Shown here piece after piece: positions 1-64,000 of a DNA stretch of 64,000 nt. The translations under genes were made by a program, and so were the position numbers. Position 1 is the first letter of the stretch; each line of letters starts with the position of its first letter. Origin of the DNA: Rhodoplanes serenus (GTDB taxonomy: Bacteria > Pseudomonadota > Alphaproteobacteria > Rhizobiales > Xanthobacteraceae); the NCBI GenBank assembly GCA_009720755.1, contig WNKV01000001.1, forward strand, positions 409,437-473,436, written 5' to 3'. The notes beneath the pieces are model-generated. The model saw only the letters and a list, made by a program, of their open reading frames with translations. It was not told where the DNA came from and ran no database searches.

Positions 1-1173
1 GGCGGAGTCTCCGGCCGCGTTGAGATCGGCGAGCCTGATGTGATGGGTGCGGCCATCGACGCCGTCGACGACGGCGTAGGCGGTGCCCTTCAGCTCGTCG
101 TCGAGCCCGCGCGCCAGCAAGCGGCCGACGATCGGCTCGTCCAGGCTTTCGCCGGCCAGCACGTAGCTCGAAGGCCCGCGTTCGATACCGCGCTCGGCGA
201 GGCCGCGATGAATCCGCTTGATGATGTCGCCACGCTCGCCGAGCTCCCGCAAACTCTTCTCGGCCTGATCGAAGATGACCCATTGACTTGGCCCAATCTG
301 GTCGGCGAGCCCGAGGGCCTCCAGCTTGCGCAGGCGTCCGACCTTCAGCGCGTGGAATTCGTCGGGCTGACGGCCGGCGCGCGGCGCGAGGTCGATGATA
401 CCGGTGCGATAGGCATCGCGGGCAAGCTGGCGGTCGAGGTTCGTCCAGCGCTCGGCTTCGATTTGGCGCTCCAGCGCGGTGCGGATGTCGTGGTCGGTGC
501 GCAGGCCGAGTTCTTGGGTGATCAGGTCGCGCGCGCGGTCGCGCATGCCTTCCTTGATGTAGTCGCGCGCGATGACGAGGTTCTCGCCGTCGTCACGAAC
601 GCCGCGCACGATCAGGTGGACGTGGGGGTGCTCGGTGTTCCAGTGGTCGACCGCCACCCAGTCGAGTCTTGTCCTGAGATCTTTCTCCATCTGGCCGACC
701 AGGTCGCGGGTGAACCGCTTGAGGTCCGCCATCTCGATCGCGTCATCCGGCGACACGATGAAGCGGAAGTGATGGCGGTCGTCGGCGCAGCGCTCCGCGA
801 AAGCCTTCGGATCGGCTTCATCGGTGCCGGGACCGAAGAGCCGCGCCTTCTCTCCGTCCCGGGTGACGCCCTCGCGCCGGAGATAGCCGAGATGGGTCAC
901 GAGCGAGGCGCCGCGTGCGCCGTGGCGGACGACGCGTGCCTTGACGACGGCGCCGCGCGAGCGCGACGTGATGAGCCGGTTGGCCTGGATCGAGGCGCGC
1001 TGGCCGCGGCCGAAGCGGGAGCGATGGCCGGGACCGATCGTCCCTTTGCGGGAGACGGAGCCGCCGGCGCGCTGGGCGGCGGCGAGCGCCTGCGCGATGA
1101 AGGGCCGCGCCCGCTGCGTGCGCGTCGAGCGGATGCGGCCAGGCCGGATGCGGAAGTCGTCCTCGGCGCTCAT
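1..1173 (-). CDS. rlxS: ICE relaxase, VirD2-like with DUF3363-type C terminus (partial, C terminus outside window)
   Basis: Nicks the element at oriT and pilots the strand into the recipient. The frame is open for 391 codons from the ATG at 1173 to the window edge without a stop. The N terminus is basic and Arg-rich (RIRSTRTQRARPF). A three-histidine metal-binding motif, HPHVHLIVRG, lies near residue 180, preceded by VAVDHWNTE, as in relaxases. The downstream part (GLADQIGPSQW, RGIERGPSSY) matches the DUF3363 relaxases of rhizobial ICEs. It is the distal gene of the traF-parA-repA-rdfS region, the same setting as RlxS of the Mesorhizobium symbiosis island. The symbol rests on that synteny. 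Confidence 0.85.
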   Translation of the reverse strand, partial: MSAEDDFRIRPGRIRSTRTQRARPFIAQALAAAQRAGGSVSRKGTIGPGHRSRFGRGQRASIQANRLITSRSRGAVVKARVVRHGARGASLVTHLGYLRREGVTRDGEKARLFGPGTDEADPKAFAERCADDRHHFRFIVSPDDAIEMADLKRFTRDLVGQMEKDLRTRLDWVAVDHWNTEHPHVHLIVRGVRDDGENLVIARDYIKEGMRDRARDLITQELGLRTDHDIRTALERQIEAERWTNLDRQLARDAYRTGIIDLAPRAGRQPDEFHALKVGRLRKLEALGLADQIGPSQWVIFDQAEKSLRELGERGDIIKRIHRGLAERGIERGPSSYVLAGESLDEPIVGRLLARGLDDELKGTAYAVVDGVDGRTHHIRLADLNAAGDSA

Positions 1174-1221
1174 GGCCGCGGCCCCGCACATCGCGCCAAG
1201 CGACGGAATTCATTGAAGAAG

Positions 1222-1270
1222 TGCCGAAGCCGCAGGCTGCGCCGGGACGGCGCACCTCGCGGCTTCGGCA
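1222..1270. repeat. Long hairpin upstream of the relaxase gene; possible oriT element
   Basis: TGCCGAAGCCGC (1222-1233) is perfectly inverted at 1259-1270. An inner perfect pair TGCGCCG/CGGCGCA is separated by only GGA. The 49-nt structure stands in the 244-bp gap between the lytic transglycosylase stop and the relaxase start, 48 bp from the relaxase ATG. Origins of transfer commonly lie beside the relaxase gene and carry inverted repeats, so oriT is a reasonable guess. A transcription terminator of the transglycosylase gene is the alternative. Confidence 0.5.
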
Positions 1271-1417
1271 TGTAAGCTATTGAAAACGCACAACCGTCCT
1301 GGCGCGCACCTCGCGCCCCTTTATCCTGCCATCGTGCGGACGTGGTTGCGCCCTCCCGCCTCACCACACGCTCTTGTGCGCTGGGGGTCGCTACATCGCG
1401 ATTGGGCAACGAGCGCG

Positions 1418-2191
1418 TCATTGCTGCGGGTCCGGACTCGCTTGCGCGACGAAGAGGCCGGAGGAGCGCGGTGAAAGCGCTGCCGCGTCCCGCGCTCGTG
1501 GTGCTGTCGCGTTGTCACCGGGCGCGCGCTGTTCTTGCGATGGGGCTGCATTCGCGTTGCCGTTCGCGCGCACGACGAACAAAGGAGAGCGCGTCCAGGC
1601 GAGCGAATCAGGCGCAATCGCGGTCACGCGCTCGAGCGGTTCGCCGCCGACAAGGGGCGCGAGCAAAGCGACATAGGCACGCGTTTCGGCCGGCAGAGCG
1701 CGCACGCCCGCAAGGTATTCGTCATAACGCTGCGGGCCCGCATTGTAGGCCGCGAGGAAGCCCGGCGATCCGTAACGGTCGTGCATCTCGCGCAGGTACG
1801 CGGCGCCGGCCAGGATGTTGTCGCGCGGATCGAACGGATCGCGGCCGAGACCGTAACGGGCGCGCAGCTCCGACCACGTGTCCGGCAAGATCTGCATCAG
1901 GCCCATCGCGCCGTTGCGAGAGACGGCGCGCACATCGCCGGCGCTTTCCGCGTCCATGACGGCCCGTATCCAAGCGACGGGCAGGCCGAAACGCCGCGCC
2001 GCTTCCGCGATGTAGTCAGCGATTGTGTGGTCGCTCCGAAGACGCGCGGTAGACGCGTTCTGCGCAAGCGCAACGCTGGTGAAGGGCGCGGCGATCAGCA
2101 GGCCGGAAAGGAGAAGAGCGGGAAGACGCCGGGCGAGCGAGCCCCGCCCAGCCGTCTCACTCCGTCTCCGCGAGATCAAGCGGATGACCAT
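1418..2191 (-). CDS. Lytic transglycosylase of the conjugation apparatus (VirB1/TrbN-like)
   Basis: Cleaves peptidoglycan so the mating channel can be assembled. The 257-aa product starts with a basic stretch and a hydrophobic signal segment ending near ALAQ (about residue 44). The SLT fold follows: AVMDAESAGDVRAVS with the catalytic Glu, then NGAMGLMQILPDTW, DPRDNILAGAAYL and FLAAYNAGP, all classic motifs. The tail after about residue 200 is low-complexity and basic. It lies 4 bp from the DUF736 gene and within the transfer gene run, which supports a role in conjugation rather than wall turnover. Confidence 0.88.
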   Translation of the reverse strand: MVIRLISRRRSETAGRGSLARRLPALLLSGLLIAAPFTSVALAQNASTARLRSDHTIADYIAEAARRFGLPVAWIRAVMDAESAGDVRAVSRNGAMGLMQILPDTWSELRARYGLGRDPFDPRDNILAGAAYLREMHDRYGSPGFLAAYNAGPQRYDEYLAGVRALPAETRAYVALLAPLVGGEPLERVTAIAPDSLAWTRSPLFVVRANGNANAAPSQEQRAPGDNATAPRARDAAALSPRSSGLFVAQASPDPQQ

Positions 2192-2195
2192 CGCG

Positions 2196-2531
2196 TCAAT
2201 CCCGCTCGGGGCGCTTTTGAGGGCGGTTCCAGTGCAGGCCCCAGATCGACTTTGCGTCGCCGGACTGGAACAGGTTGGCGCGGATCGGCTGGCTGAGCGC
2301 CGGGTCGTCGATCTGGACGGAGACGTAGTCGCCGGCCTTCTCGCCGGTGCGCTTCCAGCCGGCGCCGATCTCAGGCCCGTTGCTGTCGCCGAGATGGACG
2401 CGGTAGTCCGGCGCGTTCTCGGCGTCCGAATGCTCGGCCGGAATGAGCACGATCTCGCCGTTCAGCGTGAGCGTGCGGACGTGCCCGGCATAGCCGTTCT
2501 TGGTGCGGGTGAACTCTCCGATCTGTGGCAT
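2196..2531 (-). CDS. DUF736 protein
   Basis: A 111-aa DUF736 protein, recognisable by MPQIGEFTRTKNGYAGHVRTL at the start, the central ENAPDYRVHLG and the end DDPALSQPIRANLF. The family is very common on rhizobial ICEs and plasmids, and no biochemical role is established. A second, divergent copy lies at 7755-8078 in the same element. It sits between traF and the transglycosylase gene, with small gaps on both sides, probably in one transfer operon. Confidence 0.85.
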   Translation of the reverse strand: MPQIGEFTRTKNGYAGHVRTLTLNGEIVLIPAEHSDAENAPDYRVHLGDSNGPEIGAGWKRTGEKAGDYVSVQIDDPALSQPIRANLFQSGDAKSIWGLHWNRPQKRPERD

Positions 2532-2576
2532 TGAAAGCTCCCTATGTGCGGTGAAGGGGACGTGCTCGGCGCGCCG

Positions 2577-3122
2577 TCACCGCGTTGCGGCGTGCCATTG
2601 GAAGCGGCCGTCGCCGTCCTCGTCGGTCCACAGCGGCACCGCGCGGCCGATGATCGTTTTCGTGGCGAGCGGGCCGAAGTAGCGGCCGTCCATGCTGTCG
2701 GGAGCGGCCCAGTTCATCAGGAAGACTTCGCCATGGGCGATGCGGCGGCAGCCCTGCCAGGACGGCAAGACACGGCCGGCGCGGTCGCGCGCCAGCGCGT
2801 CGCCCATGTCGATCCCGTCGACCGTGATGCGCGATCCGTCCCGGCAAACCTGCTGGCCAGCAACGGCGGCGACGCGCTTCATCAGCGGCACGCCGCGGGG
2901 CAGATAGCGGCGTTCGGCCATGAAGGAGGCGAGCGGCTCGGGCGTCTCGACCGCCACGAGATCGGTGACTTCGAGGTGACGCGCCGGCGCGATGGAATAG
3001 AGGCCGAGCGGTACGCTGGCGGACGCATTCCAGATGAGCCTCGGCGTCACTGGAAGGAAGGAGAGAACGCCGACCGCCACCACGGCGAGGGAGGTCGTCA
3101 TGACATAGCCGAGGCGCGTCAC
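2577..3122 (-). CDS. traF: Conjugative transfer signal peptidase TraF (S26 family)
   Basis: A periplasm-facing serine protease that in related systems matures the conjugative pilin. The 181-aa product has one N-terminal membrane segment (about residues 8-25), the catalytic serine in SASVPLGLY (Ser36, S-x-P-x-G) and the general-base lysine in LMKRVAA. The C-terminal box reads NWAAPDSMDGRYFGP, as in S26 peptidases. The start overlaps the DUF2840 stop by 4 bp (3119-3122), so translation is probably coupled. Confidence 0.9.
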   Translation of the reverse strand: MTRLGYVMTTSLAVVAVGVLSFLPVTPRLIWNASASVPLGLYSIAPARHLEVTDLVAVETPEPLASFMAERRYLPRGVPLMKRVAAVAGQQVCRDGSRITVDGIDMGDALARDRAGRVLPSWQGCRRIAHGEVFLMNWAAPDSMDGRYFGPLATKTIIGRAVPLWTDEDGDGRFQWHAATR

Positions 3123-3628
3123 GGCTCGACCCTCCGCCGCAGGAGGATCGCCCGATGCTGCTCCACGGTGTAGCGGCGCGGCTCCTCGCCGGCGGTCAGG
3201 CGGTGGTGGACGTGGCGCCAGTGATGCGGCGACACCTCGGCCGGGTCGATGCCGATCGCCTCGATCGCATCGACGATCTGGAGGACGCGCTCGACCTTCG
3301 GCCAGCCCTCCATCTTGAGCAAGATGTCGCCGCCGGGGCGCACGAAGGGCAGCGTCTGATAGCGCTCGCCGGGCGTGATCGCGCGCACGATGTCGATGCG
3401 CGACAAGATGGTGCCATGGTCGTTGGAGGCCCAGCGCACGAAGGCGAAGACGCTGTTGGGCGTGAAGGCGAGCACGCGGCGGTGCCGGTCGAGGATCTGC
3501 TCGTCCTTCTCCTTGCCGAAGTGGATCCAGTATTCGACCTTCTTCTCGATCCAGGTCAGCTCGACGCGTGTCAAGCCGTCGGCGGGAAGCGGCGACGGCA
3601 CGAGGCGCAGGTGAGGCGCACCGGTCAT
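3119..3628 (-). CDS. DUF2840 protein
   Basis: A 169-aa protein of the DUF2840 family (LTRVELTWIEKKVEYWIHFG; HRRVLAFTPNSVFAFVRWASND; PGGDILLKMEGWPKV). It is found almost exclusively beside traF and parA on alphaproteobacterial integrative elements. The function is unknown. The ATG at 3628 was chosen because it overlaps the upstream stop by 4 bp; the frame is open further upstream, but that extension reads as shadow of the neighbouring gene. No signal peptide or membrane segment is evident. Confidence 0.85.
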   Translation of the reverse strand: MTGAPHLRLVPSPLPADGLTRVELTWIEKKVEYWIHFGKEKDEQILDRHRRVLAFTPNSVFAFVRWASNDHGTILSRIDIVRAITPGERYQTLPFVRPGGDILLKMEGWPKVERVLQIVDAIEAIGIDPAEVSPHHWRHVHHRLTAGEEPRRYTVEQHRAILLRRRVEP

Positions 3629-3879
3629 GGGTGGTCTCCTTCGGCTGGAGGGAATTCGCGGGCGAGCAGGTCGCGCAGCATGTCCGCGACGGTCAGGCCG
3701 TGCTGGAAGGCTGCGATCTTGATGCGGCCGCGCAGCTCCGGCGTGATGTCGATCGTCAGCCGCGCGGTGAAAGCGGCCGCGTCGTCGTTGCTGTTGGGGC
3801 GCGGTGCAGATGCCTTGATCCAGCGTTCGGGATCGGCCGGCCGCGCGATGAAGGCGCGTTTCGGGGAGCGCTGCGTCAT
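3625..3879 (-). CDS. Small ribbon-helix-helix-like partner of ParA
   Basis: An 84-aa basic protein. The second half (TARLTIDITPELRGRIKIAAFQHGLTVADMLRDLLAREF) looks like a ribbon-helix-helix DNA-binding fold: a beta strand, then two helices separated by a short turn. It overlaps ParA upstream and DUF2840 downstream by 4 bp each. By position it is a candidate centromere-binding partner of ParA; that role is inferred from context and fold, not from a recognised family. Confidence 0.75.
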   Translation of the reverse strand: MTQRSPKRAFIARPADPERWIKASAPRPNSNDDAAAFTARLTIDITPELRGRIKIAAFQHGLTVADMLRDLLAREFPPAEGDHP

Positions 3880-4514
3880 CGCGCCAGCCTCCCGACTTCG
3901 GCCGCAAGAGCGGTGATCTCGCGCGCCGCCGGACTTTCTGTGTGTGCTTCCCAGACGAGGCGGCCGGACTGCGCGGCCTCCGCGAAGGCGACACGCTGAC
4001 CGATCCTGGAGGCGAGCAGCGGCGGGTCGTGATCGGCGAGGGTGAGCGCGGTCTCGCGCGCGATGACAGTGCGCGCGGCGCATCGATTGAGGACGAAGCG
4101 GGCGACGAGCTGCGGGCGATACACGCGCGCCTCGCTCAGCAGTGCTAGCATCTCGGCCGATCCCCAGCCGTCGAAGGGCGACGGCTGCACCGGGATCAGG
4201 ACGATGTCGGCCGCGAGCAGTGCCGAGCGCATGAGCCCGGCGACGCGCGGCGGGCCGTCGATGACGATGTGATCGGCATTGCGCGCGAGCTCGGGCGCTT
4301 CCCGGTGCAGCGTATCGCGCGCCAGGCCGATCACGCCGAACAGCCGTGGAAGGCTCTCGCGTGCGCGCTGCTGCGACCAGTCGAGAGCAGAACCTTGCGG
4401 ATCGGCATCGATGACAGTGACGCGCTGGCGTCGTCGTGCCCATTCGCCGGCGAGGTGGAGGGCGAGCGTGGTCTTGCCGACGCCGCCTTTCTGGTTGAGC
4501 AGCGCGACGATCAT
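3876..4514 (-). CDS. parA: ParA-family partition ATPase
   Basis: Walker-type ATPase that positions plasmid or excised-element DNA. The 212-aa product begins MIVALLNQKGGVGKTT with the deviant Walker A lysines K9 and K14. DADPQGSALDW follows, and then a Walker B region VIDGPPR. The frame allows a start 8 codons upstream at 4538, but MIVALLNQ puts the first beta strand right at the N terminus as usual. With RepA and the iteron-like repeats just upstream, it suggests that the excised element replicates and partitions like a plasmid. Confidence 0.9.
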   Translation of the reverse strand: MIVALLNQKGGVGKTTLALHLAGEWARRRQRVTVIDADPQGSALDWSQQRARESLPRLFGVIGLARDTLHREAPELARNADHIVIDGPPRVAGLMRSALLAADIVLIPVQPSPFDGWGSAEMLALLSEARVYRPQLVARFVLNRCAARTVIARETALTLADHDPPLLASRIGQRVAFAEAAQSGRLVWEAHTESPAAREITALAAEVGRLAR

Positions 4515-4722
4515 GGCGCCGCCTCCCGTTGGCGGCACTCATCCACAGGTGTGGAACGCGGAGCGGCCGTTAGAAAGATTCCGAAGGAATCCTGGTTAGA
4601 AGAGTTACGCCGCGCACATTGCTTTGAATCGACGCTCGGATTCGATGAATCCGGTCCCCGATGGCACGAGGATCGGGTCCCCGATGGCACGATAGGTTCC
4701 GTCCCTGATAGCACGAGGCGAT
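4515..4722. other. Candidate replication origin with iteron-like repeats
   Basis: The intergenic region between repA and parA holds three copies of a 17-bp repeat: GGTCCCCGATGGCACGA at 4653-4669 and 4676-4692 (identical), and a degenerate copy at 4700-4716 (CGTCCCTGATAGCACGA). The spacing is 23-24 bp, about two helical turns. A DnaA-box-like TCATCCACA lies at 4539-4547, one mismatch from TTATCCACA. A perfect palindrome GATTCC-gaa-GGAATC (4577-4591) is in the more AT-rich part. Iterons next to a RepA gene are the usual layout of a theta-replicating plasmid origin. Confidence 0.65.
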
Positions 4723-5601
4723 TCACAGCTTGTCCCCAGCGCGAGAAGTCCCGCGCGGCCGCAGCGGAGCGAGGGCCGCGGAAGCGACGGGAACGAATGC
4801 GAGGCGTTCTGGGGCGTCCGGCGGCTGCTCGATGGTCAGCCGGTAGCCGGGCAGCGTCTGCCGGCGAACGATGTCGCGCAGGTCGTAGGCGAAATGCTTG
4901 AGCGGTGAGAGGCTGCCGGACTTCGCATGGAGATAGGCGACGTCGAAGCTCCAACCGTAGTGCTGGCGGCCGCCGTGCTTGCGCACCAAGCGATACAGCC
5001 AGCGCTCCAGCCCGCCGGTCAGACGGAAGTACGCGCGGTCGATTGTGAGCACCAGCGCGTCATCAAGGACAGCGGCAAAGAACCAGTCCGGTACGATCAG
5101 CTCGAGACCGAGCGGACGGCCGTGCGCGTCCGCACGCTCCTTCCACTCGTTGATCCAGGAGAAGCGGTGCATCCGCCGCTCGGTTGGCTGGCGGATCGAG
5201 GTCGCGACGGTGGTCGATTGCAGGCGGTCGAGCGCGGCCTTCAGGCGGTCGTAGTCGCGCGCGCTCACCCCGCGGCCGATGAAGGAGAGAATTTCGTATG
5301 GCGTCGCCGCCACCAGGCGCGACGGCCGCAGGCCGAGGTCGCGCGCCTCGACGATCTGTGAGGCTGCCCAGATCAGCACGTCGGCGTCCCAGATCGTCGC
5401 CATGCCGTGCTCCGGGACCGCCTCGACCCGGATGACAATGGTGCCGGCCTTGAAGTCGATCGGCGCCAGCCGCTTCGACTTGGCGAGCGAGAAGAACGGA
5501 TAGGCCATGAGGTCCTGCGCGTCGCGCGGCGCGAGATCGCCGGGCAGCGCCCGGAAAAGATCGAGCTGCTCGCGTTCGCTATGGCGTCGCGCCCAGGACA
5601 T
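4723..5601 (-). CDS. repA: Replication initiator protein A (plasmid RepA family)
   Basis: A 292-aa initiator of the replication initiator A family, seen from SEREQLDLFRALPGDLAPRDAQDLMAYPFFSLAKSKR, PYEILSFIGRGVSARDYDRLKAALDRLQSTTV and the winged-helix-like stretch LERWLYRLVRKHGG. Such proteins bind iterons and open plasmid origins. The ATG at 5601 was preferred over the 47-codon upstream extension, which is a shadow of rdfS. It follows rdfS with an 11-bp gap. On an integrative element it may keep copy number up after excision. Confidence 0.88.
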   Translation of the reverse strand: MSWARRHSEREQLDLFRALPGDLAPRDAQDLMAYPFFSLAKSKRLAPIDFKAGTIVIRVEAVPEHGMATIWDADVLIWAASQIVEARDLGLRPSRLVAATPYEILSFIGRGVSARDYDRLKAALDRLQSTTVATSIRQPTERRMHRFSWINEWKERADAHGRPLGLELIVPDWFFAAVLDDALVLTIDRAYFRLTGGLERWLYRLVRKHGGRQHYGWSFDVAYLHAKSGSLSPLKHFAYDLRDIVRRQTLPGYRLTIEQPPDAPERLAFVPVASAALAPLRPRGTSRAGDKL

Positions 5602-5611
5602 GTCGCGCCTC

Positions 5612-5887
5612 TCAACGGCGGCTACGACCGGCCTGCGCCGAGGCCGAGTCGTGGCGCTTGGCCGGCAGCACGGAGCCGCGCGGGTCGGACGTCGAGGTGA
5701 CCGCGCCGCGGTCGGCCCAGGCCTTGAGGTCGTCGAGCGCATAGACGACGCGACCGCCGAGCTTCCGATAGGCCGGCCCGGTGCCGTAGGTGCGATGTTT
5801 CTCCAGTGTCCGGCTGGACAGGCCGAGGAAGTCGGCGGCCTCCGGCGTCCGCAAGAAGCGCGGCGGCAAGCCGGCGAGATTCGTCAT
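5612..5887 (-). CDS. rdfS: Excisionase / recombination directionality factor
   Basis: A 91-aa AlpA/MerR-like winged HTH protein: PPRFLRTPEAADFLGLSSRTLEKHR, then YRKLGGRVVYALDDLKAWADRG. This matches RdfS, which turns the integrase toward excision in the Mesorhizobium symbiosis island. The ATG at 5887 has a good ribosome binding site (GGAGGT, 5 nt before it). It is followed by repA and parA and preceded by fseA, the gene whose product activates rdfS in Mesorhizobium. The C terminus after about residue 66 is Ser/Arg-rich. The integrase itself is not in the window. Confidence 0.85.
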   Translation of the reverse strand: MTNLAGLPPRFLRTPEAADFLGLSSRTLEKHRTYGTGPAYRKLGGRVVYALDDLKAWADRGAVTSTSDPRGSVLPAKRHDSASAQAGRSRR

Positions 5888-6024
5888 GTCGCACCTCCGG
5901 GCGTTCGTTCAAGTTGCCGGCGAGCACCGGCGAGCGAAGGCCACGGTGGCGGAGGAAAGCTGCGTGAGGGGATGGCGAAGATGCGAGTGCTAAAATCGCA
6001 CCCCTGCGGAATAGCGCGGCAAAA

Positions 6025-6796
6025 CTACTGACGGCGTCGCCGACGCAGGAGCGCACGATAGCCACCAGCGATCAGCGCGAGGCCGTCCTTCACGAGATCA
6101 ATCGTCACGTCGCGAAGGGCGGAGGTCTTCCAAGACGCATCGGCGATGCGGGCGGCCCCGAAGATAGCTTCGGCGATTTCGCGGTAACTCGCCCCTTCCG
6201 TGTGTCCATCCACCGCCTGAAGCATGCGCCGAAGTCGCCGACGCTGCTGCTTGGTCAGTCGCCCGTCGATCGGCACCTTTCGTCCGTTGACGGCACGCCA
6301 AAGACGGGTGACCGCGTCGATGCGGTCGAGGCCATCGGCCCCCAGCGGGACCAATGCGACAACTGGGTTCGCGGGCGAGGCATCAGTTGTGAGGAAGAGT
6401 CGAACGGCGTTCGCGCCGCGACCCTGGACAATGCTTAACCCGTCTGCGCCGTCGCGGGCGGTATTCGCATCGAGGTCAGGCGGGACGGCGCTCTCCACTG
6501 AAGGCGATGGAGGCGCTGCGGTGAGGATGACAGTGCCGGGATCGACATCGGGGGTCCAGAAGACGGGGGCGTTCGTGGCGGCGAGCGACGGGTCGATCGC
6601 GAAAGCGCAACCCCCAGCGCGGCCGCACCAGCACGGCGAAGCGCTGGGCGGCAGCGGAGGATCGCTCGCTTTCGGCAAAGTCTCGTTGGTATTTCGGGTT
6701 GCGCCTCAGCCATTCCCAGGCGAGGTCCGGCGCGAAGAGATAATCGAGATAGTCGTAGGTCTCGGAGGTGCGCCAGCGCGATGTGTCGGGACCCAT
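6025..6796 (-). CDS. fseA: Excision activator FseA, made by +1 programmed ribosomal frameshift (DUF6499 + DUF2285)
   Basis: Two frames form one protein. The zero frame starts with ATG at 6796 and carries the DUF6499 domain (WRTSETYDYLDYLFAPDLAWEWL) up to codon 65, TTT, inside WGLRF; alone it would end at 6476. The +1 frame continues from GCG at 6600 (AIDPSLAATNAPVFW) to the stop at 6025 and carries the DUF2285 helices (SYREIAEAIFGAARIADASWKT). The fusion is 256 aa, the usual length. In Mesorhizobium loti, msi172 and msi171 are joined this way when tRNA-Phe slips from UUU to UUC, and FseA then activates rdfS. I read the apparent frameshift as functional rather than as a mutation. Confidence 0.85.
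6601..6604 (-). promoter_or_regulatory. +1 programmed frameshift site of fseA
   Basis: On the minus strand the sequence is CGC-TTT-C-GCG-ATC. TTT is codon 65 of the zero frame (6604-6602). Slippage of tRNA-Phe by one base to TTC (6603-6601) puts GCG-ATC-GAC in frame and restores the conserved WGLRF-AIDPSLA junction. This is the UUU-to-UUC slip described for Mesorhizobium fseA. Confidence 0.8.
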
Positions 6797-6921
6797 GTGT
6801 TTCCTCCCCTGACCCTTTGGTCGGGCGCGTGCGAAGGAGGAATACGATCGCGGGTTGAGACGACGGCGGGTAGCCGCCGAACATGCAAGGGGTGATGCTA
6901 GGACAGCATCACGTCTCGATA

Positions 6922-7179
6922 TCAGGCCTCGCGCGCGAGCTGCCGGTAGCCGTACTCACGCATCCAACGGGCACGGGCGAGATGGCTGCGGTGCACGCGA
7001 TAGGCGCGCTCAGGTTCCCTGCCGGCGTCGATGCCGAACAGGAGCGCCACGGCTTCGCGCCAATCGGCGGCGTCGGTTTCCGCGTCGAGCAGCCGCATGT
7101 AGAGCTTCATGTGAGCGCGGTCGTAGCTCGTCAGCAGCGTGCTTTGCGGCGGCTCGTCTAGGAATGCTTGGTGTGTCAA
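6922..7179 (-). CDS. qseM: QseM-like antiactivator (small DUF2285 protein)
   Basis: An 85-aa single-domain DUF2285 protein: LTSYDRAHMKLYMRLLDAETDAADWREAVALLFGID, then ERAYRVHRSHLARARWMREYGYRQL. In Mesorhizobium, QseM of this type binds and inhibits both TraR and FseA, keeping element transfer off in most cells. It lies directly upstream of fseA and downstream of a QseC-like gene. The start is TTG at 7179 (TTGACACACC); no in-frame ATG occurs before residue 24. No TraR or TraI homologue is visible here, so FseA may be its main target. The symbol rests on family and position. Confidence 0.72.
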   Translation of the reverse strand: MTHQAFLDEPPQSTLLTSYDRAHMKLYMRLLDAETDAADWREAVALLFGIDAGREPERAYRVHRSHLARARWMREYGYRQLAREA

Positions 7180-7299
7180 TTCGAGCCCCGACGGTCGACA
7201 CGGGTTCGGTGCAACGGATTGTTAACCCTACGCACACTGGCGGCCGGTGCAAGAGGAGCGCCGTGCACGCTCTTCCGCCCGCTGCACGGGGGTGCCGCG

Positions 7300-7551
7300 T
7301 CAAGTTCTGCCGTGGCCGCCCACTTTCGCGCGTACAAGCATCACTCCTTCGCCCTGGTCGGACGACAGGAAGACGATGCCGTTGGCCTCTAGCGTGCGAC
7401 GGACCTGATCTTCCGTCGACTCGAAGACGGCGCTGTGAGCGGATTCGAGTCGTTTGAGCGCCGTTAGCGATACCAGGGCCTTGTCCGCGAGCGTCTCCTG
7501 TGTCCATCCCAGCAACGCGCGAGCGGCCCGCCATTGTCGGGCGGTGATCAT
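7300..7551 (-). CDS. qseC: QseC-like XRE-family repressor
   Basis: An 83-aa HTH_XRE protein (MITARQWRAARALLGWTQETLADKALVSLTALKRLE) followed by a short strand-rich tail (GIVFLSSDQGEGVML), the typical shape of QseC regulators on rhizobial ICEs. The ATG at 7551 follows GGGAGGT at about 8 nt. QseC is known to set the on/off state of qseM by binding operators near both genes. Here qseC and qseM are collinear, with a 120-bp gap that could hold the qseM promoter. A perfect palindrome sits just upstream of qseC. Confidence 0.72.
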   Translation of the reverse strand: MITARQWRAARALLGWTQETLADKALVSLTALKRLESAHSAVFESTEDQVRRTLEANGIVFLSSDQGEGVMLVRAKVGGHGRT

Positions 7552-7592
7552 GCATGATCACCTCCCACCGGGCCGATCGAGCAGCCAGAACT

Positions 7593-7609
7593 ACGACTAA
7601 AATAGTCGT
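7593..7609. promoter_or_regulatory. Palindromic operator upstream of the QseC-like gene
   Basis: ACGACTA-AAA-TAGTCGT is a perfect 7-3-7 inverted repeat about 42 bp upstream of the qseC start codon. It lies inside a looser pair CCAGAAC...GTTCtTGG. Small XRE repressors bind such sites, so autoregulation is likely. The flanks are the most AT-rich stretch nearby, as expected for a promoter. Confidence 0.6.
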
Positions 7610-7713
7610 TCTTGGTCAAGGAGGCGAGCAAAAATGGCCGACAAAGACAGGCTGTTAGCCGACTCGCCGTGAACTGATTCGGTCGTTTACGCCTCGTCTC
7701 CGGGAGCGAGCAA

Positions 7714-7740
7714 GCCCCGCCCGGTCAAGCCGGGCGGGGC
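7714..7740 (-). terminator. Terminator-like hairpin after the second DUF736 gene
   Basis: GCCCCGCCCGG (7714-7724) and CCGGGCGGGGC (7730-7740) form a perfect 11-bp stem with a 5-nt loop, 14 bp past the stop of the gene at 7755. The following minus-strand bases (TTGCTCGCTCC) are only weakly T-rich. Confidence 0.65.
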
Positions 7741-7754
7741 CTGGGGCTTTCGCC

Positions 7755-8078
7755 TCACTCGCCGTTGCGGCGGTTGGGGCGGGACCAAATCAGGCTGTAG
7801 CCTTCGCCTTCCTCGTCGTCGAAGAGGTTGGCGTAGATGGGAGCCGTGAACGACGGGTCGTCGAGCTTGAGACCCAGATAGTCGCGGCCTTCGTTGGAGC
7901 GCTTGGTCCAGGCGGCGCCGATCTCGACGCGTCCCGCAAAGACTCGGTGGCTGGGGGCGTTCTCACCCGAGCGGGTGGCTTCGGGGACGATGCGGACGTT
8001 CTTGGCCTGGACGCTGAGGGTGACGATCTGGCCGACGAACTCGTTGCCGGACTTCTTGAAGGTGCCGATGGTCGCCAT
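7755..8078 (-). CDS. DUF736 protein, second copy
   Basis: A 107-aa DUF736 protein (MATIGTFKKSGNEFVGQIVTLSV; ENAPSHRVFAGRVEIGAAW; LDDPSFTAPIYANLFDDEEGEGYSLIWSR). It is clearly homologous to, but well diverged from, the copy at 2196-2531. A longer frame upstream is not a gene: it is translated from the hairpin element at 8193-8262. AGGAGAA lies 6 nt before the ATG at 8078. It stands alone as a transcription unit with its own terminator. Function unknown. Confidence 0.88.
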   Translation of the reverse strand: MATIGTFKKSGNEFVGQIVTLSVQAKNVRIVPEATRSGENAPSHRVFAGRVEIGAAWTKRSNEGRDYLGLKLDDPSFTAPIYANLFDDEEGEGYSLIWSRPNRRNGE

Positions 8079-8192
8079 GGTAGTTCTCCTTGATCTCTGT
8101 TTCGAGTCCGCACCATTGCGGCCTCGATGGCGATCGGTTGGCCGGAGGCGATCGACGCCGCACCTGCTTGCGGGCCGGAGCGCAGCGGAGGA

Positions 8193-8262
8193 TGGCAGCC
8201 GGGAGACTTTCTTGTTTCGCGAGGAATGGGCGCAGCCCAGGGGAAGAAAGTCGACCGGTGCC
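8193..8262. repeat. Long inverted-repeat leader element, copy 1
   Basis: TGGCA-g-CCGG-ga-GACTTTCTT is mirrored by AAGAAAGTC-ga-CCGG-TGCCA across a loop of about 30 nt. The element starts 115 nt upstream of the DUF736 start codon. A second element at 11071-11146 has the same outline and the same flanking GCGGAGGATGGC, but different paired bases in the arms. Conserved pairing with changed sequence suggests a structured RNA or a palindromic interspersed repeat. The rest of the gap, 8263-8667, holds no gene I can support. Confidence 0.7.
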
Positions 8263-8667
8263 ATTGCGGCATAGGCGGTCGAGGCGAAGCCGGCCTGCGG
8301 CCAGATCAGCTCATCAAAGAGGCCGCATGGAGCGCTCGATCAGGCAGAGAGGATCAAGGAGAACTTGGCGGTTCCGTCGTGCAACCGCAGGGGTCCGGCG
8401 GCGTCGGCGCACGGCGCTCATCCCGCGTCGAGGCGACCGGACCGGCCGCATCAATGCTCTCGATGAGCAGCGACAGGCGTGCGACCAGCCCGCTGTCTTC
8501 GATGGCGTGGAGGTTCGTCGCGCGGGCCAACCCCGCGTTCCAATGCAGCGCGTGACTATGGGCCCAGCTTGGCAATCCGGCGCTCGTTCTCACCCCGAAT
8601 TGCCAACAGGCGACGAGGAGCGCGCAGGAGGCGTGATCTCGTCATGCCTTGAACCGCCGAAACAGTC

Positions 8668-9108
8668 TCAGGCGCGCGCCACGCCGTGGCCGGTCCGGCC
8701 GGGCGGGGCCAGCGTCGCCAGCCGCGCGAAGGCGGTGATGCCGACGACAACGGCCCCGACAACTGAGAAGGCGACCTGCCAGGTTTCGGAGGGCATCGTG
8801 TGCTTCACGATGCCATGTGTCGCGTGATAGCCGGCGATGGCGGCAGGTGCGACGAAAGCGGCGGAGATCATGAGCCGCAGCCAGAGCGGCTTGACGAATG
8901 CGAGCAGGAGGTGGCCGGCAAGCAGGGTCGCGAGGCCGGCGACCGCCCCGACGGCGATTCCGCCAAGCCAGCCGGCGCCTGTGCCATACACCCAGACGCC
9001 TGCCATGACGCCCGCGAACAGCGGCAGCGCGTAGACCGCGAGGTAGAACAAGAGACAGCAGATGACGCCGATGGCGGCGATGCTGGCGAGCACGCTGAGT
9101 AAAATCAT
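8668..9108 (-). CDS. Small polytopic membrane protein of unknown function
   Basis: A 146-aa, very hydrophobic protein with about four predicted transmembrane segments (roughly residues 3-25, 28-45, 47-72 and 82-96) and another at 112-130. There is no signal motif, no charged catalytic cluster and no family I recognise. It stands alone between the DUF736 unit and the toxin-antitoxin pair, transcribed in the backbone direction. It may be an element entry-exclusion or accessory membrane protein, but nothing in the sequence proves that. Confidence 0.65.
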   Translation of the reverse strand: MILLSVLASIAAIGVICCLLFYLAVYALPLFAGVMAGVWVYGTGAGWLGGIAVGAVAGLATLLAGHLLLAFVKPLWLRLMISAAFVAPAAIAGYHATHGIVKHTMPSETWQVAFSVVGAVVVGITAFARLATLAPPGRTGHGVARA

Positions 9109-9277
9109 GGTGGTGGCCTCCGTGAGACAAGGATCTGACGGTCGCGCCTTCCACCACCACCACGGCGCAGGGCTTTATAGCATAAGATCGTCGGCGCGTG
9201 AGCGGACATCGCGAACGGCTTCCGTCCGGCGTAGCTGAGCCGGATTGTTCCGCATCAGAAACTTCTCCGACTGCTGA

Positions 9278-9700
9278 TCAGCCGCCGCCCGTCCAGGGAT
9301 CGATGACCGTCAGGCCGGCGGCCGCGAACGCGGCGGTGTGGCGCGACGCCACGGCGAAGCCGTGCGCGGCGGCGATCGCGGCGATGTAGCCGTCGGGCGT
9401 GGGGAAGCCCTTGCCGGCCTTGCGCGCCTTGACGGCGAGGTCGGCGTATCGCCGCGCCGCTTGCGTATCGAAGGGCAGGACTCTCGGCTTGAACAGCTCC
9501 ATCACGCCGTCGAGCGTGGTTGCCAGGCGGTCCTTGCGCTTGCCCCTGGGCAGCGCGCCGATGCCGAACATCAGCTCCGCGATGGTGACGCTGGAGAGAA
9601 ACAGCGTTTCCGCGGCCTGGGCGTCGAGCCAGTCCCGGACAGACGGATGTGGCTCGGGCTTCATCGCCTCGGAGACGACATTGGTGTCGAGCAGGATCAT
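9278..9700 (-). CDS. fitB: PIN-domain toxin, FitB/VapC type
   Basis: A 140-aa PIN ribonuclease: MILLDTNVVSEAMKPEP with the first acidic residue, TIAELMFGIGALP, and TPDGYIAAIAAAHGFAVASRHTAAF with the C-terminal acidic position. VapC/FitB toxins cleave RNA and are neutralised by the partner antitoxin. It overlaps the antitoxin gene by 4 bp (9697-9700). On an ICE such a pair usually stabilises inheritance. Confidence 0.88.
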   Translation of the reverse strand: MILLDTNVVSEAMKPEPHPSVRDWLDAQAAETLFLSSVTIAELMFGIGALPRGKRKDRLATTLDGVMELFKPRVLPFDTQAARRYADLAVKARKAGKGFPTPDGYIAAIAAAHGFAVASRHTAAFAAAGLTVIDPWTGGG

Positions 9701-9951
9701 CCGAAGCGCATCGGCTGGGCGGGCCGGGTGTCGCGAACCTGTTCGACCGCCTCGACATCGGCATTGTTGAGTCCGATCTTGCGGCTCATCTCCGAGAGCG
9801 CGGTGCCGATCTTGAGCCGCCCCGCGGGGCGCACGGCGGCTTCCAGAATGGCGCGCATTTCGGCTTCCGTGCTGCGGTTGTGCTGCGCCGCCCGGACCTT
9901 CAGGGCGCGATGCGCCTCCTCCGAGAGGTTGCGAATAGTGACAGCGGGCAT
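9697..9951 (-). CDS. fitA: Antitoxin, FitA-like ribbon-helix-helix
   Basis: An 84-aa antitoxin. The N terminus (MPAVTIRNLSEEAHRALKVRAAQHNRSTEAEMRAIL) is a ribbon-helix-helix of the FitA type with the characteristic NRSTEAE turn. The rest would wrap the toxin. It is the first gene of the fitAB operon, and inverted TGATAGC motifs cover its promoter, consistent with autoregulation. Confidence 0.88.
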   Translation of the reverse strand: MPAVTIRNLSEEAHRALKVRAAQHNRSTEAEMRAILEAAVRPAGRLKIGTALSEMSRKIGLNNADVEAVEQVRDTRPAQPMRFG

Positions 9952-10006
9952 GATAGCGTCCTCGGCGGATTGACTGCGGCGCTATCAGTATTACGAATGT
10001 GATAGC
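9951..10006. promoter_or_regulatory. fitAB promoter/operator with three TGATAGC motifs
   Basis: TGATAGCG (9951-9958) and CGCTATCA (9980-9987) form a perfect 8-bp inverted repeat. A third TGATAGC follows at 10000-10006. They start at the fitA start codon and run upstream, where FitAB- or VapBC-type complexes bind to repress their own promoter. Confidence 0.6.
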
Positions 10007-10030
10007 ATTTTTCAAGGATGATGCCGGCGC

Positions 10031-10954
10031 TCAAGCGCCGCCGAACCGCCAGACCGGGATGCCGAGCTTCTTCGCCTTGTCGGCCAAGTTTTCCTGGATG
10101 CCCGTGCCGGGGAAGATCATGACGCCGATGGGCAGCACCTCCAGCATGGCGTCGTTGCGCTTGAAGGGCGCGGCCTTCGCGTGCTTTGCCCAGTCCGGCT
10201 TGAAGGCGATTTGCGGCACGTTGCGGTGATCGGCCCAGCGCGCGGCGATGCGCTCGGCGCCCTTCGGCGAGCCGCCGTGCATGAGCACCATGTCGGGGTG
10301 CTTGGCGTGCACCTGGTCGAGCTTGGCCCAGATCAGCCGGTGATCGTTGAAGTCGAGCCCGCCGCTCAGCGCGACCTTGGGACCGGGCGGCAGCATGACC
10401 TCGGTCTCGGCGCGCTTCTTCGCGGCGAGGAAGTCGCGGCTGTCGATCATCGCAGCGGTCATGGCGCGGTGGTTGACGAGCGAGCCACTGCGCGGCCGCC
10501 AGGCCGAGCCGGTGTGGCGCTCGAAATGCTCGCAGGCCTGGTCGCGCATCAGCTCGAAGGCGTCGCGGCGCTCGATGAGGGTCTGCCCCTCGGCGATGAG
10601 CCGCTCCAGCTCGACCGACTTGACCTCGGTGCCGTCCTGCTCCTGCTGGCTCCGGCGCTGCGCCTGCTCGTTGTCGTCGAGCTCGCGCGCGATGCGGTCG
10701 GCGGCGCGGTGGAAGATGTTGACGGTCGACCAGAGCAGGTCCTCGAGATCGGGCTCGAGGCGGGTGTCGCCGAGCGTGGCAACAAGAGCGTCGAAGATGT
10801 CGGCGATGGCCCCGGCGACGGCATTGCCCTCGGGAAGCGGGCGCGGGTCGGGTTCGTCCTGGAAGGGGCGGAAGCCGTAGAGCTGAAGCTCGGTCAGGAC
10901 GTGATCGGTCGGGGAGGAGCTGTGGTGGGGCTCGAAGTCGTCGTCGCTGGTCAT
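10031..10954 (-). CDS. DUF2493 (SLOG/YAcAr-like) protein
   Basis: A 307-aa element protein. The C-terminal third is DUF2493, a Rossmann-like SLOG-type domain: KVALSGGLDFNDHRLIWAKL, MVLMHGGSPKGAERIAARWA, and VMIFPGTGIQENLADKAKKLGIPVW. The N-terminal 190 residues are acidic and helical with a likely coiled coil (LERLIAEGQTLIERRDAFELM). Relatives bind nucleotides or nucleotide-derived signals, and many sit on ICEs; no substrate is known for this one. The ATG at 10954 was chosen because the upstream extension is translated from the hairpin element at 11071-11146. Confidence 0.85.
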   Translation of the reverse strand: MTSDDDFEPHHSSSPTDHVLTELQLYGFRPFQDEPDPRPLPEGNAVAGAIADIFDALVATLGDTRLEPDLEDLLWSTVNIFHRAADRIARELDDNEQAQRRSQQEQDGTEVKSVELERLIAEGQTLIERRDAFELMRDQACEHFERHTGSAWRPRSGSLVNHRAMTAAMIDSRDFLAAKKRAETEVMLPPGPKVALSGGLDFNDHRLIWAKLDQVHAKHPDMVLMHGGSPKGAERIAARWADHRNVPQIAFKPDWAKHAKAAPFKRNDAMLEVLPIGVMIFPGTGIQENLADKAKKLGIPVWRFGGA

Positions 10955-11070
10955 GGGATGCTCCGTCGCTGGATTGGCCGCGACCCTCGCGGCCTTCATG
11001 GCGACGGAAGACGGTGGGCGGGCCGGCCCTGCACCTGGAGCGAAGCGCAGGGCCGAAGCGCCAGCGGAGG

Positions 11071-11146
11071 ATGGCGAAGGCCGGCTATTTTGCCTGGCGA
11101 TGCAAAGGCGCGTCAGCGCCGGCGGAAAATAGCCGGCCGCAGCCAT
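11071..11146. repeat. Long inverted-repeat leader element, copy 2
   Basis: A 13-bp perfect inverted repeat, GGCCGGCTATTTT (11079-11091) with AAAATAGCCGGCC (11126-11138), is enclosed by ATGGC/GCCAT. It begins 117 nt upstream of the DUF2493 start, nearly the same distance as copy 1 from its gene. Its translation produces a spurious protein-like reading that should not be annotated. Confidence 0.7.
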
Positions 11147-11288
11147 TGCCGGGCCGGGCCGCTTGCCGTCCCGTTCGCCTCTCAGGAAGGCCGCGGGCGC
11201 GGCTCTGTCCCGGCGCGAGCAGCATCGGCCGCCGGCGTGACGGCGAGCCCCATCATCCGTTCCGGCCGCACGTCCAGGTTCATCAGGG

Positions 11289-12350
11289 CTATGCGGCCTC
11301 GGCTATGAAGCGAGCGGCATCCCGGGCCGCGATCTGCGCCCGAAGGGCTGCGCGTAGGGCGTCGGGGCCGAGCATCCGGAGATCCTCGTTGAAGTCGGCG
11401 AGTCGTGGCGACAGCACGATCGCCTCGATGCTGTCGTGGGACGCGCGCTCGATCAGCGCGGCCATCGCGCCGTTGCCGGCCGGATCGTCATCGCGCGCGA
11501 TGTAGAGCCGGCGCAGTGTGTCGGCGAAGAGGATGGCCGAGAGATGGGCTGCCGACAGAGCGGCGACCATCGGCATGTCCGGCAGCGCCATCCTCAGCGA
11601 GAGCATTGTCTCGATGCCTTCGCCAGCGGCCATGACCTCGCCGGCGACGCCGAAGCGGACGGCGTGTCCGAGAAGATCGCCCATCGCGCGGCGCGGCGTG
11701 TCGATCGGCGCCTTACCGAGACGGATGGGATCGAAGCCATCGGGATCGAGCCAGGTCCGGTGCGCGCCGGTGAGGCGGCCGTCGAGATCGGTGACGGCGG
11801 CGATCATGGCGGGCCAGGTCTCCGTGGCGGAATGCTCGTCCGGCCGGTAGTAGCAGCGCGGGTGGAAGCGCAGCGAACCGGTTCCGTGCAAAGCCGTAAT
11901 GCCGCGCCGGCGGAGATACGTCTCGACGAGCGTGCCGTGGATCGGCCGCGACATGGCGAACAGCCGCCGCGCGGCTTCCGGCGAACCCGTTGGGGCTGGC
12001 TGAATGGCGCGACGACGTTCATGCGCCTGCGGTTCGGGTTGCGGCAGGCTGAGGAAGGCACGTGCCTCCCTCGCGACGTCCGCGAAATCCACGAGGCCGC
12101 AGCTCTCGCGGATGACGTCGAGCAGGTCGCCATGCTCGCCGGTCGCGGCGTCGGTCCACTTGCCGGCCGCGCCCTTGCCGCTCTCCAGGCCGATGAGGCG
12201 CACGAACATCGAGCGGCCGGGCGTGTTGCGCACGTCGCCGACCATCCAGTAGCGGCCTTCGCGATGACCGTTGGACAGATAGTGGCGGCACACCGCCTCG
12301 GCATTGCGCGCGAGCCGGCGTGCCAGTTCGGAAGCGTCGAGCCGGGACAT
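11289..12350 (-). CDS. Toprim-domain primase-like protein (DUF7146 type)
   Basis: A 353-aa relative of plasmid and phage DNA primases. After an N-terminal region (VCRHYLSNGHREGRYWMVGDV; TGEHGDLLDVIRESCG) comes the Toprim core: VMAAGEGIETMLSLRMALP with the catalytic Glu, AALSAAHLSAI, and LYIARDDDPAGNGAM with the DxD-type metal site. It could make primers for lagging-strand synthesis of the transferred or replicating element. The ATG at 12350 overlaps the upstream stop as TGATG, so it is translationally coupled to the strawberry-notch gene. Confidence 0.85.
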   Translation of the reverse strand: MSRLDASELARRLARNAEAVCRHYLSNGHREGRYWMVGDVRNTPGRSMFVRLIGLESGKGAAGKWTDAATGEHGDLLDVIRESCGLVDFADVAREARAFLSLPQPEPQAHERRRAIQPAPTGSPEAARRLFAMSRPIHGTLVETYLRRRGITALHGTGSLRFHPRCYYRPDEHSATETWPAMIAAVTDLDGRLTGAHRTWLDPDGFDPIRLGKAPIDTPRRAMGDLLGHAVRFGVAGEVMAAGEGIETMLSLRMALPDMPMVAALSAAHLSAILFADTLRRLYIARDDDPAGNGAMAALIERASHDSIEAIVLSPRLADFNEDLRMLGPDALRAALRAQIAARDAARFIAEAA

Positions 12351-15300
12351 CACACCGCCTCCCGCTCGGCGACCCGCTCGATGGGATAGCGGTCCATCAC
12401 CCTGGCGAGGATCGCGGGACCGCTGGCGTCGGTGGGCACGAACAGGCGCAGCTTCCACGAGATGATCTCGTGGAAGAGGCCGTAGGCCGTGAGCCGCTCG
12501 CGCATGGTGTCGGTGAAGCCCGCCAGCTCGATGCGATGGCCGCCCATGACGCGGACGCGGCGAAGCTGAAGACCCTCGGCAAGGTCGATGACGGTGTTGC
12601 CGTCGATCAAGGCGGCGAAGGCGTCGTCCGGCGTCAGCGATGGCAGGCCGGCCGCGGTGGCCGTGGCCGCCCAGGCTGGAGAGACCTTGCGGCCGATGAT
12701 GCGCTCGCCGTCGTCGGTCTGCAGGCGATAGACGCGGGTCGACTCGTTGGGGAGCCGCTTCCAGATCGGCAGCAGCAGGCCGGAGACCATGTGCAAGGTC
12801 GAGTCCGTGAACGCGGGGACCTCGGCGAGTTCGGCCGTCCAGGCGGCCGCAAAGCTCGCCTCGTCGGCATCCTGCCAGTGGCTCTCCGCCATCGCGCGGA
12901 CGGGCACGTTCGGTGCTTCCATCGGCCGGATCAGGCGGACGCGGTACTCGACCTCGCCGTCGTCGAGCATGACGGACGGGGCATGGACCTGGACGGCGGC
13001 GCGGCCGGACCGCGCATTGACGAGAAGGCGCGCGCCGCGTTCGCGCAACCTGCTCAAGGCTTCGCCGAGCGTGAGGGGCCGGTTCTGCTGGCGCTGCGCG
13101 ATGGTGAGGAGCCGTGTCTCGGCGCCGGTGCCGGGATGGGTATAGATCGTCTGCCGGCCGGTGACGACGAAGCTATCTGCCCACAGCGTCTCCAGCCTGA
13201 CATCGTAGGTGCCGGCGGCAATGGCGCCGTCGATGCGGGCGTTGAGGAGCTGCTCGAATGCCGTGAAGAGCACGCCCTGGAGCTCGATGGTCAGCGCGAG
13301 CATGCGGTTGAGGAAGATGCTGATGCCCGGCAACCGGTCCTTGAGCCCGTTCGCATCGGTGAGCGTGAGGCCGGTGGCCGCCTCGAACCGTTCGAGCGAG
13401 CAGCCCTCGATCCTGCCGCGGGCGAGCAGATGATGGAGATGGCGCAAGGCGTCGCGCGCATAGTGGGACTCCAGATTGTCCTCCGGCCGGAACAGGCCCT
13501 GGCCGGCGGTCTCGCGCTGGCCGCGCGTGATCGCGCCGAGGGTATCGAGCCGGCGCGCGATCGTGCTGAGGAAGCGCTTCTCGGCCTTGACGTTCGTCGC
13601 GACCGGCCTGAACAGCGGCGGCTGCTTCTGATTGGTCCGGTGCGTGCGGCCGAGCCCTTGGATGGCGGTATCCGCCTTCCAGCCGGGCTCGAGCAGGTAG
13701 TGCACCCGCAGCCGCGTGTTCCTCGCGGAAAGCTCGGCGTGGTAGCTGCGCCCGGTGCCGCCCGCGTCGGAGAAGACCAGGATGCGCTTCTGGTCGTCCA
13801 TGAAGGCCTGCGCCTCGGCGAGGTTGGCGGACGCGGCTCGGGTCTCGACGACAAGGCGGTCGCTCCTGGCCGCGCCGCTGGACCTGCGGACAATGCGACG
13901 CGAACGGCCGGTCACCTCGGCGACGGTGTCGGTGCCGAAATGCTGCACGAGCTGGTCAAGCGCGCCGGGAACGGGTGGCAGGCTTGCGAGCTTCGCGATC
14001 AGAGCATCACGACGGGCAACCGCCTCGCGGCTCTCGACCGGCTGTCCGTCGCGATAGACCGGACGCGACGACAGCTTGCCCTCGCTGTCGGTGTAAGGCT
14101 CGTAGAGCTGGACCGGGAAGGAATGGGCGAGATAGTCGAGGACGTATTCGCGCGGCGTGATGTCGACGCGGACGTCGTTCCATTCCTCGGTCGGCAGCTC
14201 GGCGAGGCGGCGCTCCATCAGGGCCTCGCTCGTCGAGACGATCTGGACGACGGCGGCATGGCCTTCCTCGAGATCGCGCTCGATCGCGCGGATCAGGGTC
14301 GCCGTCTTCATGCTGGTGAGCAGGTGGCCGAAGAAGCGCTGCTTCGCGCTCTCGAACGCCGATCGCGCGGCCGCCTTGGCCTGGCGGTTCAGCGTGCCCG
14401 ATCCGCCCTCGCTGCCGCCTGTGATGTTGGCCGCCTGCATGGCGGCGTCGAGGTTGTTGTGGATGATCGCGAAGGCGTCGGCGTAGGCGTCATAGATGCG
14501 GGTCTGCTCAGGCGTCAGCGCGTGCTCGACCGGCTCGTATTCGACGCCGTCGAAGGAGAGTGAACGGGACGTGTACAGCCCGAGCGCGCGCAGGTCGCGG
14601 GCAAGCACTTCCATGGCCGCGACACCGCCGGCTTCGATCGCCTCCACGAACTCAGCGCGCGTCGAGAACGGGAAATCCTCGCTGCCCCAGAGGCCAAGGC
14701 GTTGCGCATAAGCGAGATTGTGCACGGTGGTCGCGCCGGTGGCGGAGACGTAGACGACGCGTGCGTCCGGCAGCGCGTGCTGGAGCCGCAGGCCCGCGCG
14801 GCCCTGCTGTGAGGGCTCCCGATCGCCGCGTTCGCTCCTGGCGCCGACCGCATTCTGCATGGCGTGCGCTTCGTCGAAAATGATCACTCCGTGGAAGTCG
14901 GAGCCCAACCATTCGACGATCTGCTTGACGCGGGAAAGCCTTTCGCCGCGCTCGTCGGAGCGCAGCGTGGCATAGGTTAGAAATAGGATGCCTTCCCGCA
15001 GCGTGATCGGCTTGCCCTGCGGGAAGCGGGAGAGCGGCGTGATGAGGAGGCGCTCCATGCCGAGCGCGGACCAGTCGCGCTGCGCATCCTCGATCAGCTT
15101 GTCGCTTTTCGAGATCCACACCGCCTTGCGACGGCCCCGCAGCCAGTTGTCGAGGATGATGCCGGCGGCCTCACGCCCTTTGCCGACCCCGGTGCCGTCG
15201 CCAATCATGAAGCCGCGCCGGAAGCGAACCGCACCCTTGGTGTCCTCGGCCGCGGCGGTCACGACGTCGAGCGTTTCGTCCACCGTCCAGGCGCCGGCGA

Positions 15301-16705
15301 GATAGCCGGAATGCGCCTCGCCGGCATAGATCACGGTTTCGAGCTGGGCGCCCGAGAGCAGGTTCAGGATGTTCGCCGGCAGGCGCGGACAATAGCCCGG
15401 CTTGGGCGGCGCGACGGATGCCATCGCAGCCGATTGCACGAGCTGTGTGGGATGGTCCTGAGCGCCGGGAATCCGGATGCTCTGGAGCGCATAGTCCTCG
15501 TAGATGGAATCGGAGAGACGCGCACCCTGCGGCGGCGTCCAGTCGACGGTCTCGTAGGCGAGCTCGATGCCTTCGGGCTCGGCCGCCATCGCTGGCCGCG
15601 CTGCGGCTTGTGCGGTACGGGCGACGTAGCCGCGAACGGTGCGCGGCGTGGTGACAATGGGCACCGCCACGCAGGCATCCACCGGCAGCCGTGCCGGAAC
15701 GTGCTCTGTGACCCAGGCCAGCAGCGTGGCAGCGTTCGGTGCGACACCGGGCGCGGCTGGGAAGACGGTGGGATTGTCGGCCGGGCGCTTGTCGATCACG
15801 GTCAGCCGCGTCGGGAAGGTCGTGCCGTGCCTGGCGTAGACGCGGCCGTCGATGGCGGCGGAGAAGACGACACGGCCGCGCTCCTGAAGCCGGACATAGG
15901 CGTCGCGCCAGGCCGGAGCGTCCGGCGCGAATTTGGCGCCGGTGATCGCGACCAGGCGGCCGCCGTCGGCGAGCCGCGCCAGCGCCGAGGCGATGTGCCG
16001 GTAGGCGGCATCCGTCATGCGCCCTTGCACGTTGGCCATCACCGAGAAGGGCGGGTTCATGATCACGACGCTCGGCACGATGGTGGCGTCGAGGTGGTCG
16101 TGAATCTGTGCGGCGTCATGCCGGCTCACGGCGATGTCCGGAAAGAGGAGGGAGAGGAGGCCGGCGCGGGTCTCCGCCAGCTCGTTGAGGACGAGCGTTC
16201 CGTCCGCGATCTCGGCGAGGATGGCGAGCAGGCCGGTACCGGCCGAAGGCTCGAGCACGCGGTCGGCTGGCGTGACCGCCGCGGCCGTCGCGACCGCGAG
16301 CCCGAGTGGCATCGGTGTCGAGAACTGCTGGAGGGTCTCGCTCTCGATCGAGCGGCGTGTGTGCGTCGGCAGGAGCCCGACGATCTTGTCCAGCATGGGG
16401 AGGGCCAGGGCCGGAGAACCGGCCTTGCGCAAAAGCGCCTTTCCGTATTTGCGGAGAAACAGGACGGTCGCGGCCTCGCAGGCGTCGTAGGCCGATTTCC
16501 AGTCCCAGGCGCCGGACGTGTCGGAGCCGCCGAAGGCCTGCTCCATCGCAGCGCGAAGGGTTGCCGCGTCGACCTGACGGCCCTGTTCGAGATGCGGAAG
16601 GAGATGGTGCGCGGCTGCGCCGATGCAGCGAGCGATATCGGAGGGAGACGCAAGCGGCGACGCCGCGACCGCGGGCGCGGCCGCGAGAGCGGTGGACGGG
16701 GTCAT
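12350..16705 (-). CDS. Strawberry-notch family helicase with N-terminal DNA-methylase-like domain
   Basis: A 1451-aa protein common on alphaproteobacterial ICEs. Roughly residues 140-330 form a Rossmann methylase-like module with VLEPSAGTGLLAIL (SAM site) and MNPPFSV, the N6-adenine-methylase signature. An SF2 ATPase follows: IGDGTGVGKGREAAG (Walker A), VIIFDEAHAMQN (DEAH), VYVSATGAT, and LVFSDAGGTGRSYHAEL with QGLGRTHRTNQ in the helicase C domain. Strawberry-notch proteins are otherwise eukaryotic or phage regulators. On mobile elements they may remodel or protect entering DNA. The ATG at 16705 follows the leader structure at 16730-16781. Confidence 0.88.
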   Translation of the reverse strand: MTPSTALAAAPAVAASPLASPSDIARCIGAAAHHLLPHLEQGRQVDAATLRAAMEQAFGGSDTSGAWDWKSAYDACEAATVLFLRKYGKALLRKAGSPALALPMLDKIVGLLPTHTRRSIESETLQQFSTPMPLGLAVATAAAVTPADRVLEPSAGTGLLAILAEIADGTLVLNELAETRAGLLSLLFPDIAVSRHDAAQIHDHLDATIVPSVVIMNPPFSVMANVQGRMTDAAYRHIASALARLADGGRLVAITGAKFAPDAPAWRDAYVRLQERGRVVFSAAIDGRVYARHGTTFPTRLTVIDKRPADNPTVFPAAPGVAPNAATLLAWVTEHVPARLPVDACVAVPIVTTPRTVRGYVARTAQAAARPAMAAEPEGIELAYETVDWTPPQGARLSDSIYEDYALQSIRIPGAQDHPTQLVQSAAMASVAPPKPGYCPRLPANILNLLSGAQLETVIYAGEAHSGYLAGAWTVDETLDVVTAAAEDTKGAVRFRRGFMIGDGTGVGKGREAAGIILDNWLRGRRKAVWISKSDKLIEDAQRDWSALGMERLLITPLSRFPQGKPITLREGILFLTYATLRSDERGERLSRVKQIVEWLGSDFHGVIIFDEAHAMQNAVGARSERGDREPSQQGRAGLRLQHALPDARVVYVSATGATTVHNLAYAQRLGLWGSEDFPFSTRAEFVEAIEAGGVAAMEVLARDLRALGLYTSRSLSFDGVEYEPVEHALTPEQTRIYDAYADAFAIIHNNLDAAMQAANITGGSEGGSGTLNRQAKAAARSAFESAKQRFFGHLLTSMKTATLIRAIERDLEEGHAAVVQIVSTSEALMERRLAELPTEEWNDVRVDITPREYVLDYLAHSFPVQLYEPYTDSEGKLSSRPVYRDGQPVESREAVARRDALIAKLASLPPVPGALDQLVQHFGTDTVAEVTGRSRRIVRRSSGAARSDRLVVETRAASANLAEAQAFMDDQKRILVFSDAGGTGRSYHAELSARNTRLRVHYLLEPGWKADTAIQGLGRTHRTNQKQPPLFRPVATNVKAEKRFLSTIARRLDTLGAITRGQRETAGQGLFRPEDNLESHYARDALRHLHHLLARGRIEGCSLERFEAATGLTLTDANGLKDRLPGISIFLNRMLALTIELQGVLFTAFEQLLNARIDGAIAAGTYDVRLETLWADSFVVTGRQTIYTHPGTGAETRLLTIAQRQQNRPLTLGEALSRLRERGARLLVNARSGRAAVQVHAPSVMLDDGEVEYRVRLIRPMEAPNVPVRAMAESHWQDADEASFAAAWTAELAEVPAFTDSTLHMVSGLLLPIWKRLPNESTRVYRLQTDDGERIIGRKVSPAWAATATAAGLPSLTPDDAFAALIDGNTVIDLAEGLQLRRVRVMGGHRIELAGFTDTMRERLTAYGLFHEIISWKLRLFVPTDASGPAILARVMDRYPIERVAEREAV

Positions 16706-16729
16706 GTCGGTGAACCTCGGGAGAGCGGA

Positions 16730-16781
16730 GACGGGCGAGCCGGCCGGCGCTCTCTCTGGACCGCTCCGGCTCAAACCCGTC
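16730..16781 (-). promoter_or_regulatory. Structured 5' leader, radC-motif-like, copy 1
   Basis: GACGGG (16730-16735) pairs with CCCGTC (16776-16781), and AGCCGG (16738-16743) with CCGGCT (16766-16771) inside it. It lies 24 nt from the start of the strawberry-notch gene. In the sense direction it reads GACGGGTTTGAG, then a variable hairpin, then GCCCGTC, directly before the ribosome binding site. Two other leaders share this plan. Confidence 0.7.
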
Positions 16782-16844
16782 CCGGCTAGGCTCTCCCTCT
16801 CGTCACGCCGCCGCCTTCACCGCGCGCCGCCACGCACGCGAGGA

Positions 16845-17093
16845 TCAGGGAGCCGGTTCGTCCGGCAGGGTTACCGAAGGAGGAACGTAGGCGTCGAAGG
16901 GGTTGCCGTCGGCGAGATGGCCGAACGGCGTGAACACGAAATCCGTGCCGTCGCGCCCCACGGCACAGATACAGATGACGTAGTGCGCCTCGCCGGTGAT
17001 GGCGTCGGCGCATTCCATGAGCGCGAGGTTGCCGTCCGCCGCAGCACGGAGCAGCGTCGTGAAATTGGCGCGCGCGTGATCGGGGATGCTCAT
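16845..17093 (-). CDS. DUF6117 protein
   Basis: An 82-aa protein: MSIPDHARANFTTLLRAAADGNLALMECADAITGEAHYVIC, then FTPFGHLADGNPFDAYVPP. The pattern matches DUF6117, a small family found in the ParB-to-strawberry-notch stretch of rhizobial ICEs. Function unknown. It overlaps the upstream gene by 4 bp, so the two are co-translated. No signal peptide or metal motif is seen. Confidence 0.75.
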   Translation of the reverse strand: MSIPDHARANFTTLLRAAADGNLALMECADAITGEAHYVICICAVGRDGTDFVFTPFGHLADGNPFDAYVPPSVTLPDEPAP

Positions 17094-17515
17094 TGCGCAC
17101 CTCGCTTTCCCAGCCGGGCGGACAAGGTGCGGTCGAGCCAGCCATTGGTCGCGATCCACGCGACGGTTTTGCGGCGGCCGAGATCGAGCACATGCGCGCC
17201 GCCGCCGAAGGCGTTCACGCGCGGGCGCGAGCAGGTGTTCGCCCATTGGAAACCCCAGCGCCCGGAGAGGCCGAATTCCTCGGCGCAGCGGAGCACGAAT
17301 TCGATGACGGCCTGCGGATCGCCGGTCGTGTCATCGCGAATCCAGAGCTGCGTTCCGCCATGCTCGGGCTGGATGGAAAGAAGAAACGCCTCGGATGGCG
17401 GGTCCTCGGCGGTGTTCTCCTCCATCATGCGATTGTAGAGATCGAGCGCACGCGCGGCGTTCTCCGGCGTGCGGACATCGAGAAGGCAGGAGAAGTGCGT
17501 GAAGAAGTCGGCCAT
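17090..17515 (-). CDS. Conserved ICE protein of unknown function (141 aa)
   Basis: A soluble, mixed alpha/beta protein of 141 aa starting MADFFTHFSCLLDV, with an acidic middle (ENTAEDPPSEAFLLSIQPEHGGTQLWI) and a basic tail (KTVAWIATNGWLDRTLSARLGKRG). I do not recognise a catalytic motif or assign a family. It sits between a hairpin and the DUF6117 gene and shares its leader arrangement (hairpin, AGGAGCC, start) with the gene at 17785-18438. Confidence 0.72.
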   Translation of the reverse strand: MADFFTHFSCLLDVRTPENAARALDLYNRMMEENTAEDPPSEAFLLSIQPEHGGTQLWIRDDTTGDPQAVIEFVLRCAEEFGLSGRWGFQWANTCSRPRVNAFGGGAHVLDLGRRKTVAWIATNGWLDRTLSARLGKRGAQ

Positions 17516-17536
17516 GTCAGGCTCCTGAAACGACGA

Positions 17537-17558
17537 AGCCCGGCGCGATGGCCGGGCT
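17537..17558 (-). terminator. Intercistronic hairpin, copy 1
   Basis: AGCCCGGC-CATCGC-GCCGGGCT in the minus sense, then TTCGTCGTTTCAGGAGCC and the next start codon. The same hairpin and tail recur at 18461-18482. It could terminate the upstream gene or attenuate read-through into the downstream one. Confidence 0.6.
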
Positions 17559-17588
17559 GGTTGAAGGACGGGATGGCGATTGTCGGCG

Positions 17589-17783
17589 TCAGAGCCGGAA
17601 TTCAGCGACGAGGCGCTGCGCGTTGGAGTGATGCGCCAGCATCTCGCGGTAGAAGCGCCTGCGGGCCTCCCGCTTTGCCGGATCACGCCGCGCGGACCGT
17701 GTGAGCTTGCGCCGCGCGGCGCGAATCACCGTGCGGTCGCTGTCCCAGACGGTGACGCCGAGGCGGAGATAGGTGCCGTGCAT
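17589..17783 (-). CDS. Small basic protein of unknown function (64 aa)
   Basis: A 64-aa Arg-rich protein (MHGTYLRLGVTVWDSDRTVIRAARRKLTRSARRDPAKREARRRFYREMLAHH). It starts one base after the stop of the gene at 17785 and is probably translationally coupled to it. The central helix is strongly basic and could contact DNA or RNA. The family is not recognised, but the codon pattern and placement in the operon favour a real gene. Confidence 0.6.
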   Translation of the reverse strand: MHGTYLRLGVTVWDSDRTVIRAARRKLTRSARRDPAKREARRRFYREMLAHHSNAQRLVAEFRL

Positions 17784-17784
17784 C

Positions 17785-18438
17785 TCAGCCTCCGTCCGCC
17801 TGCTTCGCCGCTCGCAGGGCGGCGAGCGCCGCGCGGAATTCCGCCGCGCCGACTTCCTCCGACAAGTCGATGTTGGCGGCGACGGACACGCATGCGCTGT
17901 GAATGTCAGCGTCCGGCACGGCGTCCGCGGTCACACCTGCGAATTCCAGATCGGTCTCGATGATCGCGCCAATCTGGTCCCGAACGCGGTCCTCCTGGAT
18001 CTGCGCGAGGACGTGACGTGGGCGTGGAGCCGTGACGGGTTCGTCGGGATCGCGCGCTCCAGCAAGGATCGCTTCGGCCTTCGCGACCGCGGCGCTCGCC
18101 CGTGCGAGCCAGTAGGCATCCGTACGCCGCTGGGAGATCTGGTCCGCAACGACGATCTTGAGGAGGCCGAACAGCACCTCGAAATGCGCGGCCTTCCGCT
18201 GAATGGTCTCATCGAAGTGCGACGGGACCGGGACGGCCTCGCCCGAATAGGCGGCGTCAGCGCCGATCCAGATGCCGGTGACGTAAGTTTCGCCGGCGGC
18301 CTCGTAGTCGAGCTTGTCGTTGGACCAGTCATCGTCCTCGATGGCCTGGCGGCAGGCCTCGACCGGTGTCGCGGCGTGATAGGTGCGCTGCCGGTAGACC
18401 GGCACGCGGTAGGTCGTTTCGACGGTGTAAGCGGGCAT
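17785..18438 (-). CDS. Conserved ICE protein of unknown function (217 aa)
   Basis: A 217-aa soluble protein. The N terminus (MPAYTVETTYRVPVYRQRTYHAATPVEACRQAIEDDDW) looks like a small beta-rich domain seen in other ICE hypotheticals. The rest is acidic and helical (FEVLFGLLKIVVADQ, AEFRAALAALRAAKQADGG). No catalytic motif. AGGAGCC lies a few bases before the ATG at 18438, directly after hairpin copy 2. Confidence 0.75.
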   Translation of the reverse strand: MPAYTVETTYRVPVYRQRTYHAATPVEACRQAIEDDDWSNDKLDYEAAGETYVTGIWIGADAAYSGEAVPVPSHFDETIQRKAAHFEVLFGLLKIVVADQISQRRTDAYWLARASAAVAKAEAILAGARDPDEPVTAPRPRHVLAQIQEDRVRDQIGAIIETDLEFAGVTADAVPDADIHSACVSVAANIDLSEEVGAAEFRAALAALRAAKQADGG

Positions 18439-18460
18439 GACAGGCTCCTGAAAACGCGAA

Positions 18461-18482
18461 AGCCCGGCGCGGCGGCCGGGCT
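18461..18482 (-). terminator. Intercistronic hairpin, copy 2
   Basis: AGCCCGGC-CGCCGC-GCCGGGCT in the minus sense, then TTTCGCGTTTTCAGGAGCC and the ATG at 18438. It is almost the same as copy 1, including the ribosome binding site, so the whole intergenic unit has been duplicated or is under common selection. Confidence 0.6.
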
Positions 18483-18510
18483 GTTGGGGTTGGATGGAGA
18501 GAAGGTCGGG

Positions 18511-18732
18511 CTAGAAGCCGAATTGCCAGGACGGCCAGGGCTGGCCGTCATTGGCGGCCTTCACCGCCTCCTTGAGATAGTCGGCATCCCCCTCCACGAC
18601 GGTCGGGTGTTCGACGGGCGTTTCGTCGATCACCGTCACGCTGTGGACGAGGCCGTCCTCGACTTCGACATGGACGGGCACGAGATACTGGAAGACGACG
18701 CGGCGAGGCGCGCCGGGTCTGGGCTTCGTCAT
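18511..18732 (-). CDS. Small protein of unknown function (73 aa)
   Basis: A 73-aa protein: basic N terminus (MTKPRPGAPRRVVFQYLVPVHVEVEDGLVHSVTVIDE), then a short helix ending in NDGQPWPSWQFGF. Probably one beta sheet and a helix. It follows the ParB-like gene after a strong UUCG hairpin and has AGGAGCA 7 nt before its ATG. Family not recognised. Confidence 0.65.
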   Translation of the reverse strand: MTKPRPGAPRRVVFQYLVPVHVEVEDGLVHSVTVIDETPVEHPTVVEGDADYLKEAVKAANDGQPWPSWQFGF

Positions 18733-18756
18733 CGGATTGCTCCTGATCGAGAGGCT

Positions 18757-18784
18757 GGCGGGAGCGGCCGAAGCCGCCCCCGCC
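18757..18784 (-). terminator. UUCG hairpin after the ParB-like gene
   Basis: In the minus sense GGCGGGGGCGGC-TTCG-GCCGCTCCCGCC forms a 12-bp stem with one mismatch and a UUCG tetraloop. It starts 10 bp past the stop of the ParB-like gene. There is no U tract, so it may act as a 3' stabiliser or partial terminator. Confidence 0.55.
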
Positions 18785-18793
18785 AAGGTCGCG

Positions 18794-20947
18794 TCACTCG
18801 GCGGCGATCATCGCCGGGTCGTCGGCATCGGGGTCGCCATCATCCGGCTGCTCGTCCTCATCATCCACGAGGAATGCCGGCAGCGCTTCTTCACCTTCAC
18901 CTCCGCTTGCATCGACCGAGGTCGTCACACCGGGATCGGCGGAACGCAGCGGCTCCGGCAGCCAGCCGGTGTCGGCGAGCAGGCGCTCGGCCTCCCTCGC
19001 CATCTCCGGCTTCTTGAGGTGGTCGATGAGCTGCGCCTTCTCCTCGCCGAGGGCTTCGCGAACGGCTTCGACGATCCGGCTCTTCGTCACACGGCCAAGA
19101 TAGTTCGCCACCGTCGGCCGCCATCCGGCCTCCACCATGTCGAGACCGGTGGCGCGCGCCAGCCGATCGGCATTACGCATGCGCCGGTCGAGACCGTGCT
19201 GCGTGACGCCATAGCCGCTATGGGGATTCGGACGCTCGTAGAGCGCGTTGATCCCGTAGCTGACGCAATGGGCGAGCAGCGCGAGGCGGCTCGCATCGTC
19301 GAGCGCTGCGATCCAGTCCCAGAGCCGATCGTCGTCATCGAGCGGCATGTCGGCTTTCCAGGCCTCCACGCGGGCCTCGATGGCCTTGGCGGAGGCGCTG
19401 TCCTTCAGGTCGGTGGCCTGGACGGGGAAGTGGACCTCCCGGACCGACGCCTCAACGGCGGAGCCGTGCACGTTGCGCCTGAAGGCGTCGAGCACCAGCT
19501 TGTGCAGGAGCGCCGTCAAAGCGACCTGCGGGTGATTAGCCACCGCGTCGCGCAGCGCCAGCGTGCGATGGGCGGTGAGCTCGATCACCAGCCGCTCGGG
19601 CAGCGGCTTGACGGCATCGCCCTCGTCGTCCTCTTCGGCGCCGGTGGTATGGCCGCCGATGGTGATGACAGCGCGCTGAGCGGACGGCGTCGCGGGAGCA
19701 TCGTCCCCGCCGGGTTCTCCATCGCTATTGGCGCTACTGCCATCGACGGCGACAGGCGCTTCGTCCTCGGGCGGCACATAGCCGCGATCGACCACGATCT
19801 CGCCGTTGCGGTCCACACTGACGAAGACGCCGGCGCGGGTGATGTCGGCGGGGTCGAAGATAATGGGACGCTTCTCGAAGGCTTCGAGCGCCTCCTCGAT
19901 CTCCCCGAGGCGCTGATCGATCTCGTCCGGCAGCTCGTCGGCGCCGTCATACTCCGCCTCGAGCCGGTCGTACTCGGCGCGCAGCGCCTCGCGTTCGGCC
20001 CGCTCCTCGTCGGTGAGATCGACGAACGTGCCGGTGATCTGGCGCAGGCCGTGGTCGTAGCCATACGGCAGGTCTAGGTCGACCTTGATCCACTTCCAGC
20101 CTTCGGCGGCGATGTCGTCCGCGACCGTCTTGAGCTTCTCGCTGACCAGGCGGTGAAGGAGTGCCGGGTCGGCGAGCCAGCCGCCGTCATCCTCCTCGAA
20201 CAGGTCGCGCATGACCGTGCCGCCGGCCGCGACATAGGCGTCGATGCCGACGAAGCGCACGCGCTTGTCGGAAGCGGGGATCGTGGACTCGGTCAGCAAC
20301 TGGCGGATATGCCAGGGCTGCCGATTGTACGAATGCTGCACAGCCTCCCACACCTGCTCCTGGCGCTGGTGGTCCGGGTTGACTGTGAAGGCCATCAGCA
20401 TGTCGAGCGTCATGCACTCCTCGGCATAGGCGTCGCGCAGCACGGGTGAGACCGCGTTCAGCCGAAGCCGTTGCTTCACGACCTGGACCGTCGTGAGATA
20501 GGCTGCGGCGATCTCCTCCTCGGTCATGCCCTTGTCGAGCATGTCCTGGAAGGCGCGGAACTGGTCGAGGGGATGAAGTCCGGCGCGCAGCAGGTTCTCG
20601 GCGAGGGAGTCGTCCTCGGCGAGGATTGTGGTGTCGGACTTGCGCACGATGCAGGGCACGAGCCCGTCCTTGGGGAAGCGCTTGGCCTTGACCAGGCGCT
20701 CGATGGCGCGATAGCGGCGGCCGCCGGCCGGCACCTCGAACATGCCTGTCTCGTTGCCCTCCGCGTCGAGGATGGCGCGCACGTTGAGGCCCTGCACGAG
20801 GTCCTCGCGCCGGTCGATGTCGTGGATCAGCGCGTCGAGCTCGGCCTCCGGCCGGGTGCGCCGGACGTTGGACTCGGAGAGCACGAGCTTGTTGAAGGGA
20901 ATGTCGCGCGAGCGCGAGAAGACGGTCTTCCTGGCAGCCTTTGCCAT
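18794..20947 (-). CDS. ParB/RepB/Spo0J-family protein, large ICE type
   Basis: A 717-aa ParB relative. The ParB N-terminal nuclease/CTPase-like domain spans about residues 15-110 (LVLSESNVRRTRPEAELDALIHDI; FEVPAGGRRYRAIERL; DDSLAENLLRAGLHPLDQFRAFQDM). The HTH follows (MTEEEIAAAYLTTVQVVKQRLRLNAVSPVLRDA). The long rest is acidic with a low-complexity stretch around residues 400-430. True ParB proteins are about 300 aa, so this is the enlarged ICE version, often linked to modulation of host defences or gene expression. It has its own structured leader and is not next to parA. Confidence 0.85.
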   Translation of the reverse strand: MAKAARKTVFSRSRDIPFNKLVLSESNVRRTRPEAELDALIHDIDRREDLVQGLNVRAILDAEGNETGMFEVPAGGRRYRAIERLVKAKRFPKDGLVPCIVRKSDTTILAEDDSLAENLLRAGLHPLDQFRAFQDMLDKGMTEEEIAAAYLTTVQVVKQRLRLNAVSPVLRDAYAEECMTLDMLMAFTVNPDHQRQEQVWEAVQHSYNRQPWHIRQLLTESTIPASDKRVRFVGIDAYVAAGGTVMRDLFEEDDGGWLADPALLHRLVSEKLKTVADDIAAEGWKWIKVDLDLPYGYDHGLRQITGTFVDLTDEERAEREALRAEYDRLEAEYDGADELPDEIDQRLGEIEEALEAFEKRPIIFDPADITRAGVFVSVDRNGEIVVDRGYVPPEDEAPVAVDGSSANSDGEPGGDDAPATPSAQRAVITIGGHTTGAEEDDEGDAVKPLPERLVIELTAHRTLALRDAVANHPQVALTALLHKLVLDAFRRNVHGSAVEASVREVHFPVQATDLKDSASAKAIEARVEAWKADMPLDDDDRLWDWIAALDDASRLALLAHCVSYGINALYERPNPHSGYGVTQHGLDRRMRNADRLARATGLDMVEAGWRPTVANYLGRVTKSRIVEAVREALGEEKAQLIDHLKKPEMAREAERLLADTGWLPEPLRSADPGVTTSVDASGGEGEEALPAFLVDDEDEQPDDGDPDADDPAMIAAE

Positions 20948-20962
20948 GTCGGGATACTCCGC

Positions 20963-21003
20963 GACGGGCGCCGAGAGCCTCTCTCTCGGTCTCCAAACCC
21001 GTC
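20963..21003 (-). promoter_or_regulatory. Structured 5' leader, radC-motif-like, copy 2
   Basis: GACGGG (20963-20968) pairs with CCCGTC (20998-21003). The inner CCGAGAG (20971-20977) pairs with CTCTCGG (20983-20989). It is 15 nt from the ParB-like start codon and has the same sense-strand pattern as the leaders at 16730 and 22457. Confidence 0.7.
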
Positions 21004-21068
21004 ACGAAGCGAAGCGCCGCCCTCTCACTCTGAGGGGCGGCGGCTCCTCCCGGCGATCCGGGGCGCAA

Positions 21069-21100
21069 AACCGGAGATGCGCAAACGCTCATCTCCGGTT
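21069..21100 (-). terminator. Rho-independent terminator of the ardC-DUF2958 operon
   Basis: AACCGGAGATG and CATCTCCGGTT form a perfect 11-bp stem about 20 bp past the DUF2958 stop and are followed by TT in the minus sense. A second perfect 8-bp hairpin (CGCCGCCC/GGGCGGCG, 21015-21042) lies further on, before the ParB leader. Confidence 0.7.
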
Positions 21101-21121
21101 CCGCGAAGTTCAGGATGGGCG

Positions 21122-21493
21122 TCACGCGCCGTCACGTCGAGGCGAAGCCGCTCGGTAGAGGATGCGCTCGGCCGCCCGGATGCTTCCCGCCTCGCGGGCG
21201 GCCTCCGCCCAGACCGAGATCGGAAAGTCGCCGGTGAAGAGAATGTCGCGCTCGATCCTCATGCCGAAGGGCAGGACGATCGATGCCAGTTCCTCGAGCG
21301 AGAAGCTGCCCAGTTCGGGATAGCCGAGATCGGCGAGGCCGAAGGGGGTGTCGCCGTCCGCGTTCCGTTCGGTCGCGAGCCAGACGCCTTCGCCCAGCGG
21401 GTTGAAGAACTTGACGACGGGCACATGGTCGGCGCCGCGTTCAAGGCCATTGGCGAGCAGGCGCTCGCGCAGGTCGTCGGTCAGGAGGATCAT
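21122..21493 (-). CDS. DUF2958 protein
   Basis: A 123-aa DUF2958 protein (MILLTDDLRERLLANG; VVKFFNPLGEGVWLATERNADGDTPFGLADLGYPELGSFSLEELA). The family is usually carried beside ArdC on conjugative elements; its activity is unknown. The 4-bp overlap with ardC (21490-21493) shows co-translation. The PVVKFFNP and GDTPFGLADLG motifs are the family's most conserved parts. Confidence 0.88.
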   Translation of the reverse strand: MILLTDDLRERLLANGLERGADHVPVVKFFNPLGEGVWLATERNADGDTPFGLADLGYPELGSFSLEELASIVLPFGMRIERDILFTGDFPISVWAEAAREAGSIRAAERILYRAASPRRDGA

Positions 21494-22443
21494 GCTGCCC
21501 TCCTGTCGTTCGCGGGTTCGCCGGCGATGTCCGTTTCGGGGAGGAACGCCAGCAGCCAATTGGCCGCCTTGCTCGCCTGCGACGCGGCGCGGACGATGGC
21601 GCGATTGTCTTCGCGCAGCACGTCCAGCCACGAGCCGATGTAATCGGCGTGGCGCACCGTCGGAGTGATGCCGAGCGAGGCGCAGCAAAAGGCCGCGTTC
21701 ATCTCGGCGACGAGTTCCTCAAAGGCGTACTTCTTGGAGCCGAAGGAGCCGGTGAGGTCGCGGCCGAGACGGGACGAATGGCCCGTCGCATGGCCGAGCT
21801 CATGCAGGGCCGTGCGATGCCAGTTGATCGTCTCGAAATACGCCTGAGGCGGCGGCACCTGAACGGAGTCGTGCGCCGGCACGTAGAAGGCGCGATCGCC
21901 GCCGATGCGGAAGTCGATACCCGTCGCCTTGATCAGCGCCTCGACGCGCGGCTCGATCAGGCCGGGCTCCGGCGCAGGCGGCGCGACGGCAAGGCCGTCG
22001 GGCAGATCCTCGCACTGCGCGACGTTGAACACGGTGAAGCGCTTCAGGAACGGAATCGCCTGCGCTTCCTCGCCGGTCTCCTGCGCGCGCTTCTTTTCGT
22101 CGTCGGGGATGAAGCGGTCGGCGTAGACGACGGTGGTGCCGCGCTCGCCCTTGCGGACATGGCCGCCGAGGGACAGCGCCTGGCGGAAGGTTAGCCAGCT
22201 TTGCACCGGAAAGCCGTGCTCGATGACCGCGCCCCAGAGGATCAGCACATTGATCCCGGAATAGGCGCGGCCGGTGGCGGCATTCGCCGGCATGGCGACC
22301 GGCGCTTTCGCAGCGGCCGTTCCCCAGGGTTGGACCCAGGGCACGCGGCCGGCCTCCAGCTCGGCGATAATCTTGTTGGTGATGTCGTCGTAAAGGCTCG
22401 CCCGGTTGGTCCCGGCGCGAGCGTTGCGGCCATGTCTGGACAT
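21490..22443 (-). CDS. ardC: Antirestriction protein ArdC (ssDNA-binding + zincin-like)
   Basis: A 317-aa ArdC. The N-terminal ssDNA-binding domain (YDDITNKIIAELEAGRVPWVQPWG; AYSGINVLILWGA) is followed by a zincin-like metallopeptidase domain with TALHELGHATGHSSRLGRD and, downstream, the third ligand region FEELVAEMNAAF. ArdC protects incoming single-stranded DNA from host restriction during conjugation. It heads a two-gene operon with DUF2958 and is preceded by the third radC-like leader, which fits that motif's known association with antirestriction genes. Confidence 0.9.
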   Translation of the reverse strand: MSRHGRNARAGTNRASLYDDITNKIIAELEAGRVPWVQPWGTAAAKAPVAMPANAATGRAYSGINVLILWGAVIEHGFPVQSWLTFRQALSLGGHVRKGERGTTVVYADRFIPDDEKKRAQETGEEAQAIPFLKRFTVFNVAQCEDLPDGLAVAPPAPEPGLIEPRVEALIKATGIDFRIGGDRAFYVPAHDSVQVPPPQAYFETINWHRTALHELGHATGHSSRLGRDLTGSFGSKKYAFEELVAEMNAAFCCASLGITPTVRHADYIGSWLDVLREDNRAIVRAASQASKAANWLLAFLPETDIAGEPANDRRAA

Positions 22444-22456
22444 CGCGGTTCTCCGC

Positions 22457-22496
22457 GACGGGCGCCGGAGGCCTCTCCTCCAGCCCTCAACCCGTC
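22457..22496 (-). promoter_or_regulatory. Structured 5' leader, radC-motif-like, copy 3
   Basis: GACGGG (22457-22462) pairs with CCCGTC (22491-22496), with an inner CCGGAGG/CCTCCaG hairpin. It sits 13 nt before the ardC start. Sense-strand consensus with the other two: GACGGGTT, hairpin, GCGCCCGTCGCGGAG, start. Confidence 0.7.
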
Positions 22497-22731
22497 ACGG
22501 CAAACCCGGTCCGCACTCTCACTTTCCTTATGGGGGCGTTGCGGGGTCTCCCCGCTAGAAGGGGTCGGCCCGAGACCGCGGCTCGGCCGCAGGGGAAGGC
22601 CTTCACCGCCTGGCCATGCAATGCGCGCTGATCGCCAATTACTGGGCTGGATCGGCTACGCTGGCCTTGTGCCGAGCCATGGTCCTGCCGGGCGCCGGAG
22701 CGATGTATCGCCGTTAGGCTGAATGACGGGC

Positions 22732-23775
22732 TCACGAGGATGCGTTGGCCGCTGCATCGAGCTGATGCATCGAGTCAAGAATAAGGTCGAAGCTGGGGGG
22801 CTCGTCAAAAATCATCGCGGCGGTTTTAGCGTAGTCACGGCGAAGCGCGTCAATCATGCCCTCGACAGGGGCAATCGCGAATGTGCCGGGCTGCGCTGAC
22901 GCAAGATCGAAGTCCGGCCGGTCGAAGAACATGCGCGCGTGGCGCAGGCAGTCGCGTGCAAGCTCCAGGTCGCCCAACGCGTCCTTCCCTGCTTGCGACG
23001 CGAGCAGCTGGTGCAGGTCGTAATAATGGCGCGAAATACGCTGGCCTTCCTGGCGCAGCACGCCGCGCCGCTCATACCATCGCCGCAGGCCGTGCGCGAT
23101 CACCACCTTGTCCCAGAAGGTTCGGCCTGGCTCGATGGTCGTGACGTTGGGGACCGAAAGGTCCAGGTCGGGAGTTTCGTCGGCAATGTATGGCCTGATC
23201 AGGACCGGACGGTTGGGATCGAGCGCTGACTTCGCACCTGACTCGATCCGCACGGCCGGGCGCACATAGCCGTCGTCGCGCGGTTCAACCTCGGGATACC
23301 AGAGAAGCAAAGTCTGCCCCTCGGAATCGGCCTGATCGATCTCCACGCGCCCGGCTCCGCCCGTGGCCTCGGCCAGGAGCCCGGCGAGGCTCTCCCGAAG
23401 CGGACCGGTGACAAAAGCGCGGCAGGCGTCACGGATGGCGTCAAGCCTGGCGCGGCGCTTCTTGCCGGAGAGCGCCTCCAGTTCCTCGGCGGTTGCCGCT
23501 TGTTCGAGATCGTCACGGAAGACCGTAACGTCGATGTCCTCTGAAAACCGGTTGATGAGGCCATAGGCTTTGGACAGCGAGGTGCCGCCTTTGAAGAGAA
23601 GGCGCGGCCGGTCTGCGGGGAGGCGGTGATAGAGCGCGTCGAGCGTCCAGCAGACCCAGAAGTCCTTTTCGATGTTGCCGATCGGTGCGCCGAGCCGATT
23701 GGCAGTGGAGAGGAACAGATCGAGGCGGTCGCGCGCCGGGGCTCGGATGACCGCTGCATAAGCCTCGGCGGTCAT
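22732..23775 (-). CDS. abiEii: AbiEii/AbiGii nucleotidyltransferase toxin
   Basis: A 347-aa toxin of the AbiEii family. The nucleotidyltransferase core is clear: RLLFKGGTSLSKAYGLINRFSEDIDVTVFR, with the GGTSLSK turn and the D-x-D metal pair. A further conserved part is FWDKVVIAHGLRRWYERRG, then RISRHYYDLHQLL. AbiE toxins block phage growth by inactivating tRNA acceptor ends or related nucleotidyl transfer. It overlaps the antitoxin stop by 4 bp (23772-23775). Confidence 0.9.
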   Translation of the reverse strand: MTAEAYAAVIRAPARDRLDLFLSTANRLGAPIGNIEKDFWVCWTLDALYHRLPADRPRLLFKGGTSLSKAYGLINRFSEDIDVTVFRDDLEQAATAEELEALSGKKRRARLDAIRDACRAFVTGPLRESLAGLLAEATGGAGRVEIDQADSEGQTLLLWYPEVEPRDDGYVRPAVRIESGAKSALDPNRPVLIRPYIADETPDLDLSVPNVTTIEPGRTFWDKVVIAHGLRRWYERRGVLRQEGQRISRHYYDLHQLLASQAGKDALGDLELARDCLRHARMFFDRPDFDLASAQPGTFAIAPVEGMIDALRRDYAKTAAMIFDEPPSFDLILDSMHQLDAAANASS

Positions 23776-24434
23776 GTCTTCGCGCCCTCGCCGACGATCA
23801 GCGGACGCAGGAACTCCTGCATCCAGATGGGCAGAGCCGAGAGCCCTTCGCGCAGATCATCGTGAATGCCCTGGCCGTGGTCCGGATCGGCGAGCAGTCG
23901 GCGCAGAATCTCGGTGACACGGGCGCGTTCGTCGTTCTCCTTCAGCACGTCCTGAAGCCAGTGCAGAGCCTGGACGACGCGCATCGCCGGCCGGCCGGCC
24001 CAGTAGAGCCGGCTTGCTGCGGCTGCCTTGAAGTGGATTTCCTGGTTGCCGAGCTTGATGGGCTTTAGTCGGGCATCGACCAGGACCTCGATGCGGGCGG
24101 GCACGGCGGTGGTCAGACCGAGATCGTTGGCAGCCGTCATGCCGTCCACGACGAAGCGGGCCTTGTCGCGCCGGGCGACGGCGCGGATGACGGCGCGATA
24201 GTCCGGCACGGTGGGACGGCCGGTCAGGCTGTTGACGCTCGGACGATCATAGAGGCCGCGATCGATTCGCCGGAGCTCGCCTGCAGCCGCCAAGCGCTGC
24301 AGCGATTTATCGACGGCGCCGCGGCCGGCGAGATCGGCGAAATCGCTGGGCGTCCACACCTCGCCCGGCTGTTCGGCGATGCGGGCGAGCAAGCGGCTGC
24401 GGAGGTCGGAACCCGGCTGGTGAGCATCGGTCAT
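23772..24434 (-). CDS. abiEi: AbiEi-type antitoxin (DUF6088 family)
   Basis: A 220-aa antitoxin and autorepressor. The N-terminal winged helix is LLARIAEQPGEVWTPSDFADLAGRGAVDKSLQRLAAAGELRRIDRGLYDRP. The C-terminal toxin-binding domain follows (FVVDGMTAANDLGLTTAVPARIEVLVDARLKPIKL). The ATG at 24434 abuts the first operator repeat and has no Shine-Dalgarno, so the mRNA may be nearly leaderless. The frame also allows a TTG at 24500, but that start would translate both operators. Confidence 0.82.
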   Translation of the reverse strand: MTDAHQPGSDLRSRLLARIAEQPGEVWTPSDFADLAGRGAVDKSLQRLAAAGELRRIDRGLYDRPSVNSLTGRPTVPDYRAVIRAVARRDKARFVVDGMTAANDLGLTTAVPARIEVLVDARLKPIKLGNQEIHFKAAAASRLYWAGRPAMRVVQALHWLQDVLKENDERARVTEILRRLLADPDHGQGIHDDLREGLSALPIWMQEFLRPLIVGEGAKT

Positions 24435-24498
24435 GTCCGAAATATGCCGCATGTTTCGGACGATGAGAAGCGTCCGAAGAATGCTACATTTTTCGGAC
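24435..24498. promoter_or_regulatory. Twin operators of the AbiE pair
   Basis: Two inverted repeats share one design, GTCCGAAA-N11-TTTCGGAC. The first (24435-24461) is perfect. The second (24472-24498) has one inner mismatch (GTCCGAAG). They are offset by 37 bp. AbiEi antitoxins bind inverted repeats in their own promoter cooperatively, so this should be the autoregulatory site. Confidence 0.75.
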
Positions 24499-24567
24499 AA
24501 CCCTTTTTAAGGAGGGACATTGCGGAATGCCGGGTTGCCTTCGGCCCCTCCAGATGAGAGCCACCCC

Positions 24568-24597
24568 TTGACTCCGTCTGATGTAAGATTATCTTAC
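24568..24597 (+). promoter_or_regulatory. Promoter with 15-bp palindromic operator for the ACP-XRE-ImmA operon
   Basis: A consensus-like -35 TTGACT (24568-24573) is followed after 16 bp by TATCTT as a weak -10. The perfect palindrome GTAAGAT-T-ATCTTAC (24583-24597) covers that -10, so a bound XRE dimer would block it. The strong ribosome binding site AAGGAGGT (24611-24618) lies 5 nt before the first start codon. Confidence 0.65.
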
Positions 24598-24623
24598 CAC
24601 GTGTCGGACCAAGGAGGTACTTC

Positions 24624-24929
24624 ATGGATCCCGCCGCACTGAAAGAGAAGCTGATCGCCGTCCTCGGCCAGATTCAGGTCGACAGCGGCCTCGAATGCCC
24701 AGCGATGACCGGCGCCACCAAGCCGGTCGAGAACTTGCCGAAGTTCGATAGCAAGGTCTGGCCGGTCGCGACCACGATCCTCGCTACGGAGATCGGTGCG
24801 ACGATCCCCAATGACGTGAACATCTTCGTCGACGAGACGACCAAGCTCCCGCGCTCGATTGACGAGACCGCTGCCTTCGTCTGCGAGCTGCTCAAGAAGG
24901 AAAGCGCGAAAGAAGCGGCGGCGGCATGA
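24624..24929 (+). CDS. Acyl-carrier-protein-like protein
   Basis: A 101-aa protein with the layout of an acyl carrier protein. FDSK puts a serine at residue 43 where ACPs carry phosphopantetheine (DSL). After it come a helix (VWPVATTILATEIGA) and IP at Ser+18/+19, the same spacing as in E. coli AcpP, and the last helix RSIDETAAFVCELL. The loop before that helix is several residues longer than in AcpP. It is the first gene of the operon, with a strong ribosome binding site, and overlaps the XRE gene by 4 bp. A holo-ACP synthase gene closes the cluster at 29503. The cargo is unknown; a stand-alone DUF that only resembles ACP is the alternative. Confidence 0.72.
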   Translation: MDPAALKEKLIAVLGQIQVDSGLECPAMTGATKPVENLPKFDSKVWPVATTILATEIGATIPNDVNIFVDETTKLPRSIDETAAFVCELLKKESAKEAAAA

Positions 24930-25291
24930 CTGAACTCGATTCCGGCAAGCGAATGCAGATCGCAGAGCGGCTGAAAGAGGCGCGCAAACTCGCGGGCCTG
25001 TCGCAAAGCCATGTAGCGAAGATGCTCGGTCTGCATCGCCCCTCCATCAGTGAGATGGAGGCCGGCAACCGGCGCGTTTCGGCCGACGAGCTCGCCCGGC
25101 TTGCCGAGACCTATGACGTCAGCGTCGCCTGGCTCCTCGGCGAAGCGCCCGAGACGCTCGACGCCCAAGACCCGCGGCTCGAGCTCGCAGCGCGCGAACT
25201 CTCCAAGCTCAAGCCCGACGATCTGGAACGCCTGCTCAAGTTGCTGGCCGCCATGCGCAGCGATTCCACCGCGAACGGAGGCAATCGCTGA
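24926..25291 (+). CDS. XRE-family transcriptional regulator
   Basis: A 121-aa HTH_XRE regulator (MQIAERLKEARKLAGLSQSHVAKMLGLHRPSISEMEAGNRRVSADELARLAETYDVSVAWLLGE). The C-terminal part (LELAARELSKLKPDDLERLLKLLAAMR) is a likely dimerising helix. It is directly followed by an ImmA/IrrE protease gene with a TGATG stop-start overlap. In such pairs the protease cleaves the repressor when triggered, usually by DNA damage. The 15-bp palindrome at 24583 is its likely operator. Confidence 0.85.
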   Translation: MTELDSGKRMQIAERLKEARKLAGLSQSHVAKMLGLHRPSISEMEAGNRRVSADELARLAETYDVSVAWLLGEAPETLDAQDPRLELAARELSKLKPDDLERLLKLLAAMRSDSTANGGNR

Positions 25292-26196
25292 TGAACATCA
25301 TGCGCACCACCACGCCCAGTTTCAATCGCCGCGCCCTGGCAACCCAGGCGATGCAGGCCGCCGCGGCGACGCGGGCAAAGGCGAAGCTCGACCAAGTCGG
25401 TCCGATCTGCATTTATGGGCTGTGCGAGACGCTGGGCGTCGCGGTGCGCTTCAACAACATCAACATGGAAGGGATGTACCAGCGCGGCATCCCACCGCGC
25501 ATCCATCTCTCCGCCCGACGACCGCTGCCGCGGCGCGCCTACAATTGCGCGCACGAGCTCGGCCATCACGTGTTCGGCCATGGGTCGTCGATCGACGAGC
25601 TGCGTGAGGACGCGAAGGCGCAGCCCTGGGAGGATCCAAAGGAGTTTCTGGCTGACACCTTCGCCGGCTTTGTCCTCATGCCGATCATCGGACTGCGCCG
25701 CGCCTTCTCGGTCCGAGGCTGGACCCCGGAAACGGTGACCCCGGCGCAGATGTTCACCATCGCCTGCGAGTTCGGTGTTGGCTATGCGACGCTCCTGACC
25801 CACCTCTCGGCAGGCGTGAATATGCTGTCGCGCGGCCGCGCCGCTGCCTTGCACCGTGTCACGCCCAAGTCGCTTCGCATGCACATTCTCGGCGCACTGA
25901 CGCCCGAGCCGCTGATCGTCACCGACCGCCATCGCGCTGCGCCCACCCTGGACGCTGAGGTCAAGACGCTGCTCCTGCTGCCGCGCGGAACGGAGGTGGC
26001 GGGGGACGGTGGACTCGCCTTCGAACGCGACCTCGAAGGCGGACGCCTGTTTCGGGCAGTGAAACCGGGAATCTTCCAGGCCGCCGCCGGTGACTGGGCC
26101 GTCTTCGTGCGCATCGCCCCGATCCAGAAAAACGAGCCCTACGGTTATATCGGTCTCGCGCAATATCGCCATCTGGAGGAGGACCCGGATGAGTAA
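25291..26196 (+). CDS. ImmA/IrrE-family metallo-endopeptidase
   Basis: A 301-aa zinc protease. The HELGHHVFGH motif (H88, E89, H92) is followed by the third-ligand region EFLADTFAGFVLMP. ICYGLCETLGVAVRF-like sequence before it is typical for the family. The last 100 residues form a separate, beta-rich domain (PLIVTDRHRAA; GGRLFRAVKPGIFQAAAGDWAVFVRI) that could sense a signal. It is coupled to the XRE gene upstream and overlaps the thymidylate-synthase-like gene by 8 bp, so it should control expression of the enzymes that follow. Confidence 0.85.
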   Translation: MNIMRTTTPSFNRRALATQAMQAAAATRAKAKLDQVGPICIYGLCETLGVAVRFNNINMEGMYQRGIPPRIHLSARRPLPRRAYNCAHELGHHVFGHGSSIDELREDAKAQPWEDPKEFLADTFAGFVLMPIIGLRRAFSVRGWTPETVTPAQMFTIACEFGVGYATLLTHLSAGVNMLSRGRAAALHRVTPKSLRMHILGALTPEPLIVTDRHRAAPTLDAEVKTLLLLPRGTEVAGDGGLAFERDLEGGRLFRAVKPGIFQAAAGDWAVFVRIAPIQKNEPYGYIGLAQYRHLEEDPDE

Positions 26197-27043
26197 GGCC
26201 AAGATGCTCGCGGCGCCGCCCCCGATGGTGATCGATGACACCAATCTCTCGCGCGCTTGGGCGCGACTGCTGTTGCAGGTCCTCAACGGAGCCGGAACCG
26301 AGGTTGCTCCTTTGATTCTGAGCCTTAGTGGCTTCACAGAGAACGGCGCCGCCATCGAAGATCCAGCCGTGCGCCAGGCCCTCGATCGGCTCCTCAAGCG
26401 CAAGGGGCGACTCGTGGTCGACGACGTCGCGTTCACGATCTTCCCGCAGCGCCTCTGGGAGATGTCGCGCGGTGACCGGTCCCGCCTTTTCATCCTTTAT
26501 CGCGCGACATTCCCGCGCTGGCAGGCCATGAACCGCAAAGCCAATGGCCGCGGCCTGTATTTCGAGCGCATGGTCATGTATGGGCGCGGCCCGCACGACG
26601 GCAATCAACTGGAGTGGATTTTGTCTCAATTTAGTTCGCGGACGGGCGTGCGCCGCTCGATGCTGCAGGCCACCACCTTCGATCCGGCTCGTGACCATGT
26701 CGCGAGCGCGCAGTTGGGCTTTCCGTGCCTCCAGCAGGTGAGCTTCGAGCCGACTGCAGCCGGACTCGTCACCAACGCCTTCTACGCCACCCAGCAAATC
26801 TTTGATAAAGCCTATGGCAATTATCTCGGCTTGGCCCAACTCGGAGCCTTCATGGCCCGTGAGATGGGCATGCCGCTGGCGCGCCTAAACGTCATGGTGG
26901 GGATCGCTAAGCTCGAGCGGATCACCAAGAGCGACGCGGATTTTGCTCCGCTCGTCGCCGCCGCGCAGGCCCTCGCGGCGCCGCCCGCCGCGCCGTCGGC
27001 GCGGCCCGCCATCGCTCCTGCGACAGCAGGAGCGATGCTTTGA
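26189..27043 (+). CDS. Thymidylate-synthase-fold enzyme, divergent
   Basis: A 284-aa protein whose core (FPCLQQVSFEPTAAGLVTNAFYATQQIFDKAYGNYLGLAQLGAFMAREMG) aligns with the catalytic part of thymidylate synthase. The nucleophile Cys180 and Asn211 are 31 residues apart, as Cys146 and Asn177 are in E. coli ThyA. The phosphate-binding Arg166 and Ser167 positions read Ala200 and Thr201, and Asp169 reads Gln203, so ordinary dUMP binding is unlikely. Relatives include dUMP and dCMP hydroxymethylases of phages with modified DNA. Its neighbours point to an altered pyrimidine or DNA-base chemistry. The tail is Ala/Pro-rich. Confidence 0.75.
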   Translation: MSKAKMLAAPPPMVIDDTNLSRAWARLLLQVLNGAGTEVAPLILSLSGFTENGAAIEDPAVRQALDRLLKRKGRLVVDDVAFTIFPQRLWEMSRGDRSRLFILYRATFPRWQAMNRKANGRGLYFERMVMYGRGPHDGNQLEWILSQFSSRTGVRRSMLQATTFDPARDHVASAQLGFPCLQQVSFEPTAAGLVTNAFYATQQIFDKAYGNYLGLAQLGAFMAREMGMPLARLNVMVGIAKLERITKSDADFAPLVAAAQALAAPPAAPSARPAIAPATAGAML

Positions 27044-28194
27044 GTTCGAGGTCGCCCAAAGTCCCCACAAAACGTCCGCGCGGTCGCCCTCCCAAGTCTC
27101 GTCCGACCGCAGCCAATGCATCCCTGCCTATGGAACTGCCAGTCGCCGTTCGGCCGGCGGCAGCGTCGACGGCGCTTACGCCGATCGTGCTGCGGCACCT
27201 TGCGCCGGCCAAAGCGTCAGAGGTCTATGAGAGCTATTGGCGTTTTGCCGCCGAACGGCAGGCGGTGTTCTTTCGCCGCGTGCGCGGCGAGACGCGTCCC
27301 TGGACCAAGAATCCAGTGCTGGCGATCTACAAGTTCACCAACGCCTATCGTGCGTCCGACCGGGTCAGCCAATTTCTTATCCGGCATGTCATCTATCGCG
27401 ACGACCTCCCAAGGTCACCACACGAAGTGTTCTTTCGCATTCTGCTGTTCAAGCTGTTCAACAAGATCGAGACTTGGGAGCTTCTCGAACGCGCGCTCGG
27501 CCCGATCACCTTCGAGGACTATAGCTTCGTTGCCTATGATGCGGTGCTCTCGCGCGCAATGCAGACCGGCCATCGCATCTACTCGGCCGCGTACATTATG
27601 CCGCCCGGCAGTCGCGCCTTCGGACGATCGGCCAAGCACCAGAATCATCTGTTGCTGCTCGAACGGATGATGGCGGATCGGCTTGCCGAGCGGCTGACCG
27701 AGATCCGCACGATGCAGGATGGTTTCGAGATGCTGCGCGCCTATCCGACGATTGGTGACTTCTTAGCGTACCAATTCATCACCGACATCAATTACAGCGA
27801 GCTCACCGATTTCAGCGAAATGGACTTCGTGGTGCCCGGCCCCGGCGCACGCGACGGCCTGCGCAAATGTTTTGTCGATCCGGGCGGCCTGAACGAGCCA
27901 GAGCTGATCCGACTGATGGCGGACCTTCAGGAGCAGGAGTTTGAGCGGCTGGGCATCGACTTCCAATCGCTCTGGGGGCGGCGACTGCAGCTGATCGACT
28001 GCCAGAACCTGTTCTGCGAGGTCGACAAATATGCGCGCGTGGCGCACCCGCAGATCGCGGGAAAGACCGGCCGTGTCCGCATAAAGCAGAAGTTCGAGCC
28101 GACCCCAGAGCCGATCGAGCTCTTCTATCCCCCCAAATGGAAGCTCAACGACAAGATCCGCGTAGACGCGCCACATCGCGCTGCAGCGGGTTGA
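27040..28194 (+). CDS. 5-hmdU DNA kinase helical domain / aGPT-pyrophosphorylase-like protein
   Basis: A 384-aa protein of the family annotated as 'nucleotide kinase domain' or HMUDK helical domain, related to the glutamyl/putrescinyl-thymine pyrophosphorylases predicted from phages with hypermodified thymine. Key stretches: YWRFAAERQAVFFRRVRGETRPWTKNPVLAIYKFTNAYRASDRVSQFL, EVFFRILLFKLFNKIETWELLE, FSEMDFVVPGPGARDG and LQLIDCQNLFCEVDKYARVAHP. The fold resembles DNA glycosylases, and no P-loop is seen. The basic N terminus (KRPRGRPPKSR) looks like an AT-hook. The start is TTG at 27040, overlapping the previous stop by 4 bp. Confidence 0.75.
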   Translation: MSSRSPKVPTKRPRGRPPKSRPTAANASLPMELPVAVRPAAASTALTPIVLRHLAPAKASEVYESYWRFAAERQAVFFRRVRGETRPWTKNPVLAIYKFTNAYRASDRVSQFLIRHVIYRDDLPRSPHEVFFRILLFKLFNKIETWELLERALGPITFEDYSFVAYDAVLSRAMQTGHRIYSAAYIMPPGSRAFGRSAKHQNHLLLLERMMADRLAERLTEIRTMQDGFEMLRAYPTIGDFLAYQFITDINYSELTDFSEMDFVVPGPGARDGLRKCFVDPGGLNEPELIRLMADLQEQEFERLGIDFQSLWGRRLQLIDCQNLFCEVDKYARVAHPQIAGKTGRVRIKQKFEPTPEPIELFYPPKWKLNDKIRVDAPHRAAAG

Positions 28195-28211
28195 CGCCGA
28201 AGGAGGCGAGC

Positions 28212-29117
28212 ATGGATTTCAGAAGCTATCAGAAGGAGGCATTGCGCACTGATCGTGTGCCCGCCCGCGATGGCGCCGACGATGCCGCATCGCTGATCGT
28301 GCCGATGCTCGGTCTCGCAGGTGAGACGGGTCAGCTGCTCAGCGAGTACAAGAAGCATCTGCGCGACGGCGAAGCGCATCGCCTGTTCAAGGAGCGCGTG
28401 TCAGAGGAACTGGGCGACCTGCTCTGGTACATCGCCAATGTCGCCAGTAAGTTCGATCTCTCGCTCTCCGACATCGCTGCCGCTAACTTGGCTAAAGTCA
28501 AGCAGCGCTGGGCCAGCGAACGCACCGAGCCGCTTACCTTCGATGCCGAGCTCCCCGAAGGCGAGCGGCTGCCGCGCAAGTTCGAAGTTGAGCTCATCGA
28601 TGTGGAGGGCGAATCGCGCCAGCGGGTGCGTGTTCTGATTGACGGTACACCATTCGGCGCGGAACTCACGGACAACGCCTACGATCCTGACGGCTATCGC
28701 TTCCACGATGTCTTCCACTTTGCCTATGCGGCCGTGCTCGGCTGGTCGCCGATCACGCGCGCCTTGCTCCGGCGAAAACGCAAGAGCCAGCCGCTGCTCG
28801 ACGAGGTCGAGGATGGCGGCCGCGCTGCCGTCATCGAAGAAGGCGTGGCGGCGCTTGCCTTCGACTATGCGCGACGCCACCGCTTCCTCGACGGCGTCGC
28901 GGCTCTCGATTTCCAGCTTCTGCGCACGATCAAGGATATGACGTCCCATCTGGAAGTGCGGCAATGCACGACCGGCGAGTGGGAGCAGGCAATCCTGCAA
29001 GGGTTCAAGGTGTGGCGCGCCGTACTCGCCGCGCGCGGCGGTCGCATCGCCGTCGATCTCGACGCGCGCCGCATAAGTTTTCTCGGCCCGTCCGGCCGTC
29101 AGGAGCCGCGCGCGTGA
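28212..29117 (+). CDS. MazG-type nucleotide pyrophosphohydrolase with extra C-terminal domain
   Basis: A 301-aa protein. The first 100 residues are MazG-like: LGLAGETGQLLSEYKK, then VSEELGDLLWYIA (E66-x2-D69). Gln41 stands where the second metal-binding Glu is usually found, so activity may differ. The C-terminal 180 residues (FHDVFHFAYAAVLGWSPITRALLRRKRKS; DEVEDGGRAAVIEEGVAALAFDYA) form a second helical domain with paired acidic residues, perhaps another MazG-like unit. MazG enzymes hydrolyse (d)NTPs and would remove a canonical or modified nucleotide. It ends tail-to-tail with acpS, overlapping by 19 bp. GGAGGCGAGC precedes the ATG. Confidence 0.78.
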   Translation: MDFRSYQKEALRTDRVPARDGADDAASLIVPMLGLAGETGQLLSEYKKHLRDGEAHRLFKERVSEELGDLLWYIANVASKFDLSLSDIAAANLAKVKQRWASERTEPLTFDAELPEGERLPRKFEVELIDVEGESRQRVRVLIDGTPFGAELTDNAYDPDGYRFHDVFHFAYAAVLGWSPITRALLRRKRKSQPLLDEVEDGGRAAVIEEGVAALAFDYARRHRFLDGVAALDFQLLRTIKDMTSHLEVRQCTTGEWEQAILQGFKVWRAVLAARGGRIAVDLDARRISFLGPSGRQEPRA

Positions 29118-29503
29118 GTCTCCGCCCCGAGTGCGAGAACGCTCGCCATTGCGAGGCCGCTAGTGTGGCTGATGCTGAGCCGCCAGGCGGTCACCCCCAA
29201 TGCTGCTGCAGCCTTCGCCGCGCCGCCGGAGAGCCGCACCTCGGGCGTGGTGCCCGGCGCCCGGTGAATTACCACATCGGTGAACGCCACGCCCGCACCG
29301 AAACCCGTTCCGAGCGCCTTGAGCACTGCCTCCTTGGCGGCGAACCGCCCCGCCAAACGCTCTATCCGATCGGCTCCAACGCCAATCTCGTCGAGCTCCG
29401 CCTGGACGAAGCAACGCGGAATCAGTGGGTCGCGCGGATCGTCGATCCAGCGCCGCATCTCGGCGACGTCCACAAGGTCAATGCCGTGTCCGATGACGCT
29501 CAC
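29099..29503 (-). CDS. acpS: Holo-ACP synthase (4'-phosphopantetheinyl transferase)
   Basis: A 134-aa AcpS-type transferase, which moves phosphopantetheine from CoA onto a carrier-protein serine. Both signature parts are intact: VIGHGIDLVDVAEM with the metal-binding Asp, and RLAGRFAAKEAVLKALGTGFG with the catalytic Glu. The start is taken as GTG at 29503, since VSVIGHGIDL aligns with the family N terminus. It is convergent with the operon that begins with an ACP-like gene, so the two may form a carrier-activating pair; a chromosomal AcpS would be expected elsewhere. Confidence 0.85.
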   Translation of the reverse strand: MSVIGHGIDLVDVAEMRRWIDDPRDPLIPRCFVQAELDEIGVGADRIERLAGRFAAKEAVLKALGTGFGAGVAFTDVVIHRAPGTTPEVRLSGGAAKAAAALGVTAWRLSISHTSGLAMASVLALGAETHARGS

Positions 29504-29605
29504 AAGATCCGTCTTTCCTGATCGAGTGTTTCGTCTCTTCAATTGTCGAGTGTCGATTATCACTGTAGGCTGAATTGAGCGAAGGGCAATACGATTCGGC
29601 AGGCG

Positions 29606-29914
29606 ATGCACCCAGGAACGGCTGTCCGGCAGGACTGCATTAAAAAGAACGGGTTGAGCGTCACCGACGCTGCCCGAATCCTCGGCGTCGATCGGCAGAC
29701 CCTCAGCAACTTGCTGAACGCCCGGTCGGGCATTTCGCCGGAGATGGCCGTCCGGCTGGAAAAGGCGTTCGGCACGCCCGCGCGCGAATGGCTGATCCGG
29801 CAGCTCGACTACGAGTTGGCCGAGGTCATGCGCAGGGCCAAGAAAATCAAGGTTGAGCCTTTCGAGCCAACGGCCACGGACGGCGGGGGGAACGATGAAC
29901 GCCGTCGAGATTGA
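29606..29914 (+). CDS. HigA-type XRE regulator, orphan
   Basis: A 102-aa HigA-like protein (MHPGTAVRQDCIKKNGLSVTDAARILGVDRQTLSNLLNARSGISPEMAVRLEKAFGTPAREWLIRQLDYEL). HigA antitoxins normally follow a higB toxin gene, but the 102 bp upstream hold none. It overlaps the methylase gene by 20 bp, so it more likely works as a controller of the restriction-like operon that follows. Confidence 0.85.
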   Translation: MHPGTAVRQDCIKKNGLSVTDAARILGVDRQTLSNLLNARSGISPEMAVRLEKAFGTPAREWLIRQLDYELAEVMRRAKKIKVEPFEPTATDGGGNDERRRD

Positions 29915-31170
29915 GGAGGCCATATCGAAACTCGCCGAGCAGCCGTTCGACGCCGAGGAGTTCCCCTATCTCTTCCTGCAGGCCTTCGGAAACAAGGAAA
30001 CGACCCTCAAACGACTGCGCAAAGGCGAGTCGAACAAATCCGACCTTGGCGGTGTCCTTCAGACCAACAACATCCATATCGCCGTCGCCGCCCCCGGCAC
30101 GGTGACGCGCACCCTTGCCGCACTGAAGGCCAGCCCGGCGACGACGCGGGCGAAGGCGAAATTCGTTCTGGCGACGGACGGCGACGCGTTCGAGGCCGAG
30201 GATCTGGTGTCGGGTGAGACGGTCGCCTGCGCCTATGCCGACTTCCCCGACCATTTCGGCTTCTTTCTGCCCCTTGCCGGCATCACCACCGTCAAGCAGG
30301 TCCGTGACAGCTCCTTCGACATCCGCGCCACCAGCCGCCTCAACCGGCTCTATGTCGAGCTTCTGAAGGACAATCCCGAGTGGGGCACGGCCGAGCGCCG
30401 GCCCGACATGAACCACTTCATGGCGCGGCTGATTTTCTGCTTCTTTGCCGAGGACACCGACATCTTCGCCAAGCCGCTCCTGTTCACCTCGACGGTCGAG
30501 CAGATGAGCGCCAAGGACTCGTCTAATACCCATGAGGTGATCGGCACACTGTTCCGCGCCATGAATATGAAGCATGCAGAGCGGGCGGCGGCGAACATCC
30601 CCCGCTGGGCCGACCAGTTTCCCCTATGTGAACGGTGGCTTGTTTTCCGGCACCATGGACGTGCCGCGCTTCAGTCGGATCGCGCGCTCCTACCTTCTCC
30701 ACATCGGCGGCCTCGACTGGAAAAAGATCAACCCGGACATCTTCGGCTCGATGATTCAGGCCGTGGCCGATGACGAGGAGCGCGGCGCGCTCGGGATGCA
30801 CTACACCAGCGTCCCAAACATCCTGAAGGTGCTCAATCCGCTGTTCCTCGACGATCTGCGTGCGCGACTCGACGAGGCGGGGGACAATCCCCGCATGTTG
30901 CTGAATCTGCGCAAGCGCATGTCGCGGATCAGGGTCTTTGATCCGGCCTGCGGCTCCGGCAACTTCCTTGTCATTGCCTACAAGCAGATGCGGGAGATCG
31001 AGGCCGAGATCAACAAACGTCGGGGCGAGCCGGACAGGCGGAGCGAAATCCCGCTGACCAACTTCCGGGGGATTGAGCTGCGCAGCTTCCCGGCCGAGAT
31101 TGCGCGTGACCTGAGCCCCTGAAGTTCCTCCAAAAATGAGTAGAGTCCGTCCACCGAGGGAGACGGACGA

Positions 31171-31437
31171 ATGAAGAAGTCGCGGTTCAACGAAGAGCAG
31201 ATCATCGCGATCCTGCGGGAGCAGGAAGCGGGTGCGAAGACGGCAGATGTTTGCCGCAAGCACGGGATCAACACGGCGGCGTTCTACCAATGGAAGGCGA
31301 AGTACGGCGGCCTCGAGGTATCGGAGGCGCGGCGGCTGAAAGCGCTGACGGACGAGAATGCGAAGCTGAAGAAGCTGCTTGCTGAAGCAATGCTCGACAA
31401 CGCGATGCTGAAGGACCTCAATTCAAAAAAATGGTGA
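31171..31437 (+). CDS. IS3-family transposase OrfA
   Basis: An 88-aa HTH protein (MKKSRFNEEQIIAILREQEAGAKTADVCRKHGINTAAFYQWKAKYGGLEVSEARRL) with a leucine-zipper-like end (LKALTDENAKLKKLL), standard for OrfA. It ends at an A7 run (31425-31431) where a -1 slip on A-AAA-AAA would fuse it to OrfB and make the full transposase. Confidence 0.92.
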   Translation: MKKSRFNEEQIIAILREQEAGAKTADVCRKHGINTAAFYQWKAKYGGLEVSEARRLKALTDENAKLKKLLAEAMLDNAMLKDLNSKKW

Positions 31438-32369
31438 CGCCCGCCGTGAAGCGGCAAGCTGTGGCTCACCTTTGTGCGTCCTACGAGGTGAGCCAGCGGC
31501 GGGCGTGTTCCGTGATTGGCGCCGACCGCACGTCGATGCGCTATCGCAGCCGGCGTCCTGACGATGCCGCGTTGCGCGCGCGCCTGCGTGAGCTTGCAGC
31601 GCAACGCCGCCGCTTTGGCTATCGCCGCCTCCAAATCCTGCTACGCCGCGAGGGCACCCGCGTGAACCACAAGAAGCTCAGAAGGCTCTATCGCGAAGAA
31701 CGCCTTCAGGTCCGCCGCCGCGGCGGTCGCGAGAAAGCCATGGGAACACGCGCACCGCTGGTATTACCGCAAGGAGCGAACCAACGCTGGTCGCTTGACT
31801 TCCTGAGCGACCAACTGACCAACGGTCGGCGCTTTCGCGTGCTGGCGGTCGTCGATGATTTCACGCGCGAATGCTTGACCCTCGTCGCCGATACGTCGCT
31901 TTCGGGCAGACGCGTCGCGCGTGAACTGGATGCCATCGTCGCCAAACGCGGCAAGCCATGCACCATCGTCAGCGACAACGGCACCGAGTTGACCAGCACC
32001 ACCATCTTGAGCTGGTCGCAGGCGATGCAGGTCGAATGGCACTACATCGCGCCAGGCAAGCCGACGCAGAACGCGTTCATCGAGAGCTTCAACGGCCGTC
32101 TGCGCGATGAGTTTTTGAACGACACGCTGTTCGGCTCGCTCGATCACGCCCGTGAAGCTCTTGCGCTCTGGATGGACGATTACAACACCGTCAGGCCGCA
32201 CAGCGCGATCGGCAACGTGCCGCCGGCGCTCTACGCCAAACTCAGCGATCCCTGGAAGCAACGGGACGGGTCGCTTGAGCTGTCATGGGGCTCCGCGCCC
32301 CGTCCCGTTGCATCACCGAGCCAACACGGCTCAAATGACGAACGGATTCTACTCGTCGGCGGCGGATAG
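31431..32369 (+). CDS. IS3-family transposase OrfB (rve integrase core)
   Basis: A 312-aa DDE transposase. An HTH_21-like start (AVAHLCASYEVSQRRACSVIGADRTSMRYRSRR) leads to the rve core: NQRWSLDFLSDQL (first Asp), TIVSDNGTELTS (second Asp) and QNAFIESFNGRLRDEFLN (Glu), then YNTVRPHSAIGNVPP. It is probably made as an OrfAB fusion by -1 frameshifting at the A7 tract; the ATG at 31431 may give free OrfB. The frame looks intact, so the element may be active. Confidence 0.92.
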   Translation: MVTPAVKRQAVAHLCASYEVSQRRACSVIGADRTSMRYRSRRPDDAALRARLRELAAQRRRFGYRRLQILLRREGTRVNHKKLRRLYREERLQVRRRGGREKAMGTRAPLVLPQGANQRWSLDFLSDQLTNGRRFRVLAVVDDFTRECLTLVADTSLSGRRVARELDAIVAKRGKPCTIVSDNGTELTSTTILSWSQAMQVEWHYIAPGKPTQNAFIESFNGRLRDEFLNDTLFGSLDHAREALALWMDDYNTVRPHSAIGNVPPALYAKLSDPWKQRDGSLELSWGSAPRPVASPSQHGSNDERILLVGGG

Positions 32370-34016
32370 AAGGGCTCAGGTCACCCGCCTCGCCCTCATC
32401 ATCGCCGAGTATCAGTGCGACGTGCTCTATCGCGGCCAGAAGGAAGCCCTGCGGGACTTCCTGCCGCTCGATGCCGAGAACTGGATCACCTGCGGCAACG
32501 CCCTGCGGCTCGATTGGCTGAGCATTTGCCCACCGACCGGGACAGGTGTGAAGCACCGGGCCGATGACCTGTTTCGCACGCCGCTCGATCAGGCACAGAT
32601 CGACTTCGAGAACGAAGGCGGCGAAACCTACATCTGTGGCAACCCGCCATATCTCGGCAGCAAGAAACAGACCGACGAACAGAAAAATGACCTTGGCGCG
32701 CTTTTTGATGGACGCATTAAGAAGTGGAAGTCGTTGGACTATGTATCTGGATGGTTCATCAAGGCCGCCGACTACGGAACCAGGACCAAAACGACGGCCG
32801 CGTTTGTGGCAACAAACTCCATTTGCCAAGGCCAGCACGTTCCGATTCTCTGGCCCGTAATCTTCGCGACTGGCAGTAAGATCGTCTTCGCCCACACGTC
32901 CTTCAAGTGGGCGAACCTTGCGAGTCATAATGCCGGTGTGACCGTCGTCATTGTTGGTATTTCCAACACATATGGACTTCCGAGGCGGCTTTATTCAATC
33001 TCTGATACTGAGGAACAAACCGTTGAGCGCAAGGAAGTTGCCAACATCAATGCGTACCTTGTCCCCGCGGCGAACATTGAGGTTGAGCAAGCAGCGAATC
33101 CAATGCAAGGCATGGTGCCGATGCAATTCGGAAACCACCCGTATTATGGCGCGGCACTAATTTTCTCAAATGACGAAGCATATCAAATCATAAAGCAAGC
33201 GCCGGATGCAGCACGTTTCATCCGACCATTTTATGGCTCAACTGAGTTCATCGACCGCTCCCCTCGCGCTTGTTTTTGGATTTCCGATGAAGATGCCTGT
33301 GAAGCGTTGAAGCTGAGTCCCATCGCTGAGCGAGTTGCGGTGGTCAAAGCATCTCGCATAGCGGCGGAAAATGGAGAAACCAGCGCAAGAAGCAAAGGCA
33401 ATGGCGGCGGCGGCAAGAGAAAGAAAGAGGATGCCAGCGCGAGAAAGCTGGCTGATACGCCGTGGCGTTTCCGCGAGCAGGTGATGTCAGAGACTCAGAC
33501 AATCATTGTGCCCCGCGTGAGCTCCGAGAATCGGCCCTATCTTCCAGTTGGGTTGCTTGAGCCACATTGCGTTGTGCAGGAAAAAGCCTTTGCAATGTAC
33601 GACGCCCCGCTCTGGAGCCTAGCGGTCATCGCTTCACGCTTGCATTGGGTTTGGATTGCCACAGTCTGCGTTCGACTTCGTACCGATTTTTTGTATTCCA
33701 ACACTCTCGGCTGGAACACCTTTCCGGTTCCCACGCTCACTGAGAAGAACAAGGCCGACCTGACCCGCTGCGCCGAGGACATATTGCTGGCGCGCGAAGC
33801 GCATTTTCCGGCGACCATCGCCGAGCTTTACGATCCGGACAAGATGCCGGACGACCTGCGCGAGGCCCACGAGCGCAATGACGAGGTGCTTGAGCGCATC
33901 TATATCGGCCGCCGGCTTCGCAACGACACCGAGCGGCTGGAAAAGCTGTTCGAGCTTTATACCAAAATGGCCGTCTCACCTGGCGCGGCGAAGAAAAGCA
34001 AGGCGGAGGCGCGTGC

Positions 34017-36080
34017 ATGACCGACGAGAAGAAATCCATCCCCTCTGTCTCCGTCACCTATGCGCGCAATGGCAGCTCAACCAAAGCCAATGCGCTCGGC
34101 ATGAGGCCGATGCAGGAGCGCGCCTATGAGAAACGGGGCGAGCAATATCTTCTCATCAAGTCGCCGCCGGCCTCGGGGAAGAGCCGCGCGCTCATGTTCA
34201 TCGCCCTCGACAAGCTGCACAATCAGGGCTTGAAGCAGGCGATCATCGTGGTGCCGGAAAAGGCTATCGGCGCGAGCTTCAATGATGAAGCCTTGTCCAA
34301 GTTCGGCTTCTGGACCGACTGGACGGTCGCGCCCAAGTGGAACCTCTGCAACGCGCCGGGCTCGGACAATGGCGGGAAGGTGAATTCCGTCGAGGCGTTC
34401 CTGAAAAGCGGCGACAAGGTGCTGGTCTGCACCCATGCCACCTTCCGCTTCGCCGTGGACAGGTTCGGGGTGGAAGCCTTCGATGACCGGCTGATCGCGG
34501 TTGACGAATTCCATCACGTCTCTGCCAACCCCGACAACAAGCTCGGCCTGCATCTCGGCCAGTTCATCGCTCGCGACCGCGTGCATATCGTGGCGATGAC
34601 GGGCTCCTATTTCCGGGGCGACGCCGAAGCCGTGCTCGCCCCGCAGGACGAGTCGAAGTTCGATACCGTCACCTACACCTACTATGAACAACTCAACGGC
34701 TACGAATATCTCAAGCAACTCGACATCGGTTACTTCTTCTACAACGGCCCGTATACGGACGACATCCTGAAGGTGCTCGACCCGGCCGAGAAAACCATCA
34801 TCCACATTCCGAATGTCAATTCCCGCGAAAGCATGGGCGACAAGATCAAGGAGGTGGAACACATCCTTCACGAGCTTGGCGAATGGGAGGGCCGTGATCC
34901 CGTAACCGGCTTCCAACTGGTCAAGACCCCAGAGGGCCGCGTTCTTCGCATCGCCGACCTGGTTGACGACGATCCCGCCAAGCGCGACCGCGTGACCGCT
35001 GCGCTGAAGGACCCAGCGCAGAAGAACAACCGCGACCATGTGGACATCATTATCGCGCTTGGGATGGCGAAGGAAGGATTAGACTGGATCTGGTGTGAGC
35101 ACGCCCTGACGGTCGGCTATCGGTCGAGCCTGACCGAGATCGTGCAGATCATCGGCCGCGCCACCCGCGACGCGCCGGGCAAGGTGCGCGCTCGCTTCAC
35201 CAACCTGATCGCCGAGCCCGACGCGTCGGAAGAAGCCGTCACCGAGGCCGTGAACGACACGCTGAAGGCCATCGCTGCCAGCCTTCTCATGGAGCAGGTG
35301 CTTGCGCCGCGCTTCGAGTTCAAGCCGAAGAACCCGCAGAGCGGCCCGACGCCGGGCTTTGACTATGGCGAGGGCGGCTACGATCCGAACAAAACCAATG
35401 TCGGCTTCAGCGAGGAGACGGGCCAGTTCCAGATCGAGATTAGGGGCCTTGTCGAGCCGAAGAGCGAGGAGGCGCAACGCATCTGCCAGCAGGACTTGAA
35501 CGAGGTGATTGCCGCCTTCGTGCAGGACAAGACCATGATCGAGCGCGGCCTGTTCGATCCCGAGCTGGTGCCGGAGGAGCTGACTCAGCTTCACATGGGT
35601 AAGATCATCAAGGACAAATATCCCGAGCTGGATGAGGAAGATCAGGAGGCCGTGCGCCAGCGCGCCGTCGCGGCCCTGAATCTCACGCAGAAAGCCAAGG
35701 AAGTCGCGCTTGGGGGAGCCGAGGGTGACGGTGAAAAGAGCCTCAATACCGCCTTCATTGAGGGCGTCCGCAAATACGCAATGGATGTGCGCGAGCTGGA
35801 CATCGACCTGATCGACCGCATCAATCCGTTCGGCGAAGCCTATGCCATTCTCGCCAAGACCATGAGCGAGGAGAGCCTGAAGCAGGTCGCAGCCGTGATC
35901 GGCGCCAAGCGTGTCAATCTGACCATTGAGGAGGCGCGTGAGCTTGCCAAACGGGCCCTAAAGTTCAAGCAAGAGCGAGGTCGGCTGCCCTCGATCACCT
36001 CGGCCGACGCTTGGGAAAAGCGTATGGCCGAGGGCGTGGCGTTCCTTCAACGCATGAAGGCGGAGGCGGCACGTGCCTAA
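34017..36080 (+). CDS. SF2 DEAD/DEAH-box helicase of a restriction-like operon
   Basis: A 687-aa superfamily-2 helicase. Walker A is SPPASGKSRAL, motif II VDEFHH (DEFH variant), motif III AMTGSYF, and motif VI QIIGRATRDAPGKVRARF. The C-terminal 300 residues are acidic and helical (DEEDQEAVRQRAVAALNLTQKAKEV) and may bind partners. It overlaps the methylase stop by 4 bp and the next gene by 8 bp, so it belongs to one operon. In such systems the helicase translocates DNA for cleavage. With the methylase broken, its activity should be self-threatening unless the system is silent. Confidence 0.85.
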   Translation: MTDEKKSIPSVSVTYARNGSSTKANALGMRPMQERAYEKRGEQYLLIKSPPASGKSRALMFIALDKLHNQGLKQAIIVVPEKAIGASFNDEALSKFGFWTDWTVAPKWNLCNAPGSDNGGKVNSVEAFLKSGDKVLVCTHATFRFAVDRFGVEAFDDRLIAVDEFHHVSANPDNKLGLHLGQFIARDRVHIVAMTGSYFRGDAEAVLAPQDESKFDTVTYTYYEQLNGYEYLKQLDIGYFFYNGPYTDDILKVLDPAEKTIIHIPNVNSRESMGDKIKEVEHILHELGEWEGRDPVTGFQLVKTPEGRVLRIADLVDDDPAKRDRVTAALKDPAQKNNRDHVDIIIALGMAKEGLDWIWCEHALTVGYRSSLTEIVQIIGRATRDAPGKVRARFTNLIAEPDASEEAVTEAVNDTLKAIAASLLMEQVLAPRFEFKPKNPQSGPTPGFDYGEGGYDPNKTNVGFSEETGQFQIEIRGLVEPKSEEAQRICQQDLNEVIAAFVQDKTMIERGLFDPELVPEELTQLHMGKIIKDKYPELDEEDQEAVRQRAVAALNLTQKAKEVALGGAEGDGEKSLNTAFIEGVRKYAMDVRELDIDLIDRINPFGEAYAILAKTMSEESLKQVAAVIGAKRVNLTIEEARELAKRALKFKQERGRLPSITSADAWEKRMAEGVAFLQRMKAEAARA

Positions 36081-37287
36081 GGGCTTTACCGACGACGATG
36101 ACGCGCTTCTCGCCGAGCTTGGCGTCGAGGCCGAGGCAAAGAAGGAGGCGAGCCGGACGCCTCGCGAGGAGCGGATCATCGCCAGTTTCGAGGAGATACA
36201 GCGTTTCGTCGAGCAGCATGGCCGCGCTCCACAACACGGCGAGGACCGCGACATTTTCGAGCGGCTCTATGCCGTGCGGCTGGATCGCTTGCGCGAGCTA
36301 GTCGAGTGCCGCGCCGTGATCGAATCCCTCGACCATCAAGGGCTTTTGACCGGCGCGCAGCCAGCGCCGCTTGGTGTTCCTGAGGACATCGACGATGACG
36401 AGCTTCTGGCGCAGCTCGGCGTGGATGACACCACACCCGGCGGCATCACTGAGTTGCGGCATGTCCGGTCGGCTGCCGACAAGCGCGCAGCCGAGGAAAT
36501 CGCCAACCGCCAGAGATGCGAGGACTTCGACAACTTCAAACCGTTGTTCGAGCAGGTGCAAAAGGAGCTTGGCGCCGGTCTTCGGCAGACCCGCCGCTTC
36601 GAGCGCAAGTCCGAGATCGCGCCAGGCCGCTTCTATATTTTGGGCGGTCAGAAAGCCTATGTCGCAACCATGGAGCAGCCCACGGTTAACGAGCACGGCA
36701 ATATCGACGCCCGGCTGCGTGTGATCTTCGACAACGGCACCGAGAGCAATCTGCTTATGCGGTCGCTCCAAAAAGCGCTGCAACAGGACCCGGCCGGACG
36801 GCGGATCGTCGAGCTCTCGGCCGGCCCATTGTTCTCTGATCAGAATGAAGAAGGGGATGAGGCCAGCGGCATCGTTTATGTGCTGCGCAGCAAGTCCGAC
36901 CACCCGGCCGTCGCGGCCCACCGTGACGTGCTGCACAAGATCGGCGTGACTGGCGGCGATATTGCGCGCCGCCTCGCCAATGCCAAGCTCGATCCGACCT
37001 TCCTCATGGCTGAGGTCGAGGTCGTCGCCACCTACGAGTTGTTCAACATCAACCGCACCCGGCTTGAGAACCTGATCCATCGGATCTTCGGTCCGGCCCG
37101 GATCGACATCGAGATCAAAGACCGATTTGGTCAGCCTGTCATCCCACGCGAATGGTTCCTCGTGCCCCTTTTCGTGATCGACGAGGCAATCGAAAAGATC
37201 AGGGACGGGACGATCACGGGCTATGTGTATGACCCGAAATCAGCTCGGCTGGTTCAGCGCGAAAGTGGCCATACCAATATTTGGTGA
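36073..37287 (+). CDS. GIY-YIG nuclease family protein (T5orf172/MUG113 type)
   Basis: A 404-aa protein. The C-terminal domain has the GIY-YIG pattern: GIVYVLRSKSDHPAV, VLHKIGVTGGDIARRLANAK, FLMAEVEVVATYELFNINRTRLENLIHRIF with the metal-binding Glu. The N-terminal 250 residues are a long helical and then beta region (RFYILGGQKAYVATMEQPT; ARLRVIFDNGTESNLLMRSLQKAL) found in the same restriction-associated proteins. It is the likely DNA-cutting subunit and overlaps the helicase gene. Confidence 0.82.
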   Translation: MPKGFTDDDDALLAELGVEAEAKKEASRTPREERIIASFEEIQRFVEQHGRAPQHGEDRDIFERLYAVRLDRLRELVECRAVIESLDHQGLLTGAQPAPLGVPEDIDDDELLAQLGVDDTTPGGITELRHVRSAADKRAAEEIANRQRCEDFDNFKPLFEQVQKELGAGLRQTRRFERKSEIAPGRFYILGGQKAYVATMEQPTVNEHGNIDARLRVIFDNGTESNLLMRSLQKALQQDPAGRRIVELSAGPLFSDQNEEGDEASGIVYVLRSKSDHPAVAAHRDVLHKIGVTGGDIARRLANAKLDPTFLMAEVEVVATYELFNINRTRLENLIHRIFGPARIDIEIKDRFGQPVIPREWFLVPLFVIDEAIEKIRDGTITGYVYDPKSARLVQRESGHTNIW

Positions 37288-37293
37288 CACCGG

Positions 37294-39900
37294 ATGACGA
37301 CTGAGGCAGAGGCGCTTGCCAACATTCTTGCGTGGTCTGCCGATAGTCCGAACTGGCAGAAAGACGCGCTGCGGCGGCTTGCGACTCAGGCGACGTTGGA
37401 GCCGGCTGAGATCGACGAACTGGTCTCCATTTGCAAGGGAGAAAGCCAAGCGGCACCGCTGAATGCCGAACATTTGCGCGATCCCAGCCGCGAGCAGGGC
37501 GAAGTCTATCTAAGACAGGTGCATGGCGTCCGACATGTCAACGCCTTGGCCGCTGACCAGCGGCTGACGCTCCACCGCGTCGGACTGACGATCATCTATG
37601 GCGATAACGGATCGGGCAAATCCGGCTATGCACGCATCCTGAAGAAGGCATGTCGTGCCCGTATGCCGAGCCGTGTTGAGGAGATCATACCCGACATCTA
37701 TGACCCGGCACCGGGCACACCCTGCGCTACGATAGAATACGCGATCAGCGGTCAGAATCGCACTTGCGCGTGGCAGCTCGGTCAGGCGGCCGATGCCGCG
37801 CTGTCGGCCGTTAGCGTTTTCGATTCGCGTACAGCCAATATCCACGTCGATGAAACCAATGACGTGGCCTACACGCCGTTCCCGCTCAAATTGCTCGGAG
37901 CGTTGGCCCAGATCTGCAAGTCGGTCAAAGATAAGCTGGCCGCCGAAATCACGCAGATTAAGGCACGGACGCCACAAAGCATCAAATCCCCGACGTGCAG
38001 CTCGACGACGGCCGTAGGCAGGCTTATGGCCCGACTTGCCGCTAACGCCGACCCTGCCACCGTCGAGAGACTGGCTGCGCTCACCCAAGCAGAGCAAGAC
38101 CGGGTGGCCAAGCTCACGGCGGACCTTTCCGGCGATCCGGCCCGCGCGGCGCGTCAACTCGCCGCGCTAAAGTCCAAGGTCGAGGGACATATTGCGCGCC
38201 TCGATGTGCTGTTTGCTTCGATCGGCGACGATACGGCCTCCAATCTGCGTCGGCTCGCGGACGTCAGCGATACGGCGCGACGGGCGGCAGAAGCCGCGTC
38301 CGGCGCGCTCTTCCACGACGAACCATTGCCGCAGATCGGGTCAGATGTTTGGCAGGCGCTATGGGCGAGCGCGCGAGCATTTTCCGATCAAGAAGCGTAT
38401 CCCGACCGACGCTTCCCTATAATCGATCCCGGCAGCGTATGTGTTCTTTGCCAGCAGGAATTGACCCCTGTTGCCGCCAGTCGGCTCAACCGCTTTGAGG
38501 CATTCGTGCGCGACGATAGCCAGCAGCGTGCAGAGGCCGCGCGCGCGGCATACGATGAGGCGCTTGCGACATTCGAGGGTGCCGCGTTTTCGCTGACCGA
38601 GCTTGCAAACATCGTGGCGACCATCCGCGATGAGCTGCGGCAGGACACCCTGGCATTGAAAGTCAGGAATGTCGTCTTGCGCGCGCTGTGGCGTCATCGC
38701 CAGATCAGACGACGCCACGCGAGTCCTGCCGCCCCGCTCGACGCGCCTACTGTCTCCTATCCGCGCCAAGCACTGACCGATCAGATCGCGGATATTGTAA
38801 CGCGGTCGCACGCCTTGGGCGCCGAAGCCGACTCTCCGGCGCGTGGGGCGTTGCTTGCTGAAAAGGCCGAACTTGCCGATCGGCAATGGCTTAGCGGTAT
38901 CAAGGCGGATGTTCTTGCAGAGATCGACCGCCTGAAACAGATTGCGCGTCTTGAGACGGCCCAGCGGGACACCGCCACCAATCGCATCACGACCAAGAGC
39001 ACCGAGATTGCGCAGGCATTGGTGACGGACGCGCTCCGCGCGCAGTTCGCGCGTGAGGTCGCGAGCTTCGAGATCGCTGGCCTGGCGGTAGAGCTGCGCC
39101 AGCAGAGCAGTGCGCAAGGCGCCCCTCGTTTCAAGGTCGCGCTGACCCGCAAGCCGTGTGCCGCTGTGGGCCAAGTCTTGAGCGAAGGTGAGCATCGTTG
39201 TGTGGCGCTCGCTGCATTCATGGCGGAACTTGCCACCACCGAGAACAAGTCCGGCATTATTTTTGACGATCCAGTATCGTCACTCGACCACATGCACCGA
39301 GAGGCCGTCGCGAAACGCTTGGTCGCCGAAGCGGCACGCCGACAGGTTATCGTTTTTACGCATGACCTTGCATTCTTGTTCGAGTTGAACCGTGCGGCGG
39401 ATAACGCCGATCCAAAACCGCAAGTCGCAATCAGCTCTGTTAGTCGGGGCGCAGACAAGGCCGGCTTTTGCCGTAGCGAGCCGCCATTCAAAGCGCGGCG
39501 TGTCAGCGACATTACGGCGAGCCTGACTAATCAGCTCGCGAACGAACGCTACTACTTCGATCAGGGCAACGAGGACGAATGGCGCAAGACCGTCAAATCC
39601 ATCGCCGGAACGCTGCGCGACACATGGGAGATCGCGGTTGAGGAAGTTGTCGGTCAAGTCATCCGGCGTCTGTCTAACGAAGTGAAAACGCCTGGCTTGG
39701 TCAAATTGACCGCAATCACTGTTGCTGATTGCGAGGCCATGCGGGACGGATTTGGCCGATGCTCCGAATTGATGCACAGCGCCGCCGCGGCACTGAATCG
39801 CCCGCTTCCGAGGCCAGATGTGCTCTCAGCCGAGATAAGCGCTTTGGCTGCTTGGGCGGATAGCCTCCGGCAGCGCCAGGGAGCTGCAAGGCTGCCCTGA
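37294..39900 (+). CDS. AAA-family ATPase with zinc-hook-like CxxC (PrrC/RloC-like)
   Basis: An 868-aa SMC-like ATPase of the AAA_13 type. Walker A is IYGDNGSGKSGYARIL (residues 101-116). The Walker B/D-loop is SGIIFDDPVSSLDHMH (Asp658-Asp659). A coiled middle holds CVLC (Cys383, Cys386), as in zinc-hook proteins and RloC. The C terminus has R822-CSELM-H828, which fits the R-x4-6-H signature of HEPN RNases, the nuclease fold of PrrC and RloC. These guard restriction systems by cutting tRNA when restriction is inhibited. It starts 6 bp after the GIY-YIG gene. The nuclease assignment is inference. Confidence 0.8.
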   Translation: MTTEAEALANILAWSADSPNWQKDALRRLATQATLEPAEIDELVSICKGESQAAPLNAEHLRDPSREQGEVYLRQVHGVRHVNALAADQRLTLHRVGLTIIYGDNGSGKSGYARILKKACRARMPSRVEEIIPDIYDPAPGTPCATIEYAISGQNRTCAWQLGQAADAALSAVSVFDSRTANIHVDETNDVAYTPFPLKLLGALAQICKSVKDKLAAEITQIKARTPQSIKSPTCSSTTAVGRLMARLAANADPATVERLAALTQAEQDRVAKLTADLSGDPARAARQLAALKSKVEGHIARLDVLFASIGDDTASNLRRLADVSDTARRAAEAASGALFHDEPLPQIGSDVWQALWASARAFSDQEAYPDRRFPIIDPGSVCVLCQQELTPVAASRLNRFEAFVRDDSQQRAEAARAAYDEALATFEGAAFSLTELANIVATIRDELRQDTLALKVRNVVLRALWRHRQIRRRHASPAAPLDAPTVSYPRQALTDQIADIVTRSHALGAEADSPARGALLAEKAELADRQWLSGIKADVLAEIDRLKQIARLETAQRDTATNRITTKSTEIAQALVTDALRAQFAREVASFEIAGLAVELRQQSSAQGAPRFKVALTRKPCAAVGQVLSEGEHRCVALAAFMAELATTENKSGIIFDDPVSSLDHMHREAVAKRLVAEAARRQVIVFTHDLAFLFELNRAADNADPKPQVAISSVSRGADKAGFCRSEPPFKARRVSDITASLTNQLANERYYFDQGNEDEWRKTVKSIAGTLRDTWEIAVEEVVGQVIRRLSNEVKTPGLVKLTAITVADCEAMRDGFGRCSELMHSAAAALNRPLPRPDVLSAEISALAAWADSLRQRQGAARLP

Positions 39901-39975
39901 CTGCGGTCTTCCTGCAATGCCGCTTAGCCGATGATGCCGCCAACGGCGGCTGCCCTTCCTGAGAGGGGTTACAGT

Positions 39976-40052
39976 TGGCGCACCCAACAGGATTCGAACC
40001 TGTGACCTCCACCTTCGGAGGGTGGCGCTCTATCCAGCTGAGCTATGGGTGC
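39976..40052 (-). tRNA. tRNA-Arg (anticodon CCG), complete
   Basis: Minus-strand cloverleaf. Acceptor GCACCCA pairs with TGGGTGC, and the gene encodes CCA (39976-39978). The D arm is GCTCAGCTGGATAGAGC. The anticodon stem CCACC/GGTGG holds loop CTCCGAA, giving anticodon CCG. The T arm is CAGGTTCGAATCCTG. It lies on the element side of the junction and differs in its acceptor stem from the half tRNA at 40181-40224. Confidence 0.93.
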
Positions 40053-40180
40053 ATGCCGTGTTGCTTACGTGGTGCTTACGCGGGTTTCTTGCGAGTGAGA
40101 AGTCTCTGAGCACCGATCTCGCAAGTCCTTATTTTTCGAGCTCCTTTCGATCTCCTTTCCTGTGCGAACCGGCTTGACAC

Positions 40181-40224
40181 CTGCCTTCGGAGGGCAACGC
40201 TCTATCCAGCTGAGCTACGGGCGC
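40181..40224 (-). pseudogene. 5' half of a tRNA-Arg (CCG) gene, cut at the anticodon arm (element boundary)
   Basis: Minus strand: acceptor half GCGCCCG, TAGCTCAGCTGGATAGAGC, then the anticodon arm TTGCC-CTCCGAA-GGCAG. After that no T arm or acceptor partner follows: the next bases are GTGTCAAGCCGGTTCGCACAGG. It is the attachment-site scar of the element, the 3' half presumably lying at the other end. The 128 bp between it and the full tRNA (40053-40180) are AT-richer and hold no gene I can see. Confidence 0.8.
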
Positions 40225-40538
40225 CTGCGGCCTAGATAGCCGATCGGGATCGGTCGGGCAACGGGCCAGACAGGCCCCCCGTCGGGCGCGCCGGCGTGGG
40301 CGGCGCCGCGCGCGGCGGACGGGAGCCGCTCCGGGATAGGGGGCTGGGGGGCCGGCGAGGCGCCGGTCACGGGCCGCCGCCGCGGTCGCCCGTGGCCCAG
40401 CCCGTCGACAGGCCCGGCCGGTCGACAAGACGCCGCGCCGAGGCACGGCCGGCCCGGGCGCCTCGCCCTTTCCTTGTAACGCCGGGCGCCCTATGACCCT
40501 CTGGCGCCCCGCTCTCCCGACACCCGGACCCGTGACCC
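40225..40538. other. Non-coding stretch between element boundary and mtnA
   Basis: 314 bp of very GC-rich sequence. GTCGAC recurs in opposite orientation around AGGCCCGGCCG, giving a possible hairpin. I see no open frame with coding character, no tRNA and no riboswitch I can name. The mtnA promoter should be here. Confidence 0.5.
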
Positions 40539-41648
40539 ATGAAAGTCGACGGCAGACACACCCGCACCCTCTGGCTCGAGCCCGACGGCTGGGCGGTCGG
40601 CACCATCGACCAGCGCCAGCTCCCCCACCGTTTCGTCACCGTGCGGCTCGAGACCCTGGCGGACGCCGCCGAGGCGATCCGCTCCATGCTGGTGCGCGGC
40701 GCCCCGCTGATCGGCGCCACCGCCGCCTACGGGGTGTGCCTGGCGCTGCGCGCCGACGCCTCCGACCGGGGGCTGGCGACCGCCTGCGAGACCCTCGCGG
40801 CGACCCGCCCCACCGCCATCAACCTGCGCTGGGCGCTCGGCGAGATGACGGCAGCGGTGGGCCGCCTGCCGGTCGAATGCCGCGTCGCCGCCGCCTATGC
40901 GCGCGCCGCCGCGATCGCCGACGAGGACGTCGCCATCAACGCGGCCATCGGCCGCCACGGGCGGGCACTAATCGAGGACATCGCCCGCCGCAAGAGCGGC
41001 GCGCCGGTGCAGATCCTCACCCACTGCAATGCCGGCTGGCTCGCCACCGTCGACTGGGGCACCGCCACGGCGCCGATCTACCAGGCGCATGACGCCGGCG
41101 TGCCGCTGCATGTCTGGGTCGACGAGACACGGCCACGCAATCAGGGCGCGTCACTCACCGCCTGGGAGCTGTCGCAGCACGGCGTGCCCTGCACCCTGAT
41201 CGCCGACAACACCGGCGGCCATCTGATGCAGCACGGCCTCGTCGACCTCGCCATCGTGGGCACCGATCGGGTCACCGCCCAGGGCGACGTCTGCAACAAG
41301 ATCGGCACGTACCTGAAGGCCCTCGCCGCCCACGACAACGGCGTGCCGTTCTACGTGGCGCTGCCGTCGCCCACGATCGACTTCGCGGTCGTCGACGGCA
41401 TCCGCGAGATCCCCATCGAGGAGCGCGGCGCCGAGGAGGTCACCCTGATGACCGGCGCCACCGAGGACGGCCGCATCGAGACGGTGCGCATCGCCCCGGC
41501 GGGCGTTGCGGCGGCGAACTACGGCTTCGACGTCACCCCGGCACGGCTCGTCACCGGGCTGATCACCGAGCGCGGCGTCCTTCCGGCGACCCGCGAGGGC
41601 CTGGCGGCGGCGTTTCCGGAGCGGGCGGGCCTACGCGCCGCCGAGTGA
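40539..41648 (+). CDS. mtnA: S-methyl-5-thioribose-1-phosphate isomerase
   Basis: Isomerises methylthioribose 1-phosphate to methylthioribulose 1-phosphate in methionine salvage (cytoplasm). The 369-aa product has all family marks: [16 protein letters not shown] near residue 48, [12 protein letters not shown] with the catalytic Cys at about residue 162, and [18 protein letters not shown] with the catalytic Asp near 241. The C-terminal [18 protein letters not shown] closes the Rossmann-like fold. It is the first chromosomal gene after the element. No mtnK or mtnP is next to it. Confidence 0.95.
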
Positions 41649-41684
41649 AGGCGGAGCGGTGGCCGCGTGGATCAACGGCGAACC

Positions 41685-42821
41685 ATGCCCGAGAACACCA
41701 AGATCAGCGCCTTCGTGGTGTCCTACAACAGGGCCGACGTGCTGCCCACCTGCCTGGCGAGCCTCGGCTTCGCCGACGAGGTGGTGCTCGTCGACAAGTC
41801 GTCGACCGACGACAGCGTCGCCCTCGCCGCCGATCTGGCCGACCGCATCTATGTCGTCCCGTGGAGCCCGACCGTCGAGGAGACGCGCCTGTTCGCGGCC
41901 GCGCGGTGCGCGCACGAGTGGATCGTCTTCCTAGATGACGACGAATGCCTGTCGCCCGAGGCGATCGAGTTCCTCGGCCGCGAGCTCGCCGCACCGCGCG
42001 CCGATGCCTACGCCCTGCCGCACCGGCACTATGTGCTCGGGACGCACGACCCGGACGCCTGCTATTGGCCCGAGCACCAGGTGAGGGTGTTCCGCCGCGG
42101 CACCGTGGCGTTCTCCGACACGGTGCACGGCGGCACCCATGTGCTCAGCCCCAACCTCTACGTGGTGCCCCCCGAGACCGGCGTGGCGATCCACAACTTC
42201 TCGCACGAGAGCGTCTTCCGCTGGATCGAGAAGTCGAACCGCTACACCTCGCGCCCCGACCGGCTCCGCCCCGACGACGACACTCCCGATCTGGTCGCCT
42301 TCGCGCATCGCCGCATCGACCATTGGATCGCCCGCAGCCGCAACGCCCATCCCGGCAGCTACGCCGCCACCATCGCGCTGCTGCGTGCCCTCTACGACAC
42401 CATGGATCGCCTGAAAGCCTGGGAGGAGGCGGCAGGCATCGACGGCGAGGCCCGGTTCCGCCAGGCCCGCGCGGCGCTGTCGGAGACCTACCGGACGCTG
42501 CCCCTGCTGCGCCGCCGCGCCGCCCCCGCCGCGGTGGTCGACGTCCGGCCGGGGCCGACGGAGCCGGCGCGGACCGAGCCCGGGCCGGCGGAAGCCCACC
42601 ACGCCGCCGCGGCACCCGCCGCGCACGCGCATGGTCTCGCCGAGATCAAGCGCGCCTATGACGAGCTGCTCGTCGCGGCGCGGCGCCAGGCCGCCGAGCT
42701 GACCCGGCTGCGGCGGTTCGAGGCCTCGCACCTGCATCCGGTGCTGCTCGGCGCCGTCAAGGTGGAGCGCGAGATCCGCCGCGTCGTCGGCCAGCTTCGT
42801 CGCCGCCTGGGCGGCACCTGA
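41685..42821 (+). CDS. Family 2 glycosyltransferase
   Basis: A 378-aa GT2 enzyme that would transfer a sugar from a nucleotide sugar. ISAFVVSYNRADVLPTCLASL opens the GT-A fold. The metal-binding DxD-like motif is VFLDDDECLSPEA. Then come VRVFRRGTVAFSDTVHGGT and a C-terminal helical part with a Pro/Ala-rich linker (about residues 285-320). It resembles LPS core and heptosyl-type transferases (WaaE/KdtX-like). The ATG at 41685 is preferred to the GTG at 41667. Confidence 0.85.
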   Translation: MPENTKISAFVVSYNRADVLPTCLASLGFADEVVLVDKSSTDDSVALAADLADRIYVVPWSPTVEETRLFAAARCAHEWIVFLDDDECLSPEAIEFLGRELAAPRADAYALPHRHYVLGTHDPDACYWPEHQVRVFRRGTVAFSDTVHGGTHVLSPNLYVVPPETGVAIHNFSHESVFRWIEKSNRYTSRPDRLRPDDDTPDLVAFAHRRIDHWIARSRNAHPGSYAATIALLRALYDTMDRLKAWEEAAGIDGEARFRQARAALSETYRTLPLLRRRAAPAAVVDVRPGPTEPARTEPGPAEAHHAAAAPAAHAHGLAEIKRAYDELLVAARRQAAELTRLRRFEASHLHPVLLGAVKVEREIRRVVGQLRRRLGGT

Positions 42822-42855
42822 CCGCGCGGCGCGCGCCACGGCAGCCCGCCGCACC

Positions 42856-44226
42856 TCACCGGCTGGCGCGCTCGAACTGGCGCAGCAGCTCGTTGCCGCG
42901 GCGCACCGCCGAGGCGAGCGCGTCGCGGGCGGTCTTGCGGCCCGCAAAGGCGTGCTCCAGCTCCTCCTCGATCACGTCGCGCACCAGGATGAAGGAGCCG
43001 AGCCGGATCGCCCGCGAGTTCTCGGTCGGCGGATTGAGCATCACTTGCGCGATCGCCACCGCCGCGCCGGGATCGCGATCGTAGAAGCCCTGGGCCCGGC
43101 TGAGCTCGAAGGCGGCCCGCGTGGTCGGCAGGTAGCCGGTCGCCTGATGCCAGCGCGCCTGCATGTCGGGGCGCCCCAGATAGGCGAGAAAGCGAGCGAT
43201 GCCGCGATACTCCGTCGGCGGACGGCCGCGCAGCACCCACAGGCTGGCGCCGCCGATCATCGCGTTCTGTGGCGCCCCGGGCACGTCCGGCCAGTAGGGG
43301 AGCATGCCGTAGCCGACCTCGAACCGCGCCCGCGCCTTGAGGTCGGCCGCCAGCCCCGAGGAGCCGAGGAACAGGCCGCACTCGCCCGCGTGCAGCATCG
43401 GCTCCGCCGCGGTGCCGCGGCCCCCATAGGTGTAGAGCCCGGCCTTCTGCCATTCGGCGAGCGCCGCCACATGGCGCACCAGCACGGGATTGTCGATGAC
43501 GAGCTCGGCATCGAGGCCGCCGAGCCCGTTGGCCCGCGTCGCGATCGGCACATTGTGGAAGGCCGAGAAGTTCTCGACGTTGACCCAGGACGGCCAGTGG
43601 GTCGAGAACCCGCAGGCGACGCCGGCCTGGCGCAGCCGCCGCGCCGCCTCCTCCATCTCGGGCCAGGTGCGCGGCGGCCGCGTATCGTCGAGCCCGACGG
43701 CGCGGAACAGCGTGCGGTTGACGTAGAGGATCGGGGTCGAGGCATTGAACGGGAAGGACAGCAGCCGGCCTTCGGCGTCCGAGTAGAAGCCCGACACGGC
43801 CGGCAGGATGGCGCCGGCGTCGAACGCCTCGCCGGCCTCCCGCATCAGGTCGTGCACCGGATAGATGGCGCCCCGGGCCGCCATCATGGTGGCCGTGCCG
43901 ATCTCGTTGACCTGCACGATCCCGGGATGGCTCTTGGTCCGCACCGCGAAGATCGCCGCCGTGACGGTCTCGGTGTAGCTGCCCTTGTAGACCGGCACGA
44001 CGCGGAATTCGCCCTGGGCGGCGTTGAAGCCGGCGACCATGCGGTCGATGTGGCGGCCGAGCTCGCCCGCCATGGCGTGCCAGAACGCGATCTCGGTGGC
44101 GGCCCGCGCCGGGCGGGTCGTCAGCACGGCACCGAGCCCGGCCAGCACGGCGCGGCGGCCGAGCCGCCGCGATTGCGGCGCCCCCTCACTCCGCCGCGGG
44201 ACCCCCCCCGTCATCGCGAAAACCAT
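42856..44226 (-). CDS. ABC transporter substrate-binding protein, UgpB-like
   Basis: A 456-aa periplasmic binding protein of the glycerol-3-phosphate (UgpB) type. RRLGRRAVLAGLGAVL looks like a Tat-type signal; the mature part starts near ATEIAFWHAMAGELGRHIDRMVAGFN. GSYTETVTAAIFAVRTKSHPGIVQVNEIGTATMMAARGAIYPV is close to UgpB. No ugpAEC genes are adjacent. The ATG at 44226 lies inside a 17-bp tandem repeat; a second in-frame ATG at 44214 is possible. Confidence 0.85.
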   Translation of the reverse strand: MVFAMTGGVPRRSEGAPQSRRLGRRAVLAGLGAVLTTRPARAATEIAFWHAMAGELGRHIDRMVAGFNAAQGEFRVVPVYKGSYTETVTAAIFAVRTKSHPGIVQVNEIGTATMMAARGAIYPVHDLMREAGEAFDAGAILPAVSGFYSDAEGRLLSFPFNASTPILYVNRTLFRAVGLDDTRPPRTWPEMEEAARRLRQAGVACGFSTHWPSWVNVENFSAFHNVPIATRANGLGGLDAELVIDNPVLVRHVAALAEWQKAGLYTYGGRGTAAEPMLHAGECGLFLGSSGLAADLKARARFEVGYGMLPYWPDVPGAPQNAMIGGASLWVLRGRPPTEYRGIARFLAYLGRPDMQARWHQATGYLPTTRAAFELSRAQGFYDRDPGAAVAIAQVMLNPPTENSRAIRLGSFILVRDVIEEELEHAFAGRKTARDALASAVRRGNELLRQFERASR

Positions 44227-44274
44227 GTCATCGCGGGGACCATGTCATCGAGAAGACCACGTCATCGAGAAGAC
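44207..44274. repeat. 17-bp tandem repeat, four copies, over the ugpB-like start
   Basis: Units begin at 44207, 44224, 44241 and 44258 and follow CAnGTCATCGnGnnGAC; units 3 and 4 differ by one base. The start codon of the gene at 42856-44226 is in unit 2, so copy number changes would move the start and its leader. From 44275 to 44458 nothing further is recognised. Confidence 0.8.
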
Positions 44275-44458
44275 TTGCTCATGAGGACGTCGCGTCGTGG
44301 AGGGACACGCGACAGGACCGAGCGACGCCGCGCTCGGGCCGGCGCCGCCCGCCGCGATTCGCGGCCGGCCCGCCAGGATGGCCATCCGATCACGAATTCG
44401 CTAGGATTTCGAGCTTCATGACCGGAGCCCCGATCCAGCCCGAGCGAACGGTGCCGCA

Positions 44459-45439
44459 GTGTCGCCAGTGCGCAGTCTCGTCGTTCTCGCCCTGATCCTC
44501 GTCGCGATCCTGATCGCGCCCGCCGCGCCGGCGCGCGAGTTCCGGGTCGCCGACACCCAGGTCGAGGACTATCCGACCGTCCAGGCGGTGCTCCACATGA
44601 GCCGCCTGATCGAGGAGCAGACCGGCGGCCGCCACCGGCTGCGCGTCTTCCATTCGCGCCAGCTCGGCGAGGAGCAGGACACCATCGAGCAGACCCGCGT
44701 CGGCGCCATCGATCTCAACCGCACCAACGTAGCCCCGATGGGCGCCTTCGTGCCGGCCGCCAACGTGCTGGCGCTGCCGTTCCTGTTCCGCTCCAAGGCC
44801 CATCTGCACGCGGTGCTGGACGGCCCGATCGGCGAGGAGATCCTGGCGAGCTTCGAGCCGCACGGCTTCGTCGCCCTCACCTTCTACGATTCGGGCGCGC
44901 GCTCGATCTACACCCGCGATCGTCCGGTCCGCAGCCTCGCCGATCTCGCCGGCCTGCGCCTCCGGGTACAGCAGTCGGACCTGATGGTGGCGATGGTGAA
45001 GGCGATGGGCGCGGTGCCGGTGCAGCTCCCCTACGGCCAAGTCGAGACCGCCCTCGCTACCGGCCTGATCGACGGGGCCGAGAACAACTGGCCCTCCTAC
45101 GTGACCACCGGCCACTACAAGGTCGCCCCGCACTACATTCTCACCGAGCACACCATGAGCCCCGAGGTGCTGGTGATGTCGCGCCGCGCCTGGGACAGCC
45201 TGTCGGCCGACGACAAGGCGATCTTCCGCGCCGCGGCGCGGGCCTCCAACCGCGCGATGCGCCAGCAGTGGAACGCCCTCGAGGAGCGGTCGCGCGAGCA
45301 GGCGCGGGCGGTCGGCACCACGGTGGTCGGCCGCTTCGACCGCGATGCCTTCGTGGCCGCGATGGCCGGTGTCCATGCCGGCGTGCTCTCCGATCCGGCG
45401 CTGCGCCGCCTGGTCGAGCGCATCCGCGAGAGCGAGTGA
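44459..45439 (+). CDS. DctP-type (TRAP) substrate-binding protein
   Basis: A 326-aa periplasmic solute receptor. A signal peptide (SLVVLALILVAILIAPAAPA) is followed by FRVADTQVEDYPTVQAVLHMSRLIEEQTGGRHRLRVFHSRQLGEE, the Arg-containing carboxylate-binding segment GLRLRVQQSDLMVAMVKAMGAVPVQLPYGQVETALATGLIDGAENNW. No TRAP membrane genes (DctQ/DctM) are near. Instead the histidine kinase gene starts 2 bp after its stop. It probably acts as the periplasmic sensor arm of that two-component system. The start is GTG at 44459. Confidence 0.9.
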   Translation: MSPVRSLVVLALILVAILIAPAAPAREFRVADTQVEDYPTVQAVLHMSRLIEEQTGGRHRLRVFHSRQLGEEQDTIEQTRVGAIDLNRTNVAPMGAFVPAANVLALPFLFRSKAHLHAVLDGPIGEEILASFEPHGFVALTFYDSGARSIYTRDRPVRSLADLAGLRLRVQQSDLMVAMVKAMGAVPVQLPYGQVETALATGLIDGAENNWPSYVTTGHYKVAPHYILTEHTMSPEVLVMSRRAWDSLSADDKAIFRAAARASNRAMRQQWNALEERSREQARAVGTTVVGRFDRDAFVAAMAGVHAGVLSDPALRRLVERIRESE

Positions 45440-45441
45440 CC

Positions 45442-47550
45442 GTGTCCGCACCGCCGCCATCGAGCGTCGCTCCGCCTGCCGCCATCGAGCCGGCCGCCGG
45501 CGCCGGCAGTGGCGCGGCGACGCCGTCCCGCCGCGGGCTCTCGCCGGAACGCCTGGTCCGCCTGCTGCCGATCCGCTGGCGCATCCTGTCGATCGCGGTG
45601 CTCAACACCGCCGTGGTGGTGATCCTCGCAGCGCTGATCTGGAGCGGCGCGACGGCACTCGGCCGCGCCTGGGACGAGGTCCGCGCGGTGCGCGAGTCCG
45701 ACATCCTGCTGGTGACTCTGGAGGGCGAGGCGGGACGGCTCCAGAATCTGATCCACCGCTACATCAACGAGCCGAGCCCGGAGATCTTCGCCGAGATCCT
45801 GCTGGTGCGCGAGGCCGTGCTGGGCCTCCTGCGCACCCGCAAGCCGGCCGACCGCATGCTGGCCGACGCCATGGACAAGCTCGCCGGCGTCACCGAGCGC
45901 TTTCTCGACGGCTTCGGCGAGCTGCGTGGCGTGCAGGCGGCGATCAACCGTGTCTACGAGGACGAGGTGCTGCGGCCGGCGCGCGAGATGGCGGGCCTGT
46001 ACTCGATCGTGGAGGGCGCGGCCGGACGCCGCGACGCGCTGATCTGGCCGTCGCTCGGCAAGTCGCGCGAGGCCTTCACGGCGAGCCTCGTCGCCGCCAA
46101 CGCCTATTACCTGTCGCTCGCCATGACGGCCGCCAACGAGGCGCAGCGCAATCTCGAAACCATCGAGCGCACCATCCCGGTGATGGTCGACCTCGCCGAG
46201 ACCGACGTGCAGCGTGCCGCGCTCGACGCACTCGGCCGGCGTGCCGCGGCGTTCCGGGCCGGGCTCGCCTCGCTGTCCGAGCGGTTCGCCGCCCGCACCC
46301 ACATCCTGCGCACCGCCATCGACGGCAACCAGGCGTCGATGATCTCCACCATCGACAGCTTGCAGCACGAGATGCGCGAGCGCGAGAACCGCGCCCAGGC
46401 GTCGCTCGACAGCACTCTGCGGAGGATCTTCCGTCAGGTCGTGCTGGTCGCCAGCGGCTTCCTGGTCGCCATCCTGATCGGTGCCGCCGTGGTCACCAGC
46501 AGCATCCGCGAGCCGCTGCGCGAGCTGATGTCGGCCATGCACGCCATCGTGGCCGGCCAATACGACAAGGTGATCCGCAGCACCCGCGAGAAGGACGAGA
46601 TCGGCGCCATGGCGCGCGCCGTCGAGGTGTTCCGCGAGAACGCCATCGCCAAGCGCCAGGCCGAGAACGACCTGCGGGCCGCCAAGGAGAACGCCGAGAC
46701 GGCGTTGCGCGAGCTGCGCGACGCCCAGAAGAGCCTGATCGACGCCGAGAAGCTCGCGGCGCTGGGCGGCCTCGTCGCCGGCGTCGCCCACGAGGTCAAC
46801 AACCCGGTCGGCATCAGCCTCACGGTGGCGTCGAGCCTCTCCCGCCGGGCCGACGTGTTCGCCGGCGAGATCGCCCAGGGGCCGCTGCGCCGCTCCAAGC
46901 TCGACGAGTTCGTGGCCGGCACCCGCGACGCCGCCGGGCAGCTCGTCGCCAACCTCCAGCGCGCCGGCGAGCTGATCCAATCGTTCAAGCAGGTGGCGGT
47001 CGACCGCAGCCATGCGGAGCTGCGCGACTTCGACCTGCGCGAGGCGACCGAGCAGATCGTCGCCAGCGTCCGCCCGGTGCTGCGCAAGGCGCAGATCGCC
47101 CTGGTGCTGGAGGTGCCGGACGGCATCGCCATGGACAGCTATCCGGGCTCCTACGGCCAGGTGCTGACCAACCTGTTCCTCAATGCCGTCGCCCACGCCT
47201 TTCCGGACGGCCGCACCGGCACCATCGAGGTGCGGGCCCGGCCGCTGGGGCCGCAGCATGTCGAGATCATCGTGGCCGACGACGGCGTCGGCATGACCGA
47301 CGCGGTGCGGCGGCGCGCCTTCGACCCGTTCTTCACCACCCGCCGCGGCCAGGGCGGCACCGGCCTCGGGCTGCACATCATTCACAGCCTGGTGACCCAG
47401 AGCCTCGGCGGCCGCCTCACTCTCGACACCGCGGCGGGGCACGGCACCAGCTTCCGCATGGTGCTGCCGCGGCGCGCCGCGGGCAGCGTCGATACCGTCG
47501 CGGCCGGCGCCGTCCCCGCCCTCCAGATCACGGACCGAGCTCATGGTTGA
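45442..47550 (+). CDS. Membrane sensor histidine kinase linked to the DctP protein
   Basis: A 702-aa kinase. TM1 is near residues 46-68, a periplasmic helical sensor domain spans about 70-330, and TM2 is VVLVASGFLVAILIGAAVV (about 332-350). HAMP and a coiled coil follow. The dimerisation box is LVAGVAHEVNNPVGISL (His about 452), and the ATPase has NLFLNAVAHAF, DDGVGM and GGTGLGLHII. The start is GTG at 45442, two bases after the DctP stop, so it is translationally coupled. The upstream open frame is a shadow of dctP. It should respond to a ligand carried by DctP. Confidence 0.9.
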   Translation: MSAPPPSSVAPPAAIEPAAGAGSGAATPSRRGLSPERLVRLLPIRWRILSIAVLNTAVVVILAALIWSGATALGRAWDEVRAVRESDILLVTLEGEAGRLQNLIHRYINEPSPEIFAEILLVREAVLGLLRTRKPADRMLADAMDKLAGVTERFLDGFGELRGVQAAINRVYEDEVLRPAREMAGLYSIVEGAAGRRDALIWPSLGKSREAFTASLVAANAYYLSLAMTAANEAQRNLETIERTIPVMVDLAETDVQRAALDALGRRAAAFRAGLASLSERFAARTHILRTAIDGNQASMISTIDSLQHEMRERENRAQASLDSTLRRIFRQVVLVASGFLVAILIGAAVVTSSIREPLRELMSAMHAIVAGQYDKVIRSTREKDEIGAMARAVEVFRENAIAKRQAENDLRAAKENAETALRELRDAQKSLIDAEKLAALGGLVAGVAHEVNNPVGISLTVASSLSRRADVFAGEIAQGPLRRSKLDEFVAGTRDAAGQLVANLQRAGELIQSFKQVAVDRSHAELRDFDLREATEQIVASVRPVLRKAQIALVLEVPDGIAMDSYPGSYGQVLTNLFLNAVAHAFPDGRTGTIEVRARPLGPQHVEIIVADDGVGMTDAVRRRAFDPFFTTRRGQGGTGLGLHIIHSLVTQSLGGRLTLDTAAGHGTSFRMVLPRRAAGSVDTVAAGAVPALQITDRAHG

Positions 47551-49321
47551 TCCCGACGACATCGTCGACATCGTCGACGATCGCGACGAGCCGCCGACCG
47601 CGGCCGGACCGCGCTGGAAGATCATGGTGGTGGACGACGAGCCGGCCGTCCACGACGGCACCCGCTTCGCGCTCGCCGACTACACGCTCAACGGCCAGGG
47701 GCTGGAGATCGTCTCGGCCTACTCGGCCGAGGAAGGCCGCGCCATGCTGCGCGCCCACCCGGACACGGCCGTGATCCTGCTCGACGTGATCATGGAGACC
47801 GACACGGCCGGGCTCGACCTCGTCGACTTCATCCGCACCGAGCTGAGGAACGAGACGGTGCGCATCATCCTGCGCACCGGCCAGCCCGGCCAAGCGCCCG
47901 AGCGGCGCATCATCGTCGACTACGACATCAACGACTACAAGGCCAAGACCGAGCTGACCGCCGACAAGCTGTTCACCTCGCTGACGGCGGCGCTGCGGAG
48001 CTGGCAGCAGCTCGAACGCATGCTGGAGACCCGGCGGGGCCTCGAGATCATCGTCGACGCGGCCTCGACGCTGTACGACTTCAAGTCGATCCAGCGCCTC
48101 GCCGAAGGGGTGCTGGTGCAGCTCGCCTCGCTGCTCAAGGTCGATTGCGACGGCATCCTGGTGTTCCACGACGGCGGCCGGGCGCAGCCCGTCGCGGTGC
48201 TGGCGGCGGCCGGCTGCTACACTCATCATGTCGGCGCCAACGGCGTCACCACCCTCGATCCCGACCTGCGCCAGGTGGTGGAGGCCGCATTCCGGGCGCG
48301 CACCCACCAGTTCGTGCCGCCCTGGTCGGTGCTGTACATTCGCACGGCGAGCGACCGCGAGGTGGTGGTGGTGCTCCAGGTGGCCCGCCCGCTCTCGGCG
48401 ACCGACCGCACCTTGGTCGAGCTGTTCACCAGCAAGCTGTCGATCGCCTTCGACAACGTGATTCTCTACGAGCAGCTCCAGGAGGCCAACAGCCGCCTGG
48501 AGGACCGCGTCAACCAGCGCACCCGCGAGCTGACCTCGGCCAACCGCCGGCTCGCCTCGCAATGGGCGCGGCTCCAGCGCGCCAACTCCTTCAAGAGCGA
48601 GATCCTCGGCACGGTGGCGCACGACCTGCGCAACCCGCTCTCGGTGATCATCGGCCGCGCCGAGATTCTCGAGCGCATGGTGACCGATCCGGCGCTCAAT
48701 CCCGAGGCCGCCAAGGCGCAGATCAAGCACATCCACAACGCCGCCGACCGCGTCGCCGACATGGTGGAGAGCCTGATCGCCGACGCCATGACGGATGCGC
48801 TCGACATCACCATCCGGCGCGACCTGGCCGATCTCGCCACCGTGGTGCGCGAGGTGGCGGAGGCCAACCAGCCGCTCGCCACCAAGAAGGAGCAGACCAT
48901 CGCGCTCACCGTCACGCCGGGCGCGCCGGTCGTCTGCGATGTCGATCGCATTCGCGAGGCGGTCGACAACCTGGTCAGCAACGCCGTCAAGTACAGCGCT
49001 ATCGGCGGCCGGATCGAGCTGACCTACGACCACGCGCCGGAGGGCGCCCGCATCCGCGTCAAGGATTCCGGTCCCGGCATGACGCCGGAGGACCTGCGCC
49101 GGCTCTACGGCCGCTTCCGGCGGCTGTCGGCCAAGCCCACCGGCGGCGAGACGTCGATCGGGCTCGGGCTGTCGATCGTCAAGCGCATCGTCGACCTGCA
49201 CGGCGGCGTGATCGAGGCCGACAGCGCCGGCGAGGGCCACGGCACGACCTTCACGGTGGTGCTGCCGCTGCGTCCGCCGGAGCCCGAAGCCGAGGCTGCG
49301 GCCCCGCCGACGCAAGGATGA
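47543..49321 (+). CDS. Hybrid response regulator/histidine kinase with DUF3369
   Basis: A 592-aa protein without membrane segments. The receiver domain is residues 27-150 (KIMVVDDEPAVHD; VILLDVIMETD with phospho-acceptor Asp about 79). The DUF3369 sensor-like domain covers about 170-310. HisKA has GTVAHDLRNPLSVIIG (His about 360), and HATPase has NLVSNAVKYSA, DSGPGM and SIGLGLSIVKRIV. It overlaps the membrane kinase gene by 8 bp, giving a dctP-kinase-kinase relay. No DNA-binding domain is present, so another output protein is needed. Confidence 0.9.
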   Translation: MVDPDDIVDIVDDRDEPPTAAGPRWKIMVVDDEPAVHDGTRFALADYTLNGQGLEIVSAYSAEEGRAMLRAHPDTAVILLDVIMETDTAGLDLVDFIRTELRNETVRIILRTGQPGQAPERRIIVDYDINDYKAKTELTADKLFTSLTAALRSWQQLERMLETRRGLEIIVDAASTLYDFKSIQRLAEGVLVQLASLLKVDCDGILVFHDGGRAQPVAVLAAAGCYTHHVGANGVTTLDPDLRQVVEAAFRARTHQFVPPWSVLYIRTASDREVVVVLQVARPLSATDRTLVELFTSKLSIAFDNVILYEQLQEANSRLEDRVNQRTRELTSANRRLASQWARLQRANSFKSEILGTVAHDLRNPLSVIIGRAEILERMVTDPALNPEAAKAQIKHIHNAADRVADMVESLIADAMTDALDITIRRDLADLATVVREVAEANQPLATKKEQTIALTVTPGAPVVCDVDRIREAVDNLVSNAVKYSAIGGRIELTYDHAPEGARIRVKDSGPGMTPEDLRRLYGRFRRLSAKPTGGETSIGLGLSIVKRIVDLHGGVIEADSAGEGHGTTFTVVLPLRPPEPEAEAAAPPTQG

Positions 49322-49356
49322 CGCGAGGCGGTTGACGCCGGAACCGCTGCAAATCG

Positions 49357-49557
49357 TTAAACCCCTCCGTGTAGGGTCCGCAAGCACGCGCTTCCGGACC
49401 CTGTGATGCTCGCACGCCCGTCCCGCGTCCGCACGACGCCGGCATGCACGCCCGTCGATCTCGCGAGACCGGCGCGCCATCCGCTGAGCGTCACGAACAC
49501 CGACGAGAAGGCCGCGAAGGCGACCATGAGCCCCCAGACCTGCAAGGCCCACATCAT
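49357..49557 (-). CDS. Possible small membrane protein (66 aa)
   Basis: An open frame starting ATGATG, with one hydrophobic segment (MMWALQVWGLMVAFAAFSSVF) and then a basic tail. The hydrophobic start and its Trp-rich face look like a genuine small membrane protein, but there is no homologue I recognise and the tail is low-complexity. The rest of the 400-bp gap (49322-49721) is otherwise empty. Confidence 0.35.
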   Translation of the reverse strand: MMWALQVWGLMVAFAAFSSVFVTLSGWRAGLARSTGVHAGVVRTRDGRASITGSGSACLRTLHGGV

Positions 49558-49721
49558 GGCGGCGAACGTCGGTCCGCCCGGCGCGGTTGATCCGACAGCC
49601 TGGGGCTGCCGCGCGCCCGACAGCCTGTACGGCCTGGAACGCCCCTTCATGAAGCGCAGCCTCGTCGAGCCGGACCGCGAGCTGATGGGCCGCGGCCCCT
49701 GAACAGCCGGCGCCGCGAGGC

Positions 49722-50489
49722 TCAGCAGGCGGCGTGCTGCTCGCGCAGATGCGGGTACTGCTCGGTGAGCAGCGAGCCCGGATAGTAGGTCGGCGCGAAG
49801 GCCGGCTGCGACCGGATCGCCTCCAGCCAGGCGGCGACCGCCGGCCGACCATCCCACAGATGATCGAGCCGGAGATCCGCCATCCGCACGATCACCGGCA
49901 TCACGGTGATATCGGCGAGGGTCGGCGCCGCTCCGAGCAGGAACGGCCCGCCGCTCGCCGCGATGGTCTCGTCGAGCCGCACCACGGCGCGGCCGAGCCG
50001 GCCGAGCGCCGCCGCCATCTCGGACTCGGGAAAACCGGTGCGACTCATGGCGAGCAGGAACTCGCGGCGCAGCGGCTTCGACTCCGCCATCGCCAGGAAC
50101 GCCGCCTCGCTCATCGCCTGGAAGTGCGGCAGGAAGGCGAGATTGTAGGTCGGCACGCGGATCGCCGGCGCCGGCACCTCGTCGACGAAGCGCATCAGCG
50201 ATCGCATGCGGGCGCGCGCCACCGGGTCCTGCGGCACGAACCGCGGCCCCTGCGGGAACACCTCCTCGACATACTCCATGATCACCGACGAATCGATCAC
50301 CACGGCGCCGTCGTGCACGAGGGTCGGCACCACGCCGTTGGGATTGAGTGCGAGATAGTCGGGCGCGAGCTGGTCGCCGGCCAGCAGATCGAGACGCCGC
50401 TCCGCGAAGGGCAGCCCCTTGGCGTTGAGCACGAAGCGCACCCGCTGGCTGCATGTGGATTGCGGCGCGTTGTAGAGGGTCAAGGCCAT
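49722..50489 (-). CDS. Glutathione S-transferase family protein
   Basis: A 255-aa two-domain GST. The thioredoxin-like N domain is LTLYNAPQSTCSQRVRFVLNAKGLPFAERRLDLLAGDQLAPDYLALNPNGVVPTLVHDGAVVIDSSVIMEYVEE, with the usual cis-Pro (VVP) and the glutathione-binding DSS. The helical C domain has LLGAAPTLADITVMPVI. It probably conjugates or reduces small electrophiles. The ATG at 50489 gives a standard-length protein; upstream frames are shadows. Confidence 0.9.
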   Translation of the reverse strand: MALTLYNAPQSTCSQRVRFVLNAKGLPFAERRLDLLAGDQLAPDYLALNPNGVVPTLVHDGAVVIDSSVIMEYVEEVFPQGPRFVPQDPVARARMRSLMRFVDEVPAPAIRVPTYNLAFLPHFQAMSEAAFLAMAESKPLRREFLLAMSRTGFPESEMAAALGRLGRAVVRLDETIAASGGPFLLGAAPTLADITVMPVIVRMADLRLDHLWDGRPAVAAWLEAIRSQPAFAPTYYPGSLLTEQYPHLREQHAAC

Positions 50490-50710
50490 GGCGTCTCGCT
50501 CCCGCTCGCGCCCGCGGTGCGTGGCCGGGGCGTCGCTGCATCTTCGGCGTGGGCGCCACGTCGCCGCGGCGCCCACGCGAGCGTCGCAGGCCGGCCGTCG
50601 CGTCGTCAATGCCGCGGCGGCGCCCACACGGGACGGTTGCTCTCGGGCCGAGGCCCTATATACAAAGGAGGCCGGCCGTCGCGGGTCGGGTTGCGAGCGG
50701 CGAGGAGCCC

Positions 50711-52510
50711 ATGGACGAGCGGCTGCCACCTGCCGACGAGCTGCGCCAAGACGGGATGCGCCAAGACGGCATGCGCCAAGACAGCATGCACCAAGACGGC
50801 ATGCGCATCACCTTCGACGTGCCGATCCCGATGGACGACGGCGTCGTGCTGCGTGCCGACCTGTTCCGCCCCGACGACGACGGCCGCCATCCGGTGATCC
50901 TCTCCTACGGCGCGTTCGGCAAAGGCCTCGCCTTCCAGGACGGCAATGCGAGTGCCTGGGAGCGGCTGGTGGCGGCCTTCCCGGAAGTGCTGCGCGGATC
51001 GAGCGGCCGCTATCAGGTGTGGGAGGTGGTCGACCCGGAGCGCTGGGTGCCGGACGGTTATGCCTGCCTGCGCATCGACGCGCGCGGCGCCGGCCGCTCG
51101 CCGGGCTTCCTCGATCCGTGGTCGCCGCGCGAGACGCGCGACATCGCCGCCTGCATCGCCTGGGCCGCGGCGCAGCCCTGGTGCAACGGCCGCGTCGGCA
51201 TGAACGGCATCTCCTACTTCGCCATGAACCAGTGGCAGGTGGCGGCGCTCCAGCCGCCGGGCCTCGCCGCCATCTGCGTGTGGGAGGGCGCCGCCGACTT
51301 CTACCGCGACGCCTGCCGGCACGGCGGCATCTATTGCGGCTTCATGGCGAACCTCTATCCGCGCGCCTTCCACCGGGCGCAGCACGGGCTCGGCGAGCGC
51401 GGCCTGCGCAGCCGCGTCACGGGAGACTGGGTGTCGGGACCCGAGACGCTGTCGGACGAGGAACTCGCCGCCAACCGCATCGACATCGCGCGCTTCATCC
51501 TCGACCGCCCGTTCGACGGCCCCGACTACCGGGCGCGCAATCCCGATTTCTCGACCATCACCGTGCCGCTGCTCAGCGCCGCCAACTGGGGCGGCCAGGG
51601 CCTGCATCCGCGCGGCAACTTCGAGGGCTTCGCCGCCGCCGCGTCCTCGGCGAAATGGCTGGAGGCGCACGGCCACGCCCACTGGTCGCACTTCTATTCG
51701 GACTACGGCGTCGCTCTCCAGAAGCGCTTCTTCGGCCACTTCCTCAAGGACCAGGACACCGGCTGGGATCATCAGCCGCCCGTGCAGATCCAGGTCCGCC
51801 ATCCGGGCGAGCACTTCGTCGAGCGGCACGAGACCGCATGGCCGCTGCCGCGCACCCGGTGGACGACGCTGCATCTCGATCTCGACCGGCTGGCGCTGTC
51901 CGAGGAGCCGCCGGCCGCCGCGCTGACACGATCCTACGCGGCGCTCGGGCCAGGCCTCGCGTTCTCGACCCCGCCGCTCGCCGCGCCGCTGGAGATCACC
52001 GGGCCGGTCGCGGCGCGGCTGTTCGTGTCGTCGTCGACCACCGACGCCGATCTGTTCCTGGTGCTCCAGGTGTTCGACCCCCAGGGCCGCGAGGTGACCT
52101 TCATCGGCGCCAACGATCCGCGCACGCCGGTCGGCCTCGGCTGGCTGCGCGCCTCGCACCGCAAGCGCGACCTCGACCGCTCGACGCCGTGGCGGCCCTG
52201 GCACACCCACGACGAGGCGTGGCCGCTGGTGCCCGGCGAGCCGGTGGCGCTCGACATCGAGATCTGGCCGACCTCCATCGTGGTACCGCCGGGTCACCGG
52301 CTGGTGCTGGCGGTGCGCGGCCGCGACTACGAGGCGGAGGGGCCACCGCCGGACCTGCCCGGCGTCAAGTACACGCTCACCGGCGTCGGGCCGTTCCGCC
52401 ACGATCATCCGGAGGATCGTCCCGAGGCGATCTTCGGCGGCACCGTCACGCTGCATGCGGCGCCGGACCAGGCGCCCTTCCTGCTGCTGCCGGTGATCCC
52501 GCCGGCGTGA
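50711..52510 (+). CDS. CocE/NonD-family hydrolase
   Basis: A 599-aa Xaa-Pro dipeptidyl-peptidase/cocaine-esterase-like acyl hydrolase. RITFDVPIPMDDGVVLRADLFRP begins the alpha/beta fold. The oxyanion region is AYPFG-like (VILSYGAFGKG), and GMNGISYFAMNQW holds the nucleophile Ser (about residue 167). The jelly-roll C domain (about 380-590) is complete. The first 30 codons contain four copies of a 15-bp repeat, so the true start may be any of five in-frame ATGs between 50711 and 50801. Confidence 0.88.
   Translation: MDERLPPADELRQDGMRQDGMRQDSMHQDGMRITFDVPIPMDDGVVLRADLFRPDDDGRHPVILSYGAFGKGLAFQDGNASAWERLVAAFPEVLRGSSGRYQVWEVVDPERWVPDGYACLRIDARGAGRSPGFLDPWSPRETRDIAACIAWAAAQPWCNGRVGMNGISYFAMNQWQVAALQPPGLAAICVWEGAADFYRDACRHGGIYCGFMANLYPRAFHRAQHGLGERGLRSRVTGDWVSGPETLSDEELAANRIDIARFILDRPFDGPDYRARNPDFSTITVPLLSAANWGGQGLHPRGNFEGFAAAASSAKWLEAHGHAHWSHFYSDYGVALQKRFFGHFLKDQDTGWDHQPPVQIQVRHPGEHFVERHETAWPLPRTRWTTLHLDLDRLALSEEPPAAALTRSYAALGPGLAFSTPPLAAPLEITGPVAARLFVSSSTTDADLFLVLQVFDPQGREVTFIGANDPRTPVGLGWLRASHRKRDLDRSTPWRPWHTHDEAWPLVPGEPVALDIEIWPTSIVVPPGHRLVLAVRGRDYEAEGPPPDLPGVKYTLTGVGPFRHDHPEDRPEAIFGGTVTLHAAPDQAPFLLLPVIPPA
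50741..50800. repeat. 15-bp tandem repeat, four copies, in the CocE-like N terminus
   Basis: Units at 50741, 50756, 50771 and 50786 follow ATGCGCCAAGACGGC, encoding repeated MRQDG. Each of the last three units starts with ATG in frame, so each copy adds a possible start codon. Confidence 0.9.
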
Positions 52511-52534
52511 CGGCGGGCGCGCCGCACGCGCCAC

Positions 52535-53599
52535 TCAGTTGGTGCCGAGCCGCGCCTTCGCCTCGGCGAGCGGCGCGAGATCCACATGCGGCGCCACCTC
52601 CACCCGCCGGCGCAGCACGCCGAGATCGTGCACGGTGTCGAGATTACGCTGGAGCGCCGCGATGTCGGGAGTCTTCTCCGGGTCGCGATAGAAGTCGCCG
52701 CGGCCGAACACCCAGCCCTGATAGACCGAGGCCGGCCGCTTGGTGAAGCGCGCCGTGATCTCGGCCGCCTCCGTCTGGTTGGCCGGATCGAGGAACCAGC
52801 GCAGCGCCCGGATCGAGTCCTCCAGAAAGTCCACCACGGCGGCGCGCTGCTCGCGCAGGAAATCGGCGCGCGCGACATGCACCAGCGACTGCACCTCGCC
52901 CATGGCGTCCTCCGGGCGGAACAGCCGGCGCACCCCGCCGTTGCGCTCCATCGTCTGGAGGAACGGCGGCGTCGCGGTGACGAGGTCGACCTTCTTCTCG
53001 CGCAGCGTCGCCTCCATGGCGGGCAGCCGCACCTCGACCACGGTGAAGTCGGTCTTCTCGACGAGGCCGGCCTTCTTCAGGTTGGCCAGCATGGCGTAGT
53101 GGAAGCCGCTGCCCCGCGCGCTGGTGGCCAGCACCTTGCCGCGCAGATCCGCCAGGGTGGCGATACCGGAGTCGGCCCGCACCAGGTATTCCGGCCCCTG
53201 ATGGCCCTTGCTGCTCCAGCCAGCGACGTCGGCGATCACCTTCAGGTCGAGACCGCCGTTGAGGATGGCGAGGCCGAGCGACGAGAAGGCGATGTAGCTG
53301 ACGTCCAGCTCGCGCGCCGCCATCGCCTGGAGCGCCACCGAGGTGCCCTGGAAGTAGATCGGCTCGACCGTGTAGCTGCGGCCGTAGTGGCGCAGGATCT
53401 CGGTCTTCTCGAACAGCAGCGGCGAGATGTCGCCCGGCACCTCGCCATAGCCGAGCCGGATGGTCACCGGCGCAGCGCGTGCCGGTCCGATCGGGACGAC
53501 GGCGGCCGCGATCGCGAGGGCGGTGGTGCCGTGCAGCAGATCGCGTCGGCTCGGATCTCTTCGGTTCAGATCTCGTCTGTTCGGATCGCGTCGACTCAT
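52535..53599 (-). CDS. ABC transporter substrate-binding protein, SsuA/TauA-like
   Basis: A 354-aa binding protein for sulfonate- or nitrate-type ligands. A Tat-like signal (PSRRDLLHGTTALAIAAAVVP) is preceded by three more RRD units from a 15-bp repeat at 53540-53599. Mature motifs: VTIRLGYGEVPGDISPLLFEKTEIL, VALQAMAARELDVSYIAFSSLGLAI, LRGKVLATSARGSGFHYAML. It is transcribed after the two permease genes and the ATPase gene, 121 bp from the permease stop. The ligand is unknown. Confidence 0.88.
   Translation of the reverse strand: MSRRDPNRRDLNRRDPSRRDLLHGTTALAIAAAVVPIGPARAAPVTIRLGYGEVPGDISPLLFEKTEILRHYGRSYTVEPIYFQGTSVALQAMAARELDVSYIAFSSLGLAILNGGLDLKVIADVAGWSSKGHQGPEYLVRADSGIATLADLRGKVLATSARGSGFHYAMLANLKKAGLVEKTDFTVVEVRLPAMEATLREKKVDLVTATPPFLQTMERNGGVRRLFRPEDAMGEVQSLVHVARADFLREQRAAVVDFLEDSIRALRWFLDPANQTEAAEITARFTKRPASVYQGWVFGRGDFYRDPEKTPDIAALQRNLDTVHDLGVLRRRVEVAPHVDLAPLAEAKARLGTN
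53540..53599. repeat. 15-bp tandem repeat, four copies, duplicating the twin-arginine motif
   Basis: On the minus strand units of the form nnGAnCnGACGnGAT encode MSRRD-PNRRD-LNRRD-PSRRD directly before the hydrophobic part of the signal peptide. Only the last RR pair sits in a Tat-like SRRDLL context. Confidence 0.85.
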
Positions 53600-53720
53600 G
53601 GGCTCCTCCGTGCGCGCTGTCGGCCCGCATCGCGTACCGGGGCCCGGTCGCACCACACGGGTGTCGCCGGCCTTCTGTCGTTCGTTCACGGCCCCCCGAG
53701 GCGGGGGCCGCAGGATCGGG

Positions 53721-54518
53721 TCAGATGATAACGCCCTGGCGCTGCTCCTCCTCGTGCCACACCAGGATAAATCGTCGCAGCCGCCGCAGCGCCGCCATCG
53801 CCAGGAAGCCCAGCACCCCGATGGCGACCAGGTGGGCGAACGCGCCGGCCGGATCGGCGAGCCGCGTCGCCTCGATCAGCCCGCCGCCGAGCCCGCCGCC
53901 GCCGGTCAGCATCTCGGCGACCACCACGGCGATGAAGGCGATGGGCAGCGCCACCTGAAGCGCCGTCACGATCTGCGGCAGCGCCGCCGGCAGCACCACC
54001 CGCCACAGGAGGGCGCCCGGCCGGGTGCCGAGATTCTCGGCCGACCAGATCAGATGGCGATCGACCCCGGCGGCGCCCGCCGCGGTGCCGGCGACGATCG
54101 GAAACACGCAGGACAGCACCCCGATGACGATCTTGGGCGTGTCGAACACCCCGAACCACAGCACCAGAACCGGGAGCAGGCTGATCTTGGGCGACGGCAA
54201 CGCGATCGACACCACGGGATCGAGCACCCAGCGCACCGTCCGCAGACGCGCCATGGCGATGCCGAGACCGACGCCGACCACCGCGGCGATGCCGTAGCTG
54301 ACGGTGAGCCGCAGCAGCGTCGCGCCGGCGGCCGCCGGCAGCGTGCCGGCCGCGATCTCCTCGGCGAGCCGCACCACCACGGCACCGGGACGCGGCAGCA
54401 GGAACGACGACACCAGGGCGAAGCGGGTCGCGATCTCCCAGGCGGCGAGGAGCAGCAGCGGCAGCACCGCCCCGAGGGCGGCGTCCGCCAGGCGGGTGCG
54501 GCGATCGCGGCGCCCCAT
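53721..54518 (-). CDS. ABC transporter permease, SsuC-like (first of two)
   Basis: A 265-aa BPD_transp_1 permease with about six membrane segments. The cytoplasmic EAA loop reads SAENLGTRPGALLWRVVLPAALPQIVTALQVALPIAFIAVVVAEML, the contact site for the ATPase. PSPKISLLPVLVLWFG is typical for SsuC/TauC. Its start lies directly against the stop of the other permease gene (54519), so the two are coupled and may form a heterodimer. Confidence 0.9.
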   Translation of the reverse strand: MGRRDRRTRLADAALGAVLPLLLLAAWEIATRFALVSSFLLPRPGAVVVRLAEEIAAGTLPAAAGATLLRLTVSYGIAAVVGVGLGIAMARLRTVRWVLDPVVSIALPSPKISLLPVLVLWFGVFDTPKIVIGVLSCVFPIVAGTAAGAAGVDRHLIWSAENLGTRPGALLWRVVLPAALPQIVTALQVALPIAFIAVVVAEMLTGGGGLGGGLIEATRLADPAGAFAHLVAIGVLGFLAMAALRRLRRFILVWHEEEQRQGVII

Positions 54519-55274
54519 TCACGCCTCCCGCCAGCGCAGCAGCCGCCGGGTGGCGGCCAGGAGCACGCGGTCGGCCGTGAAGCCGAGCGCCATCACGGTG
54601 ACGACCACCGCGAACATCGCCGGATAGGCGCCGGTCTCGCCCAGGAACGCGATGAGGAAGCCGAGGCCGCGGCGCGCCCCCACCATCTCGGCCGAGACCA
54701 GCAGCACGAAGCCGAGCGCCAGCGCCACCCGGATGCCGGCCAGGATGTCGGGCAGCGCCGCGCGCACCACGACGTCACGGACGATCTCGGCGCGGCGCGC
54801 CCCCAGGCTGCGCGCCGACCACACCAGCGCCGGCTCGACCCCGCGGGCGCCGTTGTAGGCGCCGAGCACCACCGGCAGCAGGCAGCCGAGCACGATGACG
54901 GCGATCTGCGCCCCGTGGCCGAAGCCGAACCACACCAGGACGATCGGGATCAGGGCCGATTTCGGCAGCGGGTACAGGAAGGTGACCAGCGGCTGGACGA
55001 GCCGCTCGGCGGTCCGCGACAGCGCCATGGCGAGGCCGAGCGCGACCCCGGCGGCGACGCTGATGGCGAGGCCGGCGGTGGCACGCCACAGCGACGCGGC
55101 GGCGTGCGGGAGCAGGTCGCCGTCGGCGGCGAGCCGCCACCACGCGGCCGCGATCGTGGTGGGGGCCGGAAGCAGCGCCGCCCCGACCAGGCCGAGCCGC
55201 ACCGCCGCCTCCCAGGCGATCACCATCAGCAGCACCGGCAGGGAGCGGAGGAGCCAGTGCAACAGGCGCCTCAT
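54519..55274 (-). CDS. ABC transporter permease, SsuC-like (second of two)
   Basis: A 251-aa permease, paralogous to its neighbour: PLPKSALIPIVLVWFGFGHGAQIAVIVLGCLLP, with the EAA loop SARSLGARRAEIVRDVVVRAALPDILAGIRVALALGFVLLVSAEMV. About six membrane segments. It overlaps the ATPase stop by 4 bp. Two different permeases point to a heterodimeric channel, unlike the homodimer usual for SsuC. Confidence 0.9.
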   Translation of the reverse strand: MRRLLHWLLRSLPVLLMVIAWEAAVRLGLVGAALLPAPTTIAAAWWRLAADGDLLPHAAASLWRATAGLAISVAAGVALGLAMALSRTAERLVQPLVTFLYPLPKSALIPIVLVWFGFGHGAQIAVIVLGCLLPVVLGAYNGARGVEPALVWSARSLGARRAEIVRDVVVRAALPDILAGIRVALALGFVLLVSAEMVGARRGLGFLIAFLGETGAYPAMFAVVVTVMALGFTADRVLLAATRRLLRWREA

Positions 55275-56101
55275 CGTGCGCCGCCCGCCTCGGTGGCGCC
55301 CATCTGGCCGACCCCCGCTTCAGCGGCCCGCGCCTCCTCGCGCACCAGCGCCCAAACGTCCTCGCAACGCTCCGCGAAGGCGGCGCTGCGGATGACGGCA
55401 CGATCGCGCGGGCGCGGCAGCCCGACCTCGACCAGCGCCTTGATGCGACCCGGCCGCGCCGTCATCACGGCGATGCGGTCGGCGAGCAGCACCGCCTCGT
55501 GGACGTCGTGGGTGACGAACAGCACGGTCTTGCGCCGCCGGCTCCAGATCGCCAGCAGCTCCTCCTGCATCAGGCCGCGGGTCTGGGCGTCGAGGGCGCC
55601 GAACGGCTCGTCCATCAGCAGCACGTCGGGCTGGGTAGCCAGCGTGCGGGCGATCGCCACCCGCTGCTTCATGCCGCCGGAGAGCTGCGCCGGATAGAGA
55701 TCCTCGAAGCCCTCCAGCCGCACCATCTCGATGTAGCGCCGCGCCAGCGCGCGCCGCGTGTCGGCATCGAGGCCACGCTTGCGCTCCAGGCCGTACAGGA
55801 TGTTCTGCCGAACCGTCTTCCACGGGAACAGGGCGAAGTGCTGGAAGACGACGCCGCGGTCGGGTCCGGGTGGGCCGACCGGCCGGCCGTCGAGCAGGAT
55901 GCGGCCGTCGGAGAGCGGCAGGAAGCCGGCGACGAGATGCAGCAGGGTGCTCTTGCCGCAGCCGCTCGGCCCGACGACGGCGACGAACTCGTCCTCGGCG
56001 ATCGCGAGCGAGACGCCGTCGAGCGCCGGCACGGGCGCGCCCCCCGGCGGCGTGTAGTCATAGCGCACCGCGTCGAAGACGATCTTGCTTCGTCCCGCCA
56101 T
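55271..56101 (-). CDS. ABC transporter ATP-binding protein, SsuB/TauB-like
   Basis: A 276-aa ATPase, first gene of the importer operon. Walker A VGPSGCGKSTLLHL, Q-loop VFQHFALFPWKTV, signature LSGGMKQRVAIARTLA, Walker B VLLMDEPFGALD, H-loop VLFVTHDVHEAVLLADRI. It would energise the two permeases and the SsuA-like receptor downstream. A GntR regulator gene lies just upstream in the same direction, a likely controller. Confidence 0.93.
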   Translation of the reverse strand: MAGRSKIVFDAVRYDYTPPGGAPVPALDGVSLAIAEDEFVAVVGPSGCGKSTLLHLVAGFLPLSDGRILLDGRPVGPPGPDRGVVFQHFALFPWKTVRQNILYGLERKRGLDADTRRALARRYIEMVRLEGFEDLYPAQLSGGMKQRVAIARTLATQPDVLLMDEPFGALDAQTRGLMQEELLAIWSRRRKTVLFVTHDVHEAVLLADRIAVMTARPGRIKALVEVGLPRPRDRAVIRSAAFAERCEDVWALVREEARAAEAGVGQMGATEAGGAR

Positions 56102-56283
56102 CCGGTTCCTTCGAGTCGTCGATCCGCCGGCCTGCGGCCCGGGCGGTGGGCGTCGTCAGGTGCGCCGCGACCGCGGCGGCGGACCGAGACCCGCCAGAGC
56201 GCGAAGCCTAGCGAGCCGGCGCGCAACCCTGCAACGGCGCGACCACTGCGCGAAACGCAGTGATGCCCCGCAGAACGCGAAGG

Positions 56284-57024
56284 TCAGCGGCGCGCCTTGC
56301 GCTGCGGCAGGTTCACCTCGAAGGTGAAGCGGTCGGCCCGCGCCAGAGTCACGCCGAGCATCAGCGGTGCCCCGGCCTTGGTGCTCATGGTGTAGTCGAC
56401 CCGCATCATCGGTGCCCCGGCCGGCAGCCCGAAGCGGCTCGAATGCTCCTCGCCCAGCGCCGTCGAGGAGAACTCGCAGCGGAGATTGTCGATGGCGATC
56501 TTCCGCTTCTTGAGCAGGCGGAAGATGAAGTCGGCCGACAGGTCGTCGCGGAGCTGCTTGGCGAGCCGCGGCCGCAGATGCAAAATATGCAGCGCCACCG
56601 GCTCGTCGTTCGCAAAGGTGAGCTTCTGGTGGGTGAACACCTTGGAGCCCCGGGGCACCCGCAGCCGCGCCGCGATGTCGTCGTCCGCCGTGGTCTCGCT
56701 GAAGCCGATCTCCTCCAGCCGCGGCGTGAAGCCGGCGCGGGCGATCTCGTCGCCGATCGAGCGGTCGGGATCGCCGGCGAGCACCCGGTGAATGCGCGGC
56801 TTCTCCTTGACGAAGACGCCGAGGCCCTGGTGGCCGCGGATCAGCCCCTCGTAGGTCAGCTCGGTCAGCGCCCGCCGGATGGTGATGGCGCTGACCTCGA
56901 ACTCCTCCATCAGCTCGCTCAGGCTCGGCAGCCGCTCACCGGGCGGATAGGTTCCGCGCGCGATGCGGGCCCGCAAGGCCGTGGCGACGTCGTGATAGAG
57001 GAATGAGCGGCGAGTATTACGCAT
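56284..57024 (-). CDS. GntR-family regulator with UTRA domain (HutC subfamily)
   Basis: A 246-aa regulator. The winged helix is FLYHDVATALRARIARGTYPPGERLPSLSELMEEFEVSAITIRRALTELTYEGLIRGHQGLGVFV. The UTRA ligand domain follows from about residue 85 (ARLRVPRGSKVFTHQKLTFANDEPVALHILHLRP). It lies upstream of the importer operon and downstream of the CoA-transferase gene, all on the minus strand, and probably represses one of them until a substrate binds. The start at 57024 has no clear ribosome binding site; the in-frame extension upstream lacks domain character. Confidence 0.88.
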   Translation of the reverse strand: MRNTRRSFLYHDVATALRARIARGTYPPGERLPSLSELMEEFEVSAITIRRALTELTYEGLIRGHQGLGVFVKEKPRIHRVLAGDPDRSIGDEIARAGFTPRLEEIGFSETTADDDIAARLRVPRGSKVFTHQKLTFANDEPVALHILHLRPRLAKQLRDDLSADFIFRLLKKRKIAIDNLRCEFSSTALGEEHSSRFGLPAGAPMMRVDYTMSTKAGAPLMLGVTLARADRFTFEVNLPQRKARR

Positions 57025-57225
57025 GGTGATAAAACTGCTGGGCCAGCCCGAACCGAGCGGCCGCAAGTTCTCCTGATCGGGTGATGGTCCGGCGAATCGC
57101 CGAACCACTTGCGGAGCATTGATCGTTCTCTGCCACGGCAAGGACCGGGCTGTCGATTGCACTTTCGCGCACGGCGGCCATTATCCCAATGTTGCAGCCT
57201 GTCGCTGTGATCATGGCGAGGACCG

Positions 57226-58431
57226 TCACGGTGCGGTGCTGCGGAACAGCGGCAGGCCGGCGGCACGACGCGCCGCGATCTCCGCGTCGTCGGCGCCGAG
57301 CGCCGGCGACGCCGTTTCATAGGCGAGCGGCGTGCGCGAGAACAGGATCGGTGTGCGCACCCCGGGCACGCGGCCTGCCGCGGTGTCGGGGGCCGGCAGG
57401 TCGAGGCGCAGGCCGCGCGCCACCACCTGCGGATCGGCGAACACCTCGGCGACGTCGTGGATCGGCCCGGCCGGAACGCCGGCCGCCTCGAGCGCGGCGA
57501 GGAGATCGGCGCGTGTGCGCATCGCGGTCAGCGCCGCCAGCATGGGCACGAGCGTGTCGCGGCCGGCGACACGGCCCGCATTGGTGGCCCACCGCGGATC
57601 GGCGGCGAGATCAGCGGCGCCGAGCACGTCGCACAGGCGGCGGAACTGGCCGTCGTTGCCGACGGCGATCACCAGATGCCCGTCGGCGGCCGGAAACACC
57701 TGGTAGGGCACGATGTTGGGGTGGGCATTGCCCATCCGGGCCGGCGACACGCCGGAGACCAGGTAGTTGAGCGCCTGGTTGGCGAGCACGCCGACCAGCG
57801 AGTCGAGCAGCGCCATGTCGATGTGCTGGCCACGGCCGCTGGTGGCGCGCTCGATCAAGGCGGCCTGGATGGCGGCGGCCGCATAGAGCCCAGTGAAGAT
57901 GTCCGCGAAGGCGACGCCGATCTTCATCGGCTCGCCGTCCGGCGCGCCGGTGAGATGCATGATGCCGCCCATCGCCTGGACCAGATAGTCGTAGCCGGCG
58001 CGGGCCGCATACGGCCCGGTCTGGCCGAAGCCGGTGATGGAGCAGTAGATCAGCCGCGGATTGACGGCCGCGAGGCTGTCGTAGTCGAGCCCGTGACGGG
58101 CGAGGCCGCCGAGCTTGAAGTTCTCGATGACGACATCGGCCTCGCGGGCGAGATCGAGCACCAGGGCGTGGCCCTCGGGGGTCTCGAAATCGGCCGTCAC
58201 CGAGCGTTTGCCGCGGTTGGTGGCGTGATAGTAGGCGGCGGTGCCGCCGCCGCCGTCGCGCTCCGCCACGAAGGGCGGCCCCCAGGTGCGGGTGTCGTCA
58301 CCGACCTCCGGCCGCTCGACCTTGATCACCTCGGCGCCGAGATCGGCCAGGAGCTGCCCGGCCCACGGGCCGGCCAGGATGCGGGCGAGCTCGAGAACGC
58401 GAATGCCGGCGAGCGGAGACGAAGACGACAT
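57226..58431 (-). CDS. CaiB/BaiF family CoA-transferase
   Basis: A 401-aa family III CoA-transferase that moves CoA between carboxylic acids. LAGIRVLELARILAGPWAGQLLADLGAEVIKVERPEVGDDTRTWGPPF is the classic opening. The catalytic Asp is in ATNRGKRSVTADFETPEG...VVIENFKLG and GYDYLVQAMGG. It is close to formyl- and succinyl-CoA:acid transferases. A 15-bp tandem repeat lies just before the start. With the IclR, hydrolase and TctC genes next door it suggests organic-acid catabolism. Confidence 0.9.
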   Translation of the reverse strand: MSSSSPLAGIRVLELARILAGPWAGQLLADLGAEVIKVERPEVGDDTRTWGPPFVAERDGGGGTAAYYHATNRGKRSVTADFETPEGHALVLDLAREADVVIENFKLGGLARHGLDYDSLAAVNPRLIYCSITGFGQTGPYAARAGYDYLVQAMGGIMHLTGAPDGEPMKIGVAFADIFTGLYAAAAIQAALIERATSGRGQHIDMALLDSLVGVLANQALNYLVSGVSPARMGNAHPNIVPYQVFPAADGHLVIAVGNDGQFRRLCDVLGAADLAADPRWATNAGRVAGRDTLVPMLAALTAMRTRADLLAALEAAGVPAGPIHDVAEVFADPQVVARGLRLDLPAPDTAAGRVPGVRTPILFSRTPLAYETASPALGADDAEIAARRAAGLPLFRSTAP

Positions 58432-58441
58432 GACGGGCGAC

Positions 58442-58499
58442 GTGATGCGACTGACGGTGATGCGAGCGATGGTGATGCGGACGACGGTTGCGGACGACG
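58442..58499. repeat. 15-bp tandem repeat, about four copies, before the CaiB-like start
   Basis: GTGATGCGACTGACG, GTGATGCGAGCGATG, GTGATGCGGACGACG and a 13-bp GTTGCGGACGACG, 10 bp upstream of the start codon at 58431. It would sit in the 5' leader of the CoA-transferase mRNA and in the divergent promoter region of the hydrolase at 58618. Confidence 0.85.
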
Positions 58500-58617
58500 G
58501 TGACGGGTCTCGATACGGTATGATAGCAAGGAAGCAGAAATCGGTTCCCGACGCGAGCCCGAACACCGCGGCGGCGAGGGATCATCACGCCACGAGATAC
58601 CGCCGGATGGCTCACGC

Positions 58618-59394
58618 ATGACGGATCTGCCGATTGCTCCCATCGTGCTGCACGCCGCCGGCTGGGGCACGCCGCTGGTGCTGCTGCACGGGCTCGGCAC
58701 CGATCATCGATTTTGGGACGTCGCGGCGCCGCTCGCGGACGTGTTCCGGCTGGTGCGCTACGACCTGCCCGGCCACGGCGCCACGCCGGTGCCGGCGGAG
58801 CCCTACGGCATCGAGGATCTGTCGCAGCAGCTCGCCGACCTGTTCCGGGCGCAAGGAATCGGCCGCGCCCATGTGGCGGGCTGGTCGCTCGGCGGGCTGG
58901 TGGCGCTGCATTTCGCGGCGCATTTCCCGGCGCTGGTCGACCGGCTGGCGCTGATCGGCACGGTGCCGCGCTATCCGGCCGAGCTGCGCGCCGGCTGGGC
59001 CGCGCGGGCCGCGGCGGTGCGCCGGAACGGTGTCGGTGCGCTGGTCGACGACCTCATGCCGATCTGGTTCTCGGACCGGGCGGTGCACGAGGCGGAACCG
59101 CCGGTGCAGGCCGCACGCGCCATGCTGGCCGCCGCGCCGGCCGAAGGCTATGCGCTCGCCTGCGAGGCGCTGGCCGCCGCCGATCTGCTCGCCGAGGCGC
59201 CGCGCGTCACCGCCCGCACCCTGGTGATGAGCGGCGGCGACGATGTGGCGAGCGTGACCGAGGCGGCGCACTGGCTCGTCGCGACGATCCCGCACGCGAC
59301 CGCCGCGACGATTCCCGGCACGCGCCACGCCGCCGTGCTGGAGCGCCCCGAGGCGGCGTTGCGGCTGCTGCGGGACTTTTTCACCGCCGACTGA
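58618..59394 (+). CDS. Alpha/beta hydrolase, PcaD-like
   Basis: A 258-aa hydrolase close to 3-oxoadipate enol-lactonases. The oxyanion motif is LVLLHGLGTDHRFWD, the nucleophile elbow GWSLGG (Ser about 92), the acid in LVMSGGDDVASV, and the His in PGTRHAAVLERPEA. It is divergent from the CaiB gene and convergent with the IclR gene. IclR regulators often control pca-type aromatic catabolism, which fits, but no other pca gene is here. Confidence 0.88.
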   Translation: MTDLPIAPIVLHAAGWGTPLVLLHGLGTDHRFWDVAAPLADVFRLVRYDLPGHGATPVPAEPYGIEDLSQQLADLFRAQGIGRAHVAGWSLGGLVALHFAAHFPALVDRLALIGTVPRYPAELRAGWAARAAAVRRNGVGALVDDLMPIWFSDRAVHEAEPPVQAARAMLAAAPAEGYALACEALAAADLLAEAPRVTARTLVMSGGDDVASVTEAAHWLVATIPHATAATIPGTRHAAVLERPEAALRLLRDFFTAD

Positions 59395-59445
59395 GCGGCA
59401 CCCGCCCGGGCGCGAGCGGCCGCCGCGGCACGCACGGCGCCTCCC

Positions 59446-60234
59446 TCAGGAGGGGCCGCGATAGCCGATATTGGCCGAGATGCGGCGGCCGGCCTCGACG
59501 ATGCGCCGGATCTGCTCGGCGGTCGGACGCGCCGGCATGAACTGCATCAGGTCGATGATCGCGACCGTGCCGACGAGCCCGCCGGTGGCGTCGAAGATCG
59601 GCGCCGCCAGCGCGTTGACGCCGACGACGGCCTGGCTCGGCGCGATCGCCCAGCCCTGCTTCTTCACCTGCTTGAGCTCGTCGCGCAGCGTCGCCGGATT
59701 GGTCACCGTATGGGGCGTGTTGGCCGGCAGCGTCTTGCGCAGCAGCTTCTCGCGCGGCGCCTCGGGGCCGAAGGCGAGCAGCAGCTTGCCCTGGGCGGTG
59801 GCGTGCGCCGGCAGGAGCGAGCCCGGCTTGACGCCGATCTCGAACGGCTGCGTCCCCGCGATGGTGGACAGCACGCGCAGGCCGGCGAGCTCGACCTCCG
59901 ACAGCGTGACGGCATGACCGAGGCGGTCGCGCAGCTCCTCCATCACGGTGCGGGCGGCGCTCATCAGCTCGAAATTCTCGCTCACCACGCGGCCGAGCGC
60001 GATCAGCCGGCCGCCGGTGCGGTAGCGCTCCGTCTCGGTCTCCTGGATCACGTAGCCGGCCGACATCAGCGTCTGCAAATGTCGATAGATGCGGCTCTTG
60101 GTGGTGCCGAACACCCGAGCGAGATCGGTCACCCCGACGGTCGATCGACGCTGGGCGAGGTACTCGAGAATCTGGAGAGCAAACACCACGGCTTGTACGC
60201 CGTCACCGGGCTGCGACCCTGAGATCCGCGGCAT
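59446..60234 (-). CDS. IclR-family transcriptional regulator
   Basis: A 262-aa IclR regulator. The winged helix is VFALQILEYLAQRRSTVGVTDLARVFGTTKSRIYRHLQTLMSAGYVIQETETERYRTG. The effector domain has LRVLSTIAGTQPFEIGVKPGSLLPAHATAQGKLLLAFG and GWAIAPSQAVVGVNALAAPIFDATGGLVGTVAI. It is divergent from the TctC-type receptor gene (557 bp between starts), its most likely target. The start ATG at 60234 gives the standard length. Confidence 0.9.
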   Translation of the reverse strand: MPRISGSQPGDGVQAVVFALQILEYLAQRRSTVGVTDLARVFGTTKSRIYRHLQTLMSAGYVIQETETERYRTGGRLIALGRVVSENFELMSAARTVMEELRDRLGHAVTLSEVELAGLRVLSTIAGTQPFEIGVKPGSLLPAHATAQGKLLLAFGPEAPREKLLRKTLPANTPHTVTNPATLRDELKQVKKQGWAIAPSQAVVGVNALAAPIFDATGGLVGTVAIIDLMQFMPARPTAEQIRRIVEAGRRISANIGYRGPS

Positions 60235-60791
60235 CGGAATGCACGCTCCTGCTGGTCGACGACGGGCGGCGCCCGCGCGGCCCGTCCTCACGCTTGCCCG
60301 GCATCGCAGCCGGGCGGTTCTCGCCGCCACGCGGGCCGGCACGGCGGCGAGCCGAGCCGGGTGCGGCGGCGAAAAGTCGGCTGCTCCGCGGGTGCACACC
60401 GGCCTCTCGTCGTCGTATGGATCAGCTTCACGCAAATCACAAGCGCGCCTCGGCGTCGCAACGCCGCACCCCGTCCCCCGCCCCGCCGCCCAACGCGCGC
60501 GCCGGACGGGCGGGGCAACGTCGAGGGCTGCCGTTCTGCTGGGCGAACCCGGGTTGCGGAGAGGGTTGTGACCGTTCCCGTCCACAGCAGACCGGCGCGG
60601 TCGGGAATCGAGCGCGCCGGCGGGCCGATGGCCGGCGGCCCGCTGGAGCGGCCGCCGACTCGGGCGGCTCGACACGCCCCGCCGTATCGGCTCCAATCGG
60701 TTCTGGGGGCGACCGCCGCGGTCCCGCGCAGGCGGCGCCCCCGCCGACAGCGCCGAATGCAGTCGCGCGCATCGCAACTCCGGAGTCCCCC
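60235..60791. other. Long non-coding region between iclR-like and tctC-like genes
   Basis: 557 bp of GC-rich sequence between divergent genes. It should hold both promoters and IclR operators. I can see no convincing open frame on either strand, no tRNA, and no long perfect inverted repeat. Confidence 0.5.
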
Positions 60792-61787
60792 ATGCACGCC
60801 CCCCCGTTTGCCGCCATCGCTCGTGCCGTCGCCCTCTCCGCCGCCGTCGCCACCGCGGTCGCCACGGCCGGTGGCAGCGCGGCGGCGCAGAGCTGGCCGG
60901 CCCGCCCGGTCACCCTGGTGGTGCCGTTCGCGCCCGGCACCACCTCCGACGTGCTCGGCCGCGCGCTCGCCGAGCATCTCGGCCGCAGCCTCGGCCAGAC
61001 CGTGGTGATCGACAATCGCAGCGGCGCGGGCGGCAATATCGGCGGCGCCGCCGTCGCCAAGGCGGCCCCCGATGGCTACACGGTGCTGCTCGCCACCACC
61101 GGGCCGGCGGCCACCAACAAGCTCATGTACAAGGAGATGAGCTACGATCCGCAGAAGGACTTCGCCCCCGTGGTGCTGATCGGCCGCTCGCCCGTCATCG
61201 TGGTGGCGCGACCGCAGCTTCCGGCCGACACGCTGGCCGGGCTGGTGGCGCTCGCCAAGGCCAATCCCGACAAGATCACCGCCGGCTTTCCGGGCAACGG
61301 CACCCTCGGTCACATCACCGGGCTGCTGCTGATGGCGCGCGCCGACATCAAGCTCGGCCAGGCGCAATATCGCGGCAGCGTGCCGATCATGACCGACTTG
61401 CTCGGTGGCCACATCGACGTCGGCATGGACTCGATGGCGGCCTATGTGCCGAACATCCGCGACGGCAAGCTGAAGGCGCTGGCGATCGCCGGGGCGACGC
61501 GGTGGAGCGGGCTGCCCGAGGTGCCGACCGCGGCCGAGTCCGGCCTGCCGGGATTCGAGGCGGCGGTGTGGTACGCCCTGCTGGTGCCGACCGGCACGCC
61601 CGCCGCGGTGGTCGAGCGGCTGAACGCCGCCACCAACGGCTTCCTCGCCACCGACGCGGCGAAGCGGATGTTCGAGCAGCTCGGTGTCGTGGCGGCCGGT
61701 GGCACGCCGCAGGATCTGGCCGCCTACACGGCGGCCGAGATCCAGAAGTGGGGGCCGATCATCAAGGCGGCCGACATCTCGTTCTGA
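60792..61787 (+). CDS. Tripartite tricarboxylate transporter receptor (TctC/Bug family)
   Basis: A 331-aa periplasmic Bug protein. A signal peptide (VALSAAVATAVATAGGSAAAQSWP) is followed by ARPVTLVVPFAPGTTSDVLGRALAEHLGRSLGQTVVIDNRSGAGGNIGG, the Bug signature, and PDGYTVLLATTGPAATN. No tctA/tctB membrane genes follow, which is common for Bug receptors. It probably binds a carboxylate taken up for the catabolic genes nearby. Confidence 0.92.
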   Translation: MHAPPFAAIARAVALSAAVATAVATAGGSAAAQSWPARPVTLVVPFAPGTTSDVLGRALAEHLGRSLGQTVVIDNRSGAGGNIGGAAVAKAAPDGYTVLLATTGPAATNKLMYKEMSYDPQKDFAPVVLIGRSPVIVVARPQLPADTLAGLVALAKANPDKITAGFPGNGTLGHITGLLLMARADIKLGQAQYRGSVPIMTDLLGGHIDVGMDSMAAYVPNIRDGKLKALAIAGATRWSGLPEVPTAAESGLPGFEAAVWYALLVPTGTPAAVVERLNAATNGFLATDAAKRMFEQLGVVAAGGTPQDLAAYTAAEIQKWGPIIKAADISF

Positions 61788-61836
61788 GACGACGGCTCGT
61801 TCTGAGACGGCGGCAGCACTCTCGGACTGAACCCTC

Positions 61837-61924
61837 CGTCATGGCCGGGCTTGTTCCGGCCATCCACGTCTTTGTCGCTGATCGGCTTGAAGTCGTGGAT
61901 GCCCGGCACGAGGCCGACATGACG
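61837..61924. repeat. Intergenic palindromic repeat (REP-like)
   Basis: CGTCATG (61837) is mirrored by CATGACG (61918-61924). Inside are GGCCGGG...CCGGCC and CATCCACG (61861-61868) mirrored by CGTGGATG (61894-61901). Sequences of the type GTCATGGCCGGGCTTGTnCC recur between genes in Bradyrhizobium and relatives. Just before it, CTCGTTCTGAGACG occurs twice in tandem across the tctC-like stop. Confidence 0.65.
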
Positions 61925-62082
61925 AGGCAGCCTCAGCGGCCATCGGTATGAGAGACCGTTTGGAAGCTCCGAGGGGGGCTGCGCCGGAGCGATTTCGGCC
62001 GTCCTCGTCCCTGTTGCTGCTCGTCCTTGGGTCATAAGCACGGCCGGGAGCGCGGCCGCGTCGGCGCGGCTGTGCCGCCCCC

Positions 62083-62262
62083 TCAGTCCGGCCGCGGCGC
62101 GTCGTCCTCCGGCCGGGTCACCACATGGCCGCAGCGCTTGCATTCATACGAGACGAGCGCCGGATTGGCGCCGAGGCGCGGCACGCTGCGCGCGTACTGC
62201 ATCCGCGCGCCGCAGACGACGCAATGGGGCCGGCGCACCGGACTGTCGTCGGAGGGAGTCAT
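62083..62262 (-). CDS. Small zinc-ribbon protein (59 aa)
   Basis: A short minus-strand gene with two CxxC pairs: HCVVCGARMQYARSVP and SYECKRCGHVV. Spacing fits one zinc ribbon. The ends are acidic or Pro-rich (MTPSDDSPVRRP; TRPEDDAPRPD). Similar small proteins are common in Bradyrhizobium-like genomes. No assigned role; RNA or DNA binding is possible. GGAGGGAG is close before the ATG. Confidence 0.7.
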   Translation of the reverse strand: MTPSDDSPVRRPHCVVCGARMQYARSVPRLGANPALVSYECKRCGHVVTRPEDDAPRPD

Positions 62263-62661
62263 GACCGCACACCATCAGGGCGGCGTATTCCAATGCCGTT
62301 TCGGCGGCGGACTCAATTCCGGGCAGTTACCTAGCCCGACCCCTGCCCCCGACGATGCCCGGACCAGGCCGCAGCCGCATCGACCAGCCGCCGCGGGCGG
62401 CCCGAGCCGCCGGAGTTCGGCCGGCGGACCATCCATCGCCCCCGGACGCCGGGCTCGCTCTAGCTGGGGGGAAGCTTGATGGCAAAAGGGCAGCGCGGAT
62501 CGTAGACGATTATTCCGCACAAGCTTCCGTTTGAGCTTCGCGTCCGCGAGGTGTGAGCACGAGCGGCGCAATCCGGGCGAAGCCGGTAACAGGAATTTTT
62601 TCCTTGCTCACCTCGCTCCGCCGCCATAGGATTATTGTCACGATCAACCGAGACACTGGTC
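62263..62661. other. Non-coding gap before the toxin-like gene
   Basis: About 400 bp. The part after 62460 is less GC-rich than the chromosome around it and leads into the toxin-like gene. No gene, RNA or clear repeat is recognised. Confidence 0.45.
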
Positions 62662-63327
62662 ATGACAATCTCTCCCGACCTCGCCTCCCAAATCCTCCGG
62701 TACAAGTCGTTGGTCGCCGCCGAGAGGGTCTTGCTGGGATTGGCGGAGTTGCTGCCCCCGGGACCACCTCAACGCGCCGAGTGGCTCCGCATCAGATCGA
62801 ATTTGGCCTTCCGCAAACTCCAGCGCGATTTAGTCCTCTACTTTGATGCGGAGCAGAAAGCAGGGTTCAAGGAAGACCAGCCGCGCTGGCCGAAAGGGAA
62901 TGGTGAGATCAGCGGACGCTGGTCGGGCGGAGCGGGAACAGATGCCAGCGCTGCCGAGGGTGCGAGCGGTTCGCCGGGCTCAGCACCGAGGGGTCATCAT
63001 TTCGTCCACAGATCCCTCTATGAGAAGCTCTCTCTCCGTCCTGACACACGGAAAGTATTCGAAACGGCCGTTACGGGCCCCCTCCGAGCGGGACCGCATG
63101 GATGGAGCAAAGAGCATTACACGTACAATCGAGCCGTAGAGGAGAGCTTTGAACGTTATTTACGAGATAATCGTATTCGTATCGAGGACATGACGCCAGA
63201 CGAAGCTCGGAAGTTCATCGATGCCACCAAGCGCAGCACGGATCCCCGGATCAGAGCCGTCAACATGAGAATCTACATGCGCGAGATCATGTACTGGCTT
63301 CGCCGTGTCCCACGTGGAAACGAGTAA
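62662..63327 (+). CDS. Toxin-like protein with C-terminal HHFV nuclease-type domain
   Basis: A 221-aa protein. The middle has the linker PRWPKGNGEISGRWSGG, which is typical just before toxin domains in alphaproteobacterial polymorphic toxins. The C-terminal domain has GHHFVHRSLYEKLSL, then HGWSKEHYTYNRAVEESF and MTPDEARKFIDATKRSTDPRIRAVN; the His pair suggests an HNH/His-Me-finger-type nuclease. No secretion domain is attached, so it may be an orphan cassette. The ATG at 62662 was chosen; TTG at 62635 is possible. It is followed after 11 bp by a likely immunity gene. Confidence 0.6.
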   Translation: MTISPDLASQILRYKSLVAAERVLLGLAELLPPGPPQRAEWLRIRSNLAFRKLQRDLVLYFDAEQKAGFKEDQPRWPKGNGEISGRWSGGAGTDASAAEGASGSPGSAPRGHHFVHRSLYEKLSLRPDTRKVFETAVTGPLRAGPHGWSKEHYTYNRAVEESFERYLRDNRIRIEDMTPDEARKFIDATKRSTDPRIRAVNMRIYMREIMYWLRRVPRGNE

Positions 63328-63338
63328 GGACCGACACG

Positions 63339-63746
63339 ATGTCTCACAATGGGGGTGAAGCAGTTCAGGCAGAAACGTTCGACCGTTTGATCGATCGAGT
63401 CGGTAAGCTGCTCGAACAGTTCGGACGACACGACAGCTTGCTGGAAATGGGCGACTACTCGATTTATGGGGACTACTGGGGCTTTCCTCAAGTCAAAGTC
63501 ACCGTCGAAAACCTCGAGCTGTTACGCCCCGACATCGTCGAGCGTCTCCAAGGCGTCGTCGCGGATTTCCCCGGATGGGAGATCGTGGTCGCCGTTGCCG
63601 TCCCCGAACACATATCCGATTGGCCGGACATGGGATTATATATTCGGCCCCACGAGATCATCGATGGATTGCAGCGGCAGTATTTTCCAGCTGAATATCA
63701 GACGATCGAATACGCGGGCAGCCGCCGCGGCACGGAACAGGATTGA
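63339..63746 (+). CDS. Probable immunity protein
   Basis: A 135-aa acidic protein (GDYSIYGDYWGFPQVKVTVENLELLRPDIVERLQGVVADFPGWEIVVAVAVPEHISDWPDMGLYIRPHEIIDGL). Size, charge and position directly behind a toxin-like gene are typical of immunity proteins. The fold looks like a small alpha/beta sheet. The immunity role is inferred from context. Confidence 0.6.
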   Translation: MSHNGGEAVQAETFDRLIDRVGKLLEQFGRHDSLLEMGDYSIYGDYWGFPQVKVTVENLELLRPDIVERLQGVVADFPGWEIVVAVAVPEHISDWPDMGLYIRPHEIIDGLQRQYFPAEYQTIEYAGSRRGTEQD

Positions 63747-63888
63747 CGCAAGCCCCGGGAAGAGCTGCCAAGGAACTCGGGGTGGTGACTCGGAGGCACA
63801 CGTCACCTGAAAAGGACGGCTCATCCGAAAACCGCATCTCGGAGAAATTTGGATCCCAGATCATCTCGATCGCGTGGCGGAAGGGTGG

Positions 63889-64000
63889 TGACCTTGCCCC
63901 CTGGCATGCCCCCGGTTTGAATTGGACTCCGTCGAGAGGAGACGGAGATGAGGAAGAGCCGGTTCAGCGAAGAGCAGATCGTCGGGATCCTGAAGGAGCA
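63889..64000 (+). mobile_element. Left end of another IS3-family element (cut by the window edge)
   Basis: TGACCTTGCCCCC at 63889 resembles the terminal repeat TGACCTGAGCCCC of the IS at 31106. About 60 bp later the orfA start codon follows behind GGAGACGGAG. The rest lies outside. Confidence 0.7.
63948..64000 (+). CDS. IS3-family transposase OrfA (first 17 codons)
   Basis: The reading MRKSRFSEEQIVGILKE matches OrfA of the IS at 31171 (MKKSRFNEEQIIAILRE), so it is a related but distinct element of the same group. The ORF runs off the window. Confidence 0.88.
   Translation, partial: MRKSRFSEEQIVGILKE

What the first reader, a model, noticed from the sequence alone, without database searches (positions are those of the whole stretch)
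24568..29503. Candidate new system: carrier-protein-linked nucleotide or DNA-base modification operon under XRE/ImmA control
Seen: six genes overlap or nearly touch (24624-29117): ACP-like, XRE, ImmA/IrrE, thymidylate-synthase fold, 5-hmdU-kinase/aGPT-pyrophosphorylase-like, MazG-like. A convergent holo-ACP synthase ends the cluster. Known: TS-fold hydroxymethylases, HMUDK/aGPT proteins and MazG belong to hypermodified-thymine chemistry in phages; AcpS activates ACPs; ImmA cleaves XRE repressors after a trigger. Inference: the carrier could load an acyl or aminoacyl group for a modified pyrimidine, with MazG clearing the normal nucleotide. It could be a damage- or phage-induced defence, or a DNA-marking system of the ICE. 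I know of no described system with this set.
Basis: partly seen in the sequence, partly recalled or inferred. Interest (0 to 1): 0.93.

Follow-up and report, generated by a model that had tools for sequence, protein, structure and literature searches.

The report
Carrier-protein nucleotide-modification operon under ImmA control
This is a conserved set of genes, found on bacterial chromosomes and conjugative plasmids, that likely uses a small carrier protein to build an unusual uracil- or thymine-type nucleotide and would be switched on by DNA damage or virus attack, probably as a defence against viruses.

Summary
Six tightly packed genes (24624-29117) plus a convergent acpS (29099-29503) are present, and the set is conserved. 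In the best 80 of 416 genome loci encoding a relative of the HMUDK protein, 68 carry the five-gene core ACP-XRE-ImmA-TS-HMUDK, all 68 in the same order and strand; 47 carry all seven families. The first gene has a predicted acyl-carrier fold, and its Ser43 is kept in 75 of 76 homologues. Operon AcpS forms a clade apart from housekeeping AcpS (60 rows, support 100/98) and lies near 55 of 74 ACP-positive but 0 of 23 ACP-negative HMUDK loci. A 15-bp palindrome overlaps the predicted promoter and recurs at the ACP start in 63 of 68 loci. XRE/ImmA resemble CapH/CapP.

Corrections: the window's HMUDK protein has no kinase domain; its best structural match (VIA-align) is a phage 5-phosphomethyl-dU glycinyltransferase. 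The TS-like protein is closest to CMP hydroxymethylase.

Mechanism (inferred): repressor cleavage induces a carrier-dependent modified pyrimidine that harms infecting phage. Chemistry and defence are untested. I found no published system with this set, but two key predictive papers were not held.

The parts
24568..24595 (+). promoter-like site TTGACT-16-TATCTT
   Evidence: consensus scan, (2 found on both strands of 24450-29700, 0.7 expected)
24583..24597 (+). operator palindrome GTAAGATTATCTTAC overlapping the -10 hexamer; likely XRE binding site
   Evidence: single match in window, 0 of 100 shuffles; within 2 mismatches around the ACP start in 63 of 68 ACP-positive loci, none in the 12 loci without a detected ACP
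24624..24929 (+). acyl-carrier-type protein (101 aa), Ser43 at the start of helix II
24926..25291 (+). XRE/CapH-like repressor (121 aa)
   Evidence: HTH_3 1.3e-15; PADLOC capH 7.8e-20
25291..26196 (+). ImmA/IrrE (M78) metallopeptidase, HExxH present
   Evidence: PADLOC capP 2e-9; HExxH in 70 of 70 relatives
26189..27043 (+). thymidylate-synthase-fold enzyme, closest solved relative CMP 5-hydroxymethylase
   Evidence: catalytic Cys and Asn 87 of 87 aligned
27040..28194 (+). HMUDK_hel protein (384 aa), TTG start, no P-loop domain
28212..29117 (+). MazG-like pyrophosphohydrolase with MazG_C domain
   Evidence: PF18722 1.6e-78, PF03819 7.9e-5
29099..29503 (-). operon-specific holo-ACP synthase (AcpS)
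   Evidence: PF01648 1.1e-13; clade apart from housekeeping AcpS

Best explanation
This is a conserved mobile operon (five-gene core in 68 of 80 related loci) that likely charges its own acyl-carrier-type protein with a phosphopantetheine arm and uses it, with a thymidylate-synthase-like enzyme, to make a modified pyrimidine nucleotide, and it would be induced by ImmA cleavage of the XRE repressor, probably to stop infecting phage. Shown here: the gene set, its conservation and order, the operator, the near-invariant carrier serine, the separate AcpS clade and the kept catalytic residues of AcpS. Inferred, step by step: (1) XRE sits on the palindrome over the -10 box; single-stranded DNA made during infection or damage activates ImmA, which cuts XRE. 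(2) AcpS attaches 4'-phosphopantetheine to Ser43 of the carrier. (3) The TS-like enzyme puts a one-carbon group (hydroxymethyl or methylene) on C5 of a uracil nucleotide. (4) The carrier delivers a thiol-bound group to that carbon, helped by the HMUDK_hel protein, which resembles an enzyme that replaces the phosphate of 5-phosphomethyl-dU; the phosphate would come from a kinase, fused in some relatives and absent in this copy. (5) MazG removes the normal or unwanted nucleotide. (6) The product poisons or marks DNA made during infection.
Against: No acyl-adenylating or acyl-transfer gene was recognised among the 38 neighbour clusters present in 3 or more loci (representatives of 9 were run against Pfam, the rest judged by eye, and singletons were not annotated), so the cargo is unknown. 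The carrier gene always sits directly before XRE-ImmA, which also fits a regulatory role. Fifteen of 68 ACP-positive loci show no AcpS nearby, three of them with under 2 kb of sequence downstream. The TS-like enzyme has lost the Arg and Asp found near the active site in thymidylate synthase (alignment). HMUDK_hel similarity is structural only, with no Foldseek hit at E 0.001 or better and no profile hit to the phage transferase, and helical folds reach similar Z by chance. Two IMG/VR loci carry ACP-XRE-ImmA-TS-MazG with no HMUDK. Nothing here shows phage protection.
Confidence: 0.42

Rival explanations
1. The carrier protein is part of the sensor, not of the chemistry: ACP, XRE and ImmA would form one regulatory unit, with the phosphopantetheine arm or its acyl state reporting infection or metabolic status to ImmA, while TS, HMUDK and MazG do the nucleotide work alone.
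For: ACP directly precedes XRE in 68 of 68 loci and, judged by eye, in five divergent ones. In L110 ACP, XRE and ImmA are all missing while TS, HMUDK and MazG stay. In two loci the carrier stays although HMUDK is absent.
Against: No ACP-XRE-ImmA unit was seen in front of another effector: of 6 genomes found by ACP-anchored searches (own genome included), 5 have TS next to it and the sixth (G104) has only ACP-XRE. The passages I saw on CapH + CapP mention no such third protein (PMC13373217).
Confidence: 0.25
2. Nucleotide depletion or pool poisoning: on induction MazG, with dCTP-deaminase-like genes in some loci, removes or unbalances dNTPs, and the TS-like protein acts on dUMP without any hypermodified product.
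For: MazG in 69 of 80 loci; a gene of the dCTP-deaminase-like cluster within 7 kb in 20 of 68 ACP-positive loci; dNTP depletion is a known defence strategy (recalled).
Against: It leaves no task for the carrier, its own AcpS and HMUDK_hel; none of the seven window proteins is a dCTP deaminase; 8 of 68 ACP-positive loci lack MazG, one of them with only 27 bases left downstream.
Confidence: 0.17
3. Self-marking: the operon hypermodifies the DNA of the mobile element that carries it, for protection in new hosts.
For: Near-identical island in another genus and copies on conjugative plasmids; the same families modify phage DNA (PMC6449724, PMC5977210, passages).
Against: An ImmA/XRE-repressed operon would not keep DNA marked at rest (inference). 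The only restriction gene I recognised among recurrent neighbours is an MmeI-type gene in 3 loci, two of them the window's near-copies; most clusters were judged by eye.
Confidence: 0.1

Closest known systems
Phage thymidine hypermodification (phages ViI, M6, phiW-14)
   Same: TS-type enzyme making 5-hydroxymethyl-dU, 5-hmdU DNA kinase and further transferases (PMC6449724, PMC5977210, passages); HMUDK_hel relatives occur in 482 of 50,697 phage records.
   Different: Here in bacterial mobile DNA, repressor-controlled, with a carrier protein and AcpS; the carrier and this TS have no match in the same phage records; no kinase domain in this copy.
DefensePredictor systems with thymidylate synthase and 5-hmdU kinase domains (PMC13092281)
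   Same: Both domain types are in E. coli transcription units that lowered phage plating; MazG and MazG-C are listed there as predicted only.
   Different: No carrier protein or ImmA is mentioned in the main text (0 hits). The gene sets, and whether both domains share one system, are in a figure and supplement that I could not see.
CapH + CapP control module of CBASS and other immune operons
   Same: HTH repressor plus M78 protease directly upstream of the effector genes; PADLOC capH 7.8e-20 and capP 2e-9.
   Different: None of the other five window proteins matches a PADLOC model; a carrier protein precedes the repressor.
MilA-type CMP 5-hydroxymethylase
   Same: Closest solved structure to the TS-like protein by profile, E 7e-4.
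   Different: Acts on CMP for an antibiotic (recalled); here Asn replaces the Asp of that enzyme, and the neighbouring Arg and Asp are changed (alignment).
Bacillus phage SP-15, dihydroxypentyl-uracil
   Same: An acyl-carrier-protein-reductase-like gene overlaps a hydroxymethyl-dUMP synthase gene by one base (PMC5977210 Table 2, passage), a possible precedent for acyl chemistry on uracil C5.
   Different: ThyX-type synthase; no carrier protein or AcpS is annotated in the 50 kb read; a lead only.

Membership tests
Acyl/peptidyl carrier proteins | four-helix carrier fold | tested here: met
Acyl/peptidyl carrier proteins | serine for phosphopantetheine at the start of helix II | tested here: met
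   Ser43 in 75 of 76, just before predicted helix 45-57
Acyl/peptidyl carrier proteins | sequence match to PF00550 | tested here: inconclusive
   none for the window protein; 2 of 43 members, best E 0.0026
Acyl/peptidyl carrier proteins | 4'-phosphopantetheine attached in vivo | not testable with these tools
   needs mass spectrometry
CapH/CapP-type control module | HTH repressor plus HExxH M78 protease next to an operator | tested here: met
   binding of XRE to the palindrome itself is inferred
CapH/CapP-type control module | ssDNA-triggered cleavage of the repressor | not testable with these tools
   needs purified proteins
Phage thymidine hypermodification pathway | TS-superfamily enzyme acting on C5 of uracil | tested here: inconclusive
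   catalytic Cys and Asn 87 of 87; Arg and Asp changed (alignment)
Phage thymidine hypermodification pathway | 5-hmdU kinase with P-loop | tested here: not met
   window HMUDK protein has only HMUDK_hel; 11 of 80 relatives carry a P-loop motif in the same ORF, so this copy is not filed as a member
Phage thymidine hypermodification pathway | modified base in DNA | not testable with these tools
   needs LC-MS of nucleosides
DefensePredictor TS/5-hmdU-kinase systems | same gene set | tested here: inconclusive
   domains named in the main text, gene sets not visible; no DNA match of two HMUDK variants in 20,395 E. coli records
dNTP-depletion defence (dCTP deaminase type) | dCTP deaminase or dGTPase in the operon | tested here: not met
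   no such family among the seven window proteins; cluster present near 20 of 68 ACP-positive relatives

The most novel reading that the evidence does not exclude
Carrier-protein immunity: a new class of inducible system in which a dedicated, phosphopantetheinylated carrier protein delivers or captures a group on the 5-methylene carbon of a uracil nucleotide, so that a hypermodified pyrimidine, or even a pantetheine-linked nucleotide adduct, is made during infection. It would be the first link between carrier-protein (fatty-acid or polyketide-type) chemistry and DNA-base or nucleotide modification in defence.
Probability: 0.4. Interest if true: 0.94.

Novelty: new variant of a known kind. Interest (0 to 1): 0.82.

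Why it matters
If the carrier takes part in the chemistry, cells would use fatty-acid or polyketide-style tethering to build a nucleotide weapon, a route that my paper searches did not turn up. Even if the carrier is only regulatory, this is an operon type that PADLOC does not list (no model matches its carrier, TS, HMUDK, MazG or AcpS proteins), found in records titled as Proteobacteria, Cyanobacteria, Acidobacteria and Planctomycetes and on conjugative plasmids, with a 15-bp operator kept within two mismatches in members of each of these groups. The operon is small and its end products can be sought directly by mass spectrometry.

Tried and rejected
Chance adjacency of acpS was rejected: 55 of 74 ACP-positive against 0 of 23 ACP-negative HMUDK loci, and a separate clade. 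The idea that acpS is the host's only AcpS, or the TS its only ThyA, was rejected. A match-by-name reading of the HMUDK protein as a kinase was rejected for this copy. A regular-expression count of MazG motifs gave 0 of 69 because I wrote the pattern wrongly; a per-column count followed and I make no claim from motifs. Looking for the validated E. coli relative by DNA gave nothing. A profile search for a link from HMUDK_hel to the phage transferase gave only noise. Single-sequence searches of the TS and of the MazG protein against the PDB gave nothing. An ACP-anchored search in the class of G284 found 0 of 78, and that genome's contig ends inside XRE, so it shows nothing. The first viral search with the single ACP protein found no relative. 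A second protein search with the ACP alignment listed only close homologues with no precomputed Pfam domain among the 120 shown of 778. None of the ten paper searches gave a matching system; three papers wanted for prior predictions and chemistry were not held, so absence from print is not shown.

Limits: the 80 loci are the best 80 of 416, so the survey leans to close relatives. Some are near-copies: L042 shares 99.99% over 21 kb with the window and L053 99.8% over 8.9 kb. L114 and L117 (and L028, L119, L120 outside the 80) were given a carrier by eye from a small ORF with a DS motif before XRE; they are not in the 68 but are in the 74, which also counts viral L118. Of the other ten without a carrier, L040, L111 and L112 end at a contig edge and L056 holds only 2.7 kb upstream. 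L048's carrier ORF looks frameshifted. Of the 68, five had no operator in the range used (L045, L048, L080, L102, L113); L080 has a one-mismatch copy inside its over-long ORF, just past the range. The AcpS tree has few columns, and four of its rows are under half filled. L053's acpS loses its 5' end at an IS junction.
Full report
What is there. The window holds six plus-strand genes from 24624 to 29117 and a convergent acpS at 29099-29503. Junctions overlap by 4, 1, 8 and 4 bases through HMUDK, then a 17-base gap to MazG. A promoter-like site, TTGACT-16-TATCTT, lies at 24568-24595, and a perfect palindrome GTAAGATTATCTTAC at 24583-24597 covers its -10 box; it is the only such site in 64 kb at up to two mismatches, and 0 of 100 shuffles had one.

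Conservation. I aligned nine HMUDK proteins and scanned GTDB species genomes: 416 relatives, the best 80 kept. Within 5 kb of HMUDK, ACP was found in 68 of 80, XRE 70, ImmA 70, TS 74, MazG 69, AcpS 55; the five-gene core in 68, all seven in 47. In 68 of 68 the core is on one strand in the order ACP-XRE-ImmA-TS-HMUDK, and in 59 of 68 MazG follows on the same strand. The records include Alpha-, Beta- and Gammaproteobacteria, Cyanobacteria, Acidobacteria, Planctomycetota and others by their titles. Of the 12 without a detected ACP, L040, L111 and L112 end at a contig edge, L114 and L117 have a divergent DS-motif ORF before XRE, L056 and L063 hold under 2.8 kb upstream, and L095, L098, L107, L110 and L115 lack it in the sequence held. 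The other direction was tested too: ACP-anchored searches found 5 of 297 and 2 of 385 genomes (own genome in both); of the 6 different genomes, 5 carry XRE, ImmA and TS beside it and one (G104) has only ACP-XRE. On plasmids, all 4 records with the ACP (of 72,556) also have HMUDK, and all 4 are typed conjugative.

Control. XRE and ImmA score best against PADLOC capH (7.8e-20) and capP (2e-9). HExxH is present in 70 of 70 ImmA proteins. The operator recurs with 0, 1 or 2 mismatches in 31, 23 and 9 of 68 loci (63 in all) around the ACP start; one further copy, in L080, falls just outside the range; none was found in the 12 loci without a detected ACP. In the literature CapP is activated by ssDNA and cleaves CapH, de-repressing immune operons (PMC13373217, passages), and the related PprI behaves alike (PMC10904395, passages). 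That this ImmA does so is inference.

Variants. Two IMG/VR contigs (L152, L154) carry ACP-XRE-ImmA-TS-MazG without HMUDK, with what look by eye like terminase and portal genes on the two sides in L152 (the ACP hit in L154 is weak, 0.0041). Loci without a carrier often pair HMUDK with genes of the Nmad2 and ThsB-type TIR clusters (8 of the 10 TIR-cluster loci and 7 of the 10 Nmad2-cluster loci are not among the 68; one member of each was checked by Pfam). The ACP and TS have no match in 50,697 phage records, while HMUDK_hel relatives occur in 482.

Reading. The carrier, its own transferase and a pyrimidine C5 enzyme travel together, so I commit to carrier-dependent nucleotide modification under damage control, with defence as the likely purpose. 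Support for defence: AbiE beside the operon and the cluster holding its AbiEii within 7 kb in 11 of 68 relatives, a type IIG enzyme (split by an IS) and a PDC-S06 gene in the window, a SIR2 gene and an ABC-three-component system beside plasmid copies, and the report that thymidylate synthase and 5-hmdU kinase domains occur in systems validated in E. coli (PMC13092281, sections 5 and 7 read, other passages; the text does not say whether in one system). Against: no cargo enzyme was recognised, and the fixed ACP-XRE-ImmA order allows a sensor role for the carrier. I rate novelty as a new variant of a known kind because thymine-type hypermodification and defence systems with TS and 5-hmdU-kinase domains are in print, while a carrier protein in such a setting was not found in my searches; if the carrier is catalytic, the kind itself would be new.

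Noticed in passing
window 29853-34020: An MmeI-type (type IIG) restriction-modification gene is split by what looks like an IS element (transposase-like genes 31171-32369); described only.
   Followed up: partly
window 22732-24500: AbiEii and AbiEi genes directly upstream, divergent from the operon; two 27-base palindromes lie in the AbiEi start region (24435-24461 and 24472-24498).
   Followed up: partly
window 37294-39900: PADLOC candidate defence protein PDC-S06 (2.6e-194), followed by tRNA-Arg at 39976-40052 where GC rises from about 0.62 to 0.72, a possible island end.
   Followed up: no
window 21490-22443: ArdC-type anti-restriction protein with a zincin-like domain on the minus strand.
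   Followed up: no
L053 (Bradyrhizobium sp. BTAi1) 12417-12418: Near-identical island in another genus; there the sequence jumps from window 29456 to 31172, so the 5' end of acpS is missing and abuts the IS element.
   Followed up: partly
L028, L114, L117: A papain-like cysteine peptidase gene (Pfam checked in L028) sits between ImmA and TS in a divergent branch of the system.
   Followed up: partly
L152 5733-6278, L154 2844-3419, and L092, L093, L097, L100, L103, L104: A small gene that looks by eye like a DUF1643-type protein sits next to the system in two viral contigs and six cyanobacterial loci; role unknown.
   Followed up: no
L054, L064, L065, L068, L071, L088: A protein with a metallophosphatase domain and a weak second TS-like match (L064 checked: Metallophos 7.5e-14, Thymidylat_synt 9.2e-4, under its cut-off) recurs beside the operon.
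   Followed up: no
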